This document shows, in pieces, positions 1 to 64,000 of a DNA stretch of 64,000 nt (positions within the stretch are counted from its first letter, which is position 1; every line of letters begins with the position of its first letter). The notes under the pieces are model-generated. The model saw only the letters and a program-made list of their open reading frames with translations, had not been told where the DNA came from and ran no database searches. The stretch covers positions 1 to 64,000 of the forward strand of contig JASAND010015681.1 in assembly GCA_030248195.1 (NCBI GenBank), written 5' to 3'. Source of the DNA: Trissonchulus latispiculum. Taxonomy: Eukaryota > Nematoda > Enoplea > Enoplida > Ironidae. The translations under genes and the position numbers were made by a program.

Positions 1-529
1 CTAAAAATATATACTTTAATAGACTAACTTCAAAGGTTAACTCAGGACAGGCGCTCACGATTCGGTTCCAAGATTTTTTGGTCAGACTTTAGTGCTGAAT
101 GTTTACCGGTTCGATTGCCATTGGTCGCCATTGGTCGGCCACGTGTTGGCACTTGTGCGAAACTACAACAATTGGCTTCAACTCTGCATAGAAACATTTT
201 AGCAGTCGTTCGGGGTTTGCCAGAACATTCCCATCTGAACCTGAAAACTGCAGGTTGGCTGTCCCTTGGCCAGTCATTGGCTGTTGTACGGCGGAGGGAC
301 AAGTCGTGGTGAGACACTGGACACAGTCAACGACCAAAGTCCGCTCAAGACTGGCTTGGCCGACGAAAAATCCGACCGACGCCTAACGCTAGTAACAGTT
401 CATTCAAAAAAGCTCTCTATCCAGCATTCAGCAGCTGAAACCCCTCAGAAAACTCTGAAATTGATTTTAGTTCGGAACTCAAACTAGTTTCAGTTAAGTT
501 TCGGGTCAGCGGGCTACAATAATTTTAGT
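1..529. other. Intergenic sequence, no gene recognised
   Basis: Short open frames occur on both strands but none has a recognisable domain or convincing splice sites. The stretch at 420-535 contains scattered TTTCAG/CTGAAA words like those forming denser ACTGAA-type repeats elsewhere (30.2 and 62.2 kb). Confidence 0.4.
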
Positions 530-537
530 TTCCCCTG

Positions 538-862
538 TAGTGTTGTTCACCGGCCCAACTTTTCGTGGGCCGGCCGACCCAGTTCGCAACGTCGGCCGGC
601 CCGTTTTCACTGGATATTCAAAATTCAAGTAAACATAAGATTTTTTGATAGTTTTCAAGGCAGATTTTAGCAAGTTTAAGGCTATAAACCGCGGAAACTG
701 TCACGGGTCGGTCTTATTTTGTCAATTTCGTCAATATGTGACTGGCCTGGTTGCAACCGGCCGGTCAGCCGGCCTGCGTCTGACCGGCCAGCCTTTCACC
801 TGTTCTCAGGACCGGGCCGGCCGCCAGCCAGCCGGTCTAGACAGGGCCGGTGCACAATACTA
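538..862. mobile_element. hAT-like MITE, 325 bp, with 8-bp target-site duplication
   Basis: The ends are imperfect inverted repeats: TAGTGTTGTTCACCGGCCC on the left and the complement of TAGTATTGTGCACCGGCCC on the right. The element is flanked by identical 8-bp direct repeats TTCCCCTG (530-537 and 863-870). An 8-bp TSD with TIRs beginning TAGNG is the hAT pattern. The interior is rich in GGCCGGCC words and has no transposase. A second family member is at 31635-32349. Confidence 0.75.
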
Positions 863-870
863 TTCCCCTG

Positions 871-1676
871 AATTTCAGTTTCAAAACTCTTTCTAATATA
901 GTTTGGGCTTAAGTTGCAGTTTCAGTAACTGAGACATCACTAGTTCGTTGATATTGTGTGAGTTTCATAAAAATATTCTCGAGTCTAGTTGCTAGATTAG
1001 AAGTGTTTGAGATCAGCTAGTGTTCCTTGGTTGACTTGGTGGGGTAGTAACTAGATGGCGATATCAGAGCTGGATCCTAGTCTAACGTTGGACTTTCCTC
1101 GAGGTTTCATACACTGTGGGGAATCTGTGCAAGATGATTTTTGTGTACTAAAGAAAGATGCAATGATTGCGTTCCAAAATTGAGATAAGCTGTAGCCTGC
1201 TGGTTTCCTTTCGGGTATTTTTGACTCATACTGCTTTAATCTTTTACGTATAGCCCATATGTCCTTCATATCATGGCACAAAAAGAACCTTTGACCGATT
1301 CACATTTATGGGAAATCGATGTTCAAAATTTTTCGTCTATATTTAGCCGTTATTTCAGAAATGTTTTGTGAATGTTTTGGTAATTATACTAGTTTCGTAC
1401 GCTCCTTTGAATGTCCTTATTATAAGCTTTAAAACTATGTGTAAAGCTGTTTCCAACTCCCAAAGTTACGAAAGTTATATTGTTTTAAAAAATCACCACA
1501 AAAGCACTGCACAAGAGGATACCACCACCTTACATCAGTTCCAAATCTGGCTATGTCAAAAAGCTGTATCCTGGTTTACGCACGGTAATCTTTATAGCTC
1601 TATACTAAGCAAACTTCTCTGGTTTGGTCTCCGTTTTGGTTTTTTTGCTTCCTCGAATAAATCGTTCAAATGTGAC
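871..1676. other. Intergenic sequence, no gene recognised
   Basis: AT-rich sequence with no supported gene. A 76-codon open frame on the minus strand (1281-1051) reads somewhat protein-like but has no recognised domain and is not called. Confidence 0.35.
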
Positions 1677-1679
1677 TAG

Positions 1680-1839
1680 GGGCCTTTTCAAGAAAGGGTA
1701 GAGTAGAGTTAAAATTAACTCGATCCTTTTCATGAAAGAGTTAAAAGAGGTAAACTCAAGCTTGAGTGGAGTTAAAACGAGTTAAAACAGCTATTTTTAA
1801 CTCTACTCTACTCTACTCTATCCTTTCGTGAAAAGGCCC
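1680..1839. mobile_element. Palindromic MITE, 160 bp, GGGCC ends, TAG flanks
   Basis: Near-perfect inverted repeat with ends GGGCCTTTTCA...TGAAAAGGCCC and arms built from AGAGTAGAGTTAAA words. It is flanked on both sides by TAG (1677-1679 and 1840-1842). Related copies lie at 5350-5550, 37034-37191 and 37309-37445; the last also has TAG flanks. GG-starting TIRs with a 3-bp TSD suggest the PIF/Harbinger superfamily, which is an inference. Confidence 0.7.
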
Positions 1840-1912
1840 TAGGTGAGCTAAAATTTTGTATGGGTACATATGTTATCGACCACGCTGAGTTCAAACTTCA
1901 AACATCGCTTTA

Positions 1913-2262
1913 TTTTTCGTTTTCGCGAAGTTCAATTTTTTCGATTCGCAAGGGGTTACCAAGGAAAATTGAAAGACTTTTATCTCCGATTCAGTTGAAA
2001 AGCTGTAGATAGAGGTTTTCTTGTCCATGGAACATGAAATCCGTTAACCGATTCAGCTTACCCTCCGTTCAGTTATACAGTTAAGCTTATAATAGAAGCT
2101 TGTACTGAGCTAACGGAAAGCTGAATCGAGAAACAGACTCAGATTCGTGTCCTTCGGCCCAGAAAACTACTAGACACACATTTTTCGCAAAACCCAAGAC
2201 AAAATTTTTCGGCTTCCCTTAGTCCCCGCTTACGAATCGAAAAAACTCGAATTTCGCGAAAT
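1913..2262. repeat. Foldback (long inverted repeat), ~350 bp
   Basis: The left arm starts near TTTCGCGAAGTTC and is matched by the complement near GAATTTCGCGAAATGG at the right end. The centre, around an AAGCTTATAATAGAAGCTT-like core, resembles the centre of the adjacent foldback at 2278-2757, so the two are diverged relatives. No coding capacity. Confidence 0.6.
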
Positions 2263-2277
2263 GGAAACATTTTGCGA

Positions 2278-2840
2278 TAACCAATTTAGCTCAAATTTTG
2301 TGTGGATGCATTCCAACACATGTCTGATTCACTGGTAATAAAATTTTAAGTTTTTGAAGGGGGGACCAAGGGGAATCAAAAAATGTTTTGTCCTCAATTT
2401 TGCTGAAACATTGTGTATAGGGGTTTTCGGGGACGTAGAACACGAATCTGAAGTCGGTTTTTCGATTCAGCTTTTCGTTATTTCAGTGCAAGCTTACATC
2501 TTAAGCTTACTATTTTAGCTTATACTGAGCTAACAGAAAGCTGAATCGAAAAACCGACTTCAGATTCGTGTTCTACGAGCCCGAAAACCCCTATACACAA
2601 TGTTTCAGCAAAATCGAGGACAAAAAATGTTTTGATTCCCCTTGGTCCCCCCTTAAAAACTTAAAAATTTAAATTTTTTAAAATTTTAAAAGTTTATTAC
2701 CAATCAATCACACATGTGTTGGAATGCATCCACACTAAATTTGAGCTAAATTGTTTAAGTTCTGAAAGATTTATAGCGTTGGGGGGAGATAGTTTACTTG
2801 AGAATTTGGGGGGGGGGGAGATTGTTTACTTGATCCCGAA
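2278..2840. mobile_element. Mutator-like foldback element, left-truncated copy
   Basis: Arms of ~240 bp fold around ~2510. The right end carries GGGGGAGATTGTTTACTTGATC, the terminal sequence of the better preserved copy at 41847-42490. The left TIR seen in that copy is absent here, where the sequence runs into the neighbouring foldback. Several G-homopolymer tracts sit near the right end. Non-coding. Confidence 0.65.
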
Positions 2841-3504
2841 AACGTACCCATACCAAATTTTTGCTCAAATGATCAAGCCTTTAAGAATTCAAGGGTAGGG
2901 GTGATCGAGACAAGACCCACTTCTACGGTAGCTGAATACTAAAGACAAAGAGATCATGTTTAATTCACAATATGCAGTTTTATTTGACAACAGTAATAAA
3001 GTACTCTCGACTACAATATGTCCACGTATAGCCTGGGATTTAGTTTCATACTCTACGCTCTTCCTCTTCAACAGCATCTTTCTTCTCCAGCGTCCAGAGT
3101 AGGACAAAACTGCACATGCATTGAGCAGGGCTATCGTTTGGAAGCAGGAGCTGCATTTTTACACACGTCGTAGAAAAACTGGTTTTAATTGGCCTGCGCA
3201 GTCAGTGAACCTATTTTTTCTAATATACCATCCGGAAATCAATATCTTAGAGGTTATTCACCGGGCCACGGCCGGCCAGTGAAACTACCGCTAATCAAGC
3301 ACTAACGACTGCATCTATGAGGATGTGCATCGTGTTGGATACAAAGTGAGGACACTCTCATTAATTTAATTTTTGCGGAAGTTAAATAATTTTTCCTGCC
3401 AAACTATCAATTTCTAAAATCGTCCTTCAATTTCTAAAATCATCTTTCTTTGGCAGGGCTATATGCCCATTCAAAAACGTGTCACTGCAGTTTGGGAACG
3501 AATT
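2841..3504. other. Intergenic sequence, no gene recognised
   Basis: No gene found. Near 3247-3290 there is a short CACCGGGCC...GGCCGGCC patch that may be a fragment of the hAT-like MITE family. Confidence 0.35.
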
Positions 3505-4219
3505 CAAACTTAAGGGGGGATCCCTTTTTTTGGACGATTTTTCGACCTTCTCCGATTTTGCTCATTTTTACGTATTTTGTACTCCCAATGGGTCCGCGAA
3601 ACAATACAAGCGCGTTTTGCGCAATATTGCTTATATCGTTCTGTAGAGTCCTTCAAAGGTGACTCCGACATGTGTTAAACATAGGAAAATGAAAAAGTTA
3701 AGGTAAAAAAGTTTGTGTCCAAAAATTTTTTCGCTGTGTGAGAGACTCAGCTCTGAAATTTTTTCACCCTTGTTAAGGACATAATCTAGAGTGCAGCGAG
3801 TGACTTTGGTGCAATTCTGTTGAGAATTGGAATTTTGGCAAATAGCCAAACTCGGAATTTTCACAAATTCTTACTTTAAAACTTTGCCAAAATTTTAATT
3901 CTCAGCAGGATTGCACCAAAGTCACTCGCTGCACTCTAGATTATGTCCTTAACAAGGGTGAAAAAATTTCAGAGCTGAGTCTATCACACAGCGAAAACAT
4001 TTTTGGACACAAACTTTGTTACCTTAACTTTTTCATTTTCCTATGTTTAACACATGTCGGGTTCACCTTTGAAGGACTCTACAGCACGATAGAAGCAATA
4101 TTGCGCAAAACGCACTTGTCTTGTTTCGCGGACCTATTGGGCGTACAAAATATGTAAAAATGAGCAAAATCGGAGAAGGTCGAAAAATCGTCCAAAAAAG
4201 CGACCACCCCTTAAGCTTG
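3505..4219. mobile_element. Long palindromic element with TTAA-bounded ends (piggyBac-like MITE candidate)
   Basis: A ~700-bp foldback. The left arm (from TTAAGGGGGGATCCC at ~3510) is complementary to the right arm ending near 4215 (CCACCCCTTAA) through more than 300 bases, with a centre near 3870. G-rich ends directly bordered by TTAA on both sides fit piggyBac-type insertion at TTAA, but the TTAA could simply be part of the inverted repeat. No transposase. Confidence 0.6.
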
Positions 4220-4229
4220 GTTCGATTGT

Positions 4230-4302
4230 GCCTGGGTGGCTCAATCGGTAGAGCGTCGGTCTAGTTAACCGAAGGTTGTGGGTTCGATCCCCACCTCAGG
4301 TC
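4230..4302 (+). tRNA. tRNA-Thr (anticodon AGT)-like gene
   Basis: A full cloverleaf can be drawn. The acceptor strands are GCCTGGG/CTCAGGT with two G-U pairs. The D stem is GCTC/GAGC, the anticodon stem TCGGT/ACCGA with loop CTAGTTA (anticodon AGT at 4263-4265), and the T stem GTGGG/CCCAC with loop TTCGATC. A T5 run at 4307-4311 could terminate Pol III. Oddities: taking a 7-bp acceptor stem makes position 73 a C. Alternatively the stem is 6 bp, position 73 is T (normal for animal Thr tRNA), and an encoded CCA follows at 4302-4304. It may be functional or the head of a tRNA-derived SINE. Confidence 0.65.
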
Positions 4303-4311
4303 CAAATTTTT

Positions 4312-5349
4312 CGGGTCTGTGGTGCTGTAGTGACAACTTTCTTTCTTTCGTCTATTATCTTGTATCTTTCAATTTCTAAATTCTTCTTACCCAATCAGAA
4401 CATAAATCGAAAAAATGTAAACAACACAGTTTTAGTCTGTAAGTACTGCTGTGATATCAAAAATGCTAACGATTTGAAGTAGAGGCTTTAGTGTGGTTTG
4501 TGCGCCCATCTGCACAAAAGCACCAGTTTACTGTATCTTTTGGGCGGCTAAGGGAAATGATGTTCAAACTTTAAATTTGGCCAAAAATTTCAAAACGTTT
4601 GGCTAACCAAAGAAGAATATTAATCTTTTAATCCTAGTTCGACTAACACAATGTTTATATACAAAATTTAGTAATTTTTTGCAGATGGGCGCACAGTTTA
4701 ATTTTCTTACGAAAAGGAACAGTGAAACCAGTTCATACTAGTCTAATGTTTTTAATTAATCATATTGATAGTTGCAAGCTAGGAATTTCCATCACCCTAA
4801 ATCTTGGCCAAAAGCCAGCCCATCGGACATACTCGGCGCAAGCGGATTTCAGTGATCCCTCTCCAGGTACATGGGATCCGTAATTTTATGCAGCAAACAG
4901 ATAATTCCTGAGCCCACTTGTTTTATCTTTTGTCCGCCAGTTATATATTGAGTTAGCGCCCACTGATCGAATCAGTACGTGACGCTCCCTTTTTATACCT
5001 CCACGTCCGCGTCTGCGTTAATCTCCCGCGTACGTCCTTTTGTCTTGGTCCCCATTGTTAACACAATCCAGGGTCCTAGGAATATTACCCTAAATCTTCT
5101 CAGAAGCATTAGACTAATAAATATGGGAAGATTATCTAGCAAGCATGGCCATGGTCGAAAACCAATGCCAAAGAGCTTAGATAATTCTAAGAAGCCTAGA
5201 AGATTAGCCTAGAAGATTTCTTTAATTTTCACACATGTATGTTTATTGACTTAACACAGTTTAGCCATAAACAACATAAGAGCATACTAATTTATATTTA
5301 TTCAGTTTAAATGAAATCATAACAATTATTGCAACGCTTCAGCGAATCT
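4312..5349. other. Intergenic sequence, no gene recognised
   Basis: The words GCGCCCATCTGCA (near 4503) and TGCAGATGGGCGCA (near 4682) form an inverted pair ~180 bp apart, possibly the ends of a small non-autonomous element. A 77-codon open frame at 4979-5212 has no recognisable domain. Confidence 0.35.
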
Positions 5350-5550
5350 TGGGACCTTTTCAAGAAAGGGTAGAGTAGAGTTAAAATTAACTGTTTTCAT
5401 GAAAATTAATTTTTACTCTGCGTTTTTAACTCCTTTGAATCCTGTAGGGTTAAAAATGGCAGGGTTAAAAGGAGTTAAAATGGCAGAGTTAAAATTAACT
5501 CCATGCATTCATGAAAACAGTTAATTCCAGCTTCCTTGAAAAAGGAACTA
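5350..5550. mobile_element. Diverged copy of the GGGCC-end palindromic MITE
   Basis: Begins GGGACCTTTTCAAGAAAGGG and ends near TTGAAAAAGGAACTA, with internal GAGTTAAAATTAACT words shared with the copy at 1680-1839. The ends have drifted and no clear TSD remains. Confidence 0.55.
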
Positions 5551-6580
5551 CCCACGCTGAAGTCGATTTACATACATATCCTGAGTCCTGACTACAACAA
5601 CATAAATTCATTTTATTAGTAAAGAAGCATCATCATTGTCATATGCAAACTTTTGTAAATACATAAACAATGAATTCATTTTTGAAGAACATTTTGAGGA
5701 AGAAGTTTTTACTTAGTTTTGGAGATTTTCCAATTTTTGCTTGGCAAAAACCTACATTAAACTTTTCAACAAAATGGGAATATAGCCTTGTTCGCTCCCT
5801 GAATGGTTCCTTCCACACATGTGCAGGAGGGAAAGTTCTGGAGGGGGGGTGAGCCGGCGGCCGCAACCTGTTTTTCCGGTTCTGCCAAAAATCTTCGGAG
5901 GTTTACAGTATGAATCCACTGGATAATGAGTTATTAGTTTATCCTTTCCACATTTCTTCCAGTTTTTAAACTTTCCTTTCACTTTATTTTCTGTTGCTAA
6001 AAACTTTTCCGTTTCCGCTTCCGTTAACTAGACGGAGCTTTCAAATTTCAAGAATGTTCTCAGCATGTTTTAAAACAGTTAAGCACAGGAGATGCAACAC
6101 ACAGGTTCTCGATTGGCTACGTCAGCTCACCACACTTTTAGTGAGTTAGCTAACTACATTTTTGTCTGTTTATTAGCTAAAAATTGCCAAAACACGCAGT
6201 TCTTATACAGGGAAATCGTTCAAACTATCGGTACATTACTTATACAACCGTATCAAGGTCCACTAAAATATGATGATTGTAGTAATGAAATAGATTTGAA
6301 TTTAGAATAAAAATAGATGTACGTAGTTATCAAAAATCTTTAATAGAATACTTGATAATCAAATAATAAAACATCGGACACAAGAAAACTAAGTTAACAC
6401 ATCCCAGACTTGAGAAATTTCAGTGAGAGCATTCATTAAACCTTCCTTTGTGTTTTAACTCTGCTTAACTCGCGGGTTTGACAGCGGTTAAATTTCAATG
6501 CGAAAGCTTTGAGGGAGTTAAACCTTAAAGTTTAACCCTTTCATGAAAAGGATAGTTCATTTTAACCCTACCTAGTTAGT
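5551..6580. other. Intergenic sequence with a possible decayed MITE at 6439-6555
   Basis: No supported gene. At 6439-6555 the sequence goes from ACCTTCCTTTGTGTTTTAACTC to AACCCTTTCATGAAAAGG, resembling a degraded member of the GAGTTAAA palindrome family. A 72-codon open frame at 6092-6310 lacks recognisable features. Confidence 0.35.
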
Positions 6581-6589
6581 TTGTGCCTC

Positions 6590-9500
6590 AGTTCAGGCAC
6601 AAAACACCCATGCCAACGCGCAAAGCCAGCCAGTCTTACTATGCAACAACACAGGCCTATATCAAAGCAGCCTCAGTCCAAACTACAGGTGTCAGCCTGC
6701 GCCTCAGCCTAGGCACAAAACACCATTTCAACGTGCACAGCAAAACAATTCTTACTTTGCAGCAACACCGATCTACATCAAAGTAGTCTCAATCTAAACT
6801 CAAGGTGTGCGCCTCAGTCCAGGCACAAGGCACCCATGTCAACGCGCAATGCCACCCAATTCTTACTATGTAGAAACACCGATCTAAATCCAAGCAGCCA
6901 CAATCTAAACTCAAGGTGTGCGCCTCAGCCCAGGCACAAAACACCCAAATCATCGCGCAAAGCCAGCGTATTCTTACTATGCAGCAACACCGATCTACAT
7001 CCAAGCAGCCGCAATCCAAACTCCAGGTGTCAGCTTGCGCCTTAGTTCAGGCACAAACACCCAAGTCATCGCGCAAAGCCAGCAAATTCTTATTATGTAG
7101 CAACACCGATCTACATCCAAGCAGCCTCAATTCAAACTGCAGGTGTCAGCTTGCGCCTCAGCCTAGGCACAAAACACCCATTTCAACGCGCCCAGTCTGT
7201 CAATTCTTACTATGTAGAAACACCGATCTACATCCAAGCAGCCGCAATCCAAACTCCAGGTGTCAGCTTGCGCCTTAGTTCAGGCACAAAACACCCAAAT
7301 CATCGCGCAAAGCCAGCGTATTCTTACTATGCAGCAACACCGATCTACATCCAAGCAGCCGCAGTCCAAACTCCAGGTGTCAGCTTGCGCCTCAGCCTAG
7401 GCAAAAAACAGCCACGTCAACGCGCACAGCCAGCCAATTCTTACTATGCAGCAACACCGATCTACATCCAAGCAGCCGCAGTCCAAACTCCAGGTGTCAG
7501 CTTGCGCCTCAGCCTGGGCACAAAACACCCACGTCAACGCGCACAGCCAGCCACTCTTACTATGCAAAAACACCCAGCTATGTCAAAGCAGCCTCAATCT
7601 AAACTCAAGGTGTCAGCTTGCGCCTCAGCCTAGGCACAAAGCACCCATGTCAACGCGCAATGCCACCCAATTCTTACTATGTAGAAACACCGATCTAAAT
7701 CCTAGCAGCCTCAATCTAAACACAAGATGTGCGCCTCAGCCCAGGCACAAAACACCCATGTCATCGCGCAAAGCAGCGAATTCTTATTTCGGAGCAACAC
7801 CGATCTACATCAAAGTAGCCTCAATCTAAACTCAAGGTGTGCGCCTCAGCCCAGGCACAAAACACCCATATCATCGCGCAAAGCCAGCGAATTCTTACTA
7901 TGCAGCAACAGCGATCTACATCCAAGCAGCCACAATCCAAACTCCAGATGTCAGCTTTCGCCTCAGCCTAAGCACAAAGCACCCATGGCAACGCGCAAAG
8001 CCACCCAATTCTTACTATGCAGCAACACCGATCTACATCCAAGCAGCCTCAATTCAAACTCCAGGTGTCAGCTTGCGCCTCAGCCTAGGCACAAAACACC
8101 CACGTTAACGCGCACAGCCAGCCAATTCTCACTATGCAGCAACACCGATCTACATTCAAGCAGCCGCGGTCCAAACTCCAGGTGTCAGTTGGCGTATCAG
8201 GCTGGGCACAAAACATCCACGTCAACGCGCACTGCCAGCCAATTCTCACTATGCAGCAACAACGATCTACATCCAAGCAGCCGCAATCCAAACTCCAGGC
8301 ATCAGCTTACGCCTCAGCCTAGGCACAAAGCAGCCACATCAACGCGCAGAGCCAGCCACTCTTACTATGCAACAACACCCAGCTACGTCACAGCAGCCTC
8401 AATCTAAACTCAAGGTGCCAGATTGCGCCTCAGGCAAGGCACAAAACACCCATGTCAACGCGCACAGCCAGCCACTCTTACTATGCAACAACACCTATCT
8501 ACATCCAAGCAGCCTCAATCTAATCTGAAGGTATCCGCTTGCGCCTCAGCCTAAACGCAAAACACCCACGTCAACGTGCAAAGCCCCCCAATTCTTACTA
8601 TGCAGCAACACCGATCTACATCCAAGCATCCTCAATCCAATCTGAAGGTGTCCGATTGCGCCTCAGTCCAGGCACAAAATACCCATTTCAACGCGCACAG
8701 CCAGCCAATTCTTACTATGCAACAACACCCAGCTATGTCAAAGCAGCCTCAATCCAAACACCAGGTGTCAGCTTGCGCCTCAGGCAAGGCACAAAACACC
8801 CATGTCAACGCGCACAGCCAGCCACTCTTACTATGCAACAACACCCAGCTATGTCAAAGCAGCCTCAATCCAAACACCAGGTGTCAGCTTGCGCCTCAGG
8901 CAAGGCACAAAACACCCATGTCAACACGCACAGCCAGCCACTCTTACTATGAAACAACACCTATCTACATCCAAGCAGCCTCAATCCAATCTCTGCACAG
9001 CCAGCCAATTCTTACTATGCAGCAACACCGATCTACATCCAAGCATCCTCAATCCAATCTAAAGGTGCCCGCTTGCGCCTCAGCCTAGGCGCCAAACACC
9101 CACGCCAACGCGCACAGCCACCCAAATCTTACTATAGCAACATCGATCTACATCCAAGCAGCCTCAATCTAAACTCAAGGTGTCAGCTTGCGCCTCAGTC
9201 CTGGCACAAAACACCCATGTCAACGCGCACATCCAGCCACTCTTACTATGCAACAACACCCAGCTATGTCAAAGCAGCCTCAATTCAAACACCAGGTGTC
9301 AGCTTGCGCCTCAGGCAAGGCACAAAACACCCATGTCAACGCGCACAGCCAGCCACTCTTACTATAGCAACATCGATCTACATCCAGGCAGCCTCAATCT
9401 AAACTCAAGGTGTCAGCTTGCGCCTCAGTCCTGGCACAAAACACCCATGTCAACGCGCACATCCAGCCACTCTTACTATGCAACAACACCCAGCTATGTC

Positions 9501-10730
9501 AAAGCAGCCTCAATCCAAACACCAGGTGTCAGCTTGCGCCTCAGGCAAGGCACAAAGCACCCATGTCAACGCGCACAGCCAGCTACTCTTACTATAGCAA
9601 CATCGATCTACATCCAGGCAGCCTCAATCTAAACTCAAGGTGTCAGCTTGCGCCTCAGTCCTGGCACAAAACACCCATGTCAACGCGCACATCCAGCCAC
9701 TCTTACTATGCAACAACACCCAGCTATGTCAAAGCAGCCTCAATCCAAACACCAGGTGTCAGCTTGCGCCTCAGTCCTGGCACAAAACACTCATGTCAAC
9801 GCGCACATCCAGCCACTCTTACTATGCAACAACACCCAGCTATGTCAAAGCAGCCTCAATCCAAACACCAGGTGTCAGCTTGCGCCTCAGGCAAGACACA
9901 AAACACCCATGTCAACGCGCACATCCAGCCACTCTTACTATGCAACAACACCCAGCTATGTCAAAGCAGCCTCAATCCAAACACCAGGTGTAAGCTTGCG
10001 CCTCAGGCAGGCCACAAAACACCCATGTCAACGCGCACAGCCAGCCACTCTTACTATGAAACAACACCTATCTACATCCAAGCAGCCTCAATCCAATCTC
10101 TGCACAGCCACCCAATTCTTACTATGCAGCAACACCGATCTACATGCAAGCATCCTCAATCCAATCTGAAGGTGCCCGCTTGTGCCTCAGCCTAGGCACC
10201 AAACACCCACGCCAACGCGCACAGCCACCCAAATCTTACTATGCAGCAACACCGATCTACATCCAAGCAGCCTTAATCCAAACAGCAGGTGTCAGCTTGC
10301 ACCTCAGTCCAGGCACAAAACACCCATTTTAACGCGCACAGCCAGCCAATTCTTACTATGCAACAACATCCAGCTATGTCAAAGCAGCCTCAATCTAAAC
10401 TCAAGGTGTCAGCTTGCGCCTCAGGCAAGGCACAAAACACCCATGTCAACGCGCACATACAGCCACTCTTACTATGCAACAACACCCAGCTACGTCAAAG
10501 CAGCCTCAATCTAAACTCAAGGTGTCAGCTTGCGCCTCAGGCAAGGCGCCAAACACCCACGCCAACGCGCACAGCCACCCAAATCTTACTATGCAGCAGC
10601 ACCGATCTACATCCAAGCAGCCTTAATCCAAACAGCAGGTGTCAGCTTGCACCTCAGCCTAGGCGCAAAACACCCACGTCAACGCGCACAGCCAGCCAGT
10701 CTTACTATGACTTACTCTTACCCAGCCTGA
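6590..10730 (+). repeat. ~117-bp tandem satellite array, about 35 monomers
   Basis: Tandem monomers mostly 116-117 bp long. For example, AGGTGTCAGC recurs at 7141, 7258, 7375, 7492 and 7608. Conserved words are TCAACGCGCACAGCCAGCCA, TTACTATGCAACAACACC and TCAGCTTGCGCCTCAG. Two monomer types alternate between 9131 and ~9700, giving a 230-bp higher-order unit (ACTATAGCAA at 9131, 9361 and 9591). Because 117 is a multiple of three and the monomer has few stops, long open frames appear in several phases. These have no start context, no splice signals and no domain, so they are treated as by-products of the repeat and not as genes. Confidence 0.9.
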
Positions 10731-11830
10731 CAATTGCAAAGTGGCATCTTGCATTTTGATTGAGGCTGATTTGATGGAGATTGGTATTGCTGGTTGGTAA
10801 CGCTTGGCAGGCTATGCGCGTTGCCATAGGTGTTTGATGCCTGACTGGTGCGCAACCTGATACGTTGTATTTTGATTGAGGCTGTTTTGATAAAGATCGG
10901 TGTTGCTGTTTAACACTTGGCTGACTGTGTGTGCAAGTGTGTGTGCGTGTGTGCGTGTGTGTAGATTGATATAGTTGTTTTGTACGCCAGCCCGGGCACA
11001 AAACACCATGTCAACTGACTCACTGCCAGGCAAGTATTATTGAACAGCAACGCCGATTCTCATTAAGTCAGCCTAAATCAGAACCTAAGGCATCAGTTTG
11101 TGCTCCAGACCAGGCAAAAAGCACCTATCAACGTGTACAGTTAGCCAGCGTTAGTAAACAGTAATACCGATCTCCGACAAATCAGCCGCAATCCAAATGC
11201 AAGATGTCACTTTGCACCTGTCAGGCTGGGTAAGAGTAAGGAATAGTAAGATTGGCTGGCTATGCGCGTTGACGTGGGTGTTTTGCGCCTAGGCTGAAGC
11301 GCAAGCGAACACCTTGAGACTGTATTGAGGCTGCTTGGATGTAAATCGGCGTTGTTGCATAGAGTGGCTGGCTGTGCGCGTTGCCATAGGTGTTTGATGC
11401 CTGGCTGGTGAGCAAACTAATACCTTGTAGTTTGATTAAGGCTGGTTTGATGAAGATCGGTGTTGCTGTTTAACACTTGGCTGACTGCGTGTGTGTATGC
11501 GTGTGTGCGCATGTGCGCGTGTGCGTGTGTGTTCATTGATATATTTGTTTTGTACGCCAGCCCGGGCACAAAACACCTATATCAACTGACTCGCAGCCAG
11601 GCAAGTATTATTGAACAGCAACGCCAATTCTCATTAAATCAGCCTGAATCAGAACCCAAGGCATCAGTTTGTGCTCCAGCCCTGGCAAAAAGCGCCTATC
11701 AACGTGTACAGCTAGCCAGCGTTAGTAAACAGCAACACCGATCTCCGACGAATCAGCCGCAATCAAAATTCATGGTGTCAGTTTGCGAACCAGGCTAGGC
11801 ACAAAATGTCGATATCAACACACACAGGCC
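10731..11830. repeat. Divergent satellite monomers in alternating orientation; ~390-bp segment duplicated
   Basis: After the array the monomers are more diverged and switch strand: inverted at ~10740-10900, direct at ~10985-11220, inverted at ~11230-11470, direct at ~11560-11830. A segment of about 390 bp (10840-11230) recurs at ~11390-11800, each copy with a short TGTGTGTGCG tract. This looks like an edge or pericentromere-type border of the satellite. Confidence 0.7.
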
Positions 11831-11910
11831 GCCAAGGCTTACTTAAATCTAACTACAACTAGCATCAAGCCTCCAGAGTCAATCCCAAGAAACGCAAGCA
11901 CACACACACA

Positions 11911-12093
<183 letters not shown>

Positions 12094-12301
12094 GCACACA
12101 ACACACACACCAATGCAAGATCTTCCTAAACAACACCAAGAAAGTATACATCACCTGTTTCTATAAAATTCTCTTCCTTAATCAGACCTATTCGTTAGAA
12201 ATAATCAAAATAACAATAAACCTGCCCCCGTAAAAATTTTTAATGCGAAGTGAAGTGAATTTGTATAATTTTAAAATTTAATAAAAAGCATACAGACTTA
12301 C

Positions 12302-12336
12302 AGGATCATACCATTTCCATCAGCTCCTGGCGGTGC
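12302..12336 (-). CDS. Exon 9 (terminal coding exon) of the zinc-finger gene
   Basis: The acceptor TTTATTTCAG lies immediately before 12336. The first base completes Met655 and the next codon supplies H656, the last zinc ligand of the second C2H2 finger. Eight further codons follow and a TGA stop lies at 12308-12306. A strong donor (GTAAGT) begins at 12301, so the stop sits four bases from the exon end and a 3'UTR intron would be expected. An alternative donor GTATGA inside the exon could skip the stop and lead to unseen exons below 12.3 kb. Confidence 0.7.
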
Positions 12337-15300
12337 CTGAAATAAAGCAGTTTGAACATTAATATGCAGGAATACGACAACTTACGAAGAAAATAGTAGC
12401 GAATCGGGTGTACTTGGTAGTCGCTAAATTAATGACTCGAAAATATGCAGTACTCAATGGAGACAGCTGAAGTGAAGTCCCATGTGTCTCCTTAACGAAC
12501 CAACTCTTTGATCCAGAAAGCTGCCTTCCAGCCATGTGCAGCCAGACCCCTGTTTTCACAACTACCAGCATAATTAATTAAAAATTTCTACTGACTGCTA
12601 GGCCCAAGCTTCAAAGCTGCCATTTGCCAATACGATTTGGTACACATGCCCCTACCTGCAGAAAATTACTAGACGTTATCTGCATCTATTGGAATTACTC
12701 TGCAAAGTTGAAGTTTCGGCAAAAATTTAAAACTTTTTGGCTAACGAAAGGAAAATTTTACTACTGGTGCGAGCTATAAGGCTATAGGTTGGCATAAGAG
12801 GAGGCCCTATAGGAATACTCATTTGTGCCAAGTGGCAAGAAATTCCGCCGCGTGAAAAAAATTTTTATGTCAACTTTAATCTTCAAAAACTGCCGAAACC
12901 GCCATTTTCAGTCTGTCGGATCCTGTGTTGAGCCTTTCTGCAGATATCGGAGTAGCAAACCTTCACTAATCTATGTGAAATTTTTTGTGGGTGTGTTTCG
13001 ACCTCGCTGAGTTCAAATATCTCAAAAAATTTTAATTTCAAAAAATTTGATATTTTCGATTTCTGGGGTACCATTGCCCAAAAAAGGCGTTTTTGGCAAT
13101 TTTTGAAGATTAAAGTTGACATTAAAAATTTTTCACGCGGCAGAATTTCTTGCCTAAAATTTTCCTTTGAAGAGTAATTCCTATAGATGCAGATAAGATA
13201 CAGACATCTAGTATTTTTCCGCAGGTAGGGGCATATGTGGCAAATTTCGCAAATGGCAGCTTTGAAGCTTGGGCCTAGCAGTCAGCAGAAATGTTTAATT
13301 AATTATGTTGGTAGTTGTGAAAAAAAAAGGAGGGGTCGGGCACATAAACGCGACGGCTGCACATGGCTGGACAGCAGCTAATGTCTCAGTACCCGATATT
13401 TTTCGACTACACCTATACTTTATATCCTCGCAAAAAAGTAGGCCAATCGGACAAAGTCGGGGCAAACCTTTAGTAGCTCCCCCTTTAAGGGGGGAGTTCA
13501 ACTTTTATAGGCAATGATATCGCTCATTTTTGGGTATAATATACTTAGCTACTTTCAAAACACAAATACTTTCAAAAAATCGCTAAGTTTTGCTAAAGAA
13601 GCAATGTTTGCAAAAAATTGCTGAGAGATGTACTCTCTTTGTAACTTTACTGTAAGTCTTTTTTCCGCAAACAAGTAATCTAGTTAAAGCTTTTCCAAGC
13701 ATGTCGGTCAATAAATGACCAATTTTGCACGTCATCTCATCTATAGTTGTCAAACTTGCAAGGTTTTGCTCAATCCCGAATCAAACAGAAGTCGTCTCCG
13801 CATATTCTAAGGTCAATGTATGATTTGTGGACCCCCTCCCATCCCAACTCCCTTGGACAATTGATAAAATAACACCAAGAGTACATCATGATCAGACTAT
13901 GAAACTAAGCCTAGTGCTGTTATCAGAGTAAAAACTATGCTCAGTTCGCTAATGGCTGATCCCCACAAATTGGACCAATCACTTCAAACAATTTTGGCCG
14001 CTTCACTTGTATGCTAAGCTCAAAAACACAACTACTCAGTTGGTTCAATGTGCGTCTGTTGCGAACTTTAGAACACAAACGTAGCGTGCGAATTTCTGTA
14101 GAAATGAATGAAGTTAAAACTTGAAAAATATAAACATTTTAGGGTTTATGATCCTTGGATGTAGGGATTGTGATCACACGTGACTGACATAGCGTCGCTA
14201 CTACATATTTTGTTGAGGTTATAGATCCAATTTGTGGGGGGAGGATCAGCCGATTGCGAACAGAGCATAGTTTTTGCTCTGATAACAGAGGCTAGGCTTA
14301 GTGTCCCATTTTTATCATTATGTACTCTTGCTAACATGAATGAATAAAGAAGATTATTGACTTACATCTTCGTGCGATGGATTCGCATACCCTTCAGGGT
14401 AGCGAATCCCCGATCGCAGAAGGTGCACTGATGGATGGCACCGCCTGGCTGGATTGGCTGGACTGGCTGCGGCAGGGGAACGGGAAGGGCTGGCTGAGGC
14501 GGCTGCGGCATCGGGGCTGGCTGAGGCGGCTGAGGCGGCTGCGGTGGCTGCGGTGGCTGGGGAGGGGCCGGCTGGGCTGGCTGGGCAGCCGGCTCCCTGT
14601 GCATCCGCCCGGCGTGGATCCGGAGGCCCCGAGGCGAATCGAAGGCCTTCCCACAGCCGGGCACTTGGCAGGCTGAAATAAATAGAGAAAAACGTAAATA
14701 TAGACCGATTTATGATTTATTTATTTACATTGACTGTAAATATAAAAACAAGAGTGCATAATCGCAAGAAGAAGAGTAAGAAACTAGAGGGCTTCTCTTC
14801 TTGGCATTGCACCAAACGGGGGAAAATGGGTCACGGTTCTGCGGGGGGTATGCAAAAGGGGTCCCAGTTTGGGGGAAACCAACAGCCAATAAGATTCATT
14901 CAATCTTAGTCTAACTTGACGACCCCCCCCCCGAACGGGGACCCTCTTCTGCCTACCCCTCCCCACCAAACGAGGACCTTTTGCTACCCCCATAAAACGG
15001 GAAGGGGGTATGCTTGTCGACCGCCCACCAAACGGGGGAACACTCGCGTATTGTGGCGGAGCACCGTTACTCTTTTTCTTATATATAGTGCAATTACGCA
15101 CTCCTGATAAAAAGCAAACACTAAGTAGGCCAAAAACGCTCTCCATGACCGCTGCAGCGCCGCCATAACTGACCTGACCGGGCGATGCAAGCCGGTCCGC
15201 CAGTCTGGTCGAAAGTGGCCTCTCAATACAGGCCGCCCGATACCAGTTTTGGTCTATGTTTGGTGTCCTGTACAAAAGGTTTTGCACTAAACGATGCGTG

Positions 15301-18300
15301 GAGTCTACTCCCGATTATGCATAGCAGATAATATCACGCACTGGCTTCCTTCAATCTACAGACCGGCCGATCTCAGTTTGTGATGTTAATTCGCAGAGCC
15401 AATTGGCATAACTACCTTGCTGTCACATACCAAACGTGTTCACAAGACCTATCTGATTTGAAAGTAACAAGCTGGATTCCTATGATTCCTATTCCTATTA
15501 TTCCTTTGATTATAGGTGCCGATGGCAAGACAACGATTTCAGGACACCTGCCGACCGTTCTCGAAGCTCACCCCGCCCCTAAGAGGAGTGTTTTTGGTGG
15601 TTCCGGCAAATTTGCTGGAAATTTGGAAACATCTGATCCATCCCTCCCCAAAACACTTCGTCTCCAGCCCTGCACACTTTTGTAAAGATTAGGCTCCGCC
15701 GGGAATCGAACCTCGGACCTCCCGAACGCAGTCAGGCGGGCAACCACGGAGCCACGAGAGAAGAGCGCACAACTTGGATAAAGAGGGATTTAATCGGACA
15801 GCAAAACAGTAAATCCGGCGGCATCCGAAAATCCGTCCCGTTTGCCAACTCTGGCACGAAATCCTTTATCAGAGCTCTTTTATAACGTCTACTTTCATCA
15901 GTCAGAATCGTATTAGTCAGAATTTCATTAGTCAGAATTTCATTAGTTAGAATTTCATTAGTCAGAATCTAAATTTTGAAATAATATAAGTTGAACTTTC
16001 ATTTGTCAGAATTTCGTAAGTCAGAATTTCATTAGTCAGAATTTCATTAGTCAGAATTTTATTTTTCTTGATTCTTCAAAATTTTGCACGTTGCTGCACA
16101 GCCTCAGGACCTTTCCCGACAAAGTAGGGGAGAGTAGTTTTAAAGCAGAGCTAAATTCAACTCTTTTGTAGCTATTAACTCTTCCTCAAAAAGACCATTG
16201 ATGATTTGCGCCATACCAAGAGTACATAATCCAACAGTTATTACGTACCTACTCTTCGCCATTCTGATTCTTTTAGAATTCAAACGAAACAGTCTATCGT
16301 CATTTCCTATCTGTAAAATGTAGGTAGGTGTACGCGGAACCAATCCAATTGTTGGGAAACCCTTTTGAAAAAAGTTTTGCTCGTTGCTGGTGGTAGAGGT
16401 AGACCCTATTTGTGTCGACTAGAAATCATTTTATGAAATTATCTTCAAGATCAGCCATCTTATTACACTTTGCGCCAGGAAGAACTATGCTTTTCTGCAA
16501 AATTCTGACAAACGAAATTCTGACTAATGAAATTCTGACTAATGAAATTCTGACTTATGAAATTCTGACAAATGAAAGTCCAACTTATATTATTTCAAAA
16601 ACCTAAATTCTGACTAATGAAATTCTGACTAATGAAAGTTTGAAAAGTTAGTTTCTGACTAATGAAATTCTGACATATGAAATTCTGACTACTGAAGATA
16701 AACCTTTTATAATTATTAATTTTTCAAATGAAACAACGTAATTCAAATTACCGTGAAAGCCGCCATACTGAGGGACGTCAATGTCCCGCAGGGCCATTCC
16801 TTCGACCGCCTAAACAAAAACAACCAACACATTAATTGCTAATTATTTAATTAATTACTAGCTAGTAAGTAATTAATAGCAGAAGATGAGATTCCAAGTA
16901 TACTTAAAACCATTCGTTATGAATTAGAAATTTTGCTACTGTAATTGAAATTAACGAGACCAGTCTACATCGAAGCTATACACAGTTAATAACATTAACA
17001 GACAACAATACAATTCACCATATTTCATTATCCTGTACACTTACCCGGAGTTCTTCGACCTGGGCTGGCTCCAAGGCCGTTCCTGAAACAAAAATATATA
17101 TATAATAAAAATAATAATGATAAAACGAAATCATTTGTCACTATCTGGTTACTCCAGATTTAATTTAATCTGGTAATAAGGCAGATCCATCATCTACACT
17201 AATACACTATTTAACAACGCATTGGTGAAGCGAATTTTTCTTCTGCGGCAATGTCTAATGCAATCATAGTCATGTCACCTATGGCCTCTCTAAGGTAAAG
17301 ATTAGTGTGAAGGGTTGAAATCAGGATTGAAAGATGTTAAGAAAAGTGTCCAGGACGGGGATCGAACCGCCCAGCCTTGGTTTAGAAGTCGAACGCAGAA
17401 CCGCTTGCGCCACACCTTTGACAGCGAAACTAGATTAGTACTTTGATTTCAACCTTTCTGAGTTGCTGATATTTAACAATAGTTATCACTGACAGTCAAA
17501 GCTTAAAGTTTACCTCCGCGGCGGTCGATGACGCCCTGCCTGGCGGCTTCCGCTTCTGCGGCCCGCATCGGGCGTCGGACCAGGCGCCGATTTTGAGGCG
17601 GCTGAGGCGGCTGCGGCGGCTGTTGAGGCGGTGGCGGTGGCGGTGGTGGTGGCGGCGGCGGTGGCGGAGGCGGTGGCGGTGGCGGTGGCGGTGGTGGTGG
17701 CGGAGGCGGTGGCGGTGGCGGTGGCGGTGGCGGTGGCGGTGGGGGTGGCGGTGGTGGTGGCGGAGGCTGTTGCTGCTGCTGTTGCTGCTGTTGTAGCTGT
17801 TGCAGTTGCCTGGTGGCGGCAGGCAGCAACTGCGGCTCCGGGGCCGGCCGGTCGCAAGGCCTCTGAAACAGCAAAAAGATCAGATTTAGAATAGGGAAGA
17901 TCTGAACATGAACAATACAGATTTGCAAAACTGTTTAGATAATCAGTTTTTTGGAATGTATTAAGGTGGTGATTCCCTTTGGTCACATAAAGTTTGCACC
18001 ATTATTACTCATTCATTACTTGGAGTTAAGAAGCCATTTTTATATCAAAATGTAGCTTGACATTTTCTCTTTTTAATAAATGCACGAAACTAATGAACTA
18101 ATGTTGCTTTTCTAAAATATTTTTAACACATTTCAGAAGAAGTATAATTTTCCAGAATTTTCGCAGACTCAAGTAAATTTTTTCGTGAGACATCGGTTAT
18201 ATAATTCGCTACTTCCATCAAGTAGCTGGGGACGATCTTTTATTTATTGTGAAATCGCTCTTTGTTATAGAGAAATAAGCTGATGTGTGTGTGTAACCTG

Positions 18301-21300
18301 GATTTTACCTACTTTTTCCAAATTTGTCAAGCGATTATTTAAGCTAGAAAGCAGCAATCGAGGCAACTAAAAAATTGTCCCTGGGTATATTTGTGCAGCA
18401 CACATTTGTTCAGTAGCAGCCCTCTAGCTTGTGTGGGATGTTACCCATTAGGGCACTGATAGCCAGCGGCGCAGCACTGAAAATTATATGTTGTGCTATC
18501 TTCATACGTGTGACGTAAAGTAAATTCTATTTGATGAAATTATACAACTTTGAACTATTTTGACAATTGTCTTATTCATGAATGATGAAAGTGATTTCTT
18601 TTTGGGCTAGCTACGCCAGTAGCACAAAGTATATATAAGAGAGAAAAAGTGCAGGCTGAAGTTAGTTGCAGTTGGTGTGTCAACAAGGCTGGGGGTTGAT
18701 TTATTATTGGGTAGGAGTTGTTGGGCTAGGTTTAGGTTTTGGGAGTAAGTAACGCCCTCCCTCGTGTGCTTTATTCCCGCTTATTGTGCTCCTTTGTATT
18801 TTGTATCAATCCTGTATGTCTATTTCAAAGTTGGAGTGAGTAGTTTATGTCTGGTACAGTAAAGTCTAGCGGTATTTTAGTCTATCAGTTTAGGGACGGT
18901 CGTTTAGGGTCCGCAAGTAGTTCTATCTCAATTTACTCGCTAATTTACGATACTCTCGCATCTTCTCTCAACTGGCTAGGACTAGACATCACACACTGAG
19001 CACCTACTTGCAATCAACTAGTGAAGTCCGACATAGTTTATTCTAGAGGTACACACACAGTACTTCACAAATAGTGGCGACAGTGATTTTGCAATAGATG
19101 TCCAAAGTTCTAGCTTTTTCTGAGAAGAAAAGGGAGCACGATAAGCGAAACAAACAAAGAGCACAACTTTGGGGGCTCTTATCGTATTTTGACGGACCGG
19201 TCGAATTAGACAGAGGGACTCCCATGGCTTCAAAACAAGGTATTGCAAAATCGGGGGGTCGTGGTCGGGGGGGTGTCTCCCCCAACGCTAGTCCGGGAGG
19301 AACGGCTCCAGGCATTGGAAGGGGGACCCCCAGAAGACCGGAAGGTTATGTCCCTGATATCCCTCCACAATTATGGGAAGGGCAAAATTCCAAAGCGAAA
19401 CCGGTAACAGATAGAGGATCAGGGGGGCGAGGGGGACCCTCCCGGATTCCTCCCCCACCCACAAGTTCACGGCGGGCTCAGTCCCAATTGGGGGTTTCTA
19501 CCCCCACAGCCCCGTCCACTACATCTTCTGAAGCCCCGTATGACGGTCATTTAAGTAAAACTTTTGGGGGGGGCCAGTGACTCGATCACAATCTGAGGCT
19601 ACCCGCCCCCAAGTTTCGCAGTCTGCGGGTTCCCGGTCCTCAGCGTCGCAGTCGGGGGGCCCCCAAGTGCTGTCAGATGCCACCCCCCCCCGGAAATAGT
19701 AGTTTCGGGGGAGGAAACAACGGTTAAATCTTTGTCTGGGGGGCCTGAATTGTTGCAGACTTCAGATTTCCCTCAGGAGGGGCAAATGCTCACTCCCAGC
19801 CCCCAATTTGACGCCTTTGACGATTTTGTTGAAATTGACGACTCAGACTCGCAAGATGAGCAACTTTTGTCCGCTATGCAGAATTATTTGGACTACAGGC
19901 GGAAAGATCTTGGTTTGGCGCCAGTCGCAGTTTCGGAACTTTTGGGGGGGAAAAGTTCGGGAGCAAAAAGTTCGGGATCAAAAAGTTCGGGGGAGAAAAG
20001 TTCGGGGGAAAATAATCCCGAACCGGTTCCGAACCAAACTTCTGAAAATGACTTGATGCAGCTACAACATCAGCAAGTCCCTCCCACTCCCGCGAAGTCT
20101 GCAGCTGCGGCCCCTCCCCTGGCCCAGGACGTTACGGCAGAAAACCCGACGGAAGATTAGGTGGGTATGATCAGAACCGGGGGGCGCCCGCCCCTCCTCC
20201 CCAGGGTCGACCGGAATCTTTTGCGCCCGAGTGCCAGTTGCAATCGCAAAGTACGTCTAATTTTACGTCAGGGCAAGGGTGCAGTTCGGCTTCGTCGTCC
20301 CGGGGCCAGGTGGGGCAACCCACTTTGGGAGTCCCCAGCCTTGCAAACGGCGCCCAAGGGGGATCACCTAATTTTGGGCAAAATTCAGGACATGTTTGGT
20401 GTCCACCGTCTGCACAGCATCCGCAAGGTACGTTCCAGCGTGCTTCTCCTTTAGGTCAAGTACAGCCCGCCCAAAACGTTCAACAACCGGCCCAAATGCC
20501 ATCGTCTATGCCGGGTTTTTCTCAATCACAATCCCCGGCTCAGCAGCAATTATATACGTATACACCTCAGATTGTGCAGCCTGTGCCGTCTACGGCACAA
20601 TCCGGCTATTATGCCGTTGACATGTACGGAAATCCAGTATACGTATATAATTCACCGGCACAATTTGCTGCGGGAACTTCTGTCGCATTACAACCGGCGG
20701 CCCCAACATACGTACCGGTGCCCAACCAACCGGTTACTGGTCCCGCGGCATCAGCTGTAAATCAGACGGTGGAAACCAGTCCACAGAACGCCCAAACGTC
20801 AGATTTTGTATTTTGGGAAACTCAAGGGTGGCTTCTGACCCGCCTCCTCCGCCGGATAGGGGGGCGCCCCCCCGGGTTTTTCTGCACAGCAAGTTAGTGA
20901 ACCTACCCCCAAAAAGAGGGGTAAAGGCAGTAAAATGCCCTATGGCTGAAATTCTTCCGATTGATGCTTGTGAGGTCCAAGATGAACTTCCAGAAGTGAA
21001 GTCTGCACAAAAAGGGGTAACAGCTCCACCCGAACCCCCCGACCCTCCCCTAACAAGTGACTTGAGCTTGGGAGACGGTGGGGAGAAAGTTTTGAAATCG
21101 TGTCTTTTACAGGGGAAGGACCTTTCCTTTATTAAAGAAGGGCATAGTTTGGGTTTACCTCTAATTCCTGTAGCTTTTTCAGATGAAGTTAAAGTTTGGG
21201 TGGAGGACCAGCCGGTTTTTCGGCTACGGGAGGAGTCAGAAACTCTTTTGGCTCCTCCCTTTTCTAAATTTGGTCTTGTATGGGGGGAAGGTTGGCCTCA

Positions 21301-24300
21301 GGAGGTGAGGGGGGTTGACCCCGCCCTCCTGGAGTCGCCTTCGTTGGCAGCTCAGCTTGCGCCTGGGTTCGACCGGGCCGGTTTAGCTGCTGAACCTCCG
21401 TCACAGAACTTATTTTTTCAAGTCTAAGTCATCCCGAATTTGTCATACCGAGCTTTTCTCATGCCGATCTTGTGACTTCTGTACCAATTTTTTCTACATC
21501 TCATACAAGTCTGCCTCAAACTTTGGACAACAACAGGCATTATTACTATCTATCCACGTCAGTACATCCGGGCGAACACGGATACGTACGTATTCCGTGG
21601 CCTGACCTTTTTCGGGGCACTATTTCGGAATATACGTATGTACGTACACAGGTCCAGAAAAAACGCAAGGACAAATATGATTCTAAGGGTAAACCTATTA
21701 AGTATAAGGAAGGCATGATGGTTTGGAAGGACGTTTCACGAGCAAATATTCCGAAGAGGGCAAGCCGCAAATACCTTCCGGCTTTTGAGGGGCCTTGCCG
21801 GGTCCTTAAAGTTATTTCTCCTACCAACTGTCAAATTCAATCTACTCTCAAGGTAGATGCCCCTCCTGAAACTGTTCATGTGAATAGATTCAAACCGTTT
21901 CTGATGGAATTGACACCCGACCAGTAACCTGTATTTTATTTTCCCCTCAACTGTAGTATGTATGTATCTCACACTACTGATCTCGTTTTGCTGTAATTTG
22001 TTAATTTTGCAATTTCAGGGTTTATACGTATATAATGGTTTTAGGCATATCTATGTTTTCTTCATGTTTAGGTTTATATCTGAATTGTGGTGGTGGGCAT
22101 TGCCCCTTTTAAGCTTATTTTCAGAATTTTTCGGTCAGTTTTTCACACTTTAGGCTCTACCTTCTGATTTTAGTCTGTTTATGTGCTTTTCCTGTCTCTG
22201 AATTTTTTCCTTGATTGAATCCTTTTCTCTTGATAAAATTGTGTGGCCACCTGTAGAATTCTTTTCTTGAATAATCATGTCTAACCGTAAAAATTCGGAT
22301 AATGCTTCCTTAAATTAGAGTTTGTTTCTCAGCATTTTCGTATTGTTGCTACTCGTGGGGGTTCAGCACATTTTCCTCCAAGAGTTCAACAGGTCACTCC
22401 TGAACAATTGCGGCAGATGGCGCAGCATGATCATTTGGCCGAGGATTTTGGCGTTCCTGCTCGGGGTCATGTCGGGTGGGGTTGAACTCTCCCCCCTCTG
22501 CCCCCTCTTCACCTCCCCCCGATTCTCAAACTATTGAAACTTTACAGAATTTGAATTTATCTGCCAGTCAGGGTGAATTTCTTGATCCCAAAGTTTCGGA
22601 AATTCTTTCACCAAAAAAGGTTCGTTTTCTTATCCCTACCACTATGTCTCATTTTGATCCTATAATTACCTAGCTTGCCCAGCCGGGTAGCACGGTCCCT
22701 GTTTGCCCTTTTGACAGGGACGATTATTTGGCATGGATCCGGAGCCAGCGCATTAGAGAACTTTTTGTTTGGCTTTTCCAGAATGAAATCCTGAGCCTTT
22801 TGAGAAACGGTCTTTGCCACCGCTAATGAAAAGGGTTTTGGCTAACCCCTACGGGTCGCCTCCATTTACGGATATGGTATCCTTTGCCTATTACAGTTCA
22901 TTATGATCCATGTTCTCATTATTTTTCGCCCCCTACTCGTCATTCCCCAAATTCTTTTCATAATCCTACATTTTTGCCTTCCTTTACAAAATATAATTCT
23001 TTATTTCAGGTGGCCACAGGTTTTGATTTCAACTAAATTCTTTTTGGTTTTGGTACTTTTTCCTATATTCGAAGTTTCTTACTTTTCTGAGTTTTGGAAC
23101 GAAAATGTTTTTTATGGAAATTTTTCTGCTGTTTTTCATGTATCTAAAGTTTTCTTTGACTATTATTCCATTACCTTTGTATTTTGCTTTTCTTATATAC
23201 ACGAGGGTTATTTCACTACAGCACACAACAGCGCTCATGGCACTCATTCATATACGTACTCACTTTTGGAGGTTTTTCCAGCTTTTCACTGTTCTTGCTC
23301 CATGTTTGCACTTACTGCTTAGGTTTTCCTTGGGTTCTTCTGGTTGGTGCCTTTGGGGTTGGCTTTCCTGTTTCTGCTTTAGGGGAACGAAATTCGTTGG
23401 GTTGCCTCTCGTCCAGGTTGTGTTTTTCTTAGTCATATATATGATTTTATTTTAGATTCTCTTTAGTCTTGTTTCATATAAAACTTGTGGCAAAAATTTA
23501 TCTTGTGTACGTATTCAAAAGTTCGGATGTTCTTTTGAAGCTAATGCGAATTCTAATCTTCTGTTTTTTCTTTGAAATTTTGAAAAACCGAATGTTTAGT
23601 AATGTTTCTAAAAGCGACTCTGAAGCTGTAAAGCGTTCTGTGCCTTCTGCACGTACGCAGTTAGAAACGGTGGGGGGGCGATTGGCGCAGCTTGAACCCT
23701 GAAGGGGGGGCGTCAGCTTCTCAGTCTTCGGCAGAAGAAAAGTCAGAACCTGTGGAGTTTCCGGAAGACTTAGGGGGCGATGCCATTTTGTTTATGTTTA
23801 TGTTTATGTTTATGTTTAATCTCTTTTAAAAAAATTTTGTCAGATAAACCCCCAGAATTTTTCACTTTTCGGGATCAAATTGATCAAATTGATTGATACT
23901 CGGCCTATATTCGTCATGTTTCGCAGAAAACGGGTTTTTCTCACCCTTTAGCCAGGACGACTACAGTAGTTACGTCCATTGAACAACTGATCCGGTCCGT
24001 TCCTATCTGGGTTGAAGCTGCGCAAAAGGCGGGTTTTTTTGGCTTGGGATTTGGAAGGGGTGTCGGCCAGAGGTTTCTTGGGGATTCCTCCCCACCGTAC
24101 CCTGTCCTTGATTCAAATTGCTATTCCTTCCCGGAAAAGTTGCATTTGTTTCGTTGGTAAATTGATCAGGTTAGTCCTACGAATCCGAAACAGAAACCTA
24201 TTTTATTGGGTATCTATTTGATCCCAGTTTATGTTCTCTTTTTTCAGTGCCCGTCTTGGGACTACCTTCAGTATTTATTGTTCCCGCTTTTCTATAACAT

Positions 24301-27300
24301 GTCCTATCCTCCTTTTGGTCTGAATCCTCTGGCCGATGTCCGGTGATTGTTAGGGGCTTTGGGCATAGATGCCCGCCATTCCGCCACAGATCTTGCGTAT
24401 CTGAGGCGTCAGGTTGTTGCGCGTCTTTCAGACCACCCTATGCAGCAGTGGATTCTAGGGGCCCTTATCCATGGCGCAATAAGAATAAACAGCGGATTCC
24501 TCCGCCGGTGAGTACGTGCGTGGATATCCCTTTGTCTTGCTATCAGGAGGAAATTTTACTATCCAACTAGTTGTGCAAGGCAGCTCCTTGCCGGGGTCTG
24601 CAGCCTTCTCCATCGCTAGCTGATTTGCGCTATGGGGCCCGGCGATTTTTCTAGTTCAGCTGCATCCAGGCCGATTACTCGACAGCACCAGGCTTTGTTA
24701 TCTCAACAGGAGGATCCTCCAACAAGTCTTGAGGATACAACGCCCTCTACGGCAGATCATTCTTTTGGAAGATTCCGACCTGCAGGCGTCTCCATCAACC
24801 GTGGTGGTAACTTTTGAGGAGCCCTCGGAAGTTTTCGGATCTGTGAGTTCTCCAGTTTTGCCTGCTCCGATAAGTTCGGGCTATGTCCCGATAAGTTCGG
24901 GGTCTGTCCCGATAAGTTCGGGCTCTGTCCCGATAAGTTCGGGCTCTGTCCCGATAAGTTCGGGCTCTGTCCCGACAAGTTCGGGCTCTGTCCCGACAAG
25001 TTCGGGCTTTGTCCCGATAAGTTCGGGCTCTGTCCCGACAAGTTCGGGCTCTGCTCCGATAAGTTCGGTCTCTGTCGCGATAAGTTCGGGGTTCGCTCCG
25101 ATAAGTTCGGGACCCCCCCAAAAAAGTTCGGGCCTTCTTGCAACAAGTTCGGGATTACCATTAGTAAGTTCGGGCTCTACAATACTCGGGTCTATCACGA
25201 CCTCTGGTATTTCAGCTGTTGTGGAAACGGGACAACAGGGTTTGGGTGAACACATGGTGGCTTCTAACATGCACCGTATTCCGGACACGGGCGAGCGGGG
25301 TCACCACCCGTATTTGAAGATCTATGGGCATGAATACCGTTTTTCGGAGAGCGGTTACCATCATCGTAAAATCGACTACTGGTTTTGCTTGCCTGAGCCG
25401 GCTCGATACTTGCCCGTTCCAGGCTATGCAAGGGTCGAAGCATTATACCAGGGGCTGGTTCCATTAGTCAGTTCCGTTTCGCCGCTTTTGGGAACATCCT
25501 AAAATCCATGTTCGGGCATTTGTTATGCTTGATGTCATCCGAGCGAAGGCCCAGGTTTGTCCATTGTATCGCAAGTGGCTAGCGGCGACGAGGCCTCTCG
25601 AAACGAGTATTGGGGAGTCGGCAAGACAAGGGCTATGCTTAGCCACATGGGGCCACAGGATTATACGCGTTTGACGTGTTTAAATCCGACCCCTGCGGCT
25701 CCCCACTAAAATTAGATGAGCAAGCTCCACATGGTCTTACGGAGTGAACTGTTCTTCGATTTGCCAGATTTGGTCACGGCAATGCGAGCGGACCACCGGG
25801 TACAGGAGATCAGGGCGATTGAGGCCGAAAATGTGTAGGGGGCGTTGTTGTGCGTTGTTGTTGTTCTGCAGCCCCGTGTATATGGAAAATTTTCTGAAAA
25901 CTTCTTTAGTGCCCGAGCTGATCCTCAAAAAATTTTGTTTATATTTTCGTGATAATTCAATCTTTCCACGCTGACCTTAGGGGCCTCTTTCTTCGATTAA
26001 ATTTTACTTTGGAAATTTCTTTTTCTGTTCTGTTGAATTTTCCTCTAGTTTTTCGTTCGCTCGGGCACATCTACTATTTTACGTGTTTCTGCTTATCTAT
26101 CTTACGGTCTGAAGGGGTTCTGGGGTGGGCGAGTCGCTTTGTTGACCTAAGACTTGGACACGGAGTGACCCGTCTCCCCCAGACCCTTGTTTCTTATCTA
26201 CTTACATTTGACTAGTATTTAACAGTTTTCGAGTCTTCGCCGTGGTGTGGGTTTCCGAAGGTTGTTACCTAAAACTGGGTCATCTTTGGGGCACTCACAC
26301 CGCTGCGACCATGCTACAGTTGAGGGGCTTTGTGATGTATTCTGTTTGTTTTTGCATTTTATTCTATGGCATTTTGTTTGAGCCTTTAATTACTGTGCTT
26401 TATGTTACTACTTTAATTTTTGTTTGTGTTTAGGTGATGGTGTTCTTGTTGTAACCGGTCCCCATACCCCCATTTTGCGCCAGGCGTGCCCCACGACGGA
26501 TGCTGAACGGAAGCTGGACCATGTTGTCATTGTTCTGTATTATCTATACTCTCACCCAGACTGTAATGGCCGGTATCTCAGACGGCGAACTGCTTTTGTT
26601 GTGGTCAACATCTGGACTGGGTTTGACTGGTTATGGAGGTGGCTCTACTTGCCTCCACTGTACTCTGGACCGATGTCCGATGTCTTTTCTGTTGTGACCT
26701 GGTTTCACCATCCTTGGCCTGGGCCACTACTCATGGCCTGTGTATTTCTTTGGGGTCCTTTCTGACTGTTTGCTGGGTCTCGGTTATACCCCGGTCACTT
26801 TTCTATGGCCTTTGCCGGTTTGGCCAATTTTCCATCCTGCGTCTGGCCGTTCTTGAGTCGGCTTTCCGCTGCGGCCGCTTTCGGCCGATTGTACTGTCTG
26901 GCCTGACCTTTCTGTCGGGTCCGAGTCCCTCTATTCGGACTTTTCTTCTTGTCGGGTCTGTTCCCGGCGTCTGCTAGAACTGTCCTGATGCTCCCACTAT
27001 GAAATCGTGGTCTCTTCGGTGCACGCCTAGGACGCTTGGCTTCTCCCATTGATGTGTTTTGTTGTGAATTTTCATTCCATTTTTTGTATTTTTATATATA
27101 TTACGAGCGGGGGGTTATCTTTTCTTGTTGCATGGGGAAGGGACCTTTTTAATTTCTCCTCTGGTTTTCTTTCTTTGATAGATATTTCTGTTTCCCCTCA
27201 GTTGTTTTGATAGTTTTCTTTGGTAGCTAATTTTTACGCGTTGGCCATGTTTTGCCATGTATAACGCTGCCTTAACGTACCTGCCTTATTTTGGTTTTTC

Positions 27301-30300
27301 TGTCTCTTCTACTACTTGTTACGTATAATAAACCGCTAGTAAGTGCTTATATTTGTTTTTTCTCTATAGAATTCTATTTGGGTTTCTTCCGCGTGGGTTT
27401 TGCTTGGATTTTAAGTATGAGGTTGTGATTGTTGGGACGGGTTCCCTAGTGGGCAGTGTCCCCGTTGTATCCTGTCTTTTCTGTCTGTTCGGCCTTGCGC
27501 GTGGGGGTCCATACGGGTGTTCATTGTACTGTTTTCGAAATTTACGTAGTTGTCTGTGTTTCTCAAAAGTCGTCAATAGTTTGTTTCGCTTAGTCGTTTG
27601 TTTCGTATGTTCGTTTCGTCTGTCTAAGTTGGTTTTGTGTTTAGTTTCGGTCACAGCCGACACAGTTTTACCCAGTGTCCAGTCCGAAGTGTCAGTCCGG
27701 ACTTGTCTGTGAGCCGCGTAGTTCGCAGGCAGTGTGGATCGTTTGGCTCCACTTTTAGCCTTAGCTAGGTCTAATTCGCGTTTTATCTCTAAAACTACTA
27801 CTTGGACGTCCAAAACTAATGTAATCCAGTTTTACCATTGTCTAGCATTCTGTGGCACCCGTATTGATCGCCGCGCGGGGGGCCGGCGGCGGAAAAGAGG
27901 GGGTATTTTGTGGGATGTTACCCATTAGGGCACTGATAGCCAGCGGCGCAGCACTGAAAATTATATGTTGTGCTATCTTCATACGTGTGACGTAAAGTAT
28001 ATTCTATTTGATGAAATTATACAACTTTGAACTATTTTGACAATTGTCTTATTCATGAATGATGAAAGTGATTTCTTTTTGGGCTAGCTACACCAGTAGC
28101 ACAAAGTATATATAAGAGAGAAAAAGTGCAGGCTGAAGTTAGTTGTAGTTGGTGTGTCAACAAGGCTAGGATCAACAAGGTGGTTGATTTATTATTGGGT
28201 AGGAGTTGTTGGGCTAGGTTTAGGTTTTGGGAGTGGGTAACGCCCTCCCTCGTGTGCTTTACTCCCGCTTATTGTGCTGCTTTGTATTTTGTATCAATCC
28301 TGTATGTCTATTTCAAAGTTGGAGTGAGTAGTTTATGTCTGGTACAGTAAAGTCTAGCGGTATTTTAGTCTATCAGTTTAGGGACGGTCGTTTAGGGTCC
28401 GCAAGTAGTTCTATCTCAATTTACTCGCTAATTTACGATACTCTCGCATCTTCTCTCAACTGGCTAGGACTAGACATCACACACTGAGCACCTACTTGCA
28501 ATCAACTAGTGAAGTCCGACATAGTTTATTCTAGAGGTACACACACAGTACTTCACACTTGCATGGTGAATGCTCCACAATCTTTGGGAAAAAATTGGTC
28601 GTGTTTTTGCAAAAACTACATTTTTTTATGATAGCATCCTACAGGATAGCAGTTGGAAGACGATCATGCGTCGAATAATTTGTCCCTATGAGACCCTTCA
28701 GATCGACGCCCTTAGTTTGATTTTAAGGCTTGCACAGTTCAAGAAATGTTGGAGTATTTGATTTCTGCAAAAATGACAAGTTTTCGACGCCAAAATAAGA
28801 AAATCGGCTATATCTCACGGTAGAGAAAAGCTAAAAACTTGCTTTAAAAAGCAAAAATGTGAACCTCAATGAGATCTTTTGAATGAATATTGTCATAGCT
28901 GTATAGTTCTGCCAAACTTTCAGAAATTGGGAAAAACCGTCCTGACCGGAAATCTCAAATTTTTGAATCGGGATTGCTCGAACGCGAAAAGAACTGATTT
29001 CGGAAAGTTTCGTCAAATTTCATCTTGATTTACGCCTCCAATGTTCCCAAAAGGAATCACCACCTTATGCGAACACAAGTCCGCTTTCACAGTGCTCTCT
29101 CCGCCTGAAAGGATTTTAGAAATGAGTACTGCAAATTCAGAACAATGTAGGATAAAGGGTAACGAAATTGACGGATTTAAAAATAGCATTGCAATGCTCG
29201 AATTCATGGCATATTTGCAAGAGTTCATGACTTTATTTCTGAGAATATGAGTAAGCTACTGGAGGGCTTCTCTTCTTGGAATTGCGTAAGAAGGGCGCTC
29301 CGACCACAAGTACTATAGAGGTCTGCACGGACCGAATTTTGCGGCCGCGCCCGGTCCGGCTCGGCCCTTGAAAAATTTTTCTCGGCCCGCCCGGCCCGGC
29401 TAATCCAAATTTTCGGACCAGCCAGGCCTGCGAATATTTTTTCAATTTTTTTTCGAAAATTTAAAATTACATAAACATGTTTTGAAAGCAGTATTTGTTC
29501 AAAATAGTATCATTGCTTTCAGTTTTTCAAAGAAAGTGTGTTTTTCTAAAATTTTTTCTAAAAATTTTCGAGTTTTACGAAGTGCCGAAACGAATGCCTT
29601 TACAATGGTGTCATGTAATTCTGGTTAGTTGGTGTCGTTCTACGATAAAAGTAAATAAATATTTGATGCTGATTTGACTTCTATTGCCGATATGAAAGGC
29701 TCGAATGCTATGCAATCAAAGATTTTTGAAAATTGCTAAAAAGCCACAGTGGCATGCATCTCTTTTAGCGATCCCCGCCCAAATGGGGATCCTTTTCGGA
29801 AAAAGCTTAAACTGTCGTGATCATTAGCCAGACTACCAAGCGATGAGGGGGGCGTTTGCAATCTGACTGGCTATTGGCGACCCATTCTCAAATGAGGACC
29901 AGGGAACATTACTGTATATATTGTGGTCGGAGCACCGTTACGCATTGCTCTGAAGAAGAACCTCTGCTGGCTTCTTCTTCTTCTTCTTTAATACACTCTT
30001 GACATTATATGTTTACGAAATCGTGCTCCAGTTGTGTCTGTGTGGTAGTAGTGTCGTTTCGGAAAGAAATCGACAGAACATCAAACAGAGCGGGTTTGGA
30101 CTCGCGTCGTGTCTTGCCTGGCCCAAGTCGACCTGATAGCACAGGCCTTGTGACTCAACTAGAAAGACTCCATTCAAAGTAGTGATGTTTCACTCATCAA
30201 ATTGAAGCTGGAACTGAAAGTATGTTGAAAGGACCCCTGAATAAAACTCAGACTGAAACTAGTTTCGGTCATTTCTTATGGTGCTTTATGCTATGCCAAT

Positions 30301-33300
30301 TCAGAAGGCCGGAAACCGTTCTTTTCAAAGTGAACTGAAAATGAAACTGAAACTCAGGCTGAAACTAAAACTGAAATTATTTTGGTTCGCCGACTGAAAC
30401 TGAAACTGTAACTGGAAATCGTCTACTGAAACAACACTGGTTCAGCGCCAAAAGCCCGCTGCCAGGCTCGGATTTCAAAGAAGCGAGTCTGCTTCATTTG
30501 TACAATTCCTGACGGATAGTCCGGGCACGCTGATGTATTCAAGAGCCTCAAGAGCAATCGGTACAAACAAACCGCCGTTGGCTTTTGCGCGGGTTGCTGG
30601 ACTCAAAGATACATTGAGGTACACTGACCGCCGAGACCAGTTGCGGGTGGAATGCCAGCCCACTCAGAGTCAAACCGAACCAATTAGAAATATTTGGAAA
30701 TATTTAGAAAAATTTTATAAATTCAGAAGTATACTTTTCTCACCCTGGCCGGCAGATCTTCGCCCTCCGGGCTGGATCGTCGTTTTCGGGAGGGGCCCGG
30801 GCTGGCTGAGACCACGGACCGCCTCCCTTCAGACGAGGTGGAGGGCAGAGAGCGCTGGCTGGGCTGGGAGGAGGTGGACGGCCCCCGTCTGGAGGGTCCC
30901 GGGCTGGCTGAGACCCAGGAGGACTCCATCCGGGAGGAGGCGGAGGAGGAGGGCCAGGTGGAGGCGGCGGAGGGGAGCGACCACTCACTCGTCTCCGCGC
31001 TCCCCTCCTGACTGGACCGGCGGGCTGGAGTGGGGCTGGGAGGAGGAGGCCGTTCTCCGGAGGGGCCCGGCGGGGTGGCTGAGGTCCCGGCGGGCCGCCT
31101 CCGTTCCGGCGAGGGGGAGGGGCTGGACCAGTGGCTGCATCGAGGTCGGGCGTCGGAGGACTGGCTGGCTGAAATAAGAACAAAAACGAAAATAGTAACT
31201 GGAAAACATCTGAAACCAAGATTACATAATGATAAGAGTATGCCACAAGGCAAGCTCTCTGTTATCAGAGCAAAAACTATGCTCTGCTCGCTAACGGCCC
31301 CCTTCCGTCAAATTAGACCCTCTTCAAAATTCTCATGCTGTGTTTGTGTTGTGTTCTGAAGCTCGAAGCAGACACAGAATTTGCTATCACACACTCGTGT
31401 TCTCGATCTTAAGCACGGAAAGATAGAACGAGTGCGACGACAGTACCCTCGTTTCGACTCTATACTTTGCGGGGATCACTAGGGTTAGAATTTGGGGGGG
31501 GGGCTGGGCCGTTAGTGAGCGGAGCATAGATTTTGCTAGAGAGCATGCCTTTTGCCTAGTGGCATACACTTATCATTATGTACCCTTGCTGAAATAGAGA
31601 GAGGTATCAACAGCATCGAATAGTTCCTCAGAAGTAGTGTTGTACACCGGCCTTGTCGTAACCGACCGGCCCAGGTCCAAAGTCTCCAGAAAAAGGACAC
31701 TACTTGATTTTATCTGTTGGCAGGCTTTGTAAGCCCGTTTACAAGCCAGTCAAGAAACCGGCCGGGCAAGAAAACTAGCCGGTTTCTGCGGCTTATCGTC
31801 TTAATTTTTATTTGTATTTTGGATAGCCGGCAAAGAGTGGCTGTAATACTTGTATACTGGCCGGCCGGCCGGTGAAGAGCAGTAAACCGCCGACCGGCCG
31901 ATCAGCATCGCCAGCTGGGCCTACCGGCGCCGGTGTCGTATACTATTTTGTCACCTATGCTAAAATATCACCAAAGCTGACTTTTCACAGAAAGGTTCGT
32001 TTCTTTTCCAATCTCGTTATTTTTAATAGCACTGGATAGCTCCTGCAGAAACCATTATTTTCATATAAAATAATGTGGTAATTAAGCAAATTATAGCTGC
32101 TAATTATCACTTGAAATTAACATAACTTTAAGTGATAATTAGCAGCTATAATTAGCTTAATTACCACATTATTTTATATGAAAATAATGGTTTCTGCAGG
32201 AGCTATCCAGTGCTATTAAAAATAACGAGATTGGAAAAGAAACGAACCTTTTCTGTGAAAAGTTAACTTTGGTGGCAGTTTAGCATAGGTGACAAAATAG
32301 TATACGACACCGGCTGCCCCACGAAAAATTGGGCCGGTGAACAACATTACTCAGATGCTTACTGCACAATCTGTGAGCTATATCTGACTGTCAAACAAAA
32401 ATTTCATATCAAGGCTTGTTGTTAAGTTAATTCTACGTTTTAATCAATAATTAGTTAGTGGTTCTTTCTTACCGTCCTCGACTTCCATCGGCTCCACCGG
32501 AGAGAGGGCGGCTGGCTGTGGCTGCGGGGAAGGCGGCTGTTGTTGTTGTGGCTGGCGGCGTGGGCGGCGGCGGGGTGGGATGGGCGGCTTCCCGGTGACC
32601 CTGCAATTAGAATTACATAGTATAATTTACAAATTAAGAATTGTGTAATATATTATGCACCAGAATATTATAGCAATAATACGGAGATAGTCTCAATTAA
32701 AACAACAACTAACAATTATGTCTACTGCACAAGCAAAAATTAAACGGACTTAGTTTAATCAAAAGTACATAAATAATAAGGACGTGACGTCTGTTAGTGT
32801 TTGTTGTTAATTTGGTGACACGATAGCTACATATGCACACTAGCTGCCGACCCCGCCCTATAAATTCGGACCTGGTGACCCTTCTTCCCCACAAATCAGT
32901 ACCTTGTCGAAACGGGGTGCGCTCACTCGGCTGCAGATTTTCGCGTTGGCGTTCGAAGTGGAGAAACCACTGACAGAACATTGTGCGCTTCGACACGTAA
33001 TCGAGCGTACTCCCGTTTCGATCAGGTACTGATTTGTGGGAGTCACTGAAGGAGGTCAGCCGTTGTGGCGCAGATCCCCAGTCTAATAACAACGAGCGTG
33101 CACTCTTAAAAAGACTCCAGTAGAAGTTACAGGAATTCTTGTAGTTTCCCACAAAACTGTTCCAGTGCGGTCAGTCACTAGCGGAGCTTTCTGCATTTTC
33201 CACAAAAGTAATTTTAGTATTTTTGCCGGCCTCTCGAATGGTAAAAATTACAGGAATTTCCTGTAGAAAATACTAAGGAAACCTGTAGTTTTGATTACGG

Positions 33301-36300
33301 GAGTTTCCTGTAGAAAATACTAAAGAAACCTGTAGTTTTGTGCGACCTTTTTGACAATCCTAAATCAGACACCAAAGCTTAGCTTTTACAAGATAAAACC
33401 TGTAATTATACTGGAGTGACCTGTTAATAGAAAAGGGGGCACGTGCGGGGGCCGCTTTCAAAATATTTTCGGCAGGAGCGGCCGTTACAAAATAATCACC
33501 CACGGGGTGTTACAAGACTGTAAATGTTCAAAAATTATGACCTTTGTCGCCCTTATATACCCAGTTTGCGTTATCAGCGTATCGAGTACTTTCCTGTAGA
33601 GTAAACCTGTAAACCCGTGAACACTACAGGTTTCATTTGTATTGAATACTAGTCTAACTTGTAATCCATTCTACCAAAGTACATCCGGTAAATACTACCA
33701 AGAATGACCTGATTCTGCTTACCGAGAGGGGGAGAAGGTTGGCGGCGTGACCACGAAGGTCGCATTGCCGCCAACCTCAAAGGTCTCGTTGAGGGCCCGG
33801 GCTGGAGGGCTGACTGACCCGGAGACCTCCGTCGGGCCGGAGAAGGAGGGGCTGGAAAAGGAGGGGCCACCGGAGAAGGAGGAGGAGGTTTGGGCGGGTG
33901 GCTGGCTGGATGGCCCGGGCTGGGGACTGGGCGGCGTGGCTGGCTGGTGGGCGGTGGAGGGGCCTGGCTGAGAAGGGGGCGTGGATGGCTGGCGGGCGGC
34001 GGAGGTGGCTGCAGGCTGAGGGAGATTCAGGGAGGGGGCTGGCGGGGGACTCCCCGAATACTCCGTCGGGTCGGAGAAGGACGGACTGGAACAGGAAGCG
34101 GAGGAGGAAGAGGAGGAGGATGATGATGATGATGAGGAGGAGGAGGAGGAAGAAGAAGAAGTGGCTGGCTTCTTCTGCTTCTTTTTCCGCTTTTTGGTGG
34201 AGGAGGATGGCTGGCTGGGGACGGCTGGCTGGTTGGAGGGAGAGGATGGCTGATTGGCTGAGGAAGATGGCTGATTGGAGGGGGCGGCTGACTGGCTGGA
34301 GGGGGAAGCTGGTTGATTGGCTGGGGGGCTGGCGTGGGGGCTGGACCGTCGGGGGGACTTTCGGCCCCCTAAAACAATAAATAAAACAACTATTAATTTG
34401 TAACAATAAGCATAAAAAGTATATAACATTCGTGATACATAAAACACAAACGACAAATCGCATGATTGGCCTGTAAAACCAGTAGAACCTTAAAAAACGC
34501 TTGCATTGAAATGCAGTTGTACTGTAATATTAACTTTGGATTATATACATAATTTAGATTTCAGGTTTATATTTTCAGGACTAGACCCGGAAACAATGTT
34601 GTATAATTCCCCGGAAATTCGATAACCTTCTGACGTAGATGTATAAAATATTAAGGTGATAAAATATTAAACCGATCTTTTGTCTATTCCTAATCGAAAG
34701 CTGGGAAGCTAATTAATTAATTAAGAGAATTTTAATTAGAATCTAATTAATTAATTAGAACCGCAAAAATTAATGAAATTTAGGTATATGTGTAAGTTTT
34801 TCGGCTCTGAGTTACAGAAGCAAATCGAGGCCACAGGTTGTCACTGCCGGTATATTATAAGTCCGCTATGCTTACGGAAATGAATCCGAGGAGCGGAAAA
34901 CGCAGACAACTCCAACAAACGGAAAAGTGTGATCAAGAAGGGACCATATCACTATCTATCCCTGGTCCACGCCGGCTCTCAACATAACATGTTCCTATTG
35001 TGCTCCTATCAGGACAATCGAATTCCGGAGCTTCAAGAGGTATTAGAAGAACCATAATTTTTAAGTCAAAGCTCTTTTTGCATAATTAATAAGTTCTAAC
35101 TGAAATACTGGTTGTATCAACGCTATTTGACTTTCAACGAATGCAAAAAATTCCAGCATATTCATATCGAACTTGATCATTAATGGGGGAGTTGTCTGTC
35201 ATTGGCGCTGAACCAGGTCAATGCGTGTCAGCGTCTGTCAGATGGAGTCAAATATAAGTTAAGATGTTAAGATTGGGACAAAGTCGTCAACTTTAAGATT
35301 ATAATTAAGATTAAAATTAAGAATTTCGATTACTTCTTCATAGAAATTCACAATTCAGTAAACAAATAAGGTTTTGTTAGAAGCTAACTCAAGGTGCTGG
35401 TTCGGGGTAGTGTATTTTTGGACTTTAAAAGCGCAATTGTCGTTGAAATTCATTGAAATAGGTATGCTGCAATTTCATCACTTTGCCTAGAAAACATTTT
35501 AGAAAAGTCGAGGCATGAAAATTTGAATTTTGGAGAAATTAGCTTCAGTCCGCCATAACTTGCACTGTGACCACCAGACACGGACAAACTTATAGTCATT
35601 CGAATCCTTTCATTAAGACCTACAACTGGGCTCCTGAGGATTTAAGAGATAACAACAAAAATTTATTTTTGAGGTCCAAAACTGACATTTTCGAAAAATT
35701 AAATATGGCAATATTTCGACAGCTTCAACAGCGCCCATCGGTCAAGTATTGCCCATATTTGAGCCCTAATGGACATGTTATGCCCAATAGAGAGCTTTCT
35801 GGGCATCTCAGCCTACGCACAGCAACGAAAATGTGAAATTTTTAAAATCGTAACCAGATTGTTTTGAACACGGATTTCTCTCAAGTCATGCAAGCACACG
35901 CATATTTGAGACAATTGCCGAGGGCTATTTTTCATGGTTTCGCGTTTTGTCTTTGTGGTCGAGAAAAATAGGCGTCCAAACTTGAAAATTTTGACGAAAA
36001 TCGGACAAAATTTATATTTTTCTCAATATCTTGAGTTTACTTAATCATTAAACGATTTCAGAAAAAATAGCCCTCGGGAAGACATTTCTTTTGAAGCCTG
36101 AACAGGTCGCTTTTCTTTAATTTCCTAAAATTCGAAAAATCCATATTAAAACATTGTTTTCATGCTACCGCATGATAGGGTTCAAGAGTTGAAACGAGAC
36201 AGGTATACTCAACATAGTTGTAACAAGCATATTCTAAGCTCTTTAAAATGATATAAAAATTATCGTTGAACTCTAAGAATTGAGCAAATTACAGTCTTTC

Positions 36301-39300
36301 AAACTTTGCTGCAAATACCCGAACCAGCACCTTAAAAGTTGACAACTTTAAAAATAGCACACTTTTAAAAGCAAGTAATCTTTCAACACCTTACCATTTG
36401 ATTCCATTTGAAAAATCAAGAATGAAAAATTAAATTTAAAATAAACACAAGTTGATAGCTTTAAAATAGATAGTAGAATAAAATTACTGTAAATTTAAAA
36501 TTTTCCGCACAAAACGGTATGCAAATTAGTTTGTGAATGATTCGATTTTGATTTGTATGGCTTCCAGTGCTGTCGTTCAATTCCCTATGCAGTCTTAAAA
36601 CTTTAGTCTCAATTCAAGCTTTTGGATTATATTTCATTTTTACTCTGTCTGGACCTGATCACGAATCAAAGTTTCAAAGTTGCTCTAAAATTCGAAGTCT
36701 GCAGGACGTTGGTGCGCATTGATGTTTTTGATCGAAAGCTGGAAGATTTGAAAACTGCAAAATTTATGATATTTACAAGCCACTCGGATATCGCCAATAA
36801 TCCTGGCTCGAAGACTGGCCGACTAGTTCAGACAAATCCGTGCCAGACAAGACTTATTTAGTAGGTAGTAAAATGTAGTGTTGACTTCGGTTACATTAGC
36901 CTGTTAATTGGACAAAGAGATGAGGACGCGCCGAACTTTTCGACAAAATGCGATCGGCTAGGCTCGACTCGCCAAGCTTGACATTTAAAAGTCGTCCGAC
37001 TGCACCGAATTTCGGTTATTTCCACATTGCCTTAGCGCCTTTTCAAGGGAGTGCAGAGTAGAGTTAAAATTAACTCGATTTTTTTCATGAAAGAGTTAAA
37101 AGAGGAAAACTCAAACTTGAATGGGCATCAAACCGAGTTAAAACAGCTAATTTTAACGTTACTCTAGTCTACCCTTTCTTGAAAAGGCACCAAATCAAAT
37201 CACCAAGATTAGCGACACACTGCGAGGCGAGGCGCCAGCCCCAGCGATTGCAATTGTCCAAATTCAGTGATACTGGTATTAGGTAAAGGCATTGCTCTAC
37301 TAAACTAGGGGCCCTTTCAAGAAAGGGTAGCGTAGAGCTAAAATTAACTCGATCCTTTATATACATGAAAGAGTTAAAAGAGTTAATTTAACTCTACTCA
37401 ACGCAACTCTACTCTACTCTACGCTACCCTTTCTTGAAAAGGCCCTAGGACATCATTCCGCCGTGCGCCCATTCAGGCCTGTTCAGCCTCCAAAATTTAT
37501 TCTTAACATGCTATAAAATATGGAAAGGAACTAGATTAGAATATCGAAATAGAATATCTCCGGGAATCACGAGGCAACCTTTTTGGTTTTTTACGCAGAA
37601 TAAGACAAATGTATATATTAATCTTACCAACTACAAAATTCTTGAAAATTCAACACTGAAATTTAGAATTTTGTACAAAATTTTTTTAATTGTAAAAAGT
37701 CTTTGGAGCCTCGCAATTGCTTTCTGACGATCTTATCTAAGTGGAAGACCTTTATACATATTTATATTCAATGATAATTTTAATTTAACCTTCAATATCA
37801 TAGTATTTCTCGAATGCGACAAATTATACAACATTTTGCTGTCTGATAACATCAAATTAGTACGAAAACTTGGAAACATTGGAATTTACGGGTAAAAGTT
37901 CTTGTAAAACCAAAGTTATGAGTACAGATGAAATGAAATAAGTTACAAGTCCTTCTTACTAAAAATATACACCACACACATTGACTTCGATTCGAAGCCA
38001 TCTTAACATTTAGAATAAATAGGTTCGGAATGGAAGGTATGAAGAAAGCTAACGAATTTAGTAAATTCAAGAGTTTATAATACCAAGAGTAAGACACTCA
38101 GCTCTTCCTAATAGAATAAGCTTGCGAGATGCTCGAAACATTACGGCCGAAATCTCGGGGGGCTTCTCAGCGTGTAGACATACAACGCTGACAATTTTTA
38201 AAAACGGACGTTTCCGACAAATAAAATACTATAACTTGAGCTGGGAAAGTCGTATAGCAATAATTTTTACATAATTATGTTGCGTAGAATGAGATATTTT
38301 TAACGATATATATATAAATTATATAGTTCGGTTCAGGCAATCTCGTACAAAACCGGTAATCAAACATCCTTTCCACGAAAATTCTAGGAATTTCACCATT
38401 TCTTCAAAATGCCTTACGTTGTTGCCGGATTTGTAAGAGATTTCCTCAACCTAACTACATAATTTTTATACCGTTAAAAAGATCTCGACATATAACGCTG
38501 ACAATTTTTAAAAACGGACGTTTCCGACAAATTAAATACTATAACTTGAGCTAGGAAAATCGTACAGCAATAATTTTTATATCACTATGTTGCATAGAAC
38601 GAGATCTGTTTAACGGTATAAAAATTATGTAGTTAGGTTGAGGAAATCTCTTACAAATCCGGCAACAACGTAAGGCATTTTGAAGAAATGGTGAAATTCC
38701 TTGAATTTTCGTGGAAAGGATGTTTGATTACCGGTTTTGTACGAGATTGCCTGAACCGAACTATGTATATAATTTATATATATATCGTTAAAAATATCTC
38801 ATTCTACGCAACATAATTATGTAAAAATTATTGCTATACGACTTTCCCAGCTCAAGTTATAGTATTTTATTTGTCTAAAACGCCCGTTTCTGAAAAATGT
38901 CAGCGTTGTATGTTTACACGCTGAGAAGCCCCCCCCGAGATTTCGGCCTTAATGTTTCAAGCATCTTGTTAGCTTATTCTGTTGTGAAGAGCTGAGTGTC
39001 TTACTCTTCGTATTATAAACTCTTGGTAAATTAGAGTGTAAAATTGGAAACAGAATACAGTCTTCACTGAGATTGTTGACAATTTGAAGTTGGGTCGAAT
39101 CACAATTGTTCATTGGGGTCGACTCGGCTCGGCTCGGTTCGAGAGTCAAGATGGAGCCGCGAGCCAAAATGCTCATCTCAAATTGGCCTCGCCTTCAGTT
39201 AGTCTGCCCTGCCCTTTTTAACTGGTCAGTGGTACAGCTAATTCTCCCGCTGCTGATTGGCTTAGCTTTCATAGCTCTATCACTTCGATGATAAGTCGGA

Positions 39301-42300
39301 GAAAAAGCATAGTTGCGTTTATCTGGCATTCTTTCTGTTGGAACTGTAAAGATTAGTCACAGCAGAAAACTATTTTTTGTCAATTTTCGATTCCCAACTT
39401 TCGGCAGTTTCATCCATTTCAGACAACCCTAGCATCGCTGAATTCGTCTTGTCAATCTTTCCGCTTCCAATTCGATTAATTAGGCTACCAGAATAAACCA
39501 GAGAGTTACATAGAATTGTTTACGATAGAGAGTGACCACAAGAAGCGCTTTATCTGTTTGAAGTGAATAAAGTACCATTACGTATAATGCCGCTATTGGT
39601 GCACGTGGAATAGGGTTCGAGCCTTCGAATTTGAGTCAATGGTTACTCTATTCTAGCTTAATTGATAGTTTGGCCAGAGGAAATTTTCGTACAATGATCA
39701 AAAAATGAAATAGTTTCCTTCTCAACCACTTATATACAGTACCGATAATGTAAAGGCTGTTGAAAAAGGAGAAAAGCTTACCATTGGACTCCATGAAACA
39801 AAATTAGTCAATTAATTAATTAAATAATAAAAAATAAAAATAAAAATAACTTCAACTTGATAGCATTTGGAAATCATAGCTAATAAATTTGATAAAATTC
39901 TTCTTCAGGTGTTAATATGCAAATTAGTTTCTCCTTCATTCTGAAGTTTTGACGACAGGCAGCGGCTTTTGACATCAGGAATTTCATGCAACCACCAGTT
40001 TTTAAATGACTGAGTGCGAGATTTAAATTCCCGCGATTTCAACAAAAAATGATTACTACACTGTAAATGGACGATTATTTTTAGTAAAAAATATCGATAC
40101 ACATTAATTCTTCGTAAATTATGCCTACAGAAATTTGATATTAGAACTTATATTCAAAAGTAATCTTTAAACAACTTACTATTTGATTCCATTTGAAAAT
40201 CAACAATAAAAATTAATTTTAAAAAAGAGCACAACTTGATAGCTTTAAATAGATAGTAGAATAAAATTACTGAATATTTAAAATTTTCCACACAAAATTA
40301 TATGCAAATTAGTTTGTGAATGATTGGAACCTGGCTTGTGTCTTCCAGTACTGACGTTTATTCCCGTATGCAGTGCTCGTGAATCAGTTCTAAAATTCCT
40401 GTCAAATTTAAGTTGCTGTGTTATGGATGTTGCAGCGGCGCTTTTGCCTTAATCGAAAGTTAGAAGATTTTAAAACTGCTATAATTCCGGCGGGCACCCA
40501 TTCAAGCCTGCTTTCCCTCCAAAGTTTATTCTTAACTTATGCTATAAAATATCGAAAGGAACTGCGATGAACGAAGGGAATCACGAGGCAACTTTTTTTG
40601 GAATTTTACACAGAATAAGAAAAACGGAAATTTTTGAAAACTCAGCAATAAAATTTAGAATTTTTACAAAATTTTTTGAATTGCGAAAATTCTTTAGAAC
40701 TTCTCAATTGTTTTTCGACGATCTTAACTGAGTCGAGGATCATTATACATAATTATATTCACGAATATTTTCAGTTTAACCTGTCAAGATGATAGTATAT
40801 TTTTAGAATACTGCAAATAATAAACATACAACCGTTTTGCTATCTGACAAAATAAAAATATTGCGAAAACCCTGGAAACACCGGAAGGTTTACAATTTAC
40901 TGGTAAAATTCTTTATGAAAACTAAAAATATACACCACACACGTTGGGTTGACTTCAATTCAAAAACCGCCTAAATATTTAGAAAAAATTGGCTTTGAAG
41001 GTGTGAAGAAATCTAGCGAATATAGAAAATTAGGCTGTAAACTTGAAAACAGAAAGAAAACAGACTTCACTGGATTTGTTGGCAACTTTGTTTGAGCAAG
41101 CTCAGAAATATGATATATAGTGGAATTCGATCAAATTACAGTTTTTCATTGGGCCCGGCTCAGCTCGGAGTCTCAACAGTTTCAATTCTCCGCTCGGGCT
41201 CAGGAGTCAATCCAAGCCACGAGTTGACAAATTCGACCACAGCTTAGTTTTCATAGCTCTAACACTTCGATGAATAGTCGGAGAAAAAGCATAGTTGCGA
41301 TTAATTGGCGTTCTGTCTGTTGGAACGGTAAAGGTTTCGAGTTATAGTAGAAAACCGTTTTTCTAAATTTTCGTCTTCAACTTTTAGCGGTTTCAACGAT
41401 TTGGCACAACTTTAGCATCGCTGAATTCATCAGGTCAATCTTTCAGCTTTCAATTCGATTAACTAGACTAACCAGAATAGGTCAGAACGTTTAATGAAAT
41501 TGTTTAGGCTAGATATGTCCAAAGGAAGCGCTTTGTATATTTGACTTGAAAAAGTATTTATATACTGCCGCTATTGGTAAAAAACTTTTATCATTATGTA
41601 GAATAGGATCTGAGCCTTCGAATTTGAGTCAATAGGTACTCTATTCTAGTTCTATTTGAGTTCAGCAGCAACGAATCGAGAATGAGATCTGCCAAGAACC
41701 ACAGATTTTCTCTGCATTCAATCGATCGATGAAGTGAAAAACTGAAGATGAAGTCACTGATTATTGAAATTTCGGTGAACTGGAATGTCTCACTGCAATG
41801 TGGGCGGCAGTTTTTGGATGAAAAATACGGCATAAGACGACTCTTCAGATCAAGTAAACAATCTCCCCCCAGCCTCAATTGGGGGGAGATAGTTTACTTG
41901 ATGTTAACTTTAGCAAAACTTAACCAATTTAGCTCAAATTTTGTGTGGATGCATTCCAACACATGTCTGATTGATTGGTAATAATATTTTAAAATTTTAA
42001 AAAATTTACATTTTTAAGTTTTTTAAGGGGGGACCGAGGGGAATCAAAACATTTTTTGTCCTCAATTTTGCTGAAACATTATGTATAGGGGTTTTAGAAC
42101 AGGAATCTGAAGTAGGTTTTTCGATTCTGCTTTTCGCTAGTTCAGTACAAGCTTACATCTTAAGCTTACTACCTTAGCTTATACTGAGCTAACGGAAAGC
42201 TGAATCGAAAAACGGACTTCAGATTTGTGTTCTACGAGCCTGAGAACCCCTATATACAATGTTTCAGCAAAATTGACGACAAAAAATTTTTTGATTCCCC

Positions 42301-42601
42301 TTGGTTCCCCTTTAAAAAACTTAAAAATTTAAATTTTTTAAAATTTTAAAATTTTATTACCAATCAATCAGACGTGCGTTGGAATGCATCCACACAAAAT
42401 TTGAGCGAAATTGGTTAAGTTCTGAAAGATCTAAGCGTTGGGGGGAGATAGTTTACTTGAGAATTTGGGGGGGAGATTGTTTACTTGATCCGACTCTTCT
42501 TTGCTCTGCGCTTTAACTCCACACAACCAACTATTATACAGTAGTAGAAAATGTCAAGGGAAGGCTATTGCAAAAGAGAAAAGCTTACCATTGGACTCCA
42601 T
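12302..42601 (-). CDS. Nine-exon zinc-finger gene (664-aa product), span of the locus
   Basis: Gene model built by hand from GT-AG splice sites whose phases all agree. Exon 1 (one of four alternative copies, 13 coding nt) joins 34368-33723, 32600-32473, 31168-30744, 17862-17514, 17082-17045, 16809-16752, 14672-14366 and 12336-12302, with a TGA stop at 12308-12306. The spliced coding length is exactly 664 codons. The product is mostly low complexity. Residues 5-220 are Ser/Pro/Gln-rich with a KKRKKKQKK cluster near 63-71 and a poly-Ser run. Residues ~220-404 are Pro/Arg/Ser-rich, and ~405-520 contain poly-Gln then a long poly-Pro. Two C2H2 fingers end the protein: C554-x4-C559-x12-H572-x4-H577 and C635-x2-C638-x12-H651-x4-H656. 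The likely role is nuclear DNA or RNA binding, by inference. The RGLRIH-type fingers also recall those at the N-terminus of R2-like non-LTR elements, so domestication of such a domain is possible. The gene is not one I recognise by name. Intron 4 holds a 10-kb LTR element. Confidence 0.75.
12510..13385. repeat. Large intronic foldback, ~875 bp
   Basis: The left arm (GCCATGTGCAGCCAGACCCC, TGGTACACATGCCCCTACCT, TCAACTTTAATCTTC) is matched in reverse complement on the right (GAAGATTAAAGTTGA, AGGTAGGGGCATATGT, GGCTGCACATGGC), with the centre near 12970. It lies between exons 8 and 9. No coding capacity; a non-autonomous DNA transposon is likely, superfamily unresolved. Confidence 0.65.
13880..14338. 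repeat. Inverted-repeat element with ~120-bp arms
   Basis: The left arm contains GTTATCAGAGTAAAAACTAT and GGCTGATCCCCACAAATTGG. The right arm contains CCAATTTGTGGGGGGAGGAT and ATAGTTTTTGCTCTGATAAC. A related inverted pair is at 31215-31600, so this is a dispersed family. Non-coding and intronic. Confidence 0.6.
14366..14672 (-). CDS. Exon 8 of the zinc-finger gene (first finger and most of the second)
   Basis: The acceptor TTTATTTCAG precedes 14672 and the donor GTAAGTC follows 14366. Phase is 1 in, 2 out (307 nt). It encodes the complete first C2H2 finger (CQVPGCGKAF...RGLRIHAGRMH), a ~55-residue Pro/Gln linker made of PPQPPQ repeats, and the second finger up to the codon before its last histidine. 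Splitting a finger between exons 8 and 9 with restoration of the histidine is strong support for the splice join. Confidence 0.85.
14790..15090. repeat. Dispersed repeat with CCAAACGGGG motifs
   Basis: Begins AGAGGGCTTCTCTTCTTGGCATTGC and ends near GGCGGAGCACCGTTAC, the same termini seen around 29262-29985. The interior has several copies of an ACCAAACGGGG-like word with C/G homopolymers. Probably a non-autonomous mobile element. Confidence 0.45.
15692..15753 (-). repeat. tRNA-derived sequence (SINE head or tRNA pseudogene)
   Basis: On the minus strand, GGCTCCG (15753-15747) and CGGAGCC (15698-15692) form a perfect 7-bp acceptor stem. A box B word GGTTCGATTCC and a box A-like TGGTTGCCCG are present. 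The stretch is only ~62 nt, about 10 short of a full tRNA, and has no clean anticodon arm. Confidence 0.5.
15880..16705. mobile_element. Foldback-type element with 15-16-bp minisatellite arms
   Basis: The left arm (15885-16055) is a tandem series of ATTAGTCAGAATTTC variants. The right arm (16498-16700) is the same series in reverse complement (GAAATTCTGACTAAT). The enclosed 16107-16196 segment starts GGACCTTTCCC and ends AAAAAGACC, like a decayed GGGCC-end MITE. The organisation resembles FB/Galileo-type foldback transposons. No transposase seen. Confidence 0.65.
16752..16809 (-). CDS. Exon 7 of the zinc-finger gene
   Basis: A 58-nt exon with acceptor TTTTTGTTTAG before 16809 and donor GTAATT after 16752; phase 0 in, 1 out. 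It encodes AVEGMALRDIDVPQYGGFH plus one base. This is ordinary, non-repetitive protein sequence and links the poly-Pro part to the zinc fingers. Confidence 0.75.
17045..17082 (-). CDS. Exon 6 of the zinc-finger gene
   Basis: A 38-nt exon with acceptor TTTTTGTTTCAG-like before 17082 and donor GTAAGTG after 17045; phase 1 in, 0 out. With the preceding base it encodes GTALEPAQVEELR. It is too short to be seen as an open reading frame and is supported by matched phases on both sides. Confidence 0.75.
17350..17423 (-). repeat. tRNA-derived sequence (SINE head or tRNA pseudogene)
   Basis: The minus strand reads GGTGTGGCGCAAGCGG (box A-like TGGCGCAAGCGG) and GGCGGTTCGATCCCC (box B) with tRNA spacing. 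The anticodon stem does not pair well. It lies in intron 5 of the zinc-finger gene. Confidence 0.5.
17514..17862 (-). CDS. Exon 5 of the zinc-finger gene (poly-Gln/poly-Pro)
   Basis: The acceptor TTGCTGTTTCAG precedes 17862 and the donor GTAAAC follows 17514; 349 nt, phase 0 in, 1 out. In the frame imposed by exon 4 it reads RPCDRPAPEPQLLP, then a Gln run, then ~50 prolines, then QPPQPPQNRRLVRRP and an acidic/basic end. Another frame reads Ala/Thr repeats but does not match the flanking phases. Exon 4 and exon 5 join in phase 0 across a 12.9-kb intron carrying the LTR element. Confidence 0.8.
18432..19069 (+). repeat. 5' LTR of the 10.1-kb element
   Basis: 638 bp, TG...CA ends, with a TATATAAG box near 18631 that could serve as the core promoter. 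Almost identical to 27909-28557. Confidence 0.9.
19075..19092 (+). promoter_or_regulatory. Primer-binding site of the 10.1-kb element
   Basis: TGGCGACAGTGATTTTGC starts five bases after the LTR. TGGCGAC(C)GTGA is the tRNA-Arg-type PBS of the 412/mdg1 group of Gypsy elements, so tRNA-Arg priming is likely (inference). Confidence 0.6.
19098..21427 (+). pseudogene. Low-complexity gag-like coding remnants, frame-broken
   Basis: Four successive open segments in changing frames: 19098-19580, 19732-20160, 20238-20897 and 20813-21427. The first is Gly/Arg/Ser/Pro-rich from a Met start; the second has KSSG repeats; the third is Gln/Pro/Tyr-rich. The fourth has more ordinary composition (VKVWVEDQPVFRL). 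Frame changes coincide with G or C homopolymers (for example C runs near 19683), suggesting indels. No zinc knuckle or protease motif is visible. Probably the gag/N-terminal region of the element, decayed or dispensable. Confidence 0.5.
21472..21927 (+). pseudogene. Ty3/Gypsy integrase C-terminal fragment
   Basis: A 151-codon open frame. Its second half matches the usual end of Gypsy integrases: KYKEGMMVWKDV, RKYLPAFEGPCRVLKVISP, and VHVNRFKPF near the C-terminus. The catalytic core with its DDE residues is absent, and nothing upstream resembles RT or RNase H. The element therefore lost the central part of pol. The fragment itself shows no internal stop. Confidence 0.75.
22319..24610 (+). pseudogene. 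Broken capsid-like or unknown retroelement coding fragments
   Basis: Protein-like pieces interrupted by stops and frame changes: near 22390-22450 (TPEQLRQMAQHDHLAEDFG), near 22700-22820 (CPFDRDDYLAWIRSQRIREL), and 23860-24480 (FFTFRDQID..., ARTTTVVTSIEQLIRSVPIWV, DARHSATDLAYLRRQVVARL). The pieces have the helical look of a capsid but no diagnostic motif, and they lie after the integrase fragment, an unusual order. A short TTTATG tandem repeat is at 23788-23819. The intervening AT-rich parts (22840-23580) show nothing recognisable. Confidence 0.4.
24729..25502 (+). CDS. 257-codon frame with ~15 SSG heptad repeats, unknown function
   Basis: Opens with an acidic Pro/Ser part. From ~24866 to 25190 it consists of a 21-bp tandem repeat encoding VPISSGS-type heptads, followed by a ~90-residue non-repetitive end (HHPYLKIYGHEYRFSESGYH...RYLPVPGYARVEALY). 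The unit GATAAGTTCGGGCTCTGTCCC is open in several frames on both strands, so length alone is not evidence for coding. The non-repetitive tail and its continuation in another frame to ~25690 suggest a decayed element protein. AAGTTCGGG also repeats at 19960-20020. Confidence 0.4.
   Translation: MRIQRPLRQIILLEDSDLQASPSTVVVTFEEPSEVFGSVSSPVLPAPISSGYVPISSGSVPISSGSVPISSGSVPISSGSVPTSSGSVPTSSGFVPISSGSVPTSSGSAPISSVSVAISSGFAPISSGPPQKSSGLLATSSGLPLVSSGSTILGSITTSGISAVVETGQQGLGEHMVASNMHRIPDTGERGHHPYLKIYGHEYRFSESGYHHRKIDYWFCLPEPARYLPVPGYARVEALYQGLVPLVSSVSPLLGTS
24866..25190 (+). repeat. 21-bp tandem repeat (GATAAGTTCGGGCTCTGTCCC)
   Basis: About fifteen copies with single-base variation (GATAAG/GACAAG; TCTGTCCC/TTTGTCCC/TCTGCTCC), degenerating at the 3' end. 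Confidence 0.9.
25700..27885 (+). other. 3' internal region of the 10.1-kb element, no recognisable coding
   Basis: T-rich sequence with many stops in the sense direction. Short open frames (for example 26424-26765) read as Trp/Leu/Cys-rich hydrophobic strings without a domain. No Env signature is visible. Confidence 0.45.
27886..27903 (+). promoter_or_regulatory. Polypurine tract of the 10.1-kb element
   Basis: GGCGGCGGAAAAGAGGGGG lies five bases before the 3' LTR, the expected place for plus-strand priming. Confidence 0.65.
27909..28557 (+). repeat. 3' LTR of the 10.1-kb element
   Basis: 649 bp; differs from the 5' LTR mainly by an 11-bp insertion (GATCAACAAGG region near 28168) and scattered substitutions. 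Confidence 0.9.
29262..29985. mobile_element. Candidate non-autonomous element with ~45-bp imperfect inverted termini
   Basis: The left end (GGAATTGCGTAAGAAGG, GCTCCGACCACAA) is matched in reverse complement by the right end (TTGTGGTCGGAGC, ACGCATTGCTC). A GGCCCGG-rich patch lies inside at 29335-29430. Shares termini with 14790-15090. TSD not identified. Confidence 0.45.
30195..30445. repeat. ACTGAA-type short tandem repeat patch
   Basis: Irregular hexamer repeats (ACTGAA, GACTGAAACT). The same type recurs at 62165-62640. Confidence 0.6.
30744..31168 (-). CDS. Exon 4 of the zinc-finger gene
   Basis: 425 nt; acceptor TTCTTATTTCAG before 31168 and donor GTGAGA after 30744; phase 1 in, 0 out. 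It encodes a Ser/Pro/Arg/Glu-rich stretch with repeated VSASPGPSR(R/K) segments (WVSASPGPSRR, VVSASPGPSRK), consistent with internal duplication. No domain. The other two frames are also open for long distances because of the GC-rich repeat content; the frame used here is fixed by the flanking exons. Confidence 0.75.
31215..31600. repeat. Inverted-repeat element, relative of 13880-14338
   Basis: The left arm (TACATAATGATAAGAGTATG, GTTATCAGAGCAAAAACTAT) is the approximate complement of the right arm (ATAGATTTTGCTAGAGAGCA, TATCATTATGTACCC). Intronic. Confidence 0.5.
31635..32349. mobile_element. hAT-like element, 715 bp, with near-perfect central hairpin
   Basis: TIRs TAGTGTTGTACACCGGCC and the complement of TAATGTTGTTCACCGGCCC match the family at 538-862. 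The flanking 8-mers CTCAGAAG (31627-31634) and CTCAGATG (32350-32357) fit a one-mismatch TSD. The core 31929-32313 is an almost perfect inverted repeat with ~185-bp arms starting CCGGTGTCGTATACTATTTT, around a short loop near 32118. No ORF. Confidence 0.75.
32473..32600 (-). CDS. Exon 3 of the zinc-finger gene
   Basis: 128 nt; acceptor TTCTAATTGCAG before 32600 and donor GTAAGAA after 32473; phase 2 in, 1 out. Reads VTGKPPIPPRRRPRRQPQQQ then SPQPQPAALSPVEPMEVEDG, a basic Arg-rich start and an acidic end. The short length and clean phase agreement with both neighbours support it. Confidence 0.8.
32889..33043. repeat. Short inverted-repeat element, ~155 bp
   Basis: CCACAAATCAGTACCT at the left is matched by AGGTACTGATTTGTGG at the right. 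It lies in intron 2, inside a 147-codon minus-strand open frame (32709-33152) that I do not regard as a gene. Confidence 0.6.
33245..33345. repeat. Two tandem ~50-bp units
   Basis: TTTCCTGTAGAAAATACTAA followed by GAAACCTGTAGTTTT occurs twice in a row; looser CTGTAG words extend to ~33640. Confidence 0.7.
33723..34368 (-). CDS. Exon 2 of the zinc-finger gene (Ser/Pro-rich, nuclear-localisation-like cluster)
   Basis: 646 nt; acceptor TTGTTTTAG before 34368 and donor GTAAGC after 33723; phase 1 in, 2 out. After the MESN leader it continues GGRKSPRRSSPHASP, then NQPSS/NQPAS-type repeats, KKRKKKQKK, ~20 serines and Pro/Ser repeats, ending in TPPTFSPS. The basic cluster is a candidate nuclear localisation signal. 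An alternative open frame on the same strand is not compatible with exon 3. Confidence 0.8.
34369..35390. other. Intron 1 sequence, nothing recognised
   Basis: AT-rich with TTAATTAATTAA runs near 34720-34760; no exon or element called. Confidence 0.4.
35391..36333. mobile_element. Non-autonomous DNA transposon candidate, 943 bp
   Basis: Terminal inverted repeats AAGGTGCTGGTTCGGG (35391-35406) and CCCGAACCAGCACCTT (36318-36333) are exact over 16 bp. The interior is AT-rich without a transposase. No clear TSD. It lies in intron 1. Confidence 0.6.
36395..36407 (-). CDS. Alternative exon 1d (MESN leader)
   Basis: ATGGAATCAAATG followed by donor GTAAGG. It encodes Met-Glu-Ser-Asn plus one base, the phase exon 2 requires. 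The nearest of four copies to exon 2 (2.0-kb intron). Confidence 0.6.
36519..36526 (+). promoter_or_regulatory. ATGCAAAT octamer upstream of exon 1d
   Basis: An exact octamer (POU-factor type) 112 bp upstream of the exon 1d ATG, in sequence conserved with the same site before exon 1b. Confidence 0.5.
37034..37191. mobile_element. GGGCC-end palindromic MITE, diverged
   Basis: CGCCTTTTCAAGGGAGTGCA...CCCTTTCTTGAAAAGGCACC with GAGTTAAA arms; same family as 1680-1839. Confidence 0.65.
37309..37445. mobile_element. GGGCC-end palindromic MITE, TAG flanks
   Basis: GGGCCCTTTCAAGAAAGGG...CCCTTTCTTGAAAAGGCCC, bordered by TAG at 37306-37308 and 37446-37448. Well preserved palindrome. Confidence 0.75.
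38057..39034. repeat. Complex foldback, ~975 bp, direct plus inverted repeats
   Basis: Outer arms (AGAGTTTATAATACCAAGAG left; GTATTATAAACTCTTGG right) enclose a ~125-bp module. The module occurs directly at 38181 and 38488 (ACGCTGACAATTTTTAAAAA) and again inverted near 38900. TATA-rich patches lie in the arms. Sits between alternative exons 1d and 1c. Confidence 0.7.
39782..39794 (-). CDS. Alternative exon 1c (MESN leader)
   Basis: ATGGAGTCCAATG then donor GTAAGC; same peptide and phase as 1d but with the nucleotide variant shared with exon 1a. Confidence 0.6.
39917..39924 (+). promoter_or_regulatory. ATGCAAAT octamer upstream of exon 1c
   Basis: Exact octamer 123 bp upstream of the exon 1c ATG; exon 1a has the same arrangement at 124 bp. 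Confidence 0.5.
40180..40192 (-). CDS. Alternative exon 1b (MESN leader, variant last base)
   Basis: ATGGAATCAAATA then donor GTAAGT. The last base is A, so the residue spanning the junction would be Arg in place of Gly. Phase otherwise fits exon 2. Confidence 0.5.
40302..40309 (+). promoter_or_regulatory. ATGCAAAT octamer upstream of exon 1b
   Basis: Exact octamer 110 bp upstream of the exon 1b ATG. Confidence 0.5.
41847..42490. mobile_element. Mutator-like foldback element, 644 bp, with 9-bp TSD
   Basis: Ends GATCAAGTAAACAATCTCCC and its complement. Flanked by CGACTCTTC at 41838-41846 and 42491-42499, a 9-bp direct repeat typical of Mutator-like insertions. Internal arms of ~240 bp fold around ~42155. 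The left-truncated relative is at 2278-2840. No transposase. Confidence 0.75.
42589..42601 (-). CDS. Alternative exon 1a (most distal MESN leader)
   Basis: ATGGAGTCCAATG then donor GTAAGC, phase as required by exon 2 (8.2-kb intron). It lies ~1.2 kb from the giant retroelement's 5' LTR. Confidence 0.6.
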
Positions 42602-42724
42602 GAAAACACAGTTAATTAAATTAAATAATTAAATAATAAAAATTAAAATTAAAAAACTTCCACTTGATAGCATTTATAAATCATAGTGTGTGAAATTTGT
42701 TAAATTTCTTCTTCACGTGTTTAT

Positions 42725-42732
42725 ATGCAAAT
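42725..42732 (+). promoter_or_regulatory. ATGCAAAT octamer upstream of exon 1a
   Basis: Exact octamer 124 bp upstream of the exon 1a ATG. Confidence 0.5.
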
Positions 42733-42969
42733 TAGTTTCTTATTCAGAGTTTTATTACGTAAGGCTGTTCCGACTGGCAGCGTCATTTCAACTTCGGGAA
42801 TTTCATGCAACGACCAGCATTTTAAATGAATGAATGTAAGCTTCAAATTCCCCGAATTTCAACCAAAAATGATGATTCAGGCAGTGCAGATGAACGATTA
42901 TTTGTAGTAAAAAATATCCACAAATATAAACCTTATTTATGCCTACCGAAATTTGATATAAAAACTTAT

Positions 42970-43820
42970 ACTTATATAAAAAACTTATAAAAATAAAAAT
43001 TTTGAACTTTCTTGTAACTGTTTTCTTAGAGAGTCAACTTTTCGCTAATACAGACAGACATTTTGGTTAACTGACTTTTATACTTATATTTTTATATGCT
43101 TATATTTGTTTACTAATAGAAGTTACATGCAATTGCTTGAGTTCGGTTCTAGTTAGTTCTCATCAATCCGTATCTGTAAAGCAGATGTTTTCAACCACAG
43201 CAATCATACGGCACCAGGGCTGGGCCAAGACATTCGTAGGCAAAGTTTCAGCCTAGACCCTACGCGGCTGAACGGACACTGGATAGATTCGCACTCAAAA
43301 CGGAATCGAAGCAAATCGAATATGAAAATATGAAATTGAGTGTGATTGTACCATCTACAGCAATTCGGTTGATTTGTTGGTCCGTGTTGCGTCTGTGGAG
43401 AAAAAGACCAACTCTTACCATAAATTCAACTTTGCGCTGCGCTTGCGATAGTGTACGGAGTACGGACACTAAAATTTTCAGCATTAACGTTTAATGTTTT
43501 CTGAAACGGCCATTGGCGTACCATTGACCGCATTTCTGGGCCAATTGTCTTGGCCGCCCATTGGCCATTTGGCCATTTGGCCATTGGTCAAGCTGGAAAG
43601 TATAAGCCTGTAGCTGGAAAGGCCTGATCTTTTGAGTGTGTAAGAAAAGAGTCATCTATTGTGTTCTATGGAGTTCTCTCCAGGGGTCTTTTTCTTTTTT
43701 CTTTTTTTTTTTTAATTTTTGCCTCCGGAAATTTGGTATTAGAATTTTTTTTTAAATTTTTTTTTTTTTGTTTTTTTTTTTTTTGGCTTTGGTAGTAAAA
43801 AGGAATTCATGACATATATA
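42970..43820. other. Intergenic sequence with GGCCATT words and poly-T tracts
   Basis: No gene supported. A GGCCATTTGGCCATT patch is at ~43558-43588 and long T runs lie at 43683-43785, directly before the giant element. Confidence 0.4.
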
Positions 43821-45300
43821 TGTGAGGGCAAGGAATTTCGTAATGTTACCCACGGGATAAACTAAAACTGGAATTAGCTGTTTGAATCAAGTATTGGAGC
43901 TGAGATTGATTAATTGAATCGGCACAACTACACAACTATTGCTGGATTAGCTAGATCTGTCATGTCTGTTGTGAATCTTTTGTGAATTGCTGTGATTGTA
44001 CTAGCTAAGTTTGGTGGATGACAATTTTGGTATTTTTGTGACAATTTGGTCTTGATTCTTTGTACGATTATTTTTGGGTGAAACTATTTTAAGTCTCTGT
44101 TGCTAAATGGACCTTTGTCAAGAATTGTGCAGTGGACTGAAAAGTTTAGATAAGATGCTATTCCTAAGAAATGATGGATTATTTTGTTTGCTTAGTTTTA
44201 CCAAAATTTGGGATCTTATCACAGCAGGGTCCTGAGTGGGGTTAATACGTTCAAGTTTGGGAATTTTCGGAGCCCCACTCACCCCTTGAGCAAATATGCA
44301 CGTCACATCTAAATGACGTTTCTCTTTACACTCAAAAACTCGCACGTGACATCAAAGAACTACAGAGGAGGCCGAAAGGCCCGCCTCTCGCACGTCACAC
44401 ACGCTTGATTGACAGGTCTTCCCCAAAACCCCAAAAATTCTCCAAATTGAAAAACCAGTCGTGGTTGTGCTGGCGAGTCGAGAGGTACGCTATTTTTCTG
44501 CTCTTGTTGGACTTGTTGGATCTTGACCGAGGGCCCTACTAGGGAGAGACCGGTCTTCACTCGGAGATTTGTGTAGGTCAGTCAGGACCTGTCTGTTTTT
44601 AACCTTTATTGGCCAGCCACGACTCCCGTCTATTTTTACCGATTAACGCTATCTGTGACTATTCGACCTTTCCTATTTTCCATTTTCCCCCGCCGGAGGA
44701 CCTGTCATTGGAATTGCACGACGCAACTGGACAAGGGATAACCAAGGTAACAGGAATCTGTAAGTTGGTGGTAACTAACGGCCTAAAACGGAAAATTGTG
44801 AGACTTTCAACGAGACGTCAAAAACTGAGGGAATTTAACAAGAAGCTAGTTTAACTTTCATCTTGATCCACTACTATCGCTTGTATCTTTGATGTGTATT
44901 TACTGTGTAATCGTACCTTCTCTATGTGTCTACCTAGATATTTGTAACCTTGTATTGGTAAAATTGTAGATAACTATATTCATGTATAATTATAATTGTG
45001 ACCACTTAATTAAACTAATAATTTAATTTAACTATTGCGTGAATCGGCTTTACCTGCGCTTGAGCGAGAAAGAGAGTAGGAAAGTTCAATACTTAGATCG
45101 CTAGAAAATAGGAAATAACTGTGAACCGATTATCTGGATTTAATGCTAGTTAGTTTCATAGTATGACCCCTGTGTATGCCCTTGAATGACCAGGGAATAG
45201 CAAGTATAGAGCAAGAATTCGACGTGGATTTTCCTGGAGGTGTGTCTAATCTGTAGAGAAAAGAGAATAAAACGACCCCCAAATATCCCTTTTCTTTACA
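43821..45300 (+). repeat. 5' LTR of the 17.6-kb element
   Basis: 1,480 bp. AATAAA at 45266-45271 is followed by the LTR end 29 bases later, so R-U5 after the poly(A) signal is short. The first ~280 bp differ noticeably from the 3' LTR, including a ~50-bp block replaced by ~80 bp; the rest is nearly identical. Confidence 0.9.
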
Positions 45301-45302
45301 TG

Positions 45303-45320
45303 TGGAGCCCGCCTTTGGAG
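45303..45320 (+). promoter_or_regulatory. Primer-binding-site candidate
   Basis: TGGAGCCCGCCTTTGGAG starts two bases after the LTR, the usual PBS place, and begins TGG to pair with a tRNA CCA end. The complementary tRNA was not identified. Confidence 0.5.
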
Positions 45321-45530
45321 GAAAAAATATTGGAGTTTTTCAAACAGAATTTTTAGAAAGATCAATTCGCAACGTTCTTTAAGTTTGTTTTCTCTGAAAA
45401 ATTCTGGGCTCCTAATTTTTTCCAAAAGAACTCACCATTTTGACAGACATCAAGGTGTAACTGTGTGTAACGCATAAGTGTCATAATAATAATACATTGT
45501 CTTATAACCTAGTTGTTTAGTTAGGTAAGA

Positions 45531-45540
45531 TAATTTTACG
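45531..45540 (+). promoter_or_regulatory. Candidate major splice donor in the leader
   Basis: TTAG/GTAAGA is close to the consensus donor and lies ~17 bases before the gag ATG. It could feed spliced mRNAs for the downstream accessory ORFs, which follow acceptor-like sites at ~56555 and 57388. Confidence 0.45.
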
Positions 45541-45551
45541 TAATATACAGA

Positions 45552-48500
45552 ATGCCTGATCCTGCAGAAACGGGAGGGGGGACACCTCCCAACCCACCTG
45601 AACAGCCGGAATCTCCTCCGTCCACGCCGCCACCGGCTGGACCTGAAAACGTTGCTTTAACTGCCCTAACGAAAACTTTGACCGAATTTAATGCTGTAGT
45701 CAGAGCTCAAGGGGTAGCCACTGCTTTCAGTTCAGTGCCCATCCACCATGGTCACTCCTCGGAATCGTTTGAAGAGCACGTCGAAAAATACGAAAGGTTT
45801 TGTAGCGTAATGAATTTTGATGAATGGCAAAAGGTACACACTTTCTCAAGTTCCTTGAAAGGGCGTGCTCTCGAACTCTTCCGATCTGTGCCCAAGGATA
45901 GCAGGGGCAAATGGACTGAACTGATCGCAGAAGCTAAGAAGATTATGGTACCCCCGCATACCGCGCTTCACGCCTCGTCCCTAATGTTCCAGGTGAAACA
46001 AGAAAAGGGAGAACCTGTAGCTGATTATCTCATGCGTTTGAATAGGTACGCTCGCCTTAGTTTTAAGGAGGAGGACGGGTTCACCGACAAACAAGTTGAA
46101 CTGCTAAAATTGCGACTGTTTCTTTTCGGATTGAGAACCGATCTCAAAAACAGAGTGCCTCCGGGGTGTACTACGTTAGCTAAGGCTGTTGAGAGGGCTC
46201 AGTTGGCAGAAGGAGAGTACCCGGGGGAGGGATACCCTTCCTTCTTGGAACCTAATTTTCGAGCAGAGCAGGACGCTCCAGCAGCAATTGCCGAGGCAGA
46301 AAAAGCTGTTAGAGATTTGAAGATTCGTTTTGAAAAGTTTGAGGCTGAAAACTCCAAAAAAGCGTCCAGTGCTGGAAAGTCTGAACGTTCACGAGACCTG
46401 CCCCCCGGTACCACCTGTTTTAACTGTAATAAGCCCGGACATGTCCGACGTGAGTGCCGACAACCGGGAGGGGGAGCTTATCAGGCAAGAAACCAAAATT
46501 TTCAGTCTAACCGTGGGTCTTTTCGAAATTCTGAACGAAATCGAAATTATGACAATCGAAATGGACAGGGGCGTGACAATTACGATCGTGGTAGATACAA
46601 TGACAATAATGGAAATGGTAATAGGGACCGTTATGACAACAGGAATAATAGGAATTATGACGGTAGAGATAACAGAAATTATGAGCGTAGAGATGATAGG
46701 AATTATGATCCACAGTATAGGAATGAACGGTATCGACCTGACAACCGGCGAGACAATGGTCAACCGAACGACCGAAGGGATCAGCGGTCTGATCTCCCTT
46801 CGGAGATGAGACGTGAGTACGGGCCTAAATTCGCAGTCTCTCGATCTAGAGTTCAGGGAGACGGGTACTATCACGAAGACTCCGGTAGGGATCGACATTA
46901 CTCGGGGTCCTCTGCCTACTCGGGCAGTGATCGTTCGGAATATCACAGTCATAGGCAGTATTACAGTCGACAGCCTCGGTCTGACTCCGGGTCGGCTGGC
47001 CAATACTCTGCTCGCTCAGTACGGGCAGTTTCCCCCCAATGTGTGCGGCACGCGAAAAGGTGCCTTACTTCACCGCATTTTTCGCACCGAATTCTGATGT
47101 GTCGACAGCCCATGGTTTGCACCTGTCGACCAGAACGTTACGAGCCACCCTGCTTGCTGAGAGGCGCGCTCACTCCTAGTACTGTAACCTCAACTGATGA
47201 GGAGCTGTTCATTCCTATCTCTAACTCTGACGACGTAAGTCCGCGAAACTATGAAAGTTATCGCGAAACGAAAGTGGGTACTAAATCTCATACCGTTGCT
47301 GTTCAGTGTGAACTTTATTCAGATAAATTGTTGGAAATTCTCGAGAAGGAAACCGAAAAACCAAAGACTTTCGACTTTTCACTACTTTTAATACCATTTT
47401 GGTCTCTCTTTTCGGCCGTCCGTTCACTGAGAAAACTCGGTACGCCCATCTTTTGGCTTATGATGGGCCTACTACTGTCAACCGCTAGTGCTCAGTCGGC
47501 TACTGAAACAGGGTCGTCTCATTTTTTGGCAGACGAAATAGCTAAGATAGGTACGGTTGTGTTGCCTCGTTGGGGAGCTGTCTTGAGTCCCGCGGGTATA
47601 GGGGTGATATCTCAGAAAACTGAGTATTTGGCTTTGATTGTGCAGTTGGCGGTGCCCCCTATCTCGCCACAGTGGAAACCCCCTGAGTGGGCCAATGAGG
47701 AGGATTGTATCGATCTTAATACGGGTAAAGCTAAGACAGATCAGTATTGTGTGCGAATGATAAATCAGAGTTGTCCTCAGCATGATTTTTTGGAACAAGA
47801 AATTGATCAGATAAAAGCGGAATACCGAAAACTTTATTCGGGAGTTTTGAACACAAATTTCTATTCTAAATTACTAGCTAGTCTATGCCGATCTACCCCT
47901 GGAGTTTGTACTTCTTACCCGCCTATAGAGCCAGGTAGGCAGCGTCATAAACGTTTTATCGAATTTCTGTTAGCTGGCGCATTGGGAATAGGTGGTATAG
48001 CCAACAGCCTGTCAAACTCCTACCATCTGGGCAAGTTAGACGCTAAGGTAAATGCCGTGGAACAGGGATTTCATATTCTTCGGGATGAGCAGATCAAAAT
48101 TACAGATTCGGTTCGGAAAATCGTACACGCAAACGAGCAAGTTTATGCCTTTCTGCATCACACAGTTCAAGATCTGACCACGCTCATTATTCGTGCAAGA
48201 TGCTCTAACTTTTCGTACATGCGACAAATTTACATGCAACTATTAGCTCACATTTTCACTTCCTCTTTACGGGAAGGCTTAAATTCTGTGATGCATGCCG
48301 GGTTGCGTTCCGAAATTACTCCCGGACTCGTTAATTTGCAAACTCTGAAAGGAATAATCAAAACACATCCCTCCTTGCGCAATTCACTGCTAAGCCAGGA
48401 ACCTAGTCTCATCTATCAATTTGGCAAAGTCTATCCTATTAAGATTGATTTTAACTCGCTCCGATTTGGATTCATGCTCGAAATCCCTGTACCACTGGAA

Positions 48501-51500
48501 CAGGAGGTAAGACCACTGTACGCAGTGCACAACTTAGGTTACAACTCTAGGTTACACGGCATCACCACCCTGGCCCCTATGCCGGACTACGCCCAACGGT
48601 TGGACTCCGGTGAAGTCCGTGAGATCGACGTAACCGAATGTAAAACCGCACCTGGTCTTTGGTTTTGTCCCCCGAATGCTATCGTTACAAGCCTGAGAGC
48701 TAAGTGTCTACAAATCCTTATTTCATTCTCCGAAGATAGGGTAGAGAAAGAGTTTAGCACTTGTAAGGACTATGTCAAAGTGAAGGTCTTGGACAACTCC
48801 ACCGAATATCGTACCACGCCCGCGGGCGTGCTCATTCGGACCAACTATACCGAAGTCATTGTAGCTAGGTCGCCGTCTCTGAATCATGTGGCCGAAGGAG
48901 AGAGAGTGCCAGTGCCAGAAACGGGCACGCTCTGGTTCGAACACGGCCGTTATCTGCATCTTATCATAGGAAACACTATTCTTACTAGTACGTTAGGAAT
49001 CGCTAGGACTACTGTCACCTTAGCCGATCTCAAGGAAACAGTCGTGCCTGCCCCTTTAGGTAGGATACCATTACATTTCACTGAGCTATCTACCGCTGAA
49101 TACGAGAATGAACAGGCTCGGAACCTCATACAGGACCAAATGAAGGAATATGTACACCTGCCTTTTGTACCCTTGCAACTTAACCATGGGCTGTTTATGG
49201 TAATAATTGTCGTGATTATTGGATGTGTCATAGTGTTCTGGGTTACGCCATGTGGTCGCAAATTCAGAAACCGAATTCGAGGTAAGTGCCACCGTAAACC
49301 TGACACTAACGCCGCAGCACCAGTGATTTCCGCGCCCTCAAACGGCCGTCGATTAACGGAACGACTTTTTAGTGACGATGAAGAAGAAGCCCCTATAGAA
49401 TTGGGTTCCTTAGCTGTAAATGATGAACGGATCCCCTTGCGACCCGTCAGTAGATCTCTAGACTACGATAAGTTACGTAAGGCTGCTAATAGATGTCAGG
49501 CCACTTCTAAAGCTATCTCTAGGGACACGTCCTACGCTTCTTCCATGTCCGATTATAATGTTAAGGACAGTGACGCTTCCGCCAACCTTTTATCAGATGA
49601 GAGAATTGACTGCGCCTCCCCTACTATAGATATGAGTCTAGATAAGAAACATAGGAATGAGCGACATATAGTCCGGTTCTCATGCCAGCGGCCACTTGAG
49701 AAACAAGACTCGGGAGATGAGACCACTGACTCATCGCTAGTTTCTTACTCCGACGCGGCTACCAGTCCTTTGAAACGCCGAGTCTCTCATTCCACTGCTA
49801 ACACTGGGAATTCTCAGGTTCAAACACGTTCCCTCGTGGGGAACCCTAATAGAACTATCAACGCACACTCTGTACTTATGGTTCGAACTGTACCTTTGCT
49901 TATGACGTTATTGATCCTAGGACAAACTGTAGATGCTTTGTTTGACACAGGATCGCTTGTCTCAGTCATGACTACTGGGCTGGTGCGACAACTCAAACTA
50001 GACGTGCTTCCGGTAGAAATACCACAATATTTGCAAACTGCTAACGGCGGGAAGTGTGAAATTGTAGGGACCATAACTGTGCCTGTTCTATTTCATAGGA
50101 ATCGGGAATCCCTACCGATTCACGATTGGACCTTTGTAGTGGTAAATAACCTTACGGTCGACTGCATTATAGGATCTGACTTTATGACTAGCTTTCCTGG
50201 GGAAATCTCACTCGATCTGGGACAGCACACTATTACTTGGCCTACGCTGAACGGGAAAAACGTCACGATTCCTCTGAAATTACCCGTGACCTCTAGGAAT
50301 CGCGAGATACATCTAATTGGTACCCTACCCTCTCAGACTAGGAACCACGGGGAATATCGGGCTAATACCCCAGTATTACACCGACCGCTGCCCATGATCT
50401 TTGTGAACCTAAACGGACGCCCCATACAGACCTTAGTTGACACTGGAGCAAATCTGAGTTTGATGAGTGAAAACTTGGCTAACTTTCTGAAATTAGCCAT
50501 TAAACCGCTAGTACACCCGCCTCGCGCCGAAGGCATAAACGGTCAAACCTTGAAATTTAGGGGTATTGTCAAATTACCTGTTGAATTCTATGACTCTCCC
50601 GGGATTAAAATTGAACATTCTTTTCTGGTTCCCAAGGGGTTAGCCGAGGACTGCCTTTTAGGGACTGACTTCTTGCATGAGCATGGCGGGGACCTCAACC
50701 TTAGCTTTCACAAGGGAGAACTGAGTTTACTAAAAGCCGGTAAACCCCCCATGGTAGCTAAGATAATACAACAATCCCCGGTTACAGAAACCGCTTATAG
50801 GGTATCTGCTATGAAGCAGGTCATTATTCCCCCTTATGCTGAGGTAGCCGTACCTGCGCTAGTAGAAAGTGTAGAGTCTCTTAAGTATGACGGATTATTT
50901 GAACCGGACGTAACTAAGTTTGAGGGTAATACCGGTGCAGTTCAGGCCTTTCCTGCCATGGTAGATTTGAGATCACGCTGCGTACCGGTACTCATGCGAA
51001 ACGGGACTGGGCAACCAGTAACGGTTTACGAGAACTCTACTTTAGGTAATGTAACGCCCCGTAATAGGGTTGGGCATCGGGAACCACAAGTCAAATATGA
51101 GGAGGTCATCAACGAATACGGGGAAGTTGTGAAGTTGGACAATCGGTTTAAATCTAATCCTAAAACGAGTCGGGAGGGACACCACTTTCGAATAAATTCT
51201 TTGAAGAATGTTGAGTCATGTTCCGTGAAAGACCTGCCCGAAGCTATGCAGGCAATTTCGTTTGATGAGGACTCTTTGAATGAAACTGAAAAAGGACAAT
51301 TTCTGGGGCTTCTCCGCCAAAACAAGCACTGTTTCTCGCAACACTCTTTTGACATAGGGAAATGTACCATTTTTAAGGCTCACATCAACACCGGGGACGC
51401 TAAACCTATTTATGCTACACCCTATCGTCTACCTGTACATTTGCGACAGCCTCTGTTAGAGGAGCTGACTGAGATGTTGAAATACGGTCTAATCCGTCCG

Positions 51501-54500
51501 TCTTCTAGTCCATGGAGTTCCCCCATGATTTACGTACCTAAGCCAGGCGGGAAGTTGCGACTATGCGTTGATTTTAGACGAGTAAATAAAATTAGCGATC
51601 CCGATATTTACCCGATTCCTCGCATCGATGATATTATGACCTCTCTCAAGGGTTCAAAGTACTTCTCTACGATAGATCTAAGTAAGGGATTTAATCAAAT
51701 TGAGTTGGATGAAGATTCTAAAGCAAAAGCCAGTTTCAATACTTTTCATGGGCAATTTGAATACAATGTTTTGCCGTTCGGGCTAAAATGTGCACCAGGA
51801 AATTTTCAAAGATGCATGGAGCGAATTTTGGGAGATTTGCAATGGAAAAAGTGTATTATTTACATTGATGACATTCTGATTTTCTCCAAAACCTTCTCTG
51901 AACATCTCGAAATTATGCAAGAGGTTTTTGACCGACTGCGGGCTGCTGATTTGAAAATGAATCCGGGAAAATGTCATTTTCTTAAAAAATCTGTTACTTA
52001 CCTGGGACACATCATTTCTGAACAGGGAGTTGAACCCTTGAAGGAGAGAATTCAGGCAATACATGATTTAGCGGTACCTAAGACGCTTAAAGACGTTGAG
52101 AGTTTTCTAGGAATGTGTGCGTATTACGCTAAGTTTATCAAGGGATTCGCCCATCTAGCTTCCCCCTTGTATTCTCTCAAGAAAAAAGGAGTACGGTTTG
52201 TGTGGAATAATACACACCAGCAATCTTTCGAATTGCTCAAAAGGAGTCTTGTTGAGGCCCCTGTACTGGCCCACCCCGATCTAGCTAAGGGATTTGTCTT
52301 ACATACTGATGCATCTGATCTGGGTTTGGGAGCGGTTCTATCGCAAGAGCAGGACGACGGAAAGTACCACCCCGTCGCTTACGCGGCCAGGTCTCTAAAA
52401 AAGTATGAACGGAATTACTCCACCCACGATAAAGAATGTTTAGCCATGAAATTTGGTATCGAGCACTTTAGACATTATTTGTACGGTGGACCGCCTTTCA
52501 CTCTTTTTACCGATCATTCAGCTCTGCGTTGGTTAATGAAACACCCCCCACGAAATTCACGATTAGCTAGGTGGCAAATGACCTTCTCTGAGTATGACTT
52601 TGAGATTAAGCATAGGAACAATCCTCAGTTAAGGAATGCTGATGGACTATCTAGGAACCCCTTGTTTGCGGACGTAGCAAAGGGATTACCTGGAGAGGAA
52701 CAGAACGGTGAGCGACAGTCAGTACGATTTCACCAGGAAGATAGCGATGATTTAGTAGCTCATATTAACTCTGTGGTTGTCAAAGGGGAAGGAAGGGAAA
52801 GTCGTGCTTTTCAACTACCCAAGATTTCAAAGGCTCAGGCAAAAAAGAGTGTTACTACTGTGCGCTCCAAAGTTTCGCGTATTTCTCAGCAGTCAGAATC
52901 TGAAAATTCAGAAGAAAGTCAACCGTCCCCTCAAAAACAACCTAAAATTCGTTCTCAGGTGGGTGACGTTTCGGATAGCGAACACATTAGCAAACCAACG
53001 CTTGCCAGTTTGAGGAAGAAGCGTGACATCTGCCCCTCCTCCACTTCTGAGGAAGAACCGGTAAGGGAAGAGTTTCGCTCCGAAACAGGACGACCAAAAC
53101 GAAAGGAGCATGCGCATCTGGTTTTTAGTCAAATGTTCGATGTTGCAGTACGCGATAAGTCTAACGTTACTCTTAATCCAAAGTCCTGGAAAAAGCTGCA
53201 GCAGTTGCAAGCCGAAGATCTTTTATTGGGCGAAATTATTGAGTATAAAGTTAACAAGAATTTACCTAGTAACTTTAATCGCGCTGTCCGCATCGCCGCG
53301 CTCTCCGAACACTGCGATATGAGGGATGGGGTTTTGGTGCATCTTGAACGGTTTAGGGACACCGTGCTAGAGGTATTAGCCGTACCCGAAAGTTTGCGCT
53401 CCGAAGCTCTCGCTGCTTGTCATGATAGCCCCTATGCTGCACACGGCGGTTGCAATAAAACTTCGTTTCGACTATCTGAACACTTTTGGTGGCCAGGCAT
53501 GCACGCTGATGCAAAACAGTGGGTTAAATCTTGTCCTCGGTGTCAAAAAAGGAAGGGACCCCCAAAAAACCCCAAGGCTCTATTAAGACACGCTCCACTT
53601 CCCGTAGAACCTTTTGAACGGGTCCATTGCGATTTAATGGATATCTCGAAAGCGTCTAAAAGCGGCATGAAGCATATACTCAGTTTCATTGATGCGTTTT
53701 CTAAATACGTGATTGCCGTGCCTATCAAGAACAAGCGCGCGTATACAATCGCTCAAACTTTCCTTGAGTTTATTGTCCTGCAATATGGATCACCAAAGGA
53801 ACTAGTCTCCGATCAAGGCAAGGAATTTGTGGCAGCGCTTAATAAAGAAATTTGCGCTCTCGTGCAAACTCGAAAGTTAGAAACTACGCGCTATCATCCC
53901 GCCGCTAACGGTCAGGTCGAGCGCTGGCATCGCACGCTGTTAGACATGTTAAGCACTGTTACCGAAAACCATCTAGAATGGGATAACATGGTACCATTCT
54001 GTCAGTTTGCTTATAACACTTCAGTGAACGCCACCACAGGTGAAACACCGCATTATCTTCTGCATGCATGGGACCCTGTATTGCCTAGTGCCACGAATGT
54101 AGCTATACCCACTGATCGTAAATATGCCGGATTTGATTATGTTAATAATGCCACGGAAGCTCTGCAACTAGCCTGGTCACTCGCCCGCGAAAAGACGGGA
54201 GCGGCTCAGGAAACGCAAGATCGTAATTATAACCGTAATGCCGTAGAACCCACCTTCCGTGTAGGGGATCTGGTTATGATTAAGGCCTCTAATGTAGCTA
54301 AGAAAGATCAGGTGTATAAGTTGTTAGACAAGCGTGTGGGACCTTACCGTATTGACAAGATTTTCGGTTGTGTTGCCGAGGTGTATCCTGCTGGCAACCG
54401 ACGCGCCAAACGAATTAAGGTACAGTTTAACAATATGGTACCGTGCGTTGAGCCACGCGTCATTACTGCACCTGTCCACCAACACGAAGGGGATTCCACT

Positions 54501-55373
54501 GACACGTCCGATCATTCTGAATGTGAAATTTCTAAACTACCCGACTCAGGACAGTCTGTCCCGAAGAAAGACTCCCCAATCGATCACCCTGTGCAACCCC
54601 AAAAGAGAGAAAATAAACATTTACAGATAGAAAAGGAGAAACCCAAGCCAACTGCTCCTGCACGATCAAAAACGCCTATTGACCTAGAAAACGCTAAACC
54701 ACCCAAACCGGAACCCGCTCGAAGGAGATCTTCTGCCAGACTGGCAGAGAAACACCGTACTCCGGAACCACCACCGGAACCTAAAGTGGAGCGCCCACCA
54801 CTATCGCCGAAACAACAGAAAAGTTTACCTCCGTTGCACATTAAATACCCAGACTCCGAATCGGAATCTGACAGCGCACTCGTTTTCTTAGGAGATGAGC
54901 CTCTTTCACAGGAAGCTGATCCAGAGTTATACCAACGACGAAACTTCTTTAATCCCATCGACGGAGAGTGGCAAAAACGCATTGCACGGACTTATGGTCT
55001 TAAGATCAGACACGAGTTACCCGGAATGCTGCGTCATATGCCACTGTATGAACCCTATGAAGTAATAGACGTATTAGGAGATGGGAATTGTTATTATAGG
55101 GCTTTATCTTTAGCTATTACCGGTTTGGAAGATTCCTGGAGGGATATTAAACGGGGACTTCTTGAATTTTTGGAATCTAACGAACACAAGCGGCGTTTTC
55201 AAGCCCTGTACCCAAAAATCAATGAGGTGAAGGAGAGATTAACCAAGGCTGCCAAATTTGCCACTGATGATGAGATCTTTCTAACTGCCGCTTGGTTAAA
55301 AACTACCATTATGTCTTACTCTAAATACGGTAAACTTTGGGCTTGGCAACTCTTCCCCCCACTGCCCTTTTAG
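45552..55373 (+). CDS. Gag-Env-PR-PR-RT-RNaseH-IN-OTU polyprotein, 3,273 codons
   Basis: Domains in order. The retrotransposon Gag capsid spans ~40-225, with a CX2CX4HX4C zinc knuckle at C289-C302 and an Arg/Asn/Asp/Tyr-rich tail. Env-like region: signal-anchor-like segment ~622-647, several Cys and N-glycosylation sequons, a furin-type RQRHKR site ending at R801 followed by a hydrophobic Gly/Ala-rich fusion-peptide-like stretch and a heptad region, and a transmembrane segment ~1214-1233. Two retropepsins: DTG at 1465-1467 with IIGSDF, and DTG at 1630-1632 with LLGTDF. RT spans ~1950-2150 with YIDD at 2104-2107; RNase H has its TDAS at 2252-2255. Integrase has zinc ligands H2624, H2631, C2661 and C2664 and catalytic D2694, D2754 and E2790 (D-D-35-E). 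A Pro/Lys/Glu-rich linker leads to an OTU domain with DGNC at 3177-3180. The stop falls inside the OTU domain. The ATG at 45552 was chosen because it opens just after the leader and before the Gag domain. Env between Gag and Pol is abnormal for this group. Confidence 0.92.
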   Translation: MPDPAETGGGTPPNPPEQPESPPSTPPPAGPENVALTALTKTLTEFNAVVRAQGVATAFSSVPIHHGHSSESFEEHVEKYERFCSVMNFDEWQKVHTFSSSLKGRALELFRSVPKDSRGKWTELIAEAKKIMVPPHTALHASSLMFQVKQEKGEPVADYLMRLNRYARLSFKEEDGFTDKQVELLKLRLFLFGLRTDLKNRVPPGCTTLAKAVERAQLAEGEYPGEGYPSFLEPNFRAEQDAPAAIAEAEKAVRDLKIRFEKFEAENSKKASSAGKSERSRDLPPGTTCFNCNKPGHVRRECRQPGGGAYQARNQNFQSNRGSFRNSERNRNYDNRNGQGRDNYDRGRYNDNNGNGNRDRYDNRNNRNYDGRDNRNYERRDDRNYDPQYRNERYRPDNRRDNGQPNDRRDQRSDLPSEMRREYGPKFAVSRSRVQGDGYYHEDSGRDRHYSGSSAYSGSDRSEYHSHRQYYSRQPRSDSGSAGQYSARSVRAVSPQCVRHAKRCLTSPHFSHRILMCRQPMVCTCRPERYEPPCLLRGALTPSTVTSTDEELFIPISNSDDVSPRNYESYRETKVGTKSHTVAVQCELYSDKLLEILEKETEKPKTFDFSLLLIPFWSLFSAVRSLRKLGTPIFWLMMGLLLSTASAQSATETGSSHFLADEIAKIGTVVLPRWGAVLSPAGIGVISQKTEYLALIVQLAVPPISPQWKPPEWANEEDCIDLNTGKAKTDQYCVRMINQSCPQHDFLEQEIDQIKAEYRKLYSGVLNTNFYSKLLASLCRSTPGVCTSYPPIEPGRQRHKRFIEFLLAGALGIGGIANSLSNSYHLGKLDAKVNAVEQGFHILRDEQIKITDSVRKIVHANEQVYAFLHHTVQDLTTLIIRARCSNFSYMRQIYMQLLAHIFTSSLREGLNSVMHAGLRSEITPGLVNLQTLKGIIKTHPSLRNSLLSQEPSLIYQFGKVYPIKIDFNSLRFGFMLEIPVPLEQEVRPLYAVHNLGYNSRLHGITTLAPMPDYAQRLDSGEVREIDVTECKTAPGLWFCPPNAIVTSLRAKCLQILISFSEDRVEKEFSTCKDYVKVKVLDNSTEYRTTPAGVLIRTNYTEVIVARSPSLNHVAEGERVPVPETGTLWFEHGRYLHLIIGNTILTSTLGIARTTVTLADLKETVVPAPLGRIPLHFTELSTAEYENEQARNLIQDQMKEYVHLPFVPLQLNHGLFMVIIVVIIGCVIVFWVTPCGRKFRNRIRGKCHRKPDTNAAAPVISAPSNGRRLTERLFSDDEEEAPIELGSLAVNDERIPLRPVSRSLDYDKLRKAANRCQATSKAISRDTSYASSMSDYNVKDSDASANLLSDERIDCASPTIDMSLDKKHRNERHIVRFSCQRPLEKQDSGDETTDSSLVSYSDAATSPLKRRVSHSTANTGNSQVQTRSLVGNPNRTINAHSVLMVRTVPLLMTLLILGQTVDALFDTGSLVSVMTTGLVRQLKLDVLPVEIPQYLQTANGGKCEIVGTITVPVLFHRNRESLPIHDWTFVVVNNLTVDCIIGSDFMTSFPGEISLDLGQHTITWPTLNGKNVTIPLKLPVTSRNREIHLIGTLPSQTRNHGEYRANTPVLHRPLPMIFVNLNGRPIQTLVDTGANLSLMSENLANFLKLAIKPLVHPPRAEGINGQTLKFRGIVKLPVEFYDSPGIKIEHSFLVPKGLAEDCLLGTDFLHEHGGDLNLSFHKGELSLLKAGKPPMVAKIIQQSPVTETAYRVSAMKQVIIPPYAEVAVPALVESVESLKYDGLFEPDVTKFEGNTGAVQAFPAMVDLRSRCVPVLMRNGTGQPVTVYENSTLGNVTPRNRVGHREPQVKYEEVINEYGEVVKLDNRFKSNPKTSREGHHFRINSLKNVESCSVKDLPEAMQAISFDEDSLNETEKGQFLGLLRQNKHCFSQHSFDIGKCTIFKAHINTGDAKPIYATPYRLPVHLRQPLLEELTEMLKYGLIRPSSSPWSSPMIYVPKPGGKLRLCVDFRRVNKISDPDIYPIPRIDDIMTSLKGSKYFSTIDLSKGFNQIELDEDSKAKASFNTFHGQFEYNVLPFGLKCAPGNFQRCMERILGDLQWKKCIIYIDDILIFSKTFSEHLEIMQEVFDRLRAADLKMNPGKCHFLKKSVTYLGHIISEQGVEPLKERIQAIHDLAVPKTLKDVESFLGMCAYYAKFIKGFAHLASPLYSLKKKGVRFVWNNTHQQSFELLKRSLVEAPVLAHPDLAKGFVLHTDASDLGLGAVLSQEQDDGKYHPVAYAARSLKKYERNYSTHDKECLAMKFGIEHFRHYLYGGPPFTLFTDHSALRWLMKHPPRNSRLARWQMTFSEYDFEIKHRNNPQLRNADGLSRNPLFADVAKGLPGEEQNGERQSVRFHQEDSDDLVAHINSVVVKGEGRESRAFQLPKISKAQAKKSVTTVRSKVSRISQQSESENSEESQPSPQKQPKIRSQVGDVSDSEHISKPTLASLRKKRDICPSSTSEEEPVREEFRSETGRPKRKEHAHLVFSQMFDVAVRDKSNVTLNPKSWKKLQQLQAEDLLLGEIIEYKVNKNLPSNFNRAVRIAALSEHCDMRDGVLVHLERFRDTVLEVLAVPESLRSEALAACHDSPYAAHGGCNKTSFRLSEHFWWPGMHADAKQWVKSCPRCQKRKGPPKNPKALLRHAPLPVEPFERVHCDLMDISKASKSGMKHILSFIDAFSKYVIAVPIKNKRAYTIAQTFLEFIVLQYGSPKELVSDQGKEFVAALNKEICALVQTRKLETTRYHPAANGQVERWHRTLLDMLSTVTENHLEWDNMVPFCQFAYNTSVNATTGETPHYLLHAWDPVLPSATNVAIPTDRKYAGFDYVNNATEALQLAWSLAREKTGAAQETQDRNYNRNAVEPTFRVGDLVMIKASNVAKKDQVYKLLDKRVGPYRIDKIFGCVAEVYPAGNRRAKRIKVQFNNMVPCVEPRVITAPVHQHEGDSTDTSDHSECEISKLPDSGQSVPKKDSPIDHPVQPQKRENKHLQIEKEKPKPTAPARSKTPIDLENAKPPKPEPARRRSSARLAEKHRTPEPPPEPKVERPPLSPKQQKSLPPLHIKYPDSESESDSALVFLGDEPLSQEADPELYQRRNFFNPIDGEWQKRIARTYGLKIRHELPGMLRHMPLYEPYEVIDVLGDGNCYYRALSLAITGLEDSWRDIKRGLLEFLESNEHKRRFQALYPKINEVKERLTKAAKFATDDEIFLTAAWLKTTIMSYSKYGKLWAWQLFPPLPF

Positions 55374-55720
55374 GAAAACAGGTCAAAATGGAACAAAATT
55401 CCCTTTACATCTACAACATTAACAGTGATCACTTCATGGTAGTGTTATCCGTTCGCGAGCCTCCCCATGGGAGTTGGCCCACCGGCAAGGCACCAAAATT
55501 AAGTGTACTCGAACTAGTTACGAGCTCCTCTAACTCTTCTTCGCCTACTGAAGCTACGGCTAAGCAAAACGCTTTAAAAGCTCAACCCGATTTTGAACGA
55601 ATGTTTTCCGAAAGTCCACTTTTCTCAGGGCCTAACGCCATTTTTAGAAATCCGTTTCGAAGATTTCAACGTTCTAACGAATCTTCGGACGAGCGACACT
55701 CAGGTCCGTCTGAGAGGTAG
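55374..55720 (+). pseudogene. OTU-domain C-terminus in the -1 frame (continuation of the polyprotein)
   Basis: This frame is open from ~55337 and overlaps the end of the big frame. It carries the sequence expected after the N-terminal OTU half: a YIYNINSDHF segment with the likely catalytic His (codon 55430-55432), then VVLSV. A ~85-residue Ser/Pro-rich tail follows to the stop at 55718-55720. The two frames meet around CTTCCCCCCA (C6 at 55355-55360), so either -1 ribosomal slippage or a one-base contraction of the C run separates them. OTU proteases are cysteine proteases that remove ubiquitin-type modifiers; the role here (deubiquitination of host or viral proteins) is inference. Confidence 0.75.
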
Positions 55721-56574
55721 TCTTGGACGCTAAACAATACTGTGATCTGTACTATAGTTTCTGTAATATAGCTATTCCAGTGATTTGGTTTGTACAGATA
55801 AGATAACTTGTACCATGTTATGTGCACTGTATGTAGTAACTTTGTATGGTGCTTCGCACCCTAAACTGACATGCGGGTAAGGAGTTGACCGTTAAACTTT
55901 GACGACTAATTGCTATTACGCATTCTTTACCTTTTCATTACTCTACTCAGTCAATCCATCCTTACTGATGTAGACTTAAAATTATCCGGTCGTCGGTCAA
56001 CCCTTCTGGGCCATGATGCCCACTAGAGGCTCCGGTTGCAGCTTCCGGGATTCACAGCTTCTGAACAAGTGCTGCACTGAAAATCCAAGGTTTACAACCT
56101 TAACAAAAACATGTTACAAAATGTTAGTTAAAAAATAACCAAAAATAAGTCGGCAGTCAAAAGAAGCTGTCACAAACTTGTTGTTTGAACTTTTTGTTTA
56201 TTTTGTATAGTTGTCCAACTGTAAATAAGATTTCTATTTGACAAAAGCATAAAATCCTACTATAAAAAGTAATATAAAGTTCAGAAAATCCAAAAATATC
56301 TGAAAACCTTTCTTAAAACATTCTTTTATTATTGTTATTGTGTATTGTCTGTTAGCTAAGTAATCTAACCGAATAGTGACCGATACCTTTGTCGAATGTT
56401 AGTATTACCTAGATAAACCAACGGAGATTAGAATGTTGATAGAGATGTACACAAACGAGACGTAACTGTTATGCATGGAGAGATATAACCCGCCTGGATT
56501 AGGGCCAAGTGATTTTTAGTCATAACTATGCGAATATGACCGATTTTGACTTCAGGTTTCGTGTCTAACCAGCC
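55721..56574 (+). other. Spacer before accessory ORF A with acceptor-like site
   Basis: AT-rich, no ORF of note. TTTTGACTTCAG ending at 56555 and CTAACCAG ending at 56572 are candidate 3' splice sites just before the ORF A start. Confidence 0.5.
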
Positions 56575-57237
56575 ATGGCTCCTAGAGCCCCCACCCGTTG
56601 CGCTCCTGCGCTTGATCGCGATCCCGCAGATGATACGCCGCCTGCGCCACTTACCTTGTACTGTCCGCTTGAGATGCGAGGTCCGTTTCGAGACTATGAT
56701 TGTTTGCCTGAAGGTTTAAAGATGCTGCGCGGAACTGTTGATATTTTTACTGATCCAGAAAAATATGATATGTTTGAGTCAAATAAACGAATACATTTGA
56801 CTAGCCCACAGGTTGCGCAAGTTGCTACACTAATATGTGCGGTATGTTTCTGGAGATTTGGTTTGAGTTACTACGGAGTGCCAGTAACTATTTATCCAGT
56901 AAGTGATGAAGTTCGTAAGTCCCGTTTACCTGCAAAACAATACTGTCGTTCGTCCGTGTCGTCGTATGGTGGTGGTATGTGTCGTTGTCCCAATATTAAT
57001 TGTCAAGCTGTAAGTGTGATTTTGTTGCAGCAACTGAGTGGTTGGCCCCTTGGCCTGGAATTTAGGGCACTGTCTAATAATACCGTGCGCGCGCTGCGCG
57101 AGGTCGTTGTCCAACTGTCCGAATACTTACCGTCTGATCTTTATGATTTTCGCATGCGTGTGGTGGGGGATAGCACAGATTATTACCCTAATATTTTAAG
57201 TTTTCCAGGAGTGCAGTGTGCCTATCGCCTCATTTAA
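56575..57237 (+). CDS. Accessory ORF A, 220 aa, Cys-rich, unknown function
   Basis: Starts at an ATG in good context (CAGCCATGG). A Pro/Asp-rich N-terminus precedes a conserved core with C88-x2-C91 in LICAVCFWRFGLSYYGVPV and CxCPNxxC at 136-143, then LPSDL near 185. The four cysteines C88, C91, C138 and C143 are also present in ORF B, suggesting a zinc-binding fold. I find no known family. It is likely translated from a spliced subgenomic mRNA and would be an accessory or regulatory protein of the element (inference). There is no signal peptide. Confidence 0.7.
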   Translation: MAPRAPTRCAPALDRDPADDTPPAPLTLYCPLEMRGPFRDYDCLPEGLKMLRGTVDIFTDPEKYDMFESNKRIHLTSPQVAQVATLICAVCFWRFGLSYYGVPVTIYPVSDEVRKSRLPAKQYCRSSVSSYGGGMCRCPNINCQAVSVILLQQLSGWPLGLEFRALSNNTVRALREVVVQLSEYLPSDLYDFRMRVVGDSTDYYPNILSFPGVQCAYRLI

Positions 57238-57392
57238 GTTCAGTTTGATCGGCAATTCTTTAGTTTACTATAGGAAAGAGTTCAGTTTAGTTCTAACCTT
57301 TAGTTTTGTCCTGTCCCTTTGCATTGTCATCTTTTGTGCTGCCTATGCTTGCAATTCGAGTTACTTCATAGTGGTATGTATATTTCAGAACC

Positions 57393-58142
57393 ATGTCTCA
57401 GAACCAGCTCAGCAACTATTTTTACATCTGGATGGACCAGTACGACAACCAGTCGGAGTTCAGCGACGTCTCCTCTGACGTCATCGAGATCGACCCTGAC
57501 AACGATGATGCCATGTCCACAGATTCTGCCATCTGTGTGACCTCTCCGTCCCTTCCCCCGCAGCCTGTTCAGCCCGTGGTTCGCATCTGGCAAAGCCACT
57601 ACAGTCCGCCGACCACCGCAGCGGAGACCATGGACGCCCCCTCCAGAGGACCGGAGCGGGAGCGAGTGACCCTGCCCCCTGAGCTGCGCCAATCCCACTA
57701 CGATGACTGGGTCTATACGTCCCCTGCCCACACTGAAGTCTACATCCCCCGGCGGCCCATCTCCATCCTGGGGCCGGAGGTAATTCCGATGAGCACGGTT
57801 CTTTGTTTAATGTGTTTTTGGAAATTTAAGTTGTCTTTTTACTGTGTGCCTTTTCAGTTCCTCCCCGCTCCCCTCACCCTTCAGTTTGAGAAGTTTCCCG
57901 CTAAGGCCCGCTTGCGAGAAGCTGTGCATGCGCTTCTCCCCCCTCTCCCCTCTGTTTTTCGTTGTCCCAACCGTTTGTGTGGTGATAAATGTGTTTTGGT
58001 TCTGTATGAGCACCCAAGTTGGGGCGCTTCCGGTCGCATGCCTTTTGACCGTCAGTTGCCTCCACTCATTTCTTTTCTGTTGAATGCCCTGCAACGCGCG
58101 CACCCACTCATGCCTGCTAACCTGTCTTCTCATCAGTTTTAA
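57393..58142 (+). CDS. Accessory ORF B, 249 aa, diverged duplicate of ORF A
   Basis: Starts four bases after TATATTTCAG, a good splice acceptor (57379-57388). The N-terminal ~120 residues are acidic and Pro/Ser-rich, unlike ORF A. The core aligns with ORF A: C138-x2-C141 in VLCLMCFWKFKLSFYCVPF, then FPAKA, CPNRLC at 191-196 and LMPANL near the end. A GT...AG segment of exactly 78 nt (57780-57857, T-rich) could be removed in frame and would delete the C-x2-C part. Since that part is conserved with ORF A it is probably coding. Function unknown; with ORF A it forms a tandem gene pair. Confidence 0.7.
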   Translation: MSQNQLSNYFYIWMDQYDNQSEFSDVSSDVIEIDPDNDDAMSTDSAICVTSPSLPPQPVQPVVRIWQSHYSPPTTAAETMDAPSRGPERERVTLPPELRQSHYDDWVYTSPAHTEVYIPRRPISILGPEVIPMSTVLCLMCFWKFKLSFYCVPFQFLPAPLTLQFEKFPAKARLREAVHALLPPLPSVFRCPNRLCGDKCVLVLYEHPSWGASGRMPFDRQLPPLISFLLNALQRAHPLMPANLSSHQF

Positions 58143-59938
58143 GTGCCTGTTGAACAATAGCTGACCACAGATCTCTAAAAAACGTGAAAAATAGCGAAGT
58201 TTTGAAGAAAATACACAGATTTGCATGATCAGTTTTTGAGAGTGTTTTACGATCGACGGAGATCACGGAAATCTCGTAGACGGCAGGTGAGAAGATTATA
58301 CAAATGAAGTTTTGGCTCTGTTCAGCTACTGTTCTGTCTGTGTCTGTTTTGCTGATTCATGTTTCAGTTGCACGTTTTGCCTGGTCTGACAGCCTGGATA
58401 GAGGTCCCACTTCCCCGCTGATACGGTTAGTTTACACCGGACCTGAGATTCCCTGTTCCCCCCGTGAGTTTGCTGTCACACCACGCATACACCACTGCAC
58501 CATACGCGACACTGATCTGTATTCTGCTAAGCGACATTGCTCACTGTTTTCTGTTTGCTGTTTACTGTTACTGAACTGTTTCTGATTAGCTGCACGAATT
58601 GAATTAAAACTGCGAATTCTGACTGATGAATGAAAACACGCGCCATTAAGAGTGATAAGAACGTTCCGTCGTTGAGATCTAAAAAGATAATAATTGAGCA
58701 ACAAGCATAAAAATCTGTGTTGTAGCTGTTTTCTGTCCGTGCGTGTCTGTACATATTTCAGCTGTTTCTCTGTCCTTTTTTCGGCTGTCAGGAGTGACTG
58801 TATCTGGACCATGCGATGCGGAGCCTCAGACTGTTCCGGATATTGAGTTTTACTGTTTTTCTGTTTACTAATTTTTGTCCTCTGTGTCTGTTTGTTGCAC
58901 CTAGAATCTGAAGTAGTTTAGCCTAACGAATGTTAACGTGCAGATGAGTTTTTGATGCATCGTTGAACCTAACCGCCAGTGAGCGCTAGTCTTGAGGAAG
59001 GCAAGCTGCTGAAACGTAACCTTACAGAAATTTGACTGAGGTTTCTTGATTTGAAAGAGATACTTGAATACTCAATGGGTTAGAGAAAGAGAAACTGAGT
59101 ACCTTGATTGATTGATTAATTGAACCGCAGAATGATCAGTTACTTATTACCCCATAAACTGTTTCTATACGATAACTCATTCCGTACATGGTTCTAATTC
59201 TAGGCTGTTTGCTCAGCAATGGTTTTTCTGTTTTTGGTCCGATGGTCGTCAGTTGGTCCGTGGTTCGATCCCTTTTTCTGAATCGGAAGTTCGCAGTTCG
59301 ATTCAGCACTATCATCAGTCACCAACGCTTGGACGCTTTTCTTCACATCTTTCAATCCTGACTCAACCGCTCACCCGCCAGAACCGTCTACAGAATACAT
59401 CCCTGTGGCGCCCCACGTCGGCATCCGCCGATTTCCCTGGCCGAAGGCACGCCTCACGCCTCGGTGAACACCCCTACCCCGCCAGTACCGTCTTCTCAGT
59501 CCAACGCCCGGCGTGAATCTCCCACGCCCGGCGCCTCCCACTGGAATCACTGTCCTCAGGGTGGCAAGCTTGCACCCACTTCCTCCTTGGCCGATGAGAA
59601 CTATGACCGGCCACTGCTTCTACTACCAGAACTACAGCCAGGAGCTCTGGCCGTTGCAGGTGTTCCTCCGGTCATCTCCCTGCACCACCACAGCTACTGA
59701 TTGCCACTACTACCTCACTGTCACCACGACCGACAAAATGATCAATATTAGACTGGAATCTATGAACTTTGCATTTGTATGTATTATCATTATCTGTACA
59801 GTTGAGTTGTCTAGGTTGGAGTTTTATTGTCATCTTAATTACCATTATGTAAACGACTTATCGATGCTGTGTTTACTTGCTTGTTTTACTACACTTCCCC
59901 CCCTAGTAAACGCCTACCACATTTTTTGCGGTGGAGAG
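58143..59938 (+). other. 3' internal region with possible small spliced ORFs
   Basis: A splice donor CAG/GTGAGA lies at 58286/58287 and acceptor-like TGTTTCAG and CATATTTCAG sites near 58369 and 58761. A 93-codon frame at 58304-58585 starts with a signal-peptide-like MKFWLCSATVLSVSVLLIHV, but may be intronic. A frame running to the LTR (59513-59983) contains two hydrophobic stretches (FAFVCIIIICTV, MLCLLACFTTLPPLV). None is confidently a gene. Confidence 0.35.
59925..59938 (+). promoter_or_regulatory. Polypurine-like tract of the 17.6-kb element
   Basis: GCGGTGGAGAG immediately precedes the 3' LTR; it is interrupted by one T, so only a weak match. Confidence 0.4.
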
Positions 59939-61446
59939 TGTGGAGGCAAGGAATTTCGTAATGTTACCCACGGGATAAACTAAAACTGGAATTAGCTGTT
60001 TGAATCAAGTATTGGAGCTGAGATTGATTTTAATTGGTATTGGAGCTGGCTTTGATTTTAATTTTATCTGTTGAATCTGTACTACTGTTTCTGTATTAGC
60101 TGGATCTGTCATGTCTGTTGTGAATCTTTTGTGAATTGCTGTGTTTGTATTAGCTAAGTTGGTGGATGACAATTTTGGTTTTTTGGTGACGATTTGGTCT
60201 TGATTCCTTGTACGATTGTTTTTGGGTGAAACTATTTTGGGTCTTTGTTGCTAAATGGATCTTTGTTAAGAATTGTGCAGTGGACCGAAAAGTTTAGATA
60301 AGATGCTATTCCTAAGAAATGATGGATTATTTTGTTTGCTGAGTTTTACCAAAATTTGGGATCTTATCACAGCAGGGTCCTGAGTGGGGTTAATACGTTC
60401 AAGTTTGGGAATTTTCGGAGCCCCACTCACCCCTTGAGCAAATATGCACGTCACATCTAAATGACGTTTCTCTTTACACTCAAAAACTCGCACGTGACAT
60501 CAAAGAACTACAGAGGAGGCCGAAAGGCCCGCCTCTCGCACGTCACACACGCTTGATTGACAGGTCTTCCCCAAAACCCCAAAAATTCTCCAAATTGAAA
60601 AACCAGTCGTGGTTGTGCTGGCGAGTCGAGAGGTACGCTATTTTTCTGCTCTTGTTGGACTTGTTGGATCTTGACCGAGGGCCCTACTAGGGAGAGACCG
60701 GTCTTCACTCGGAGATTTGTGTAGGTCAGTCAGGACCTGTCTGTTTTTAACCTTTATTGGCCAGCCACGACTCCCGTCTATTTTTACCGATTAACGCTAT
60801 CTGTGACTATTCGACCTTTCCTATTTTCCATTTCCCCCGCCGGAGGACCTGTCCTTGGAATTGCACGACGCAACTGGACAAGGGATAACCAAGGTAACAG
60901 GAATCTGTAAGTTGGTGGTAACTAACGGTCTAAAAACGGAGAATTGTGAGACTTTAAATGAGACGTCAAAAACTGAGGGAATTTAACAAGAAGCTAGTTT
61001 AACTTTCATCTTGATCCACTACCATCGCTTGTATCTTTGATGTGTATTTACTGTGTAATTGTACCTTCTCTGTGTGTCTACCTAGATATTTGTAACCTTG
61101 TATTGGTAAAATTGTAGATAACTATATTCATGTATAATTATAATTGTGACCACTTAATTAAACTAATAATTTAATTTAATTATTGCGTGAATCGGCTTTA
61201 CCTGCGCTTGAGCGAGAAAGAGAGTAGGCAGATCGATACTTAGATCGCCAGAAAATAGGAAATAACTGTGAACCGATTATCTGGATTTAATGCTAGTTAG
61301 TCTCATAGTATGACCCCTGTGTATGCCCTTGAATGACCAGGGAATAGTAAGTGTAGAACAAGTATTCGACGTAGATTTTCCTGGATGTGTGTCTAATCTG
61401 TAGAGAAAAGAGAATAAAACGACCCCCAAATAGCCTTTTCTTTACA
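59939..61446 (+). repeat. 3' LTR of the 17.6-kb element
   Basis: 1,508 bp, TGTG...TTTACA, followed by TATA (the TSD). Matches 43821-45300. Confidence 0.9.
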
Positions 61447-61576
61447 TATATTAACGTCCGTATTAACCAGTTGAAGTTTTGTTTTATGAGTAAACATTTA
61501 ATATTGTACATATAGTCCTATTCACTATGGCGTCATTTTAGTACAGTACAGTTATGACAAATCTTGACTTTCTCTT

Positions 61577-62120
61577 AGGGCCTATTTCTTTAAAGATTAA
61601 AATGGTCGGATTAAACGGATTAAAAATCAGCCAGATTAAAATTTTAATTGCTGTTTCTTTAATGCTGGATTAAACGGATTAAAATTAACTCGTTTAATCC
61701 GACCATTTTAATGTGCGGACTAACCTAGTGGATTTTAATCCATTTAATCTGCCATTAAAGAAAGAGCGATTAAAAGTTTTAATCCGCCAAGTTTAATCCG
61801 CGTAACTGCAAGAGGGTTAAAAACTAGTTGAAAATGCAGACGACGGATTAAACGGATTAAAATTAATCTTTAAAGACACAGCGATTAAGCAGGTCGGATT
61901 AAAATTAACTCGTTGATTTTTTAATCCGAAGTGTGAATAAAGAAACAGGATTAGATTAAAATTTTAATCCTAGGTGCATTAAAGAAATAGGATTAAATTT
62001 AATCCGTTTAACTCGTTTAACTCACTGGATTAAATTTTAATCCGTTTAATCCGAAGTGTTATTTCTTTAATGCGGATTAATTTTAATCTAATCCGTTTAA
62101 TCTTTAAAGAAATAGGGCCT
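61577..62120. mobile_element. Harbinger-like palindromic element, ~540 bp
   Basis: Ends GGGCCTATTTCTTTAAAGATT and the complement, each bordered by TTA. The interior consists of many GGATTAAA/TTTAATCC words in both orientations. A TWA 3-bp TSD with GG-starting TIRs is the PIF/Harbinger habit. Non-coding. Confidence 0.7.
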
Positions 62121-62164
62121 TAGTGATGTTTTAGGCACTCAGTGTGGCCGTGATACTAGCATTG

Positions 62165-62640
62165 AAGTTGTTTCAGGCACTGACAGAAACTGATACTGAA
62201 ACTGGTTTCAGGTTGTACAGGTTTCAGTTACTGACACTCAAACTGTTTTGGGAGGAGACCTGAAACTGATACTGAAACTGAAACTGAAACTATTTTAGGC
62301 CGTCGATTGAAGCTGAAATTAGTTTCCACGTAAACCTAATACTCGGAATGAAGTTTCAGTCTGTCCTCAACACATGAAGACTAGACGGTTTGAAGCAGCT
62401 ATTTCGTTAATATACCACAGTGGGAGTTGAAATAGCTGAATGTATGGCTTTATATTAATTTCTGAAGTCTATAACTTGAACTTTAGTTTAAAAGTATATA
62501 CTGAAACTGAAACTCAGCCAGAAACTAAAACTGTAACTGAAACTACTTTATGAAACAGAACCTGATACTATTTTCGTCCACCGACTAAACGTGGAACTGA
62601 AACTGAAACCAAAAAGTGTTACTAAAACAACAATACTCCC
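62165..62640. repeat. ACTGAA-type short repeats
   Basis: Irregular GAAACT/ACTGAA hexamers in clusters (62170-62300, 62500-62640), like 30195-30445. Confidence 0.65.
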
Positions 62641-63337
62641 TAATCTTAGCTTGATGCTTTGATTTAAGTTGAACACGTAGTTTAGGTCCAACGGGATCCC
62701 GCTAGTGTTTGAGGCCGGCCCGCAGGCCAACGACCTTCTCTCGCCGGTCGCGATGCAAATCAACAGTCAGAAATTTACAATTTAGAGCATTTCAGATTAA
62801 AATGAACTCCAAATCTGGTTCTTGTCTGGTTTGTGCAATCAGTGTACACGTACAACCTGAGTTGGTTGCGGGCCGCAGGTACCGTCAGCGATTAAAGCAC
62901 GCTTTCAGCGACTCATATATACTTGTGAACCAATAAAAATAAATGTTTGCGTGACTATGATACTGTAAGATTTTCGGTTTTCTTATTGAACACAGTTCCT
63001 GAGTTTGCAAGGTTAGAGACGTTTGCTTTATAAACCTAGAAATGTATTAAATTAGTTGAATCTAGTTGAATGAGTTTTCACAAATACTTATTTAGTTTTA
63101 ATAATAATCTGTTGCCAGATTGTGAATAAAAGTGTTCTTGTTTATGATTAAAAATAGGTCACTACGAACTAAAGCCAATATGCAGCGCTTCTACGAGGGC
63201 TGGTGGACCTAGAAGAAACCGTGGACAAGCCCGAACGGGAGGCGCCAGGCACCCTCGTACCCACGAAATTACGACCTTAGGAGAGAGAAGGGAAGAGGGA
63301 GGTTCAGCTTTTCACTCACCATTGAAAGTAAAAAAAA
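62641..63337. other. Intergenic sequence, no gene recognised
   Basis: A 75-codon open frame at 62709-62936 shows no domain. AATAAA words near 62934-62941 are present without an attached gene. Confidence 0.35.
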
Positions 63338-63412
63338 TGGCCCAGACGGGATTCGAACCACGGCCCTTTTGTTCCCGGACAGACGTGCTAACCCACTACA
63401 CGACAGGGTCAT
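63338..63412 (-). repeat. tRNA-derived sequence with T8 terminator
   Basis: The minus strand has a box A-like region (TCGTGTAGTGGGTTAGC), box B (GGTTCGAATCCC), partial acceptor pairing (GACCCTG with CTGGGCC) and a run of T immediately after it, which could end Pol III transcription. The anticodon stem pairs poorly, so a SINE head or pseudogene is more likely than a working tRNA. Confidence 0.5.
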
Positions 63413-63582
63413 CAGCTGAACTACCACATCAGGCTTATCAATCTTTCCTATGAGTACTTCCCTTACAAATATAGGCACAGGAACAGCGACAAGTAACCAG
63501 GAACGGGACATGAGCAGAAACAAAATAGTGGTCTGCTTTTCAGAAAAAGAGCGGAAGCCTAATTTTAGGAATAGGAGCAAAA

Positions 63583-64000
63583 ACTGGGTTCAAGAGCAGG
63601 ATCGGAGCCCTATTTTCGCGAACCGGAAGGAAATCCATTTTCAGGAGCAGGACCGAAAACAGAGGTTTGTTTGCAGCAACCACAATTAATTTCAGTGGCA
63701 GGAACGAGAGTCTAATTTCAAATTCGCGGGGCGAAAAAATTTTGCGAGTATCTTGCGGACATCACTTGTCTGCGGGCCGCGGGGCGAGGCGGTTACCCGT
63801 TCTGCGAGCCGCGGGCTGGGACGGGTAGCAAACATCCGACCCGTGACCAACTCTACGCAGGCAGACAAGTGATGTCCGCAAGATACTAGCAAAATTTATT
63901 CGCCCCGGCGAATTTGAAATTAGACTTTCGTTCCTGCTACTGAAAATGGATTTCCTTCCGGTTCGGGAAAATAGGGCTCCGATCCTGCTCTTGAACCCAG
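63583..64000. repeat. Foldback element cut by the window end
   Basis: CTGGGTTCAAGAGCAGGATC at 63583 is matched by its complement ending at base 64000, with internal arms (GCGAGTATCTTGCGGACATC and complement) around ~63800. The palindrome almost certainly continues past the window. Confidence 0.7.

What the first reader, a model, noticed from the sequence alone, without database searches (positions are those of the whole stretch)
45552..55373. Env-like glycoprotein encoded between Gag and Pol in one continuous frame
Seen: a capsid/zinc-knuckle Gag, then a region with a signal-anchor, Cys and sequons, RQRHKR, a hydrophobic fusion-like stretch, a heptad region and a transmembrane segment, then protease-RT-RNaseH-integrase, all in 3,273 codons without a stop. 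Established: in retroviruses and errantiviruses env lies 3' of pol and is made from a spliced mRNA. A gag-env-pol polyprotein would be a different expression strategy. I know of no described element with this order, but could not search.
Basis: partly seen in the sequence, partly recalled or inferred. Interest (0 to 1): 0.92.

Follow-up and report, generated by a model that had tools for sequence, protein, structure and literature searches.

The report
Retroelements with envelope between Gag and Pol
A family of LTR retroelements carries its likely membrane-fusion envelope protein in the middle of one long Gag-Envelope-Polymerase reading frame, instead of at the end as in retroviruses, and many copies in this genome keep that arrangement under strong selection.

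Summary
An LTR element (43821-61446) carries one 3,273-codon frame ordered Gag - Env - protease(x2) - RT - RNase H - integrase - weak OTU-like end. It is not a one-off insertion. In the host genome (734 Mb), 72 env copies were scored, the window's included: 64 lack an internal stop and 34 lie in open frames of at least 3,000 codons. Of 47 fetched pieces ending in a Ty3/gypsy-type RT, 35 have an env, whole or partial, in the RT's frame upstream of it. 27 are relatives of the window env, in at least four divergent groups; eight belong to another RT clade and carry an unrelated env in the same slot. Env dN/dS in 12 within-group pairs is 0.000-0.025. A nine-sequence env profile's ten best PDB hits are all class I fusion glycoprotein F (E 0.002-0.07); the other env weakly matches families I recall as class III. 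A partial relative from another assembly has env-protease-RT in one frame. Most likely Env is made inside a membrane-crossing Gag-Env-Pol polyprotein; this is inferred. No RNA or protein data were available, and fold prediction failed. Single-frame Gag-Pol-Env polyproteins are known (Atlas virus); I did not find this order in my searches.

The parts
43821..45300 (+). 5' LTR (TG...CA), with TATA duplication at 43817-43820
   Evidence: Alignment to 3' LTR: 50 mismatches in 1477 columns, 7 gap openings
45303..45313 (+). primer-binding-site-like TGGAGCCCGCC just after the LTR; tRNA not identified
   Evidence: Sequence read; inference
45552..55373 (+). Single frame Gag-Env-PR-PR-RT-RH-IN-(OTU-like), 3,273 codons; several sister copies have frames of about 3,395 (stop to stop; 3,279 here)
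45840..46067 (+). Gag capsid region (Retrotrans_gag)
   Evidence: Pfam E 3.6e-7, above cut-off
46413..46463 (+). CCHC zinc knuckle
   Evidence: Pfam E 1.4e-5
47448..47495 (+). Signal-anchor-like hydrophobic segment before Env
   Evidence: Below threshold in the window; aligned hydrophobic segments in relatives
47496..49187 (+). Env ectodomain, class I F-like
   Evidence: P0018 30% over 663 aa E 4e-106; 84-30% to the first 18 env-bearing copies fetched; PDB profile hits F
47937..47954 (+). Furin-like cleavage site RQRHKR
   Evidence: R-x-x-R invariant in the 10 aligned envs
47955..48020 (+). Putative fusion peptide
   Evidence: Hydrophobic stretch directly after the cleavage site in 18 of the first 20 copies (alignment)
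49188..49244 (+). Env transmembrane segment
   Evidence: Hydropathy 3.15, conserved
49245..49871 (+). Env tail and poorly conserved linker
   Evidence: 46-49% identity to four copies of the 84%-env groups, against 85-86% for Env
49914..50183 (+). First aspartyl protease domain
   Evidence: Pfam Asp_protease_2
50388..50696 (+). Second aspartyl protease domain
   Evidence: Pfam RVP E 2.1e-9
51534..52016 (+). Reverse transcriptase
   Evidence: Pfam RVT_1 E 2.4e-39
52203..52595 (+). RNase H
   Evidence: Pfam RT_RNaseH E 1.7e-38, RT_RNaseH_2 4.1e-38
53382..53873 (+). Integrase (H2C2 and core)
   Evidence: Pfam 2.6e-22 and 3.4e-11
55077..55328 (+). OTU-like stretch, unconfirmed; the frame of this copy ends soon after it
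   Evidence: Pfam OTU E 0.027, below cut-off; E 0.044 in a sister copy whose frame runs further
56575..57237 (+). Accessory ORF 1 (220 aa), no Pfam family
   Evidence: paralogous to the next, 29% over 126 aa, E 8e-19
57393..58142 (+). Accessory ORF 2 (249 aa), no Pfam family
59928..59938 (+). Polypurine-tract-like GCGGTGGAGAG
   Evidence: Sequence read; inference
59939..61446 (+). 3' LTR, with TATA at 61447-61450

Best explanation
This is a Ty3/gypsy-type (Metaviridae-like) endogenous retroelement whose class I, F-like envelope gene sits between gag and pol in one reading frame, a stable and selected architecture of its lineage. Shown by sequence: the order, the single frame, its conservation across groups of copies and the purifying selection on env. 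Inferred: full-length RNA is translated as Gag-Env-Pol; the internal signal anchor inserts into the ER membrane during translation and the Env transmembrane segment ends translocation, so that Gag and Pol face the cytosol and the glycosylated Env faces the lumen, as in flavivirus-type polyproteins (analogy recalled). Signal peptidase and a furin-like enzyme cut on the luminal side, the element's protease on the cytosolic side. This would supply Gag, Env and Pol together at one membrane for budding and cell-to-cell spread.
For: Domains and frame. Partial relative P0018 with env-PR-RT-RH in one frame, env 30% and RT-RNase H 70% identical. Host genome: 18 of the first 20 fetched copies have the F-like env in the frame of PR and RT. 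Over all 47 pieces, 35 have an env in the RT frame (27 F-like, 8 of the other type; 30 whole, 5 partial), and 6 of the 12 others carry one in another frame. Gag domain in register and in an open frame upstream in one copy each of three divergent groups. 34 of 72 scored env copies lie in frames of 3,000 codons or more. Env dN/dS 0.000-0.025 in 12 overlapping within-group pairs, dS 0.08-0.43. Against four copies of the 84%-env groups, env is 85-86% identical while the linker is 46-49% and protease 1 56-58%. Eight Cys and R-x-x-R are invariant in ten envs. F matches. Charges flanking both membrane segments fit this topology in the window.
Against: No transcript or protein evidence; spliced mRNAs are not excluded, and a near-perfect donor-like site follows the Env TM in this copy and in one other group. 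The PDB match is marginal (best E 0.002) and Pfam has no hit for either member of A1 even at E 10; the hits for L001 and L005 are unrelated families at chance level. Two AlphaFold2 runs failed (pLDDT 32 and 39). Flanking charges after the TM are negative in four other copies tested (where my segment positions for L006 and L011 were also off). Signal anchor below threshold in the window.
Confidence: 0.7

Rival explanations
1. Same gene order, but expression is by splicing: pol (or env) is removed as an intron within the frame, so that Gag-Env and Gag-Pol are made from different mRNAs, as Cer1 makes CERV from a spliced mRNA.
For: Best donor-like site of 1042 GTs in the element (score 11.7) lies 38 bases after the Env TM, and another strong one 27 bases before the gag ATG. 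On recheck, L009 and L017 also have their best donor (11.5) between Env TM and protease, 313 bases after the TM start. Cer1 precedent: its gRNA has no stop between gag and pol and is spliced for cerv (PMC10309623, abstract and passages read). Odds raised from 0.20 to 0.25 for this recheck.
Against: Synonymous shuffles give 0.29 donors this strong over the ORF by chance (sum over pieces). Of 19 other copies looked at, only L009 and L017 have a donor above 8.0 within 650 bases after the TM start, and not at the same place; L005, L010, L014 and L018 reach at most 5.1. Generic recalled weights, host unknown.
Confidence: 0.25
2. The segment is a one-off insertion or an assembly artefact, or a decayed passenger.
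For: The sole copy in the window.
Against: Same order in many contigs, several groups and a foreign assembly; very low dN/dS.
Confidence: 0.01
3. The glycoprotein is a membrane protein of another role (receptor, assembly scaffold, Gag membrane anchor) rather than a fusogen.
For: No fusion assay; structure prediction failed; F match marginal.
Against: Cleavage site directly before a Gly-rich hydrophobic stretch, conserved Cys, TM, collinear match to F; another RT clade carries a viral-glycoprotein-like env in the same slot.
Confidence: 0.12

Closest known systems
Atlas virus and other hookworm belpaoviruses (PMC9094657, passages read)
   Same: LTR element with a single intron-free frame (2,828 residues) encoding Gag, Pol and Env as one polyprotein
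   Different: Env is at the C-terminus after Pol, its GC part is class II phlebovirus-like, and the RT is BEL/Pao-type
TelKA elements of bdelloid rotifers (PMC5408684, passages read)
   Same: Paramyxovirus-F-like class I Env with cleavage site and fusion peptide captured by an LTR element
   Different: Env is an ORF3, described there as downstream of pol. It was matched to pfam00523 by HHpred; here hmmscan gave no Pfam hit (a different, less sensitive method)
Errantiviruses such as gypsy of Drosophila (largely recalled; search listings only)
   Same: Ty3/gypsy-type pol, class I Env
   Different: Env 3' of pol, from a spliced mRNA
Cer1 of C. elegans (PMC10309623, abstract and passages read)
   Same: Ty3/gypsy element without a stop between gag and pol, from which a further product is made
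   Different: The further product CERV comes from a spliced mRNA and is nuclear; no passage that I read places an env between gag and pol
Anakin (PMC7642597, passages read)
   Same: Viral glycoprotein (chuvirus) captured by an LTR element
   Different: BEL/Pao element; I saw no passage placing the glycoprotein between gag and pol

Membership tests
Metaviridae / Ty3-gypsy LTR retroelement | LTRs with TG...CA, short duplication | tested here: met
Metaviridae / Ty3-gypsy LTR retroelement | PR-RT-RNase H-integrase order after a CCHC Gag | tested here: met
   (env lies between Gag and PR)
Errantivirus (gypsy-like) | env 3' of pol | tested here: not met
   Env at 47448-49244, RT at 51534; the two larger 3' ORFs have no Pfam family
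Errantivirus (gypsy-like) | env from a spliced subgenomic mRNA | not testable with these tools
   No RNA data
Retroviridae | gag-pro-pol-env order | tested here: not met
Class I F-type fusion protein (paramyxo/pneumovirus) | Sequence similarity to F | tested here: inconclusive
   Ten best PDB profile hits are fusion glycoprotein F, E 0.002-0.07; no Pfam hit for window or P0018 env
Class I F-type fusion protein (paramyxo/pneumovirus) | Basic cleavage site followed at once by a hydrophobic fusion peptide, C-terminal TM | tested here: met
Class I F-type fusion protein (paramyxo/pneumovirus) | Trimeric heptad-repeat core | tested here: inconclusive
   Heptad test 6/300 in window, 101/300 in P0018; models unusable
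Atlas-type belpaovirus polyprotein | Env C-terminal to Pol in the single frame | tested here: not met

The most novel reading that the evidence does not exclude
The slot between gag and pol is a recurrent home for envelope genes. In one genome two RT clades that do not group together carry unrelated fusogens there (class I F-like and class III-like), both in frame and both under purifying selection, so a membrane-crossing Gag-Env-Pol polyprotein arose twice or passed between lineages, and is a working alternative to the retroviral spliced-env strategy.
Probability: 0.5. Interest if true: 0.92.

Novelty: new variant of a known kind. Interest (0 to 1): 0.83.

Why it matters
Textbook retroviral and errantiviral genomes put env last and make it from a spliced RNA. 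A selected Gag-Env-Pol order, seen with two unrelated glycoproteins in one genome, would show that retroelements can express an envelope much as a flavivirus expresses its structural proteins. It would change where env genes of retroelements are looked for, and would make testable how Gag, Env and Pol amounts are balanced without a separate env message.

Tried and rejected
Homologue searches with the env alone found nothing (both word-limited, 7999 and 7998 candidates scored); so did scans of viral and genome collections, a phage-record search and PHROGs. The relative P0018 came only through the RT. AlphaFold2 on the env with two sequences gave pLDDT 32 and 39; I ran no fold search on these.

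Splicing out of pol: raised, weakened, partly revived on recheck; kept as a rival. An intron at the 3' end of the ORF, where the stop codon sits in an acceptor-like stretch, was dropped when several sister copies showed frames about 116 codons longer: I take the end of this copy's frame to be broken, not spliced. The OTU label stays unconfirmed.

LTR age: not estimated, because mismatches are clustered (a run of about 513 bases without mismatch, with one gap in it; 0 of 20000 uniform simulations reach that).

Gag of the second env clade: no Pfam Gag hit (L020 and L042 pieces), only a CCHC motif in frame upstream in 7 of the 8 pieces (L019, L020, L023, L025, L034, L042, L043).

Full report
OBSERVATION. 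The window holds a complete LTR element, 43821-61446. The LTRs are about 1.5 kb with 50 mismatches in 1477 aligned columns, TG...CA ends and a TATA duplication. Its main frame, 45552-55373, is 3,273 codons long. Pfam finds Gag, a zinc knuckle, two aspartyl proteases, RT, RNase H and integrase in it, and nothing in the stretch between Gag and protease. That stretch has RQRHKR, a hydrophobic stretch, a TM segment and four sequons. A signal-anchor-like segment is below my threshold in the window but aligns with clear hydrophobic segments of relatives. Sequons are no rarer in the RT and integrase pieces (6 and 5). Codon usage in this stretch fits its own frame about as well as in the end of Gag.

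AN OUTSIDE RELATIVE. A search with the RT found P0018, 1,705 aa, named 'pol polyprotein, partial' of a Nitrospirales MAG, on a 7.5 kb contig; I take it for a eukaryotic contaminant (inference). Its first 700 residues match the window env at 30% over 663 aa (E 4e-106). The match is far above shuffled sequence (local score 889 against at most 57 in 100 shuffles). Protease, RT and RNase H follow in the same protein; whether Gag precedes is unknown. RT-RNase H is 70% identical. Among the 120 listed RT relatives, P0018 was the only one with a strong TM (hydropathy above 2.2) upstream of RT together with a signal-anchor-like segment; eight others show borderline hydrophobic stretches there.

OTHER COPIES IN THE HOST GENOME. 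The genome (734 Mb, 21,732 contigs, unnamed) was reachable twice. With the RT family, 150 of 12,472 candidates were scored; by my reading of that table 83 have the short, Ty3/gypsy-size match, and 22 of the 83 lie in frames of 3,000 codons or more (count). With the env, 72 of 1,140 candidates were scored, at 84-100% identity, the window's own included; 64 have no stop inside and 34 lie in frames of at least 3,000 codons. These are best-first samples, not censuses.

I fetched 47 pieces that end in an RT match (45 of about 5.5 kb, two shorter at contig ends). In the first 20, 18 have an env related to the window's, in the frame of protease and RT. Over all 47: 27 have the F-like env in the RT frame (23 whole, 4 partial), 8 have another env in the RT frame (7 whole, 1 partial), 12 have neither; three of the 35 (L025, L027, L043) have one or two stops between env start and RT. 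Of the 12, six carry one of the two envs in another frame (L021, L026, L028, L031, L037, L045), L029 has an inverted RT piece upstream, L041 is too short, and L024, L044, L046 and L047, at 42-52% RT identity, have no env there. So 30 of 31 judgeable pieces of the window's clade and 11 of 11 of the second clade have the env.

The F-like envs aligned fall into at least four groups, at 84%, 37-38%, 37% and 33-34% identity to the window. In one copy of each of three divergent groups I also read the stretch further upstream: a Gag domain (E 3e-8 to 1.4e-7) lies in an open frame in register with env.

SELECTION. Within groups, env dN/dS is 0.000-0.025 in 12 overlapping pairs of my choice with dS 0.08-0.43, similar to RT. 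Between the window and four copies of the 84% groups dS is saturated; env is 85-86% identical, RT 95-96%, protease 1 56-58%, linker 46-49%, end of Gag 37-49%. Env is thus better kept than the protease. Relatedness and gene conversion among copies were not modelled.

WHAT THE ENV IS. Eight Cys and the R-x-x-R site are invariant in ten envs. A profile of nine envs searched against PDB sequences gives as its ten best hits chains named fusion glycoprotein F or F0 or prefusion F of human metapneumovirus, two of them labelled with that virus (E 0.002-0.07), collinear over F2, cleavage site, fusion peptide and first heptad region; the next three are hemagglutinin-esterase chains at E 0.8-1.0. This is marginal but specific. 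Searches with the single window sequence, or with the two-sequence alignment, gave nothing convincing. Two structure predictions failed.

A SECOND ENV IN THE SAME SLOT. A clade with 46-49% RT identity to the window carries, between a CCHC-bearing upstream part and the protease, a different glycoprotein of about 600 aa. Pfam places it near Monjiviricetes_fusion (E 6e-6 and 1.7e-5, below that family's cut-off), BDV_G and herpes gB, which I recall as class III fusogens or their kin; its best PDB hit is an unrelated ribosomal protein (E 5e-4), which I take for chance. It shows no similarity to the first env (hhalign probability 0.2%). Its dN/dS is 0.013-0.042 in the 5 of 6 pairs where it could be computed, four of them with saturated dS. 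In a FastTree of 149 RT pieces of about 166 aa each clade, its decayed copies included, is monophyletic (support 0.998 both) and the two are not sisters: their common node holds 134 of the 149 (midpoint root, short alignment).

HOW IT MAY WORK. Shown: order, frame, conservation, selection. Inferred: the internal signal anchor and the Env TM would put Env in the lumen and leave Gag and Pol in the cytosol, so one unspliced RNA can serve all three; the element's protease and host signal peptidase and furin would separate them. Flanking charges fit in the window, less clearly in other groups. How a surplus of Gag over Pol is obtained is open. The splicing rival was examined: a near-perfect donor-like site follows the Env TM here, and in L009 and L017 one lies a little further on, but the other 17 copies looked at have none above 8.0 in that stretch, and shuffles make one such site over the ORF unremarkable. 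I raised the rival from 0.20 to 0.25 and lowered the main reading from 0.72 to 0.70.

KNOWN RELATIVES. Atlas virus has a single Gag-Pol-Env frame with Env last (PMC9094657, passages). TelKA has an F-like env as ORF3 (PMC5408684, passages). Cer1 makes a further protein by splicing (PMC10309623, abstract and passages). Anakin and related glycoprotein captures were checked in passages (PMC7642597, PMC10084718), plant extra ORFs in PMC7264820 (passages), and Troyka in the first of five parts (PMC12440569). Ten full-text searches showed me no element with env between gag and pol; subscription papers and Repbase entries were not covered, and most listed papers were seen as listings only.

THIS COPY. 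Several sister copies have frames of about 3,395 codons (stop to stop) against 3,279 for this one, so I take the very end of this copy's frame to be broken; intact copies exist. The two accessory ORFs downstream are paralogues of unknown function.

Noticed in passing
56575-57237 and 57393-58142: Two accessory ORFs between pol and the 3' LTR are paralogous (29% over 126 aa) and without Pfam family.
   Followed up: partly
49914-50696: Two aspartyl protease domains in tandem in the window's group; one matched stretch only in P0018 and in the L001 and L020 pieces.
   Followed up: partly
43821-45300 / 59939-61446: LTR mismatches are strongly clustered, with about 513 bases free of mismatch, which suggests a recombinant LTR pair.
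   Followed up: partly
L019, L020, L022, L023, L025, L034, L042, L043: Class III-like glycoprotein in the same gag-pol slot of another RT clade.
   Followed up: yes
58304-58585: 93-aa ORF with a hydrophobic N-terminus near the 3' LTR; no Pfam family.
   Followed up: no
6581-10709: Long tandem array with a 117-base unit.
   Followed up: no
21472-21927: Integrase C-terminal piece of another, apparently decayed retroelement.
   Followed up: no
41914-42424: 180-base inverted repeat, 93% complementary, possibly a small DNA transposon.
   Followed up: no
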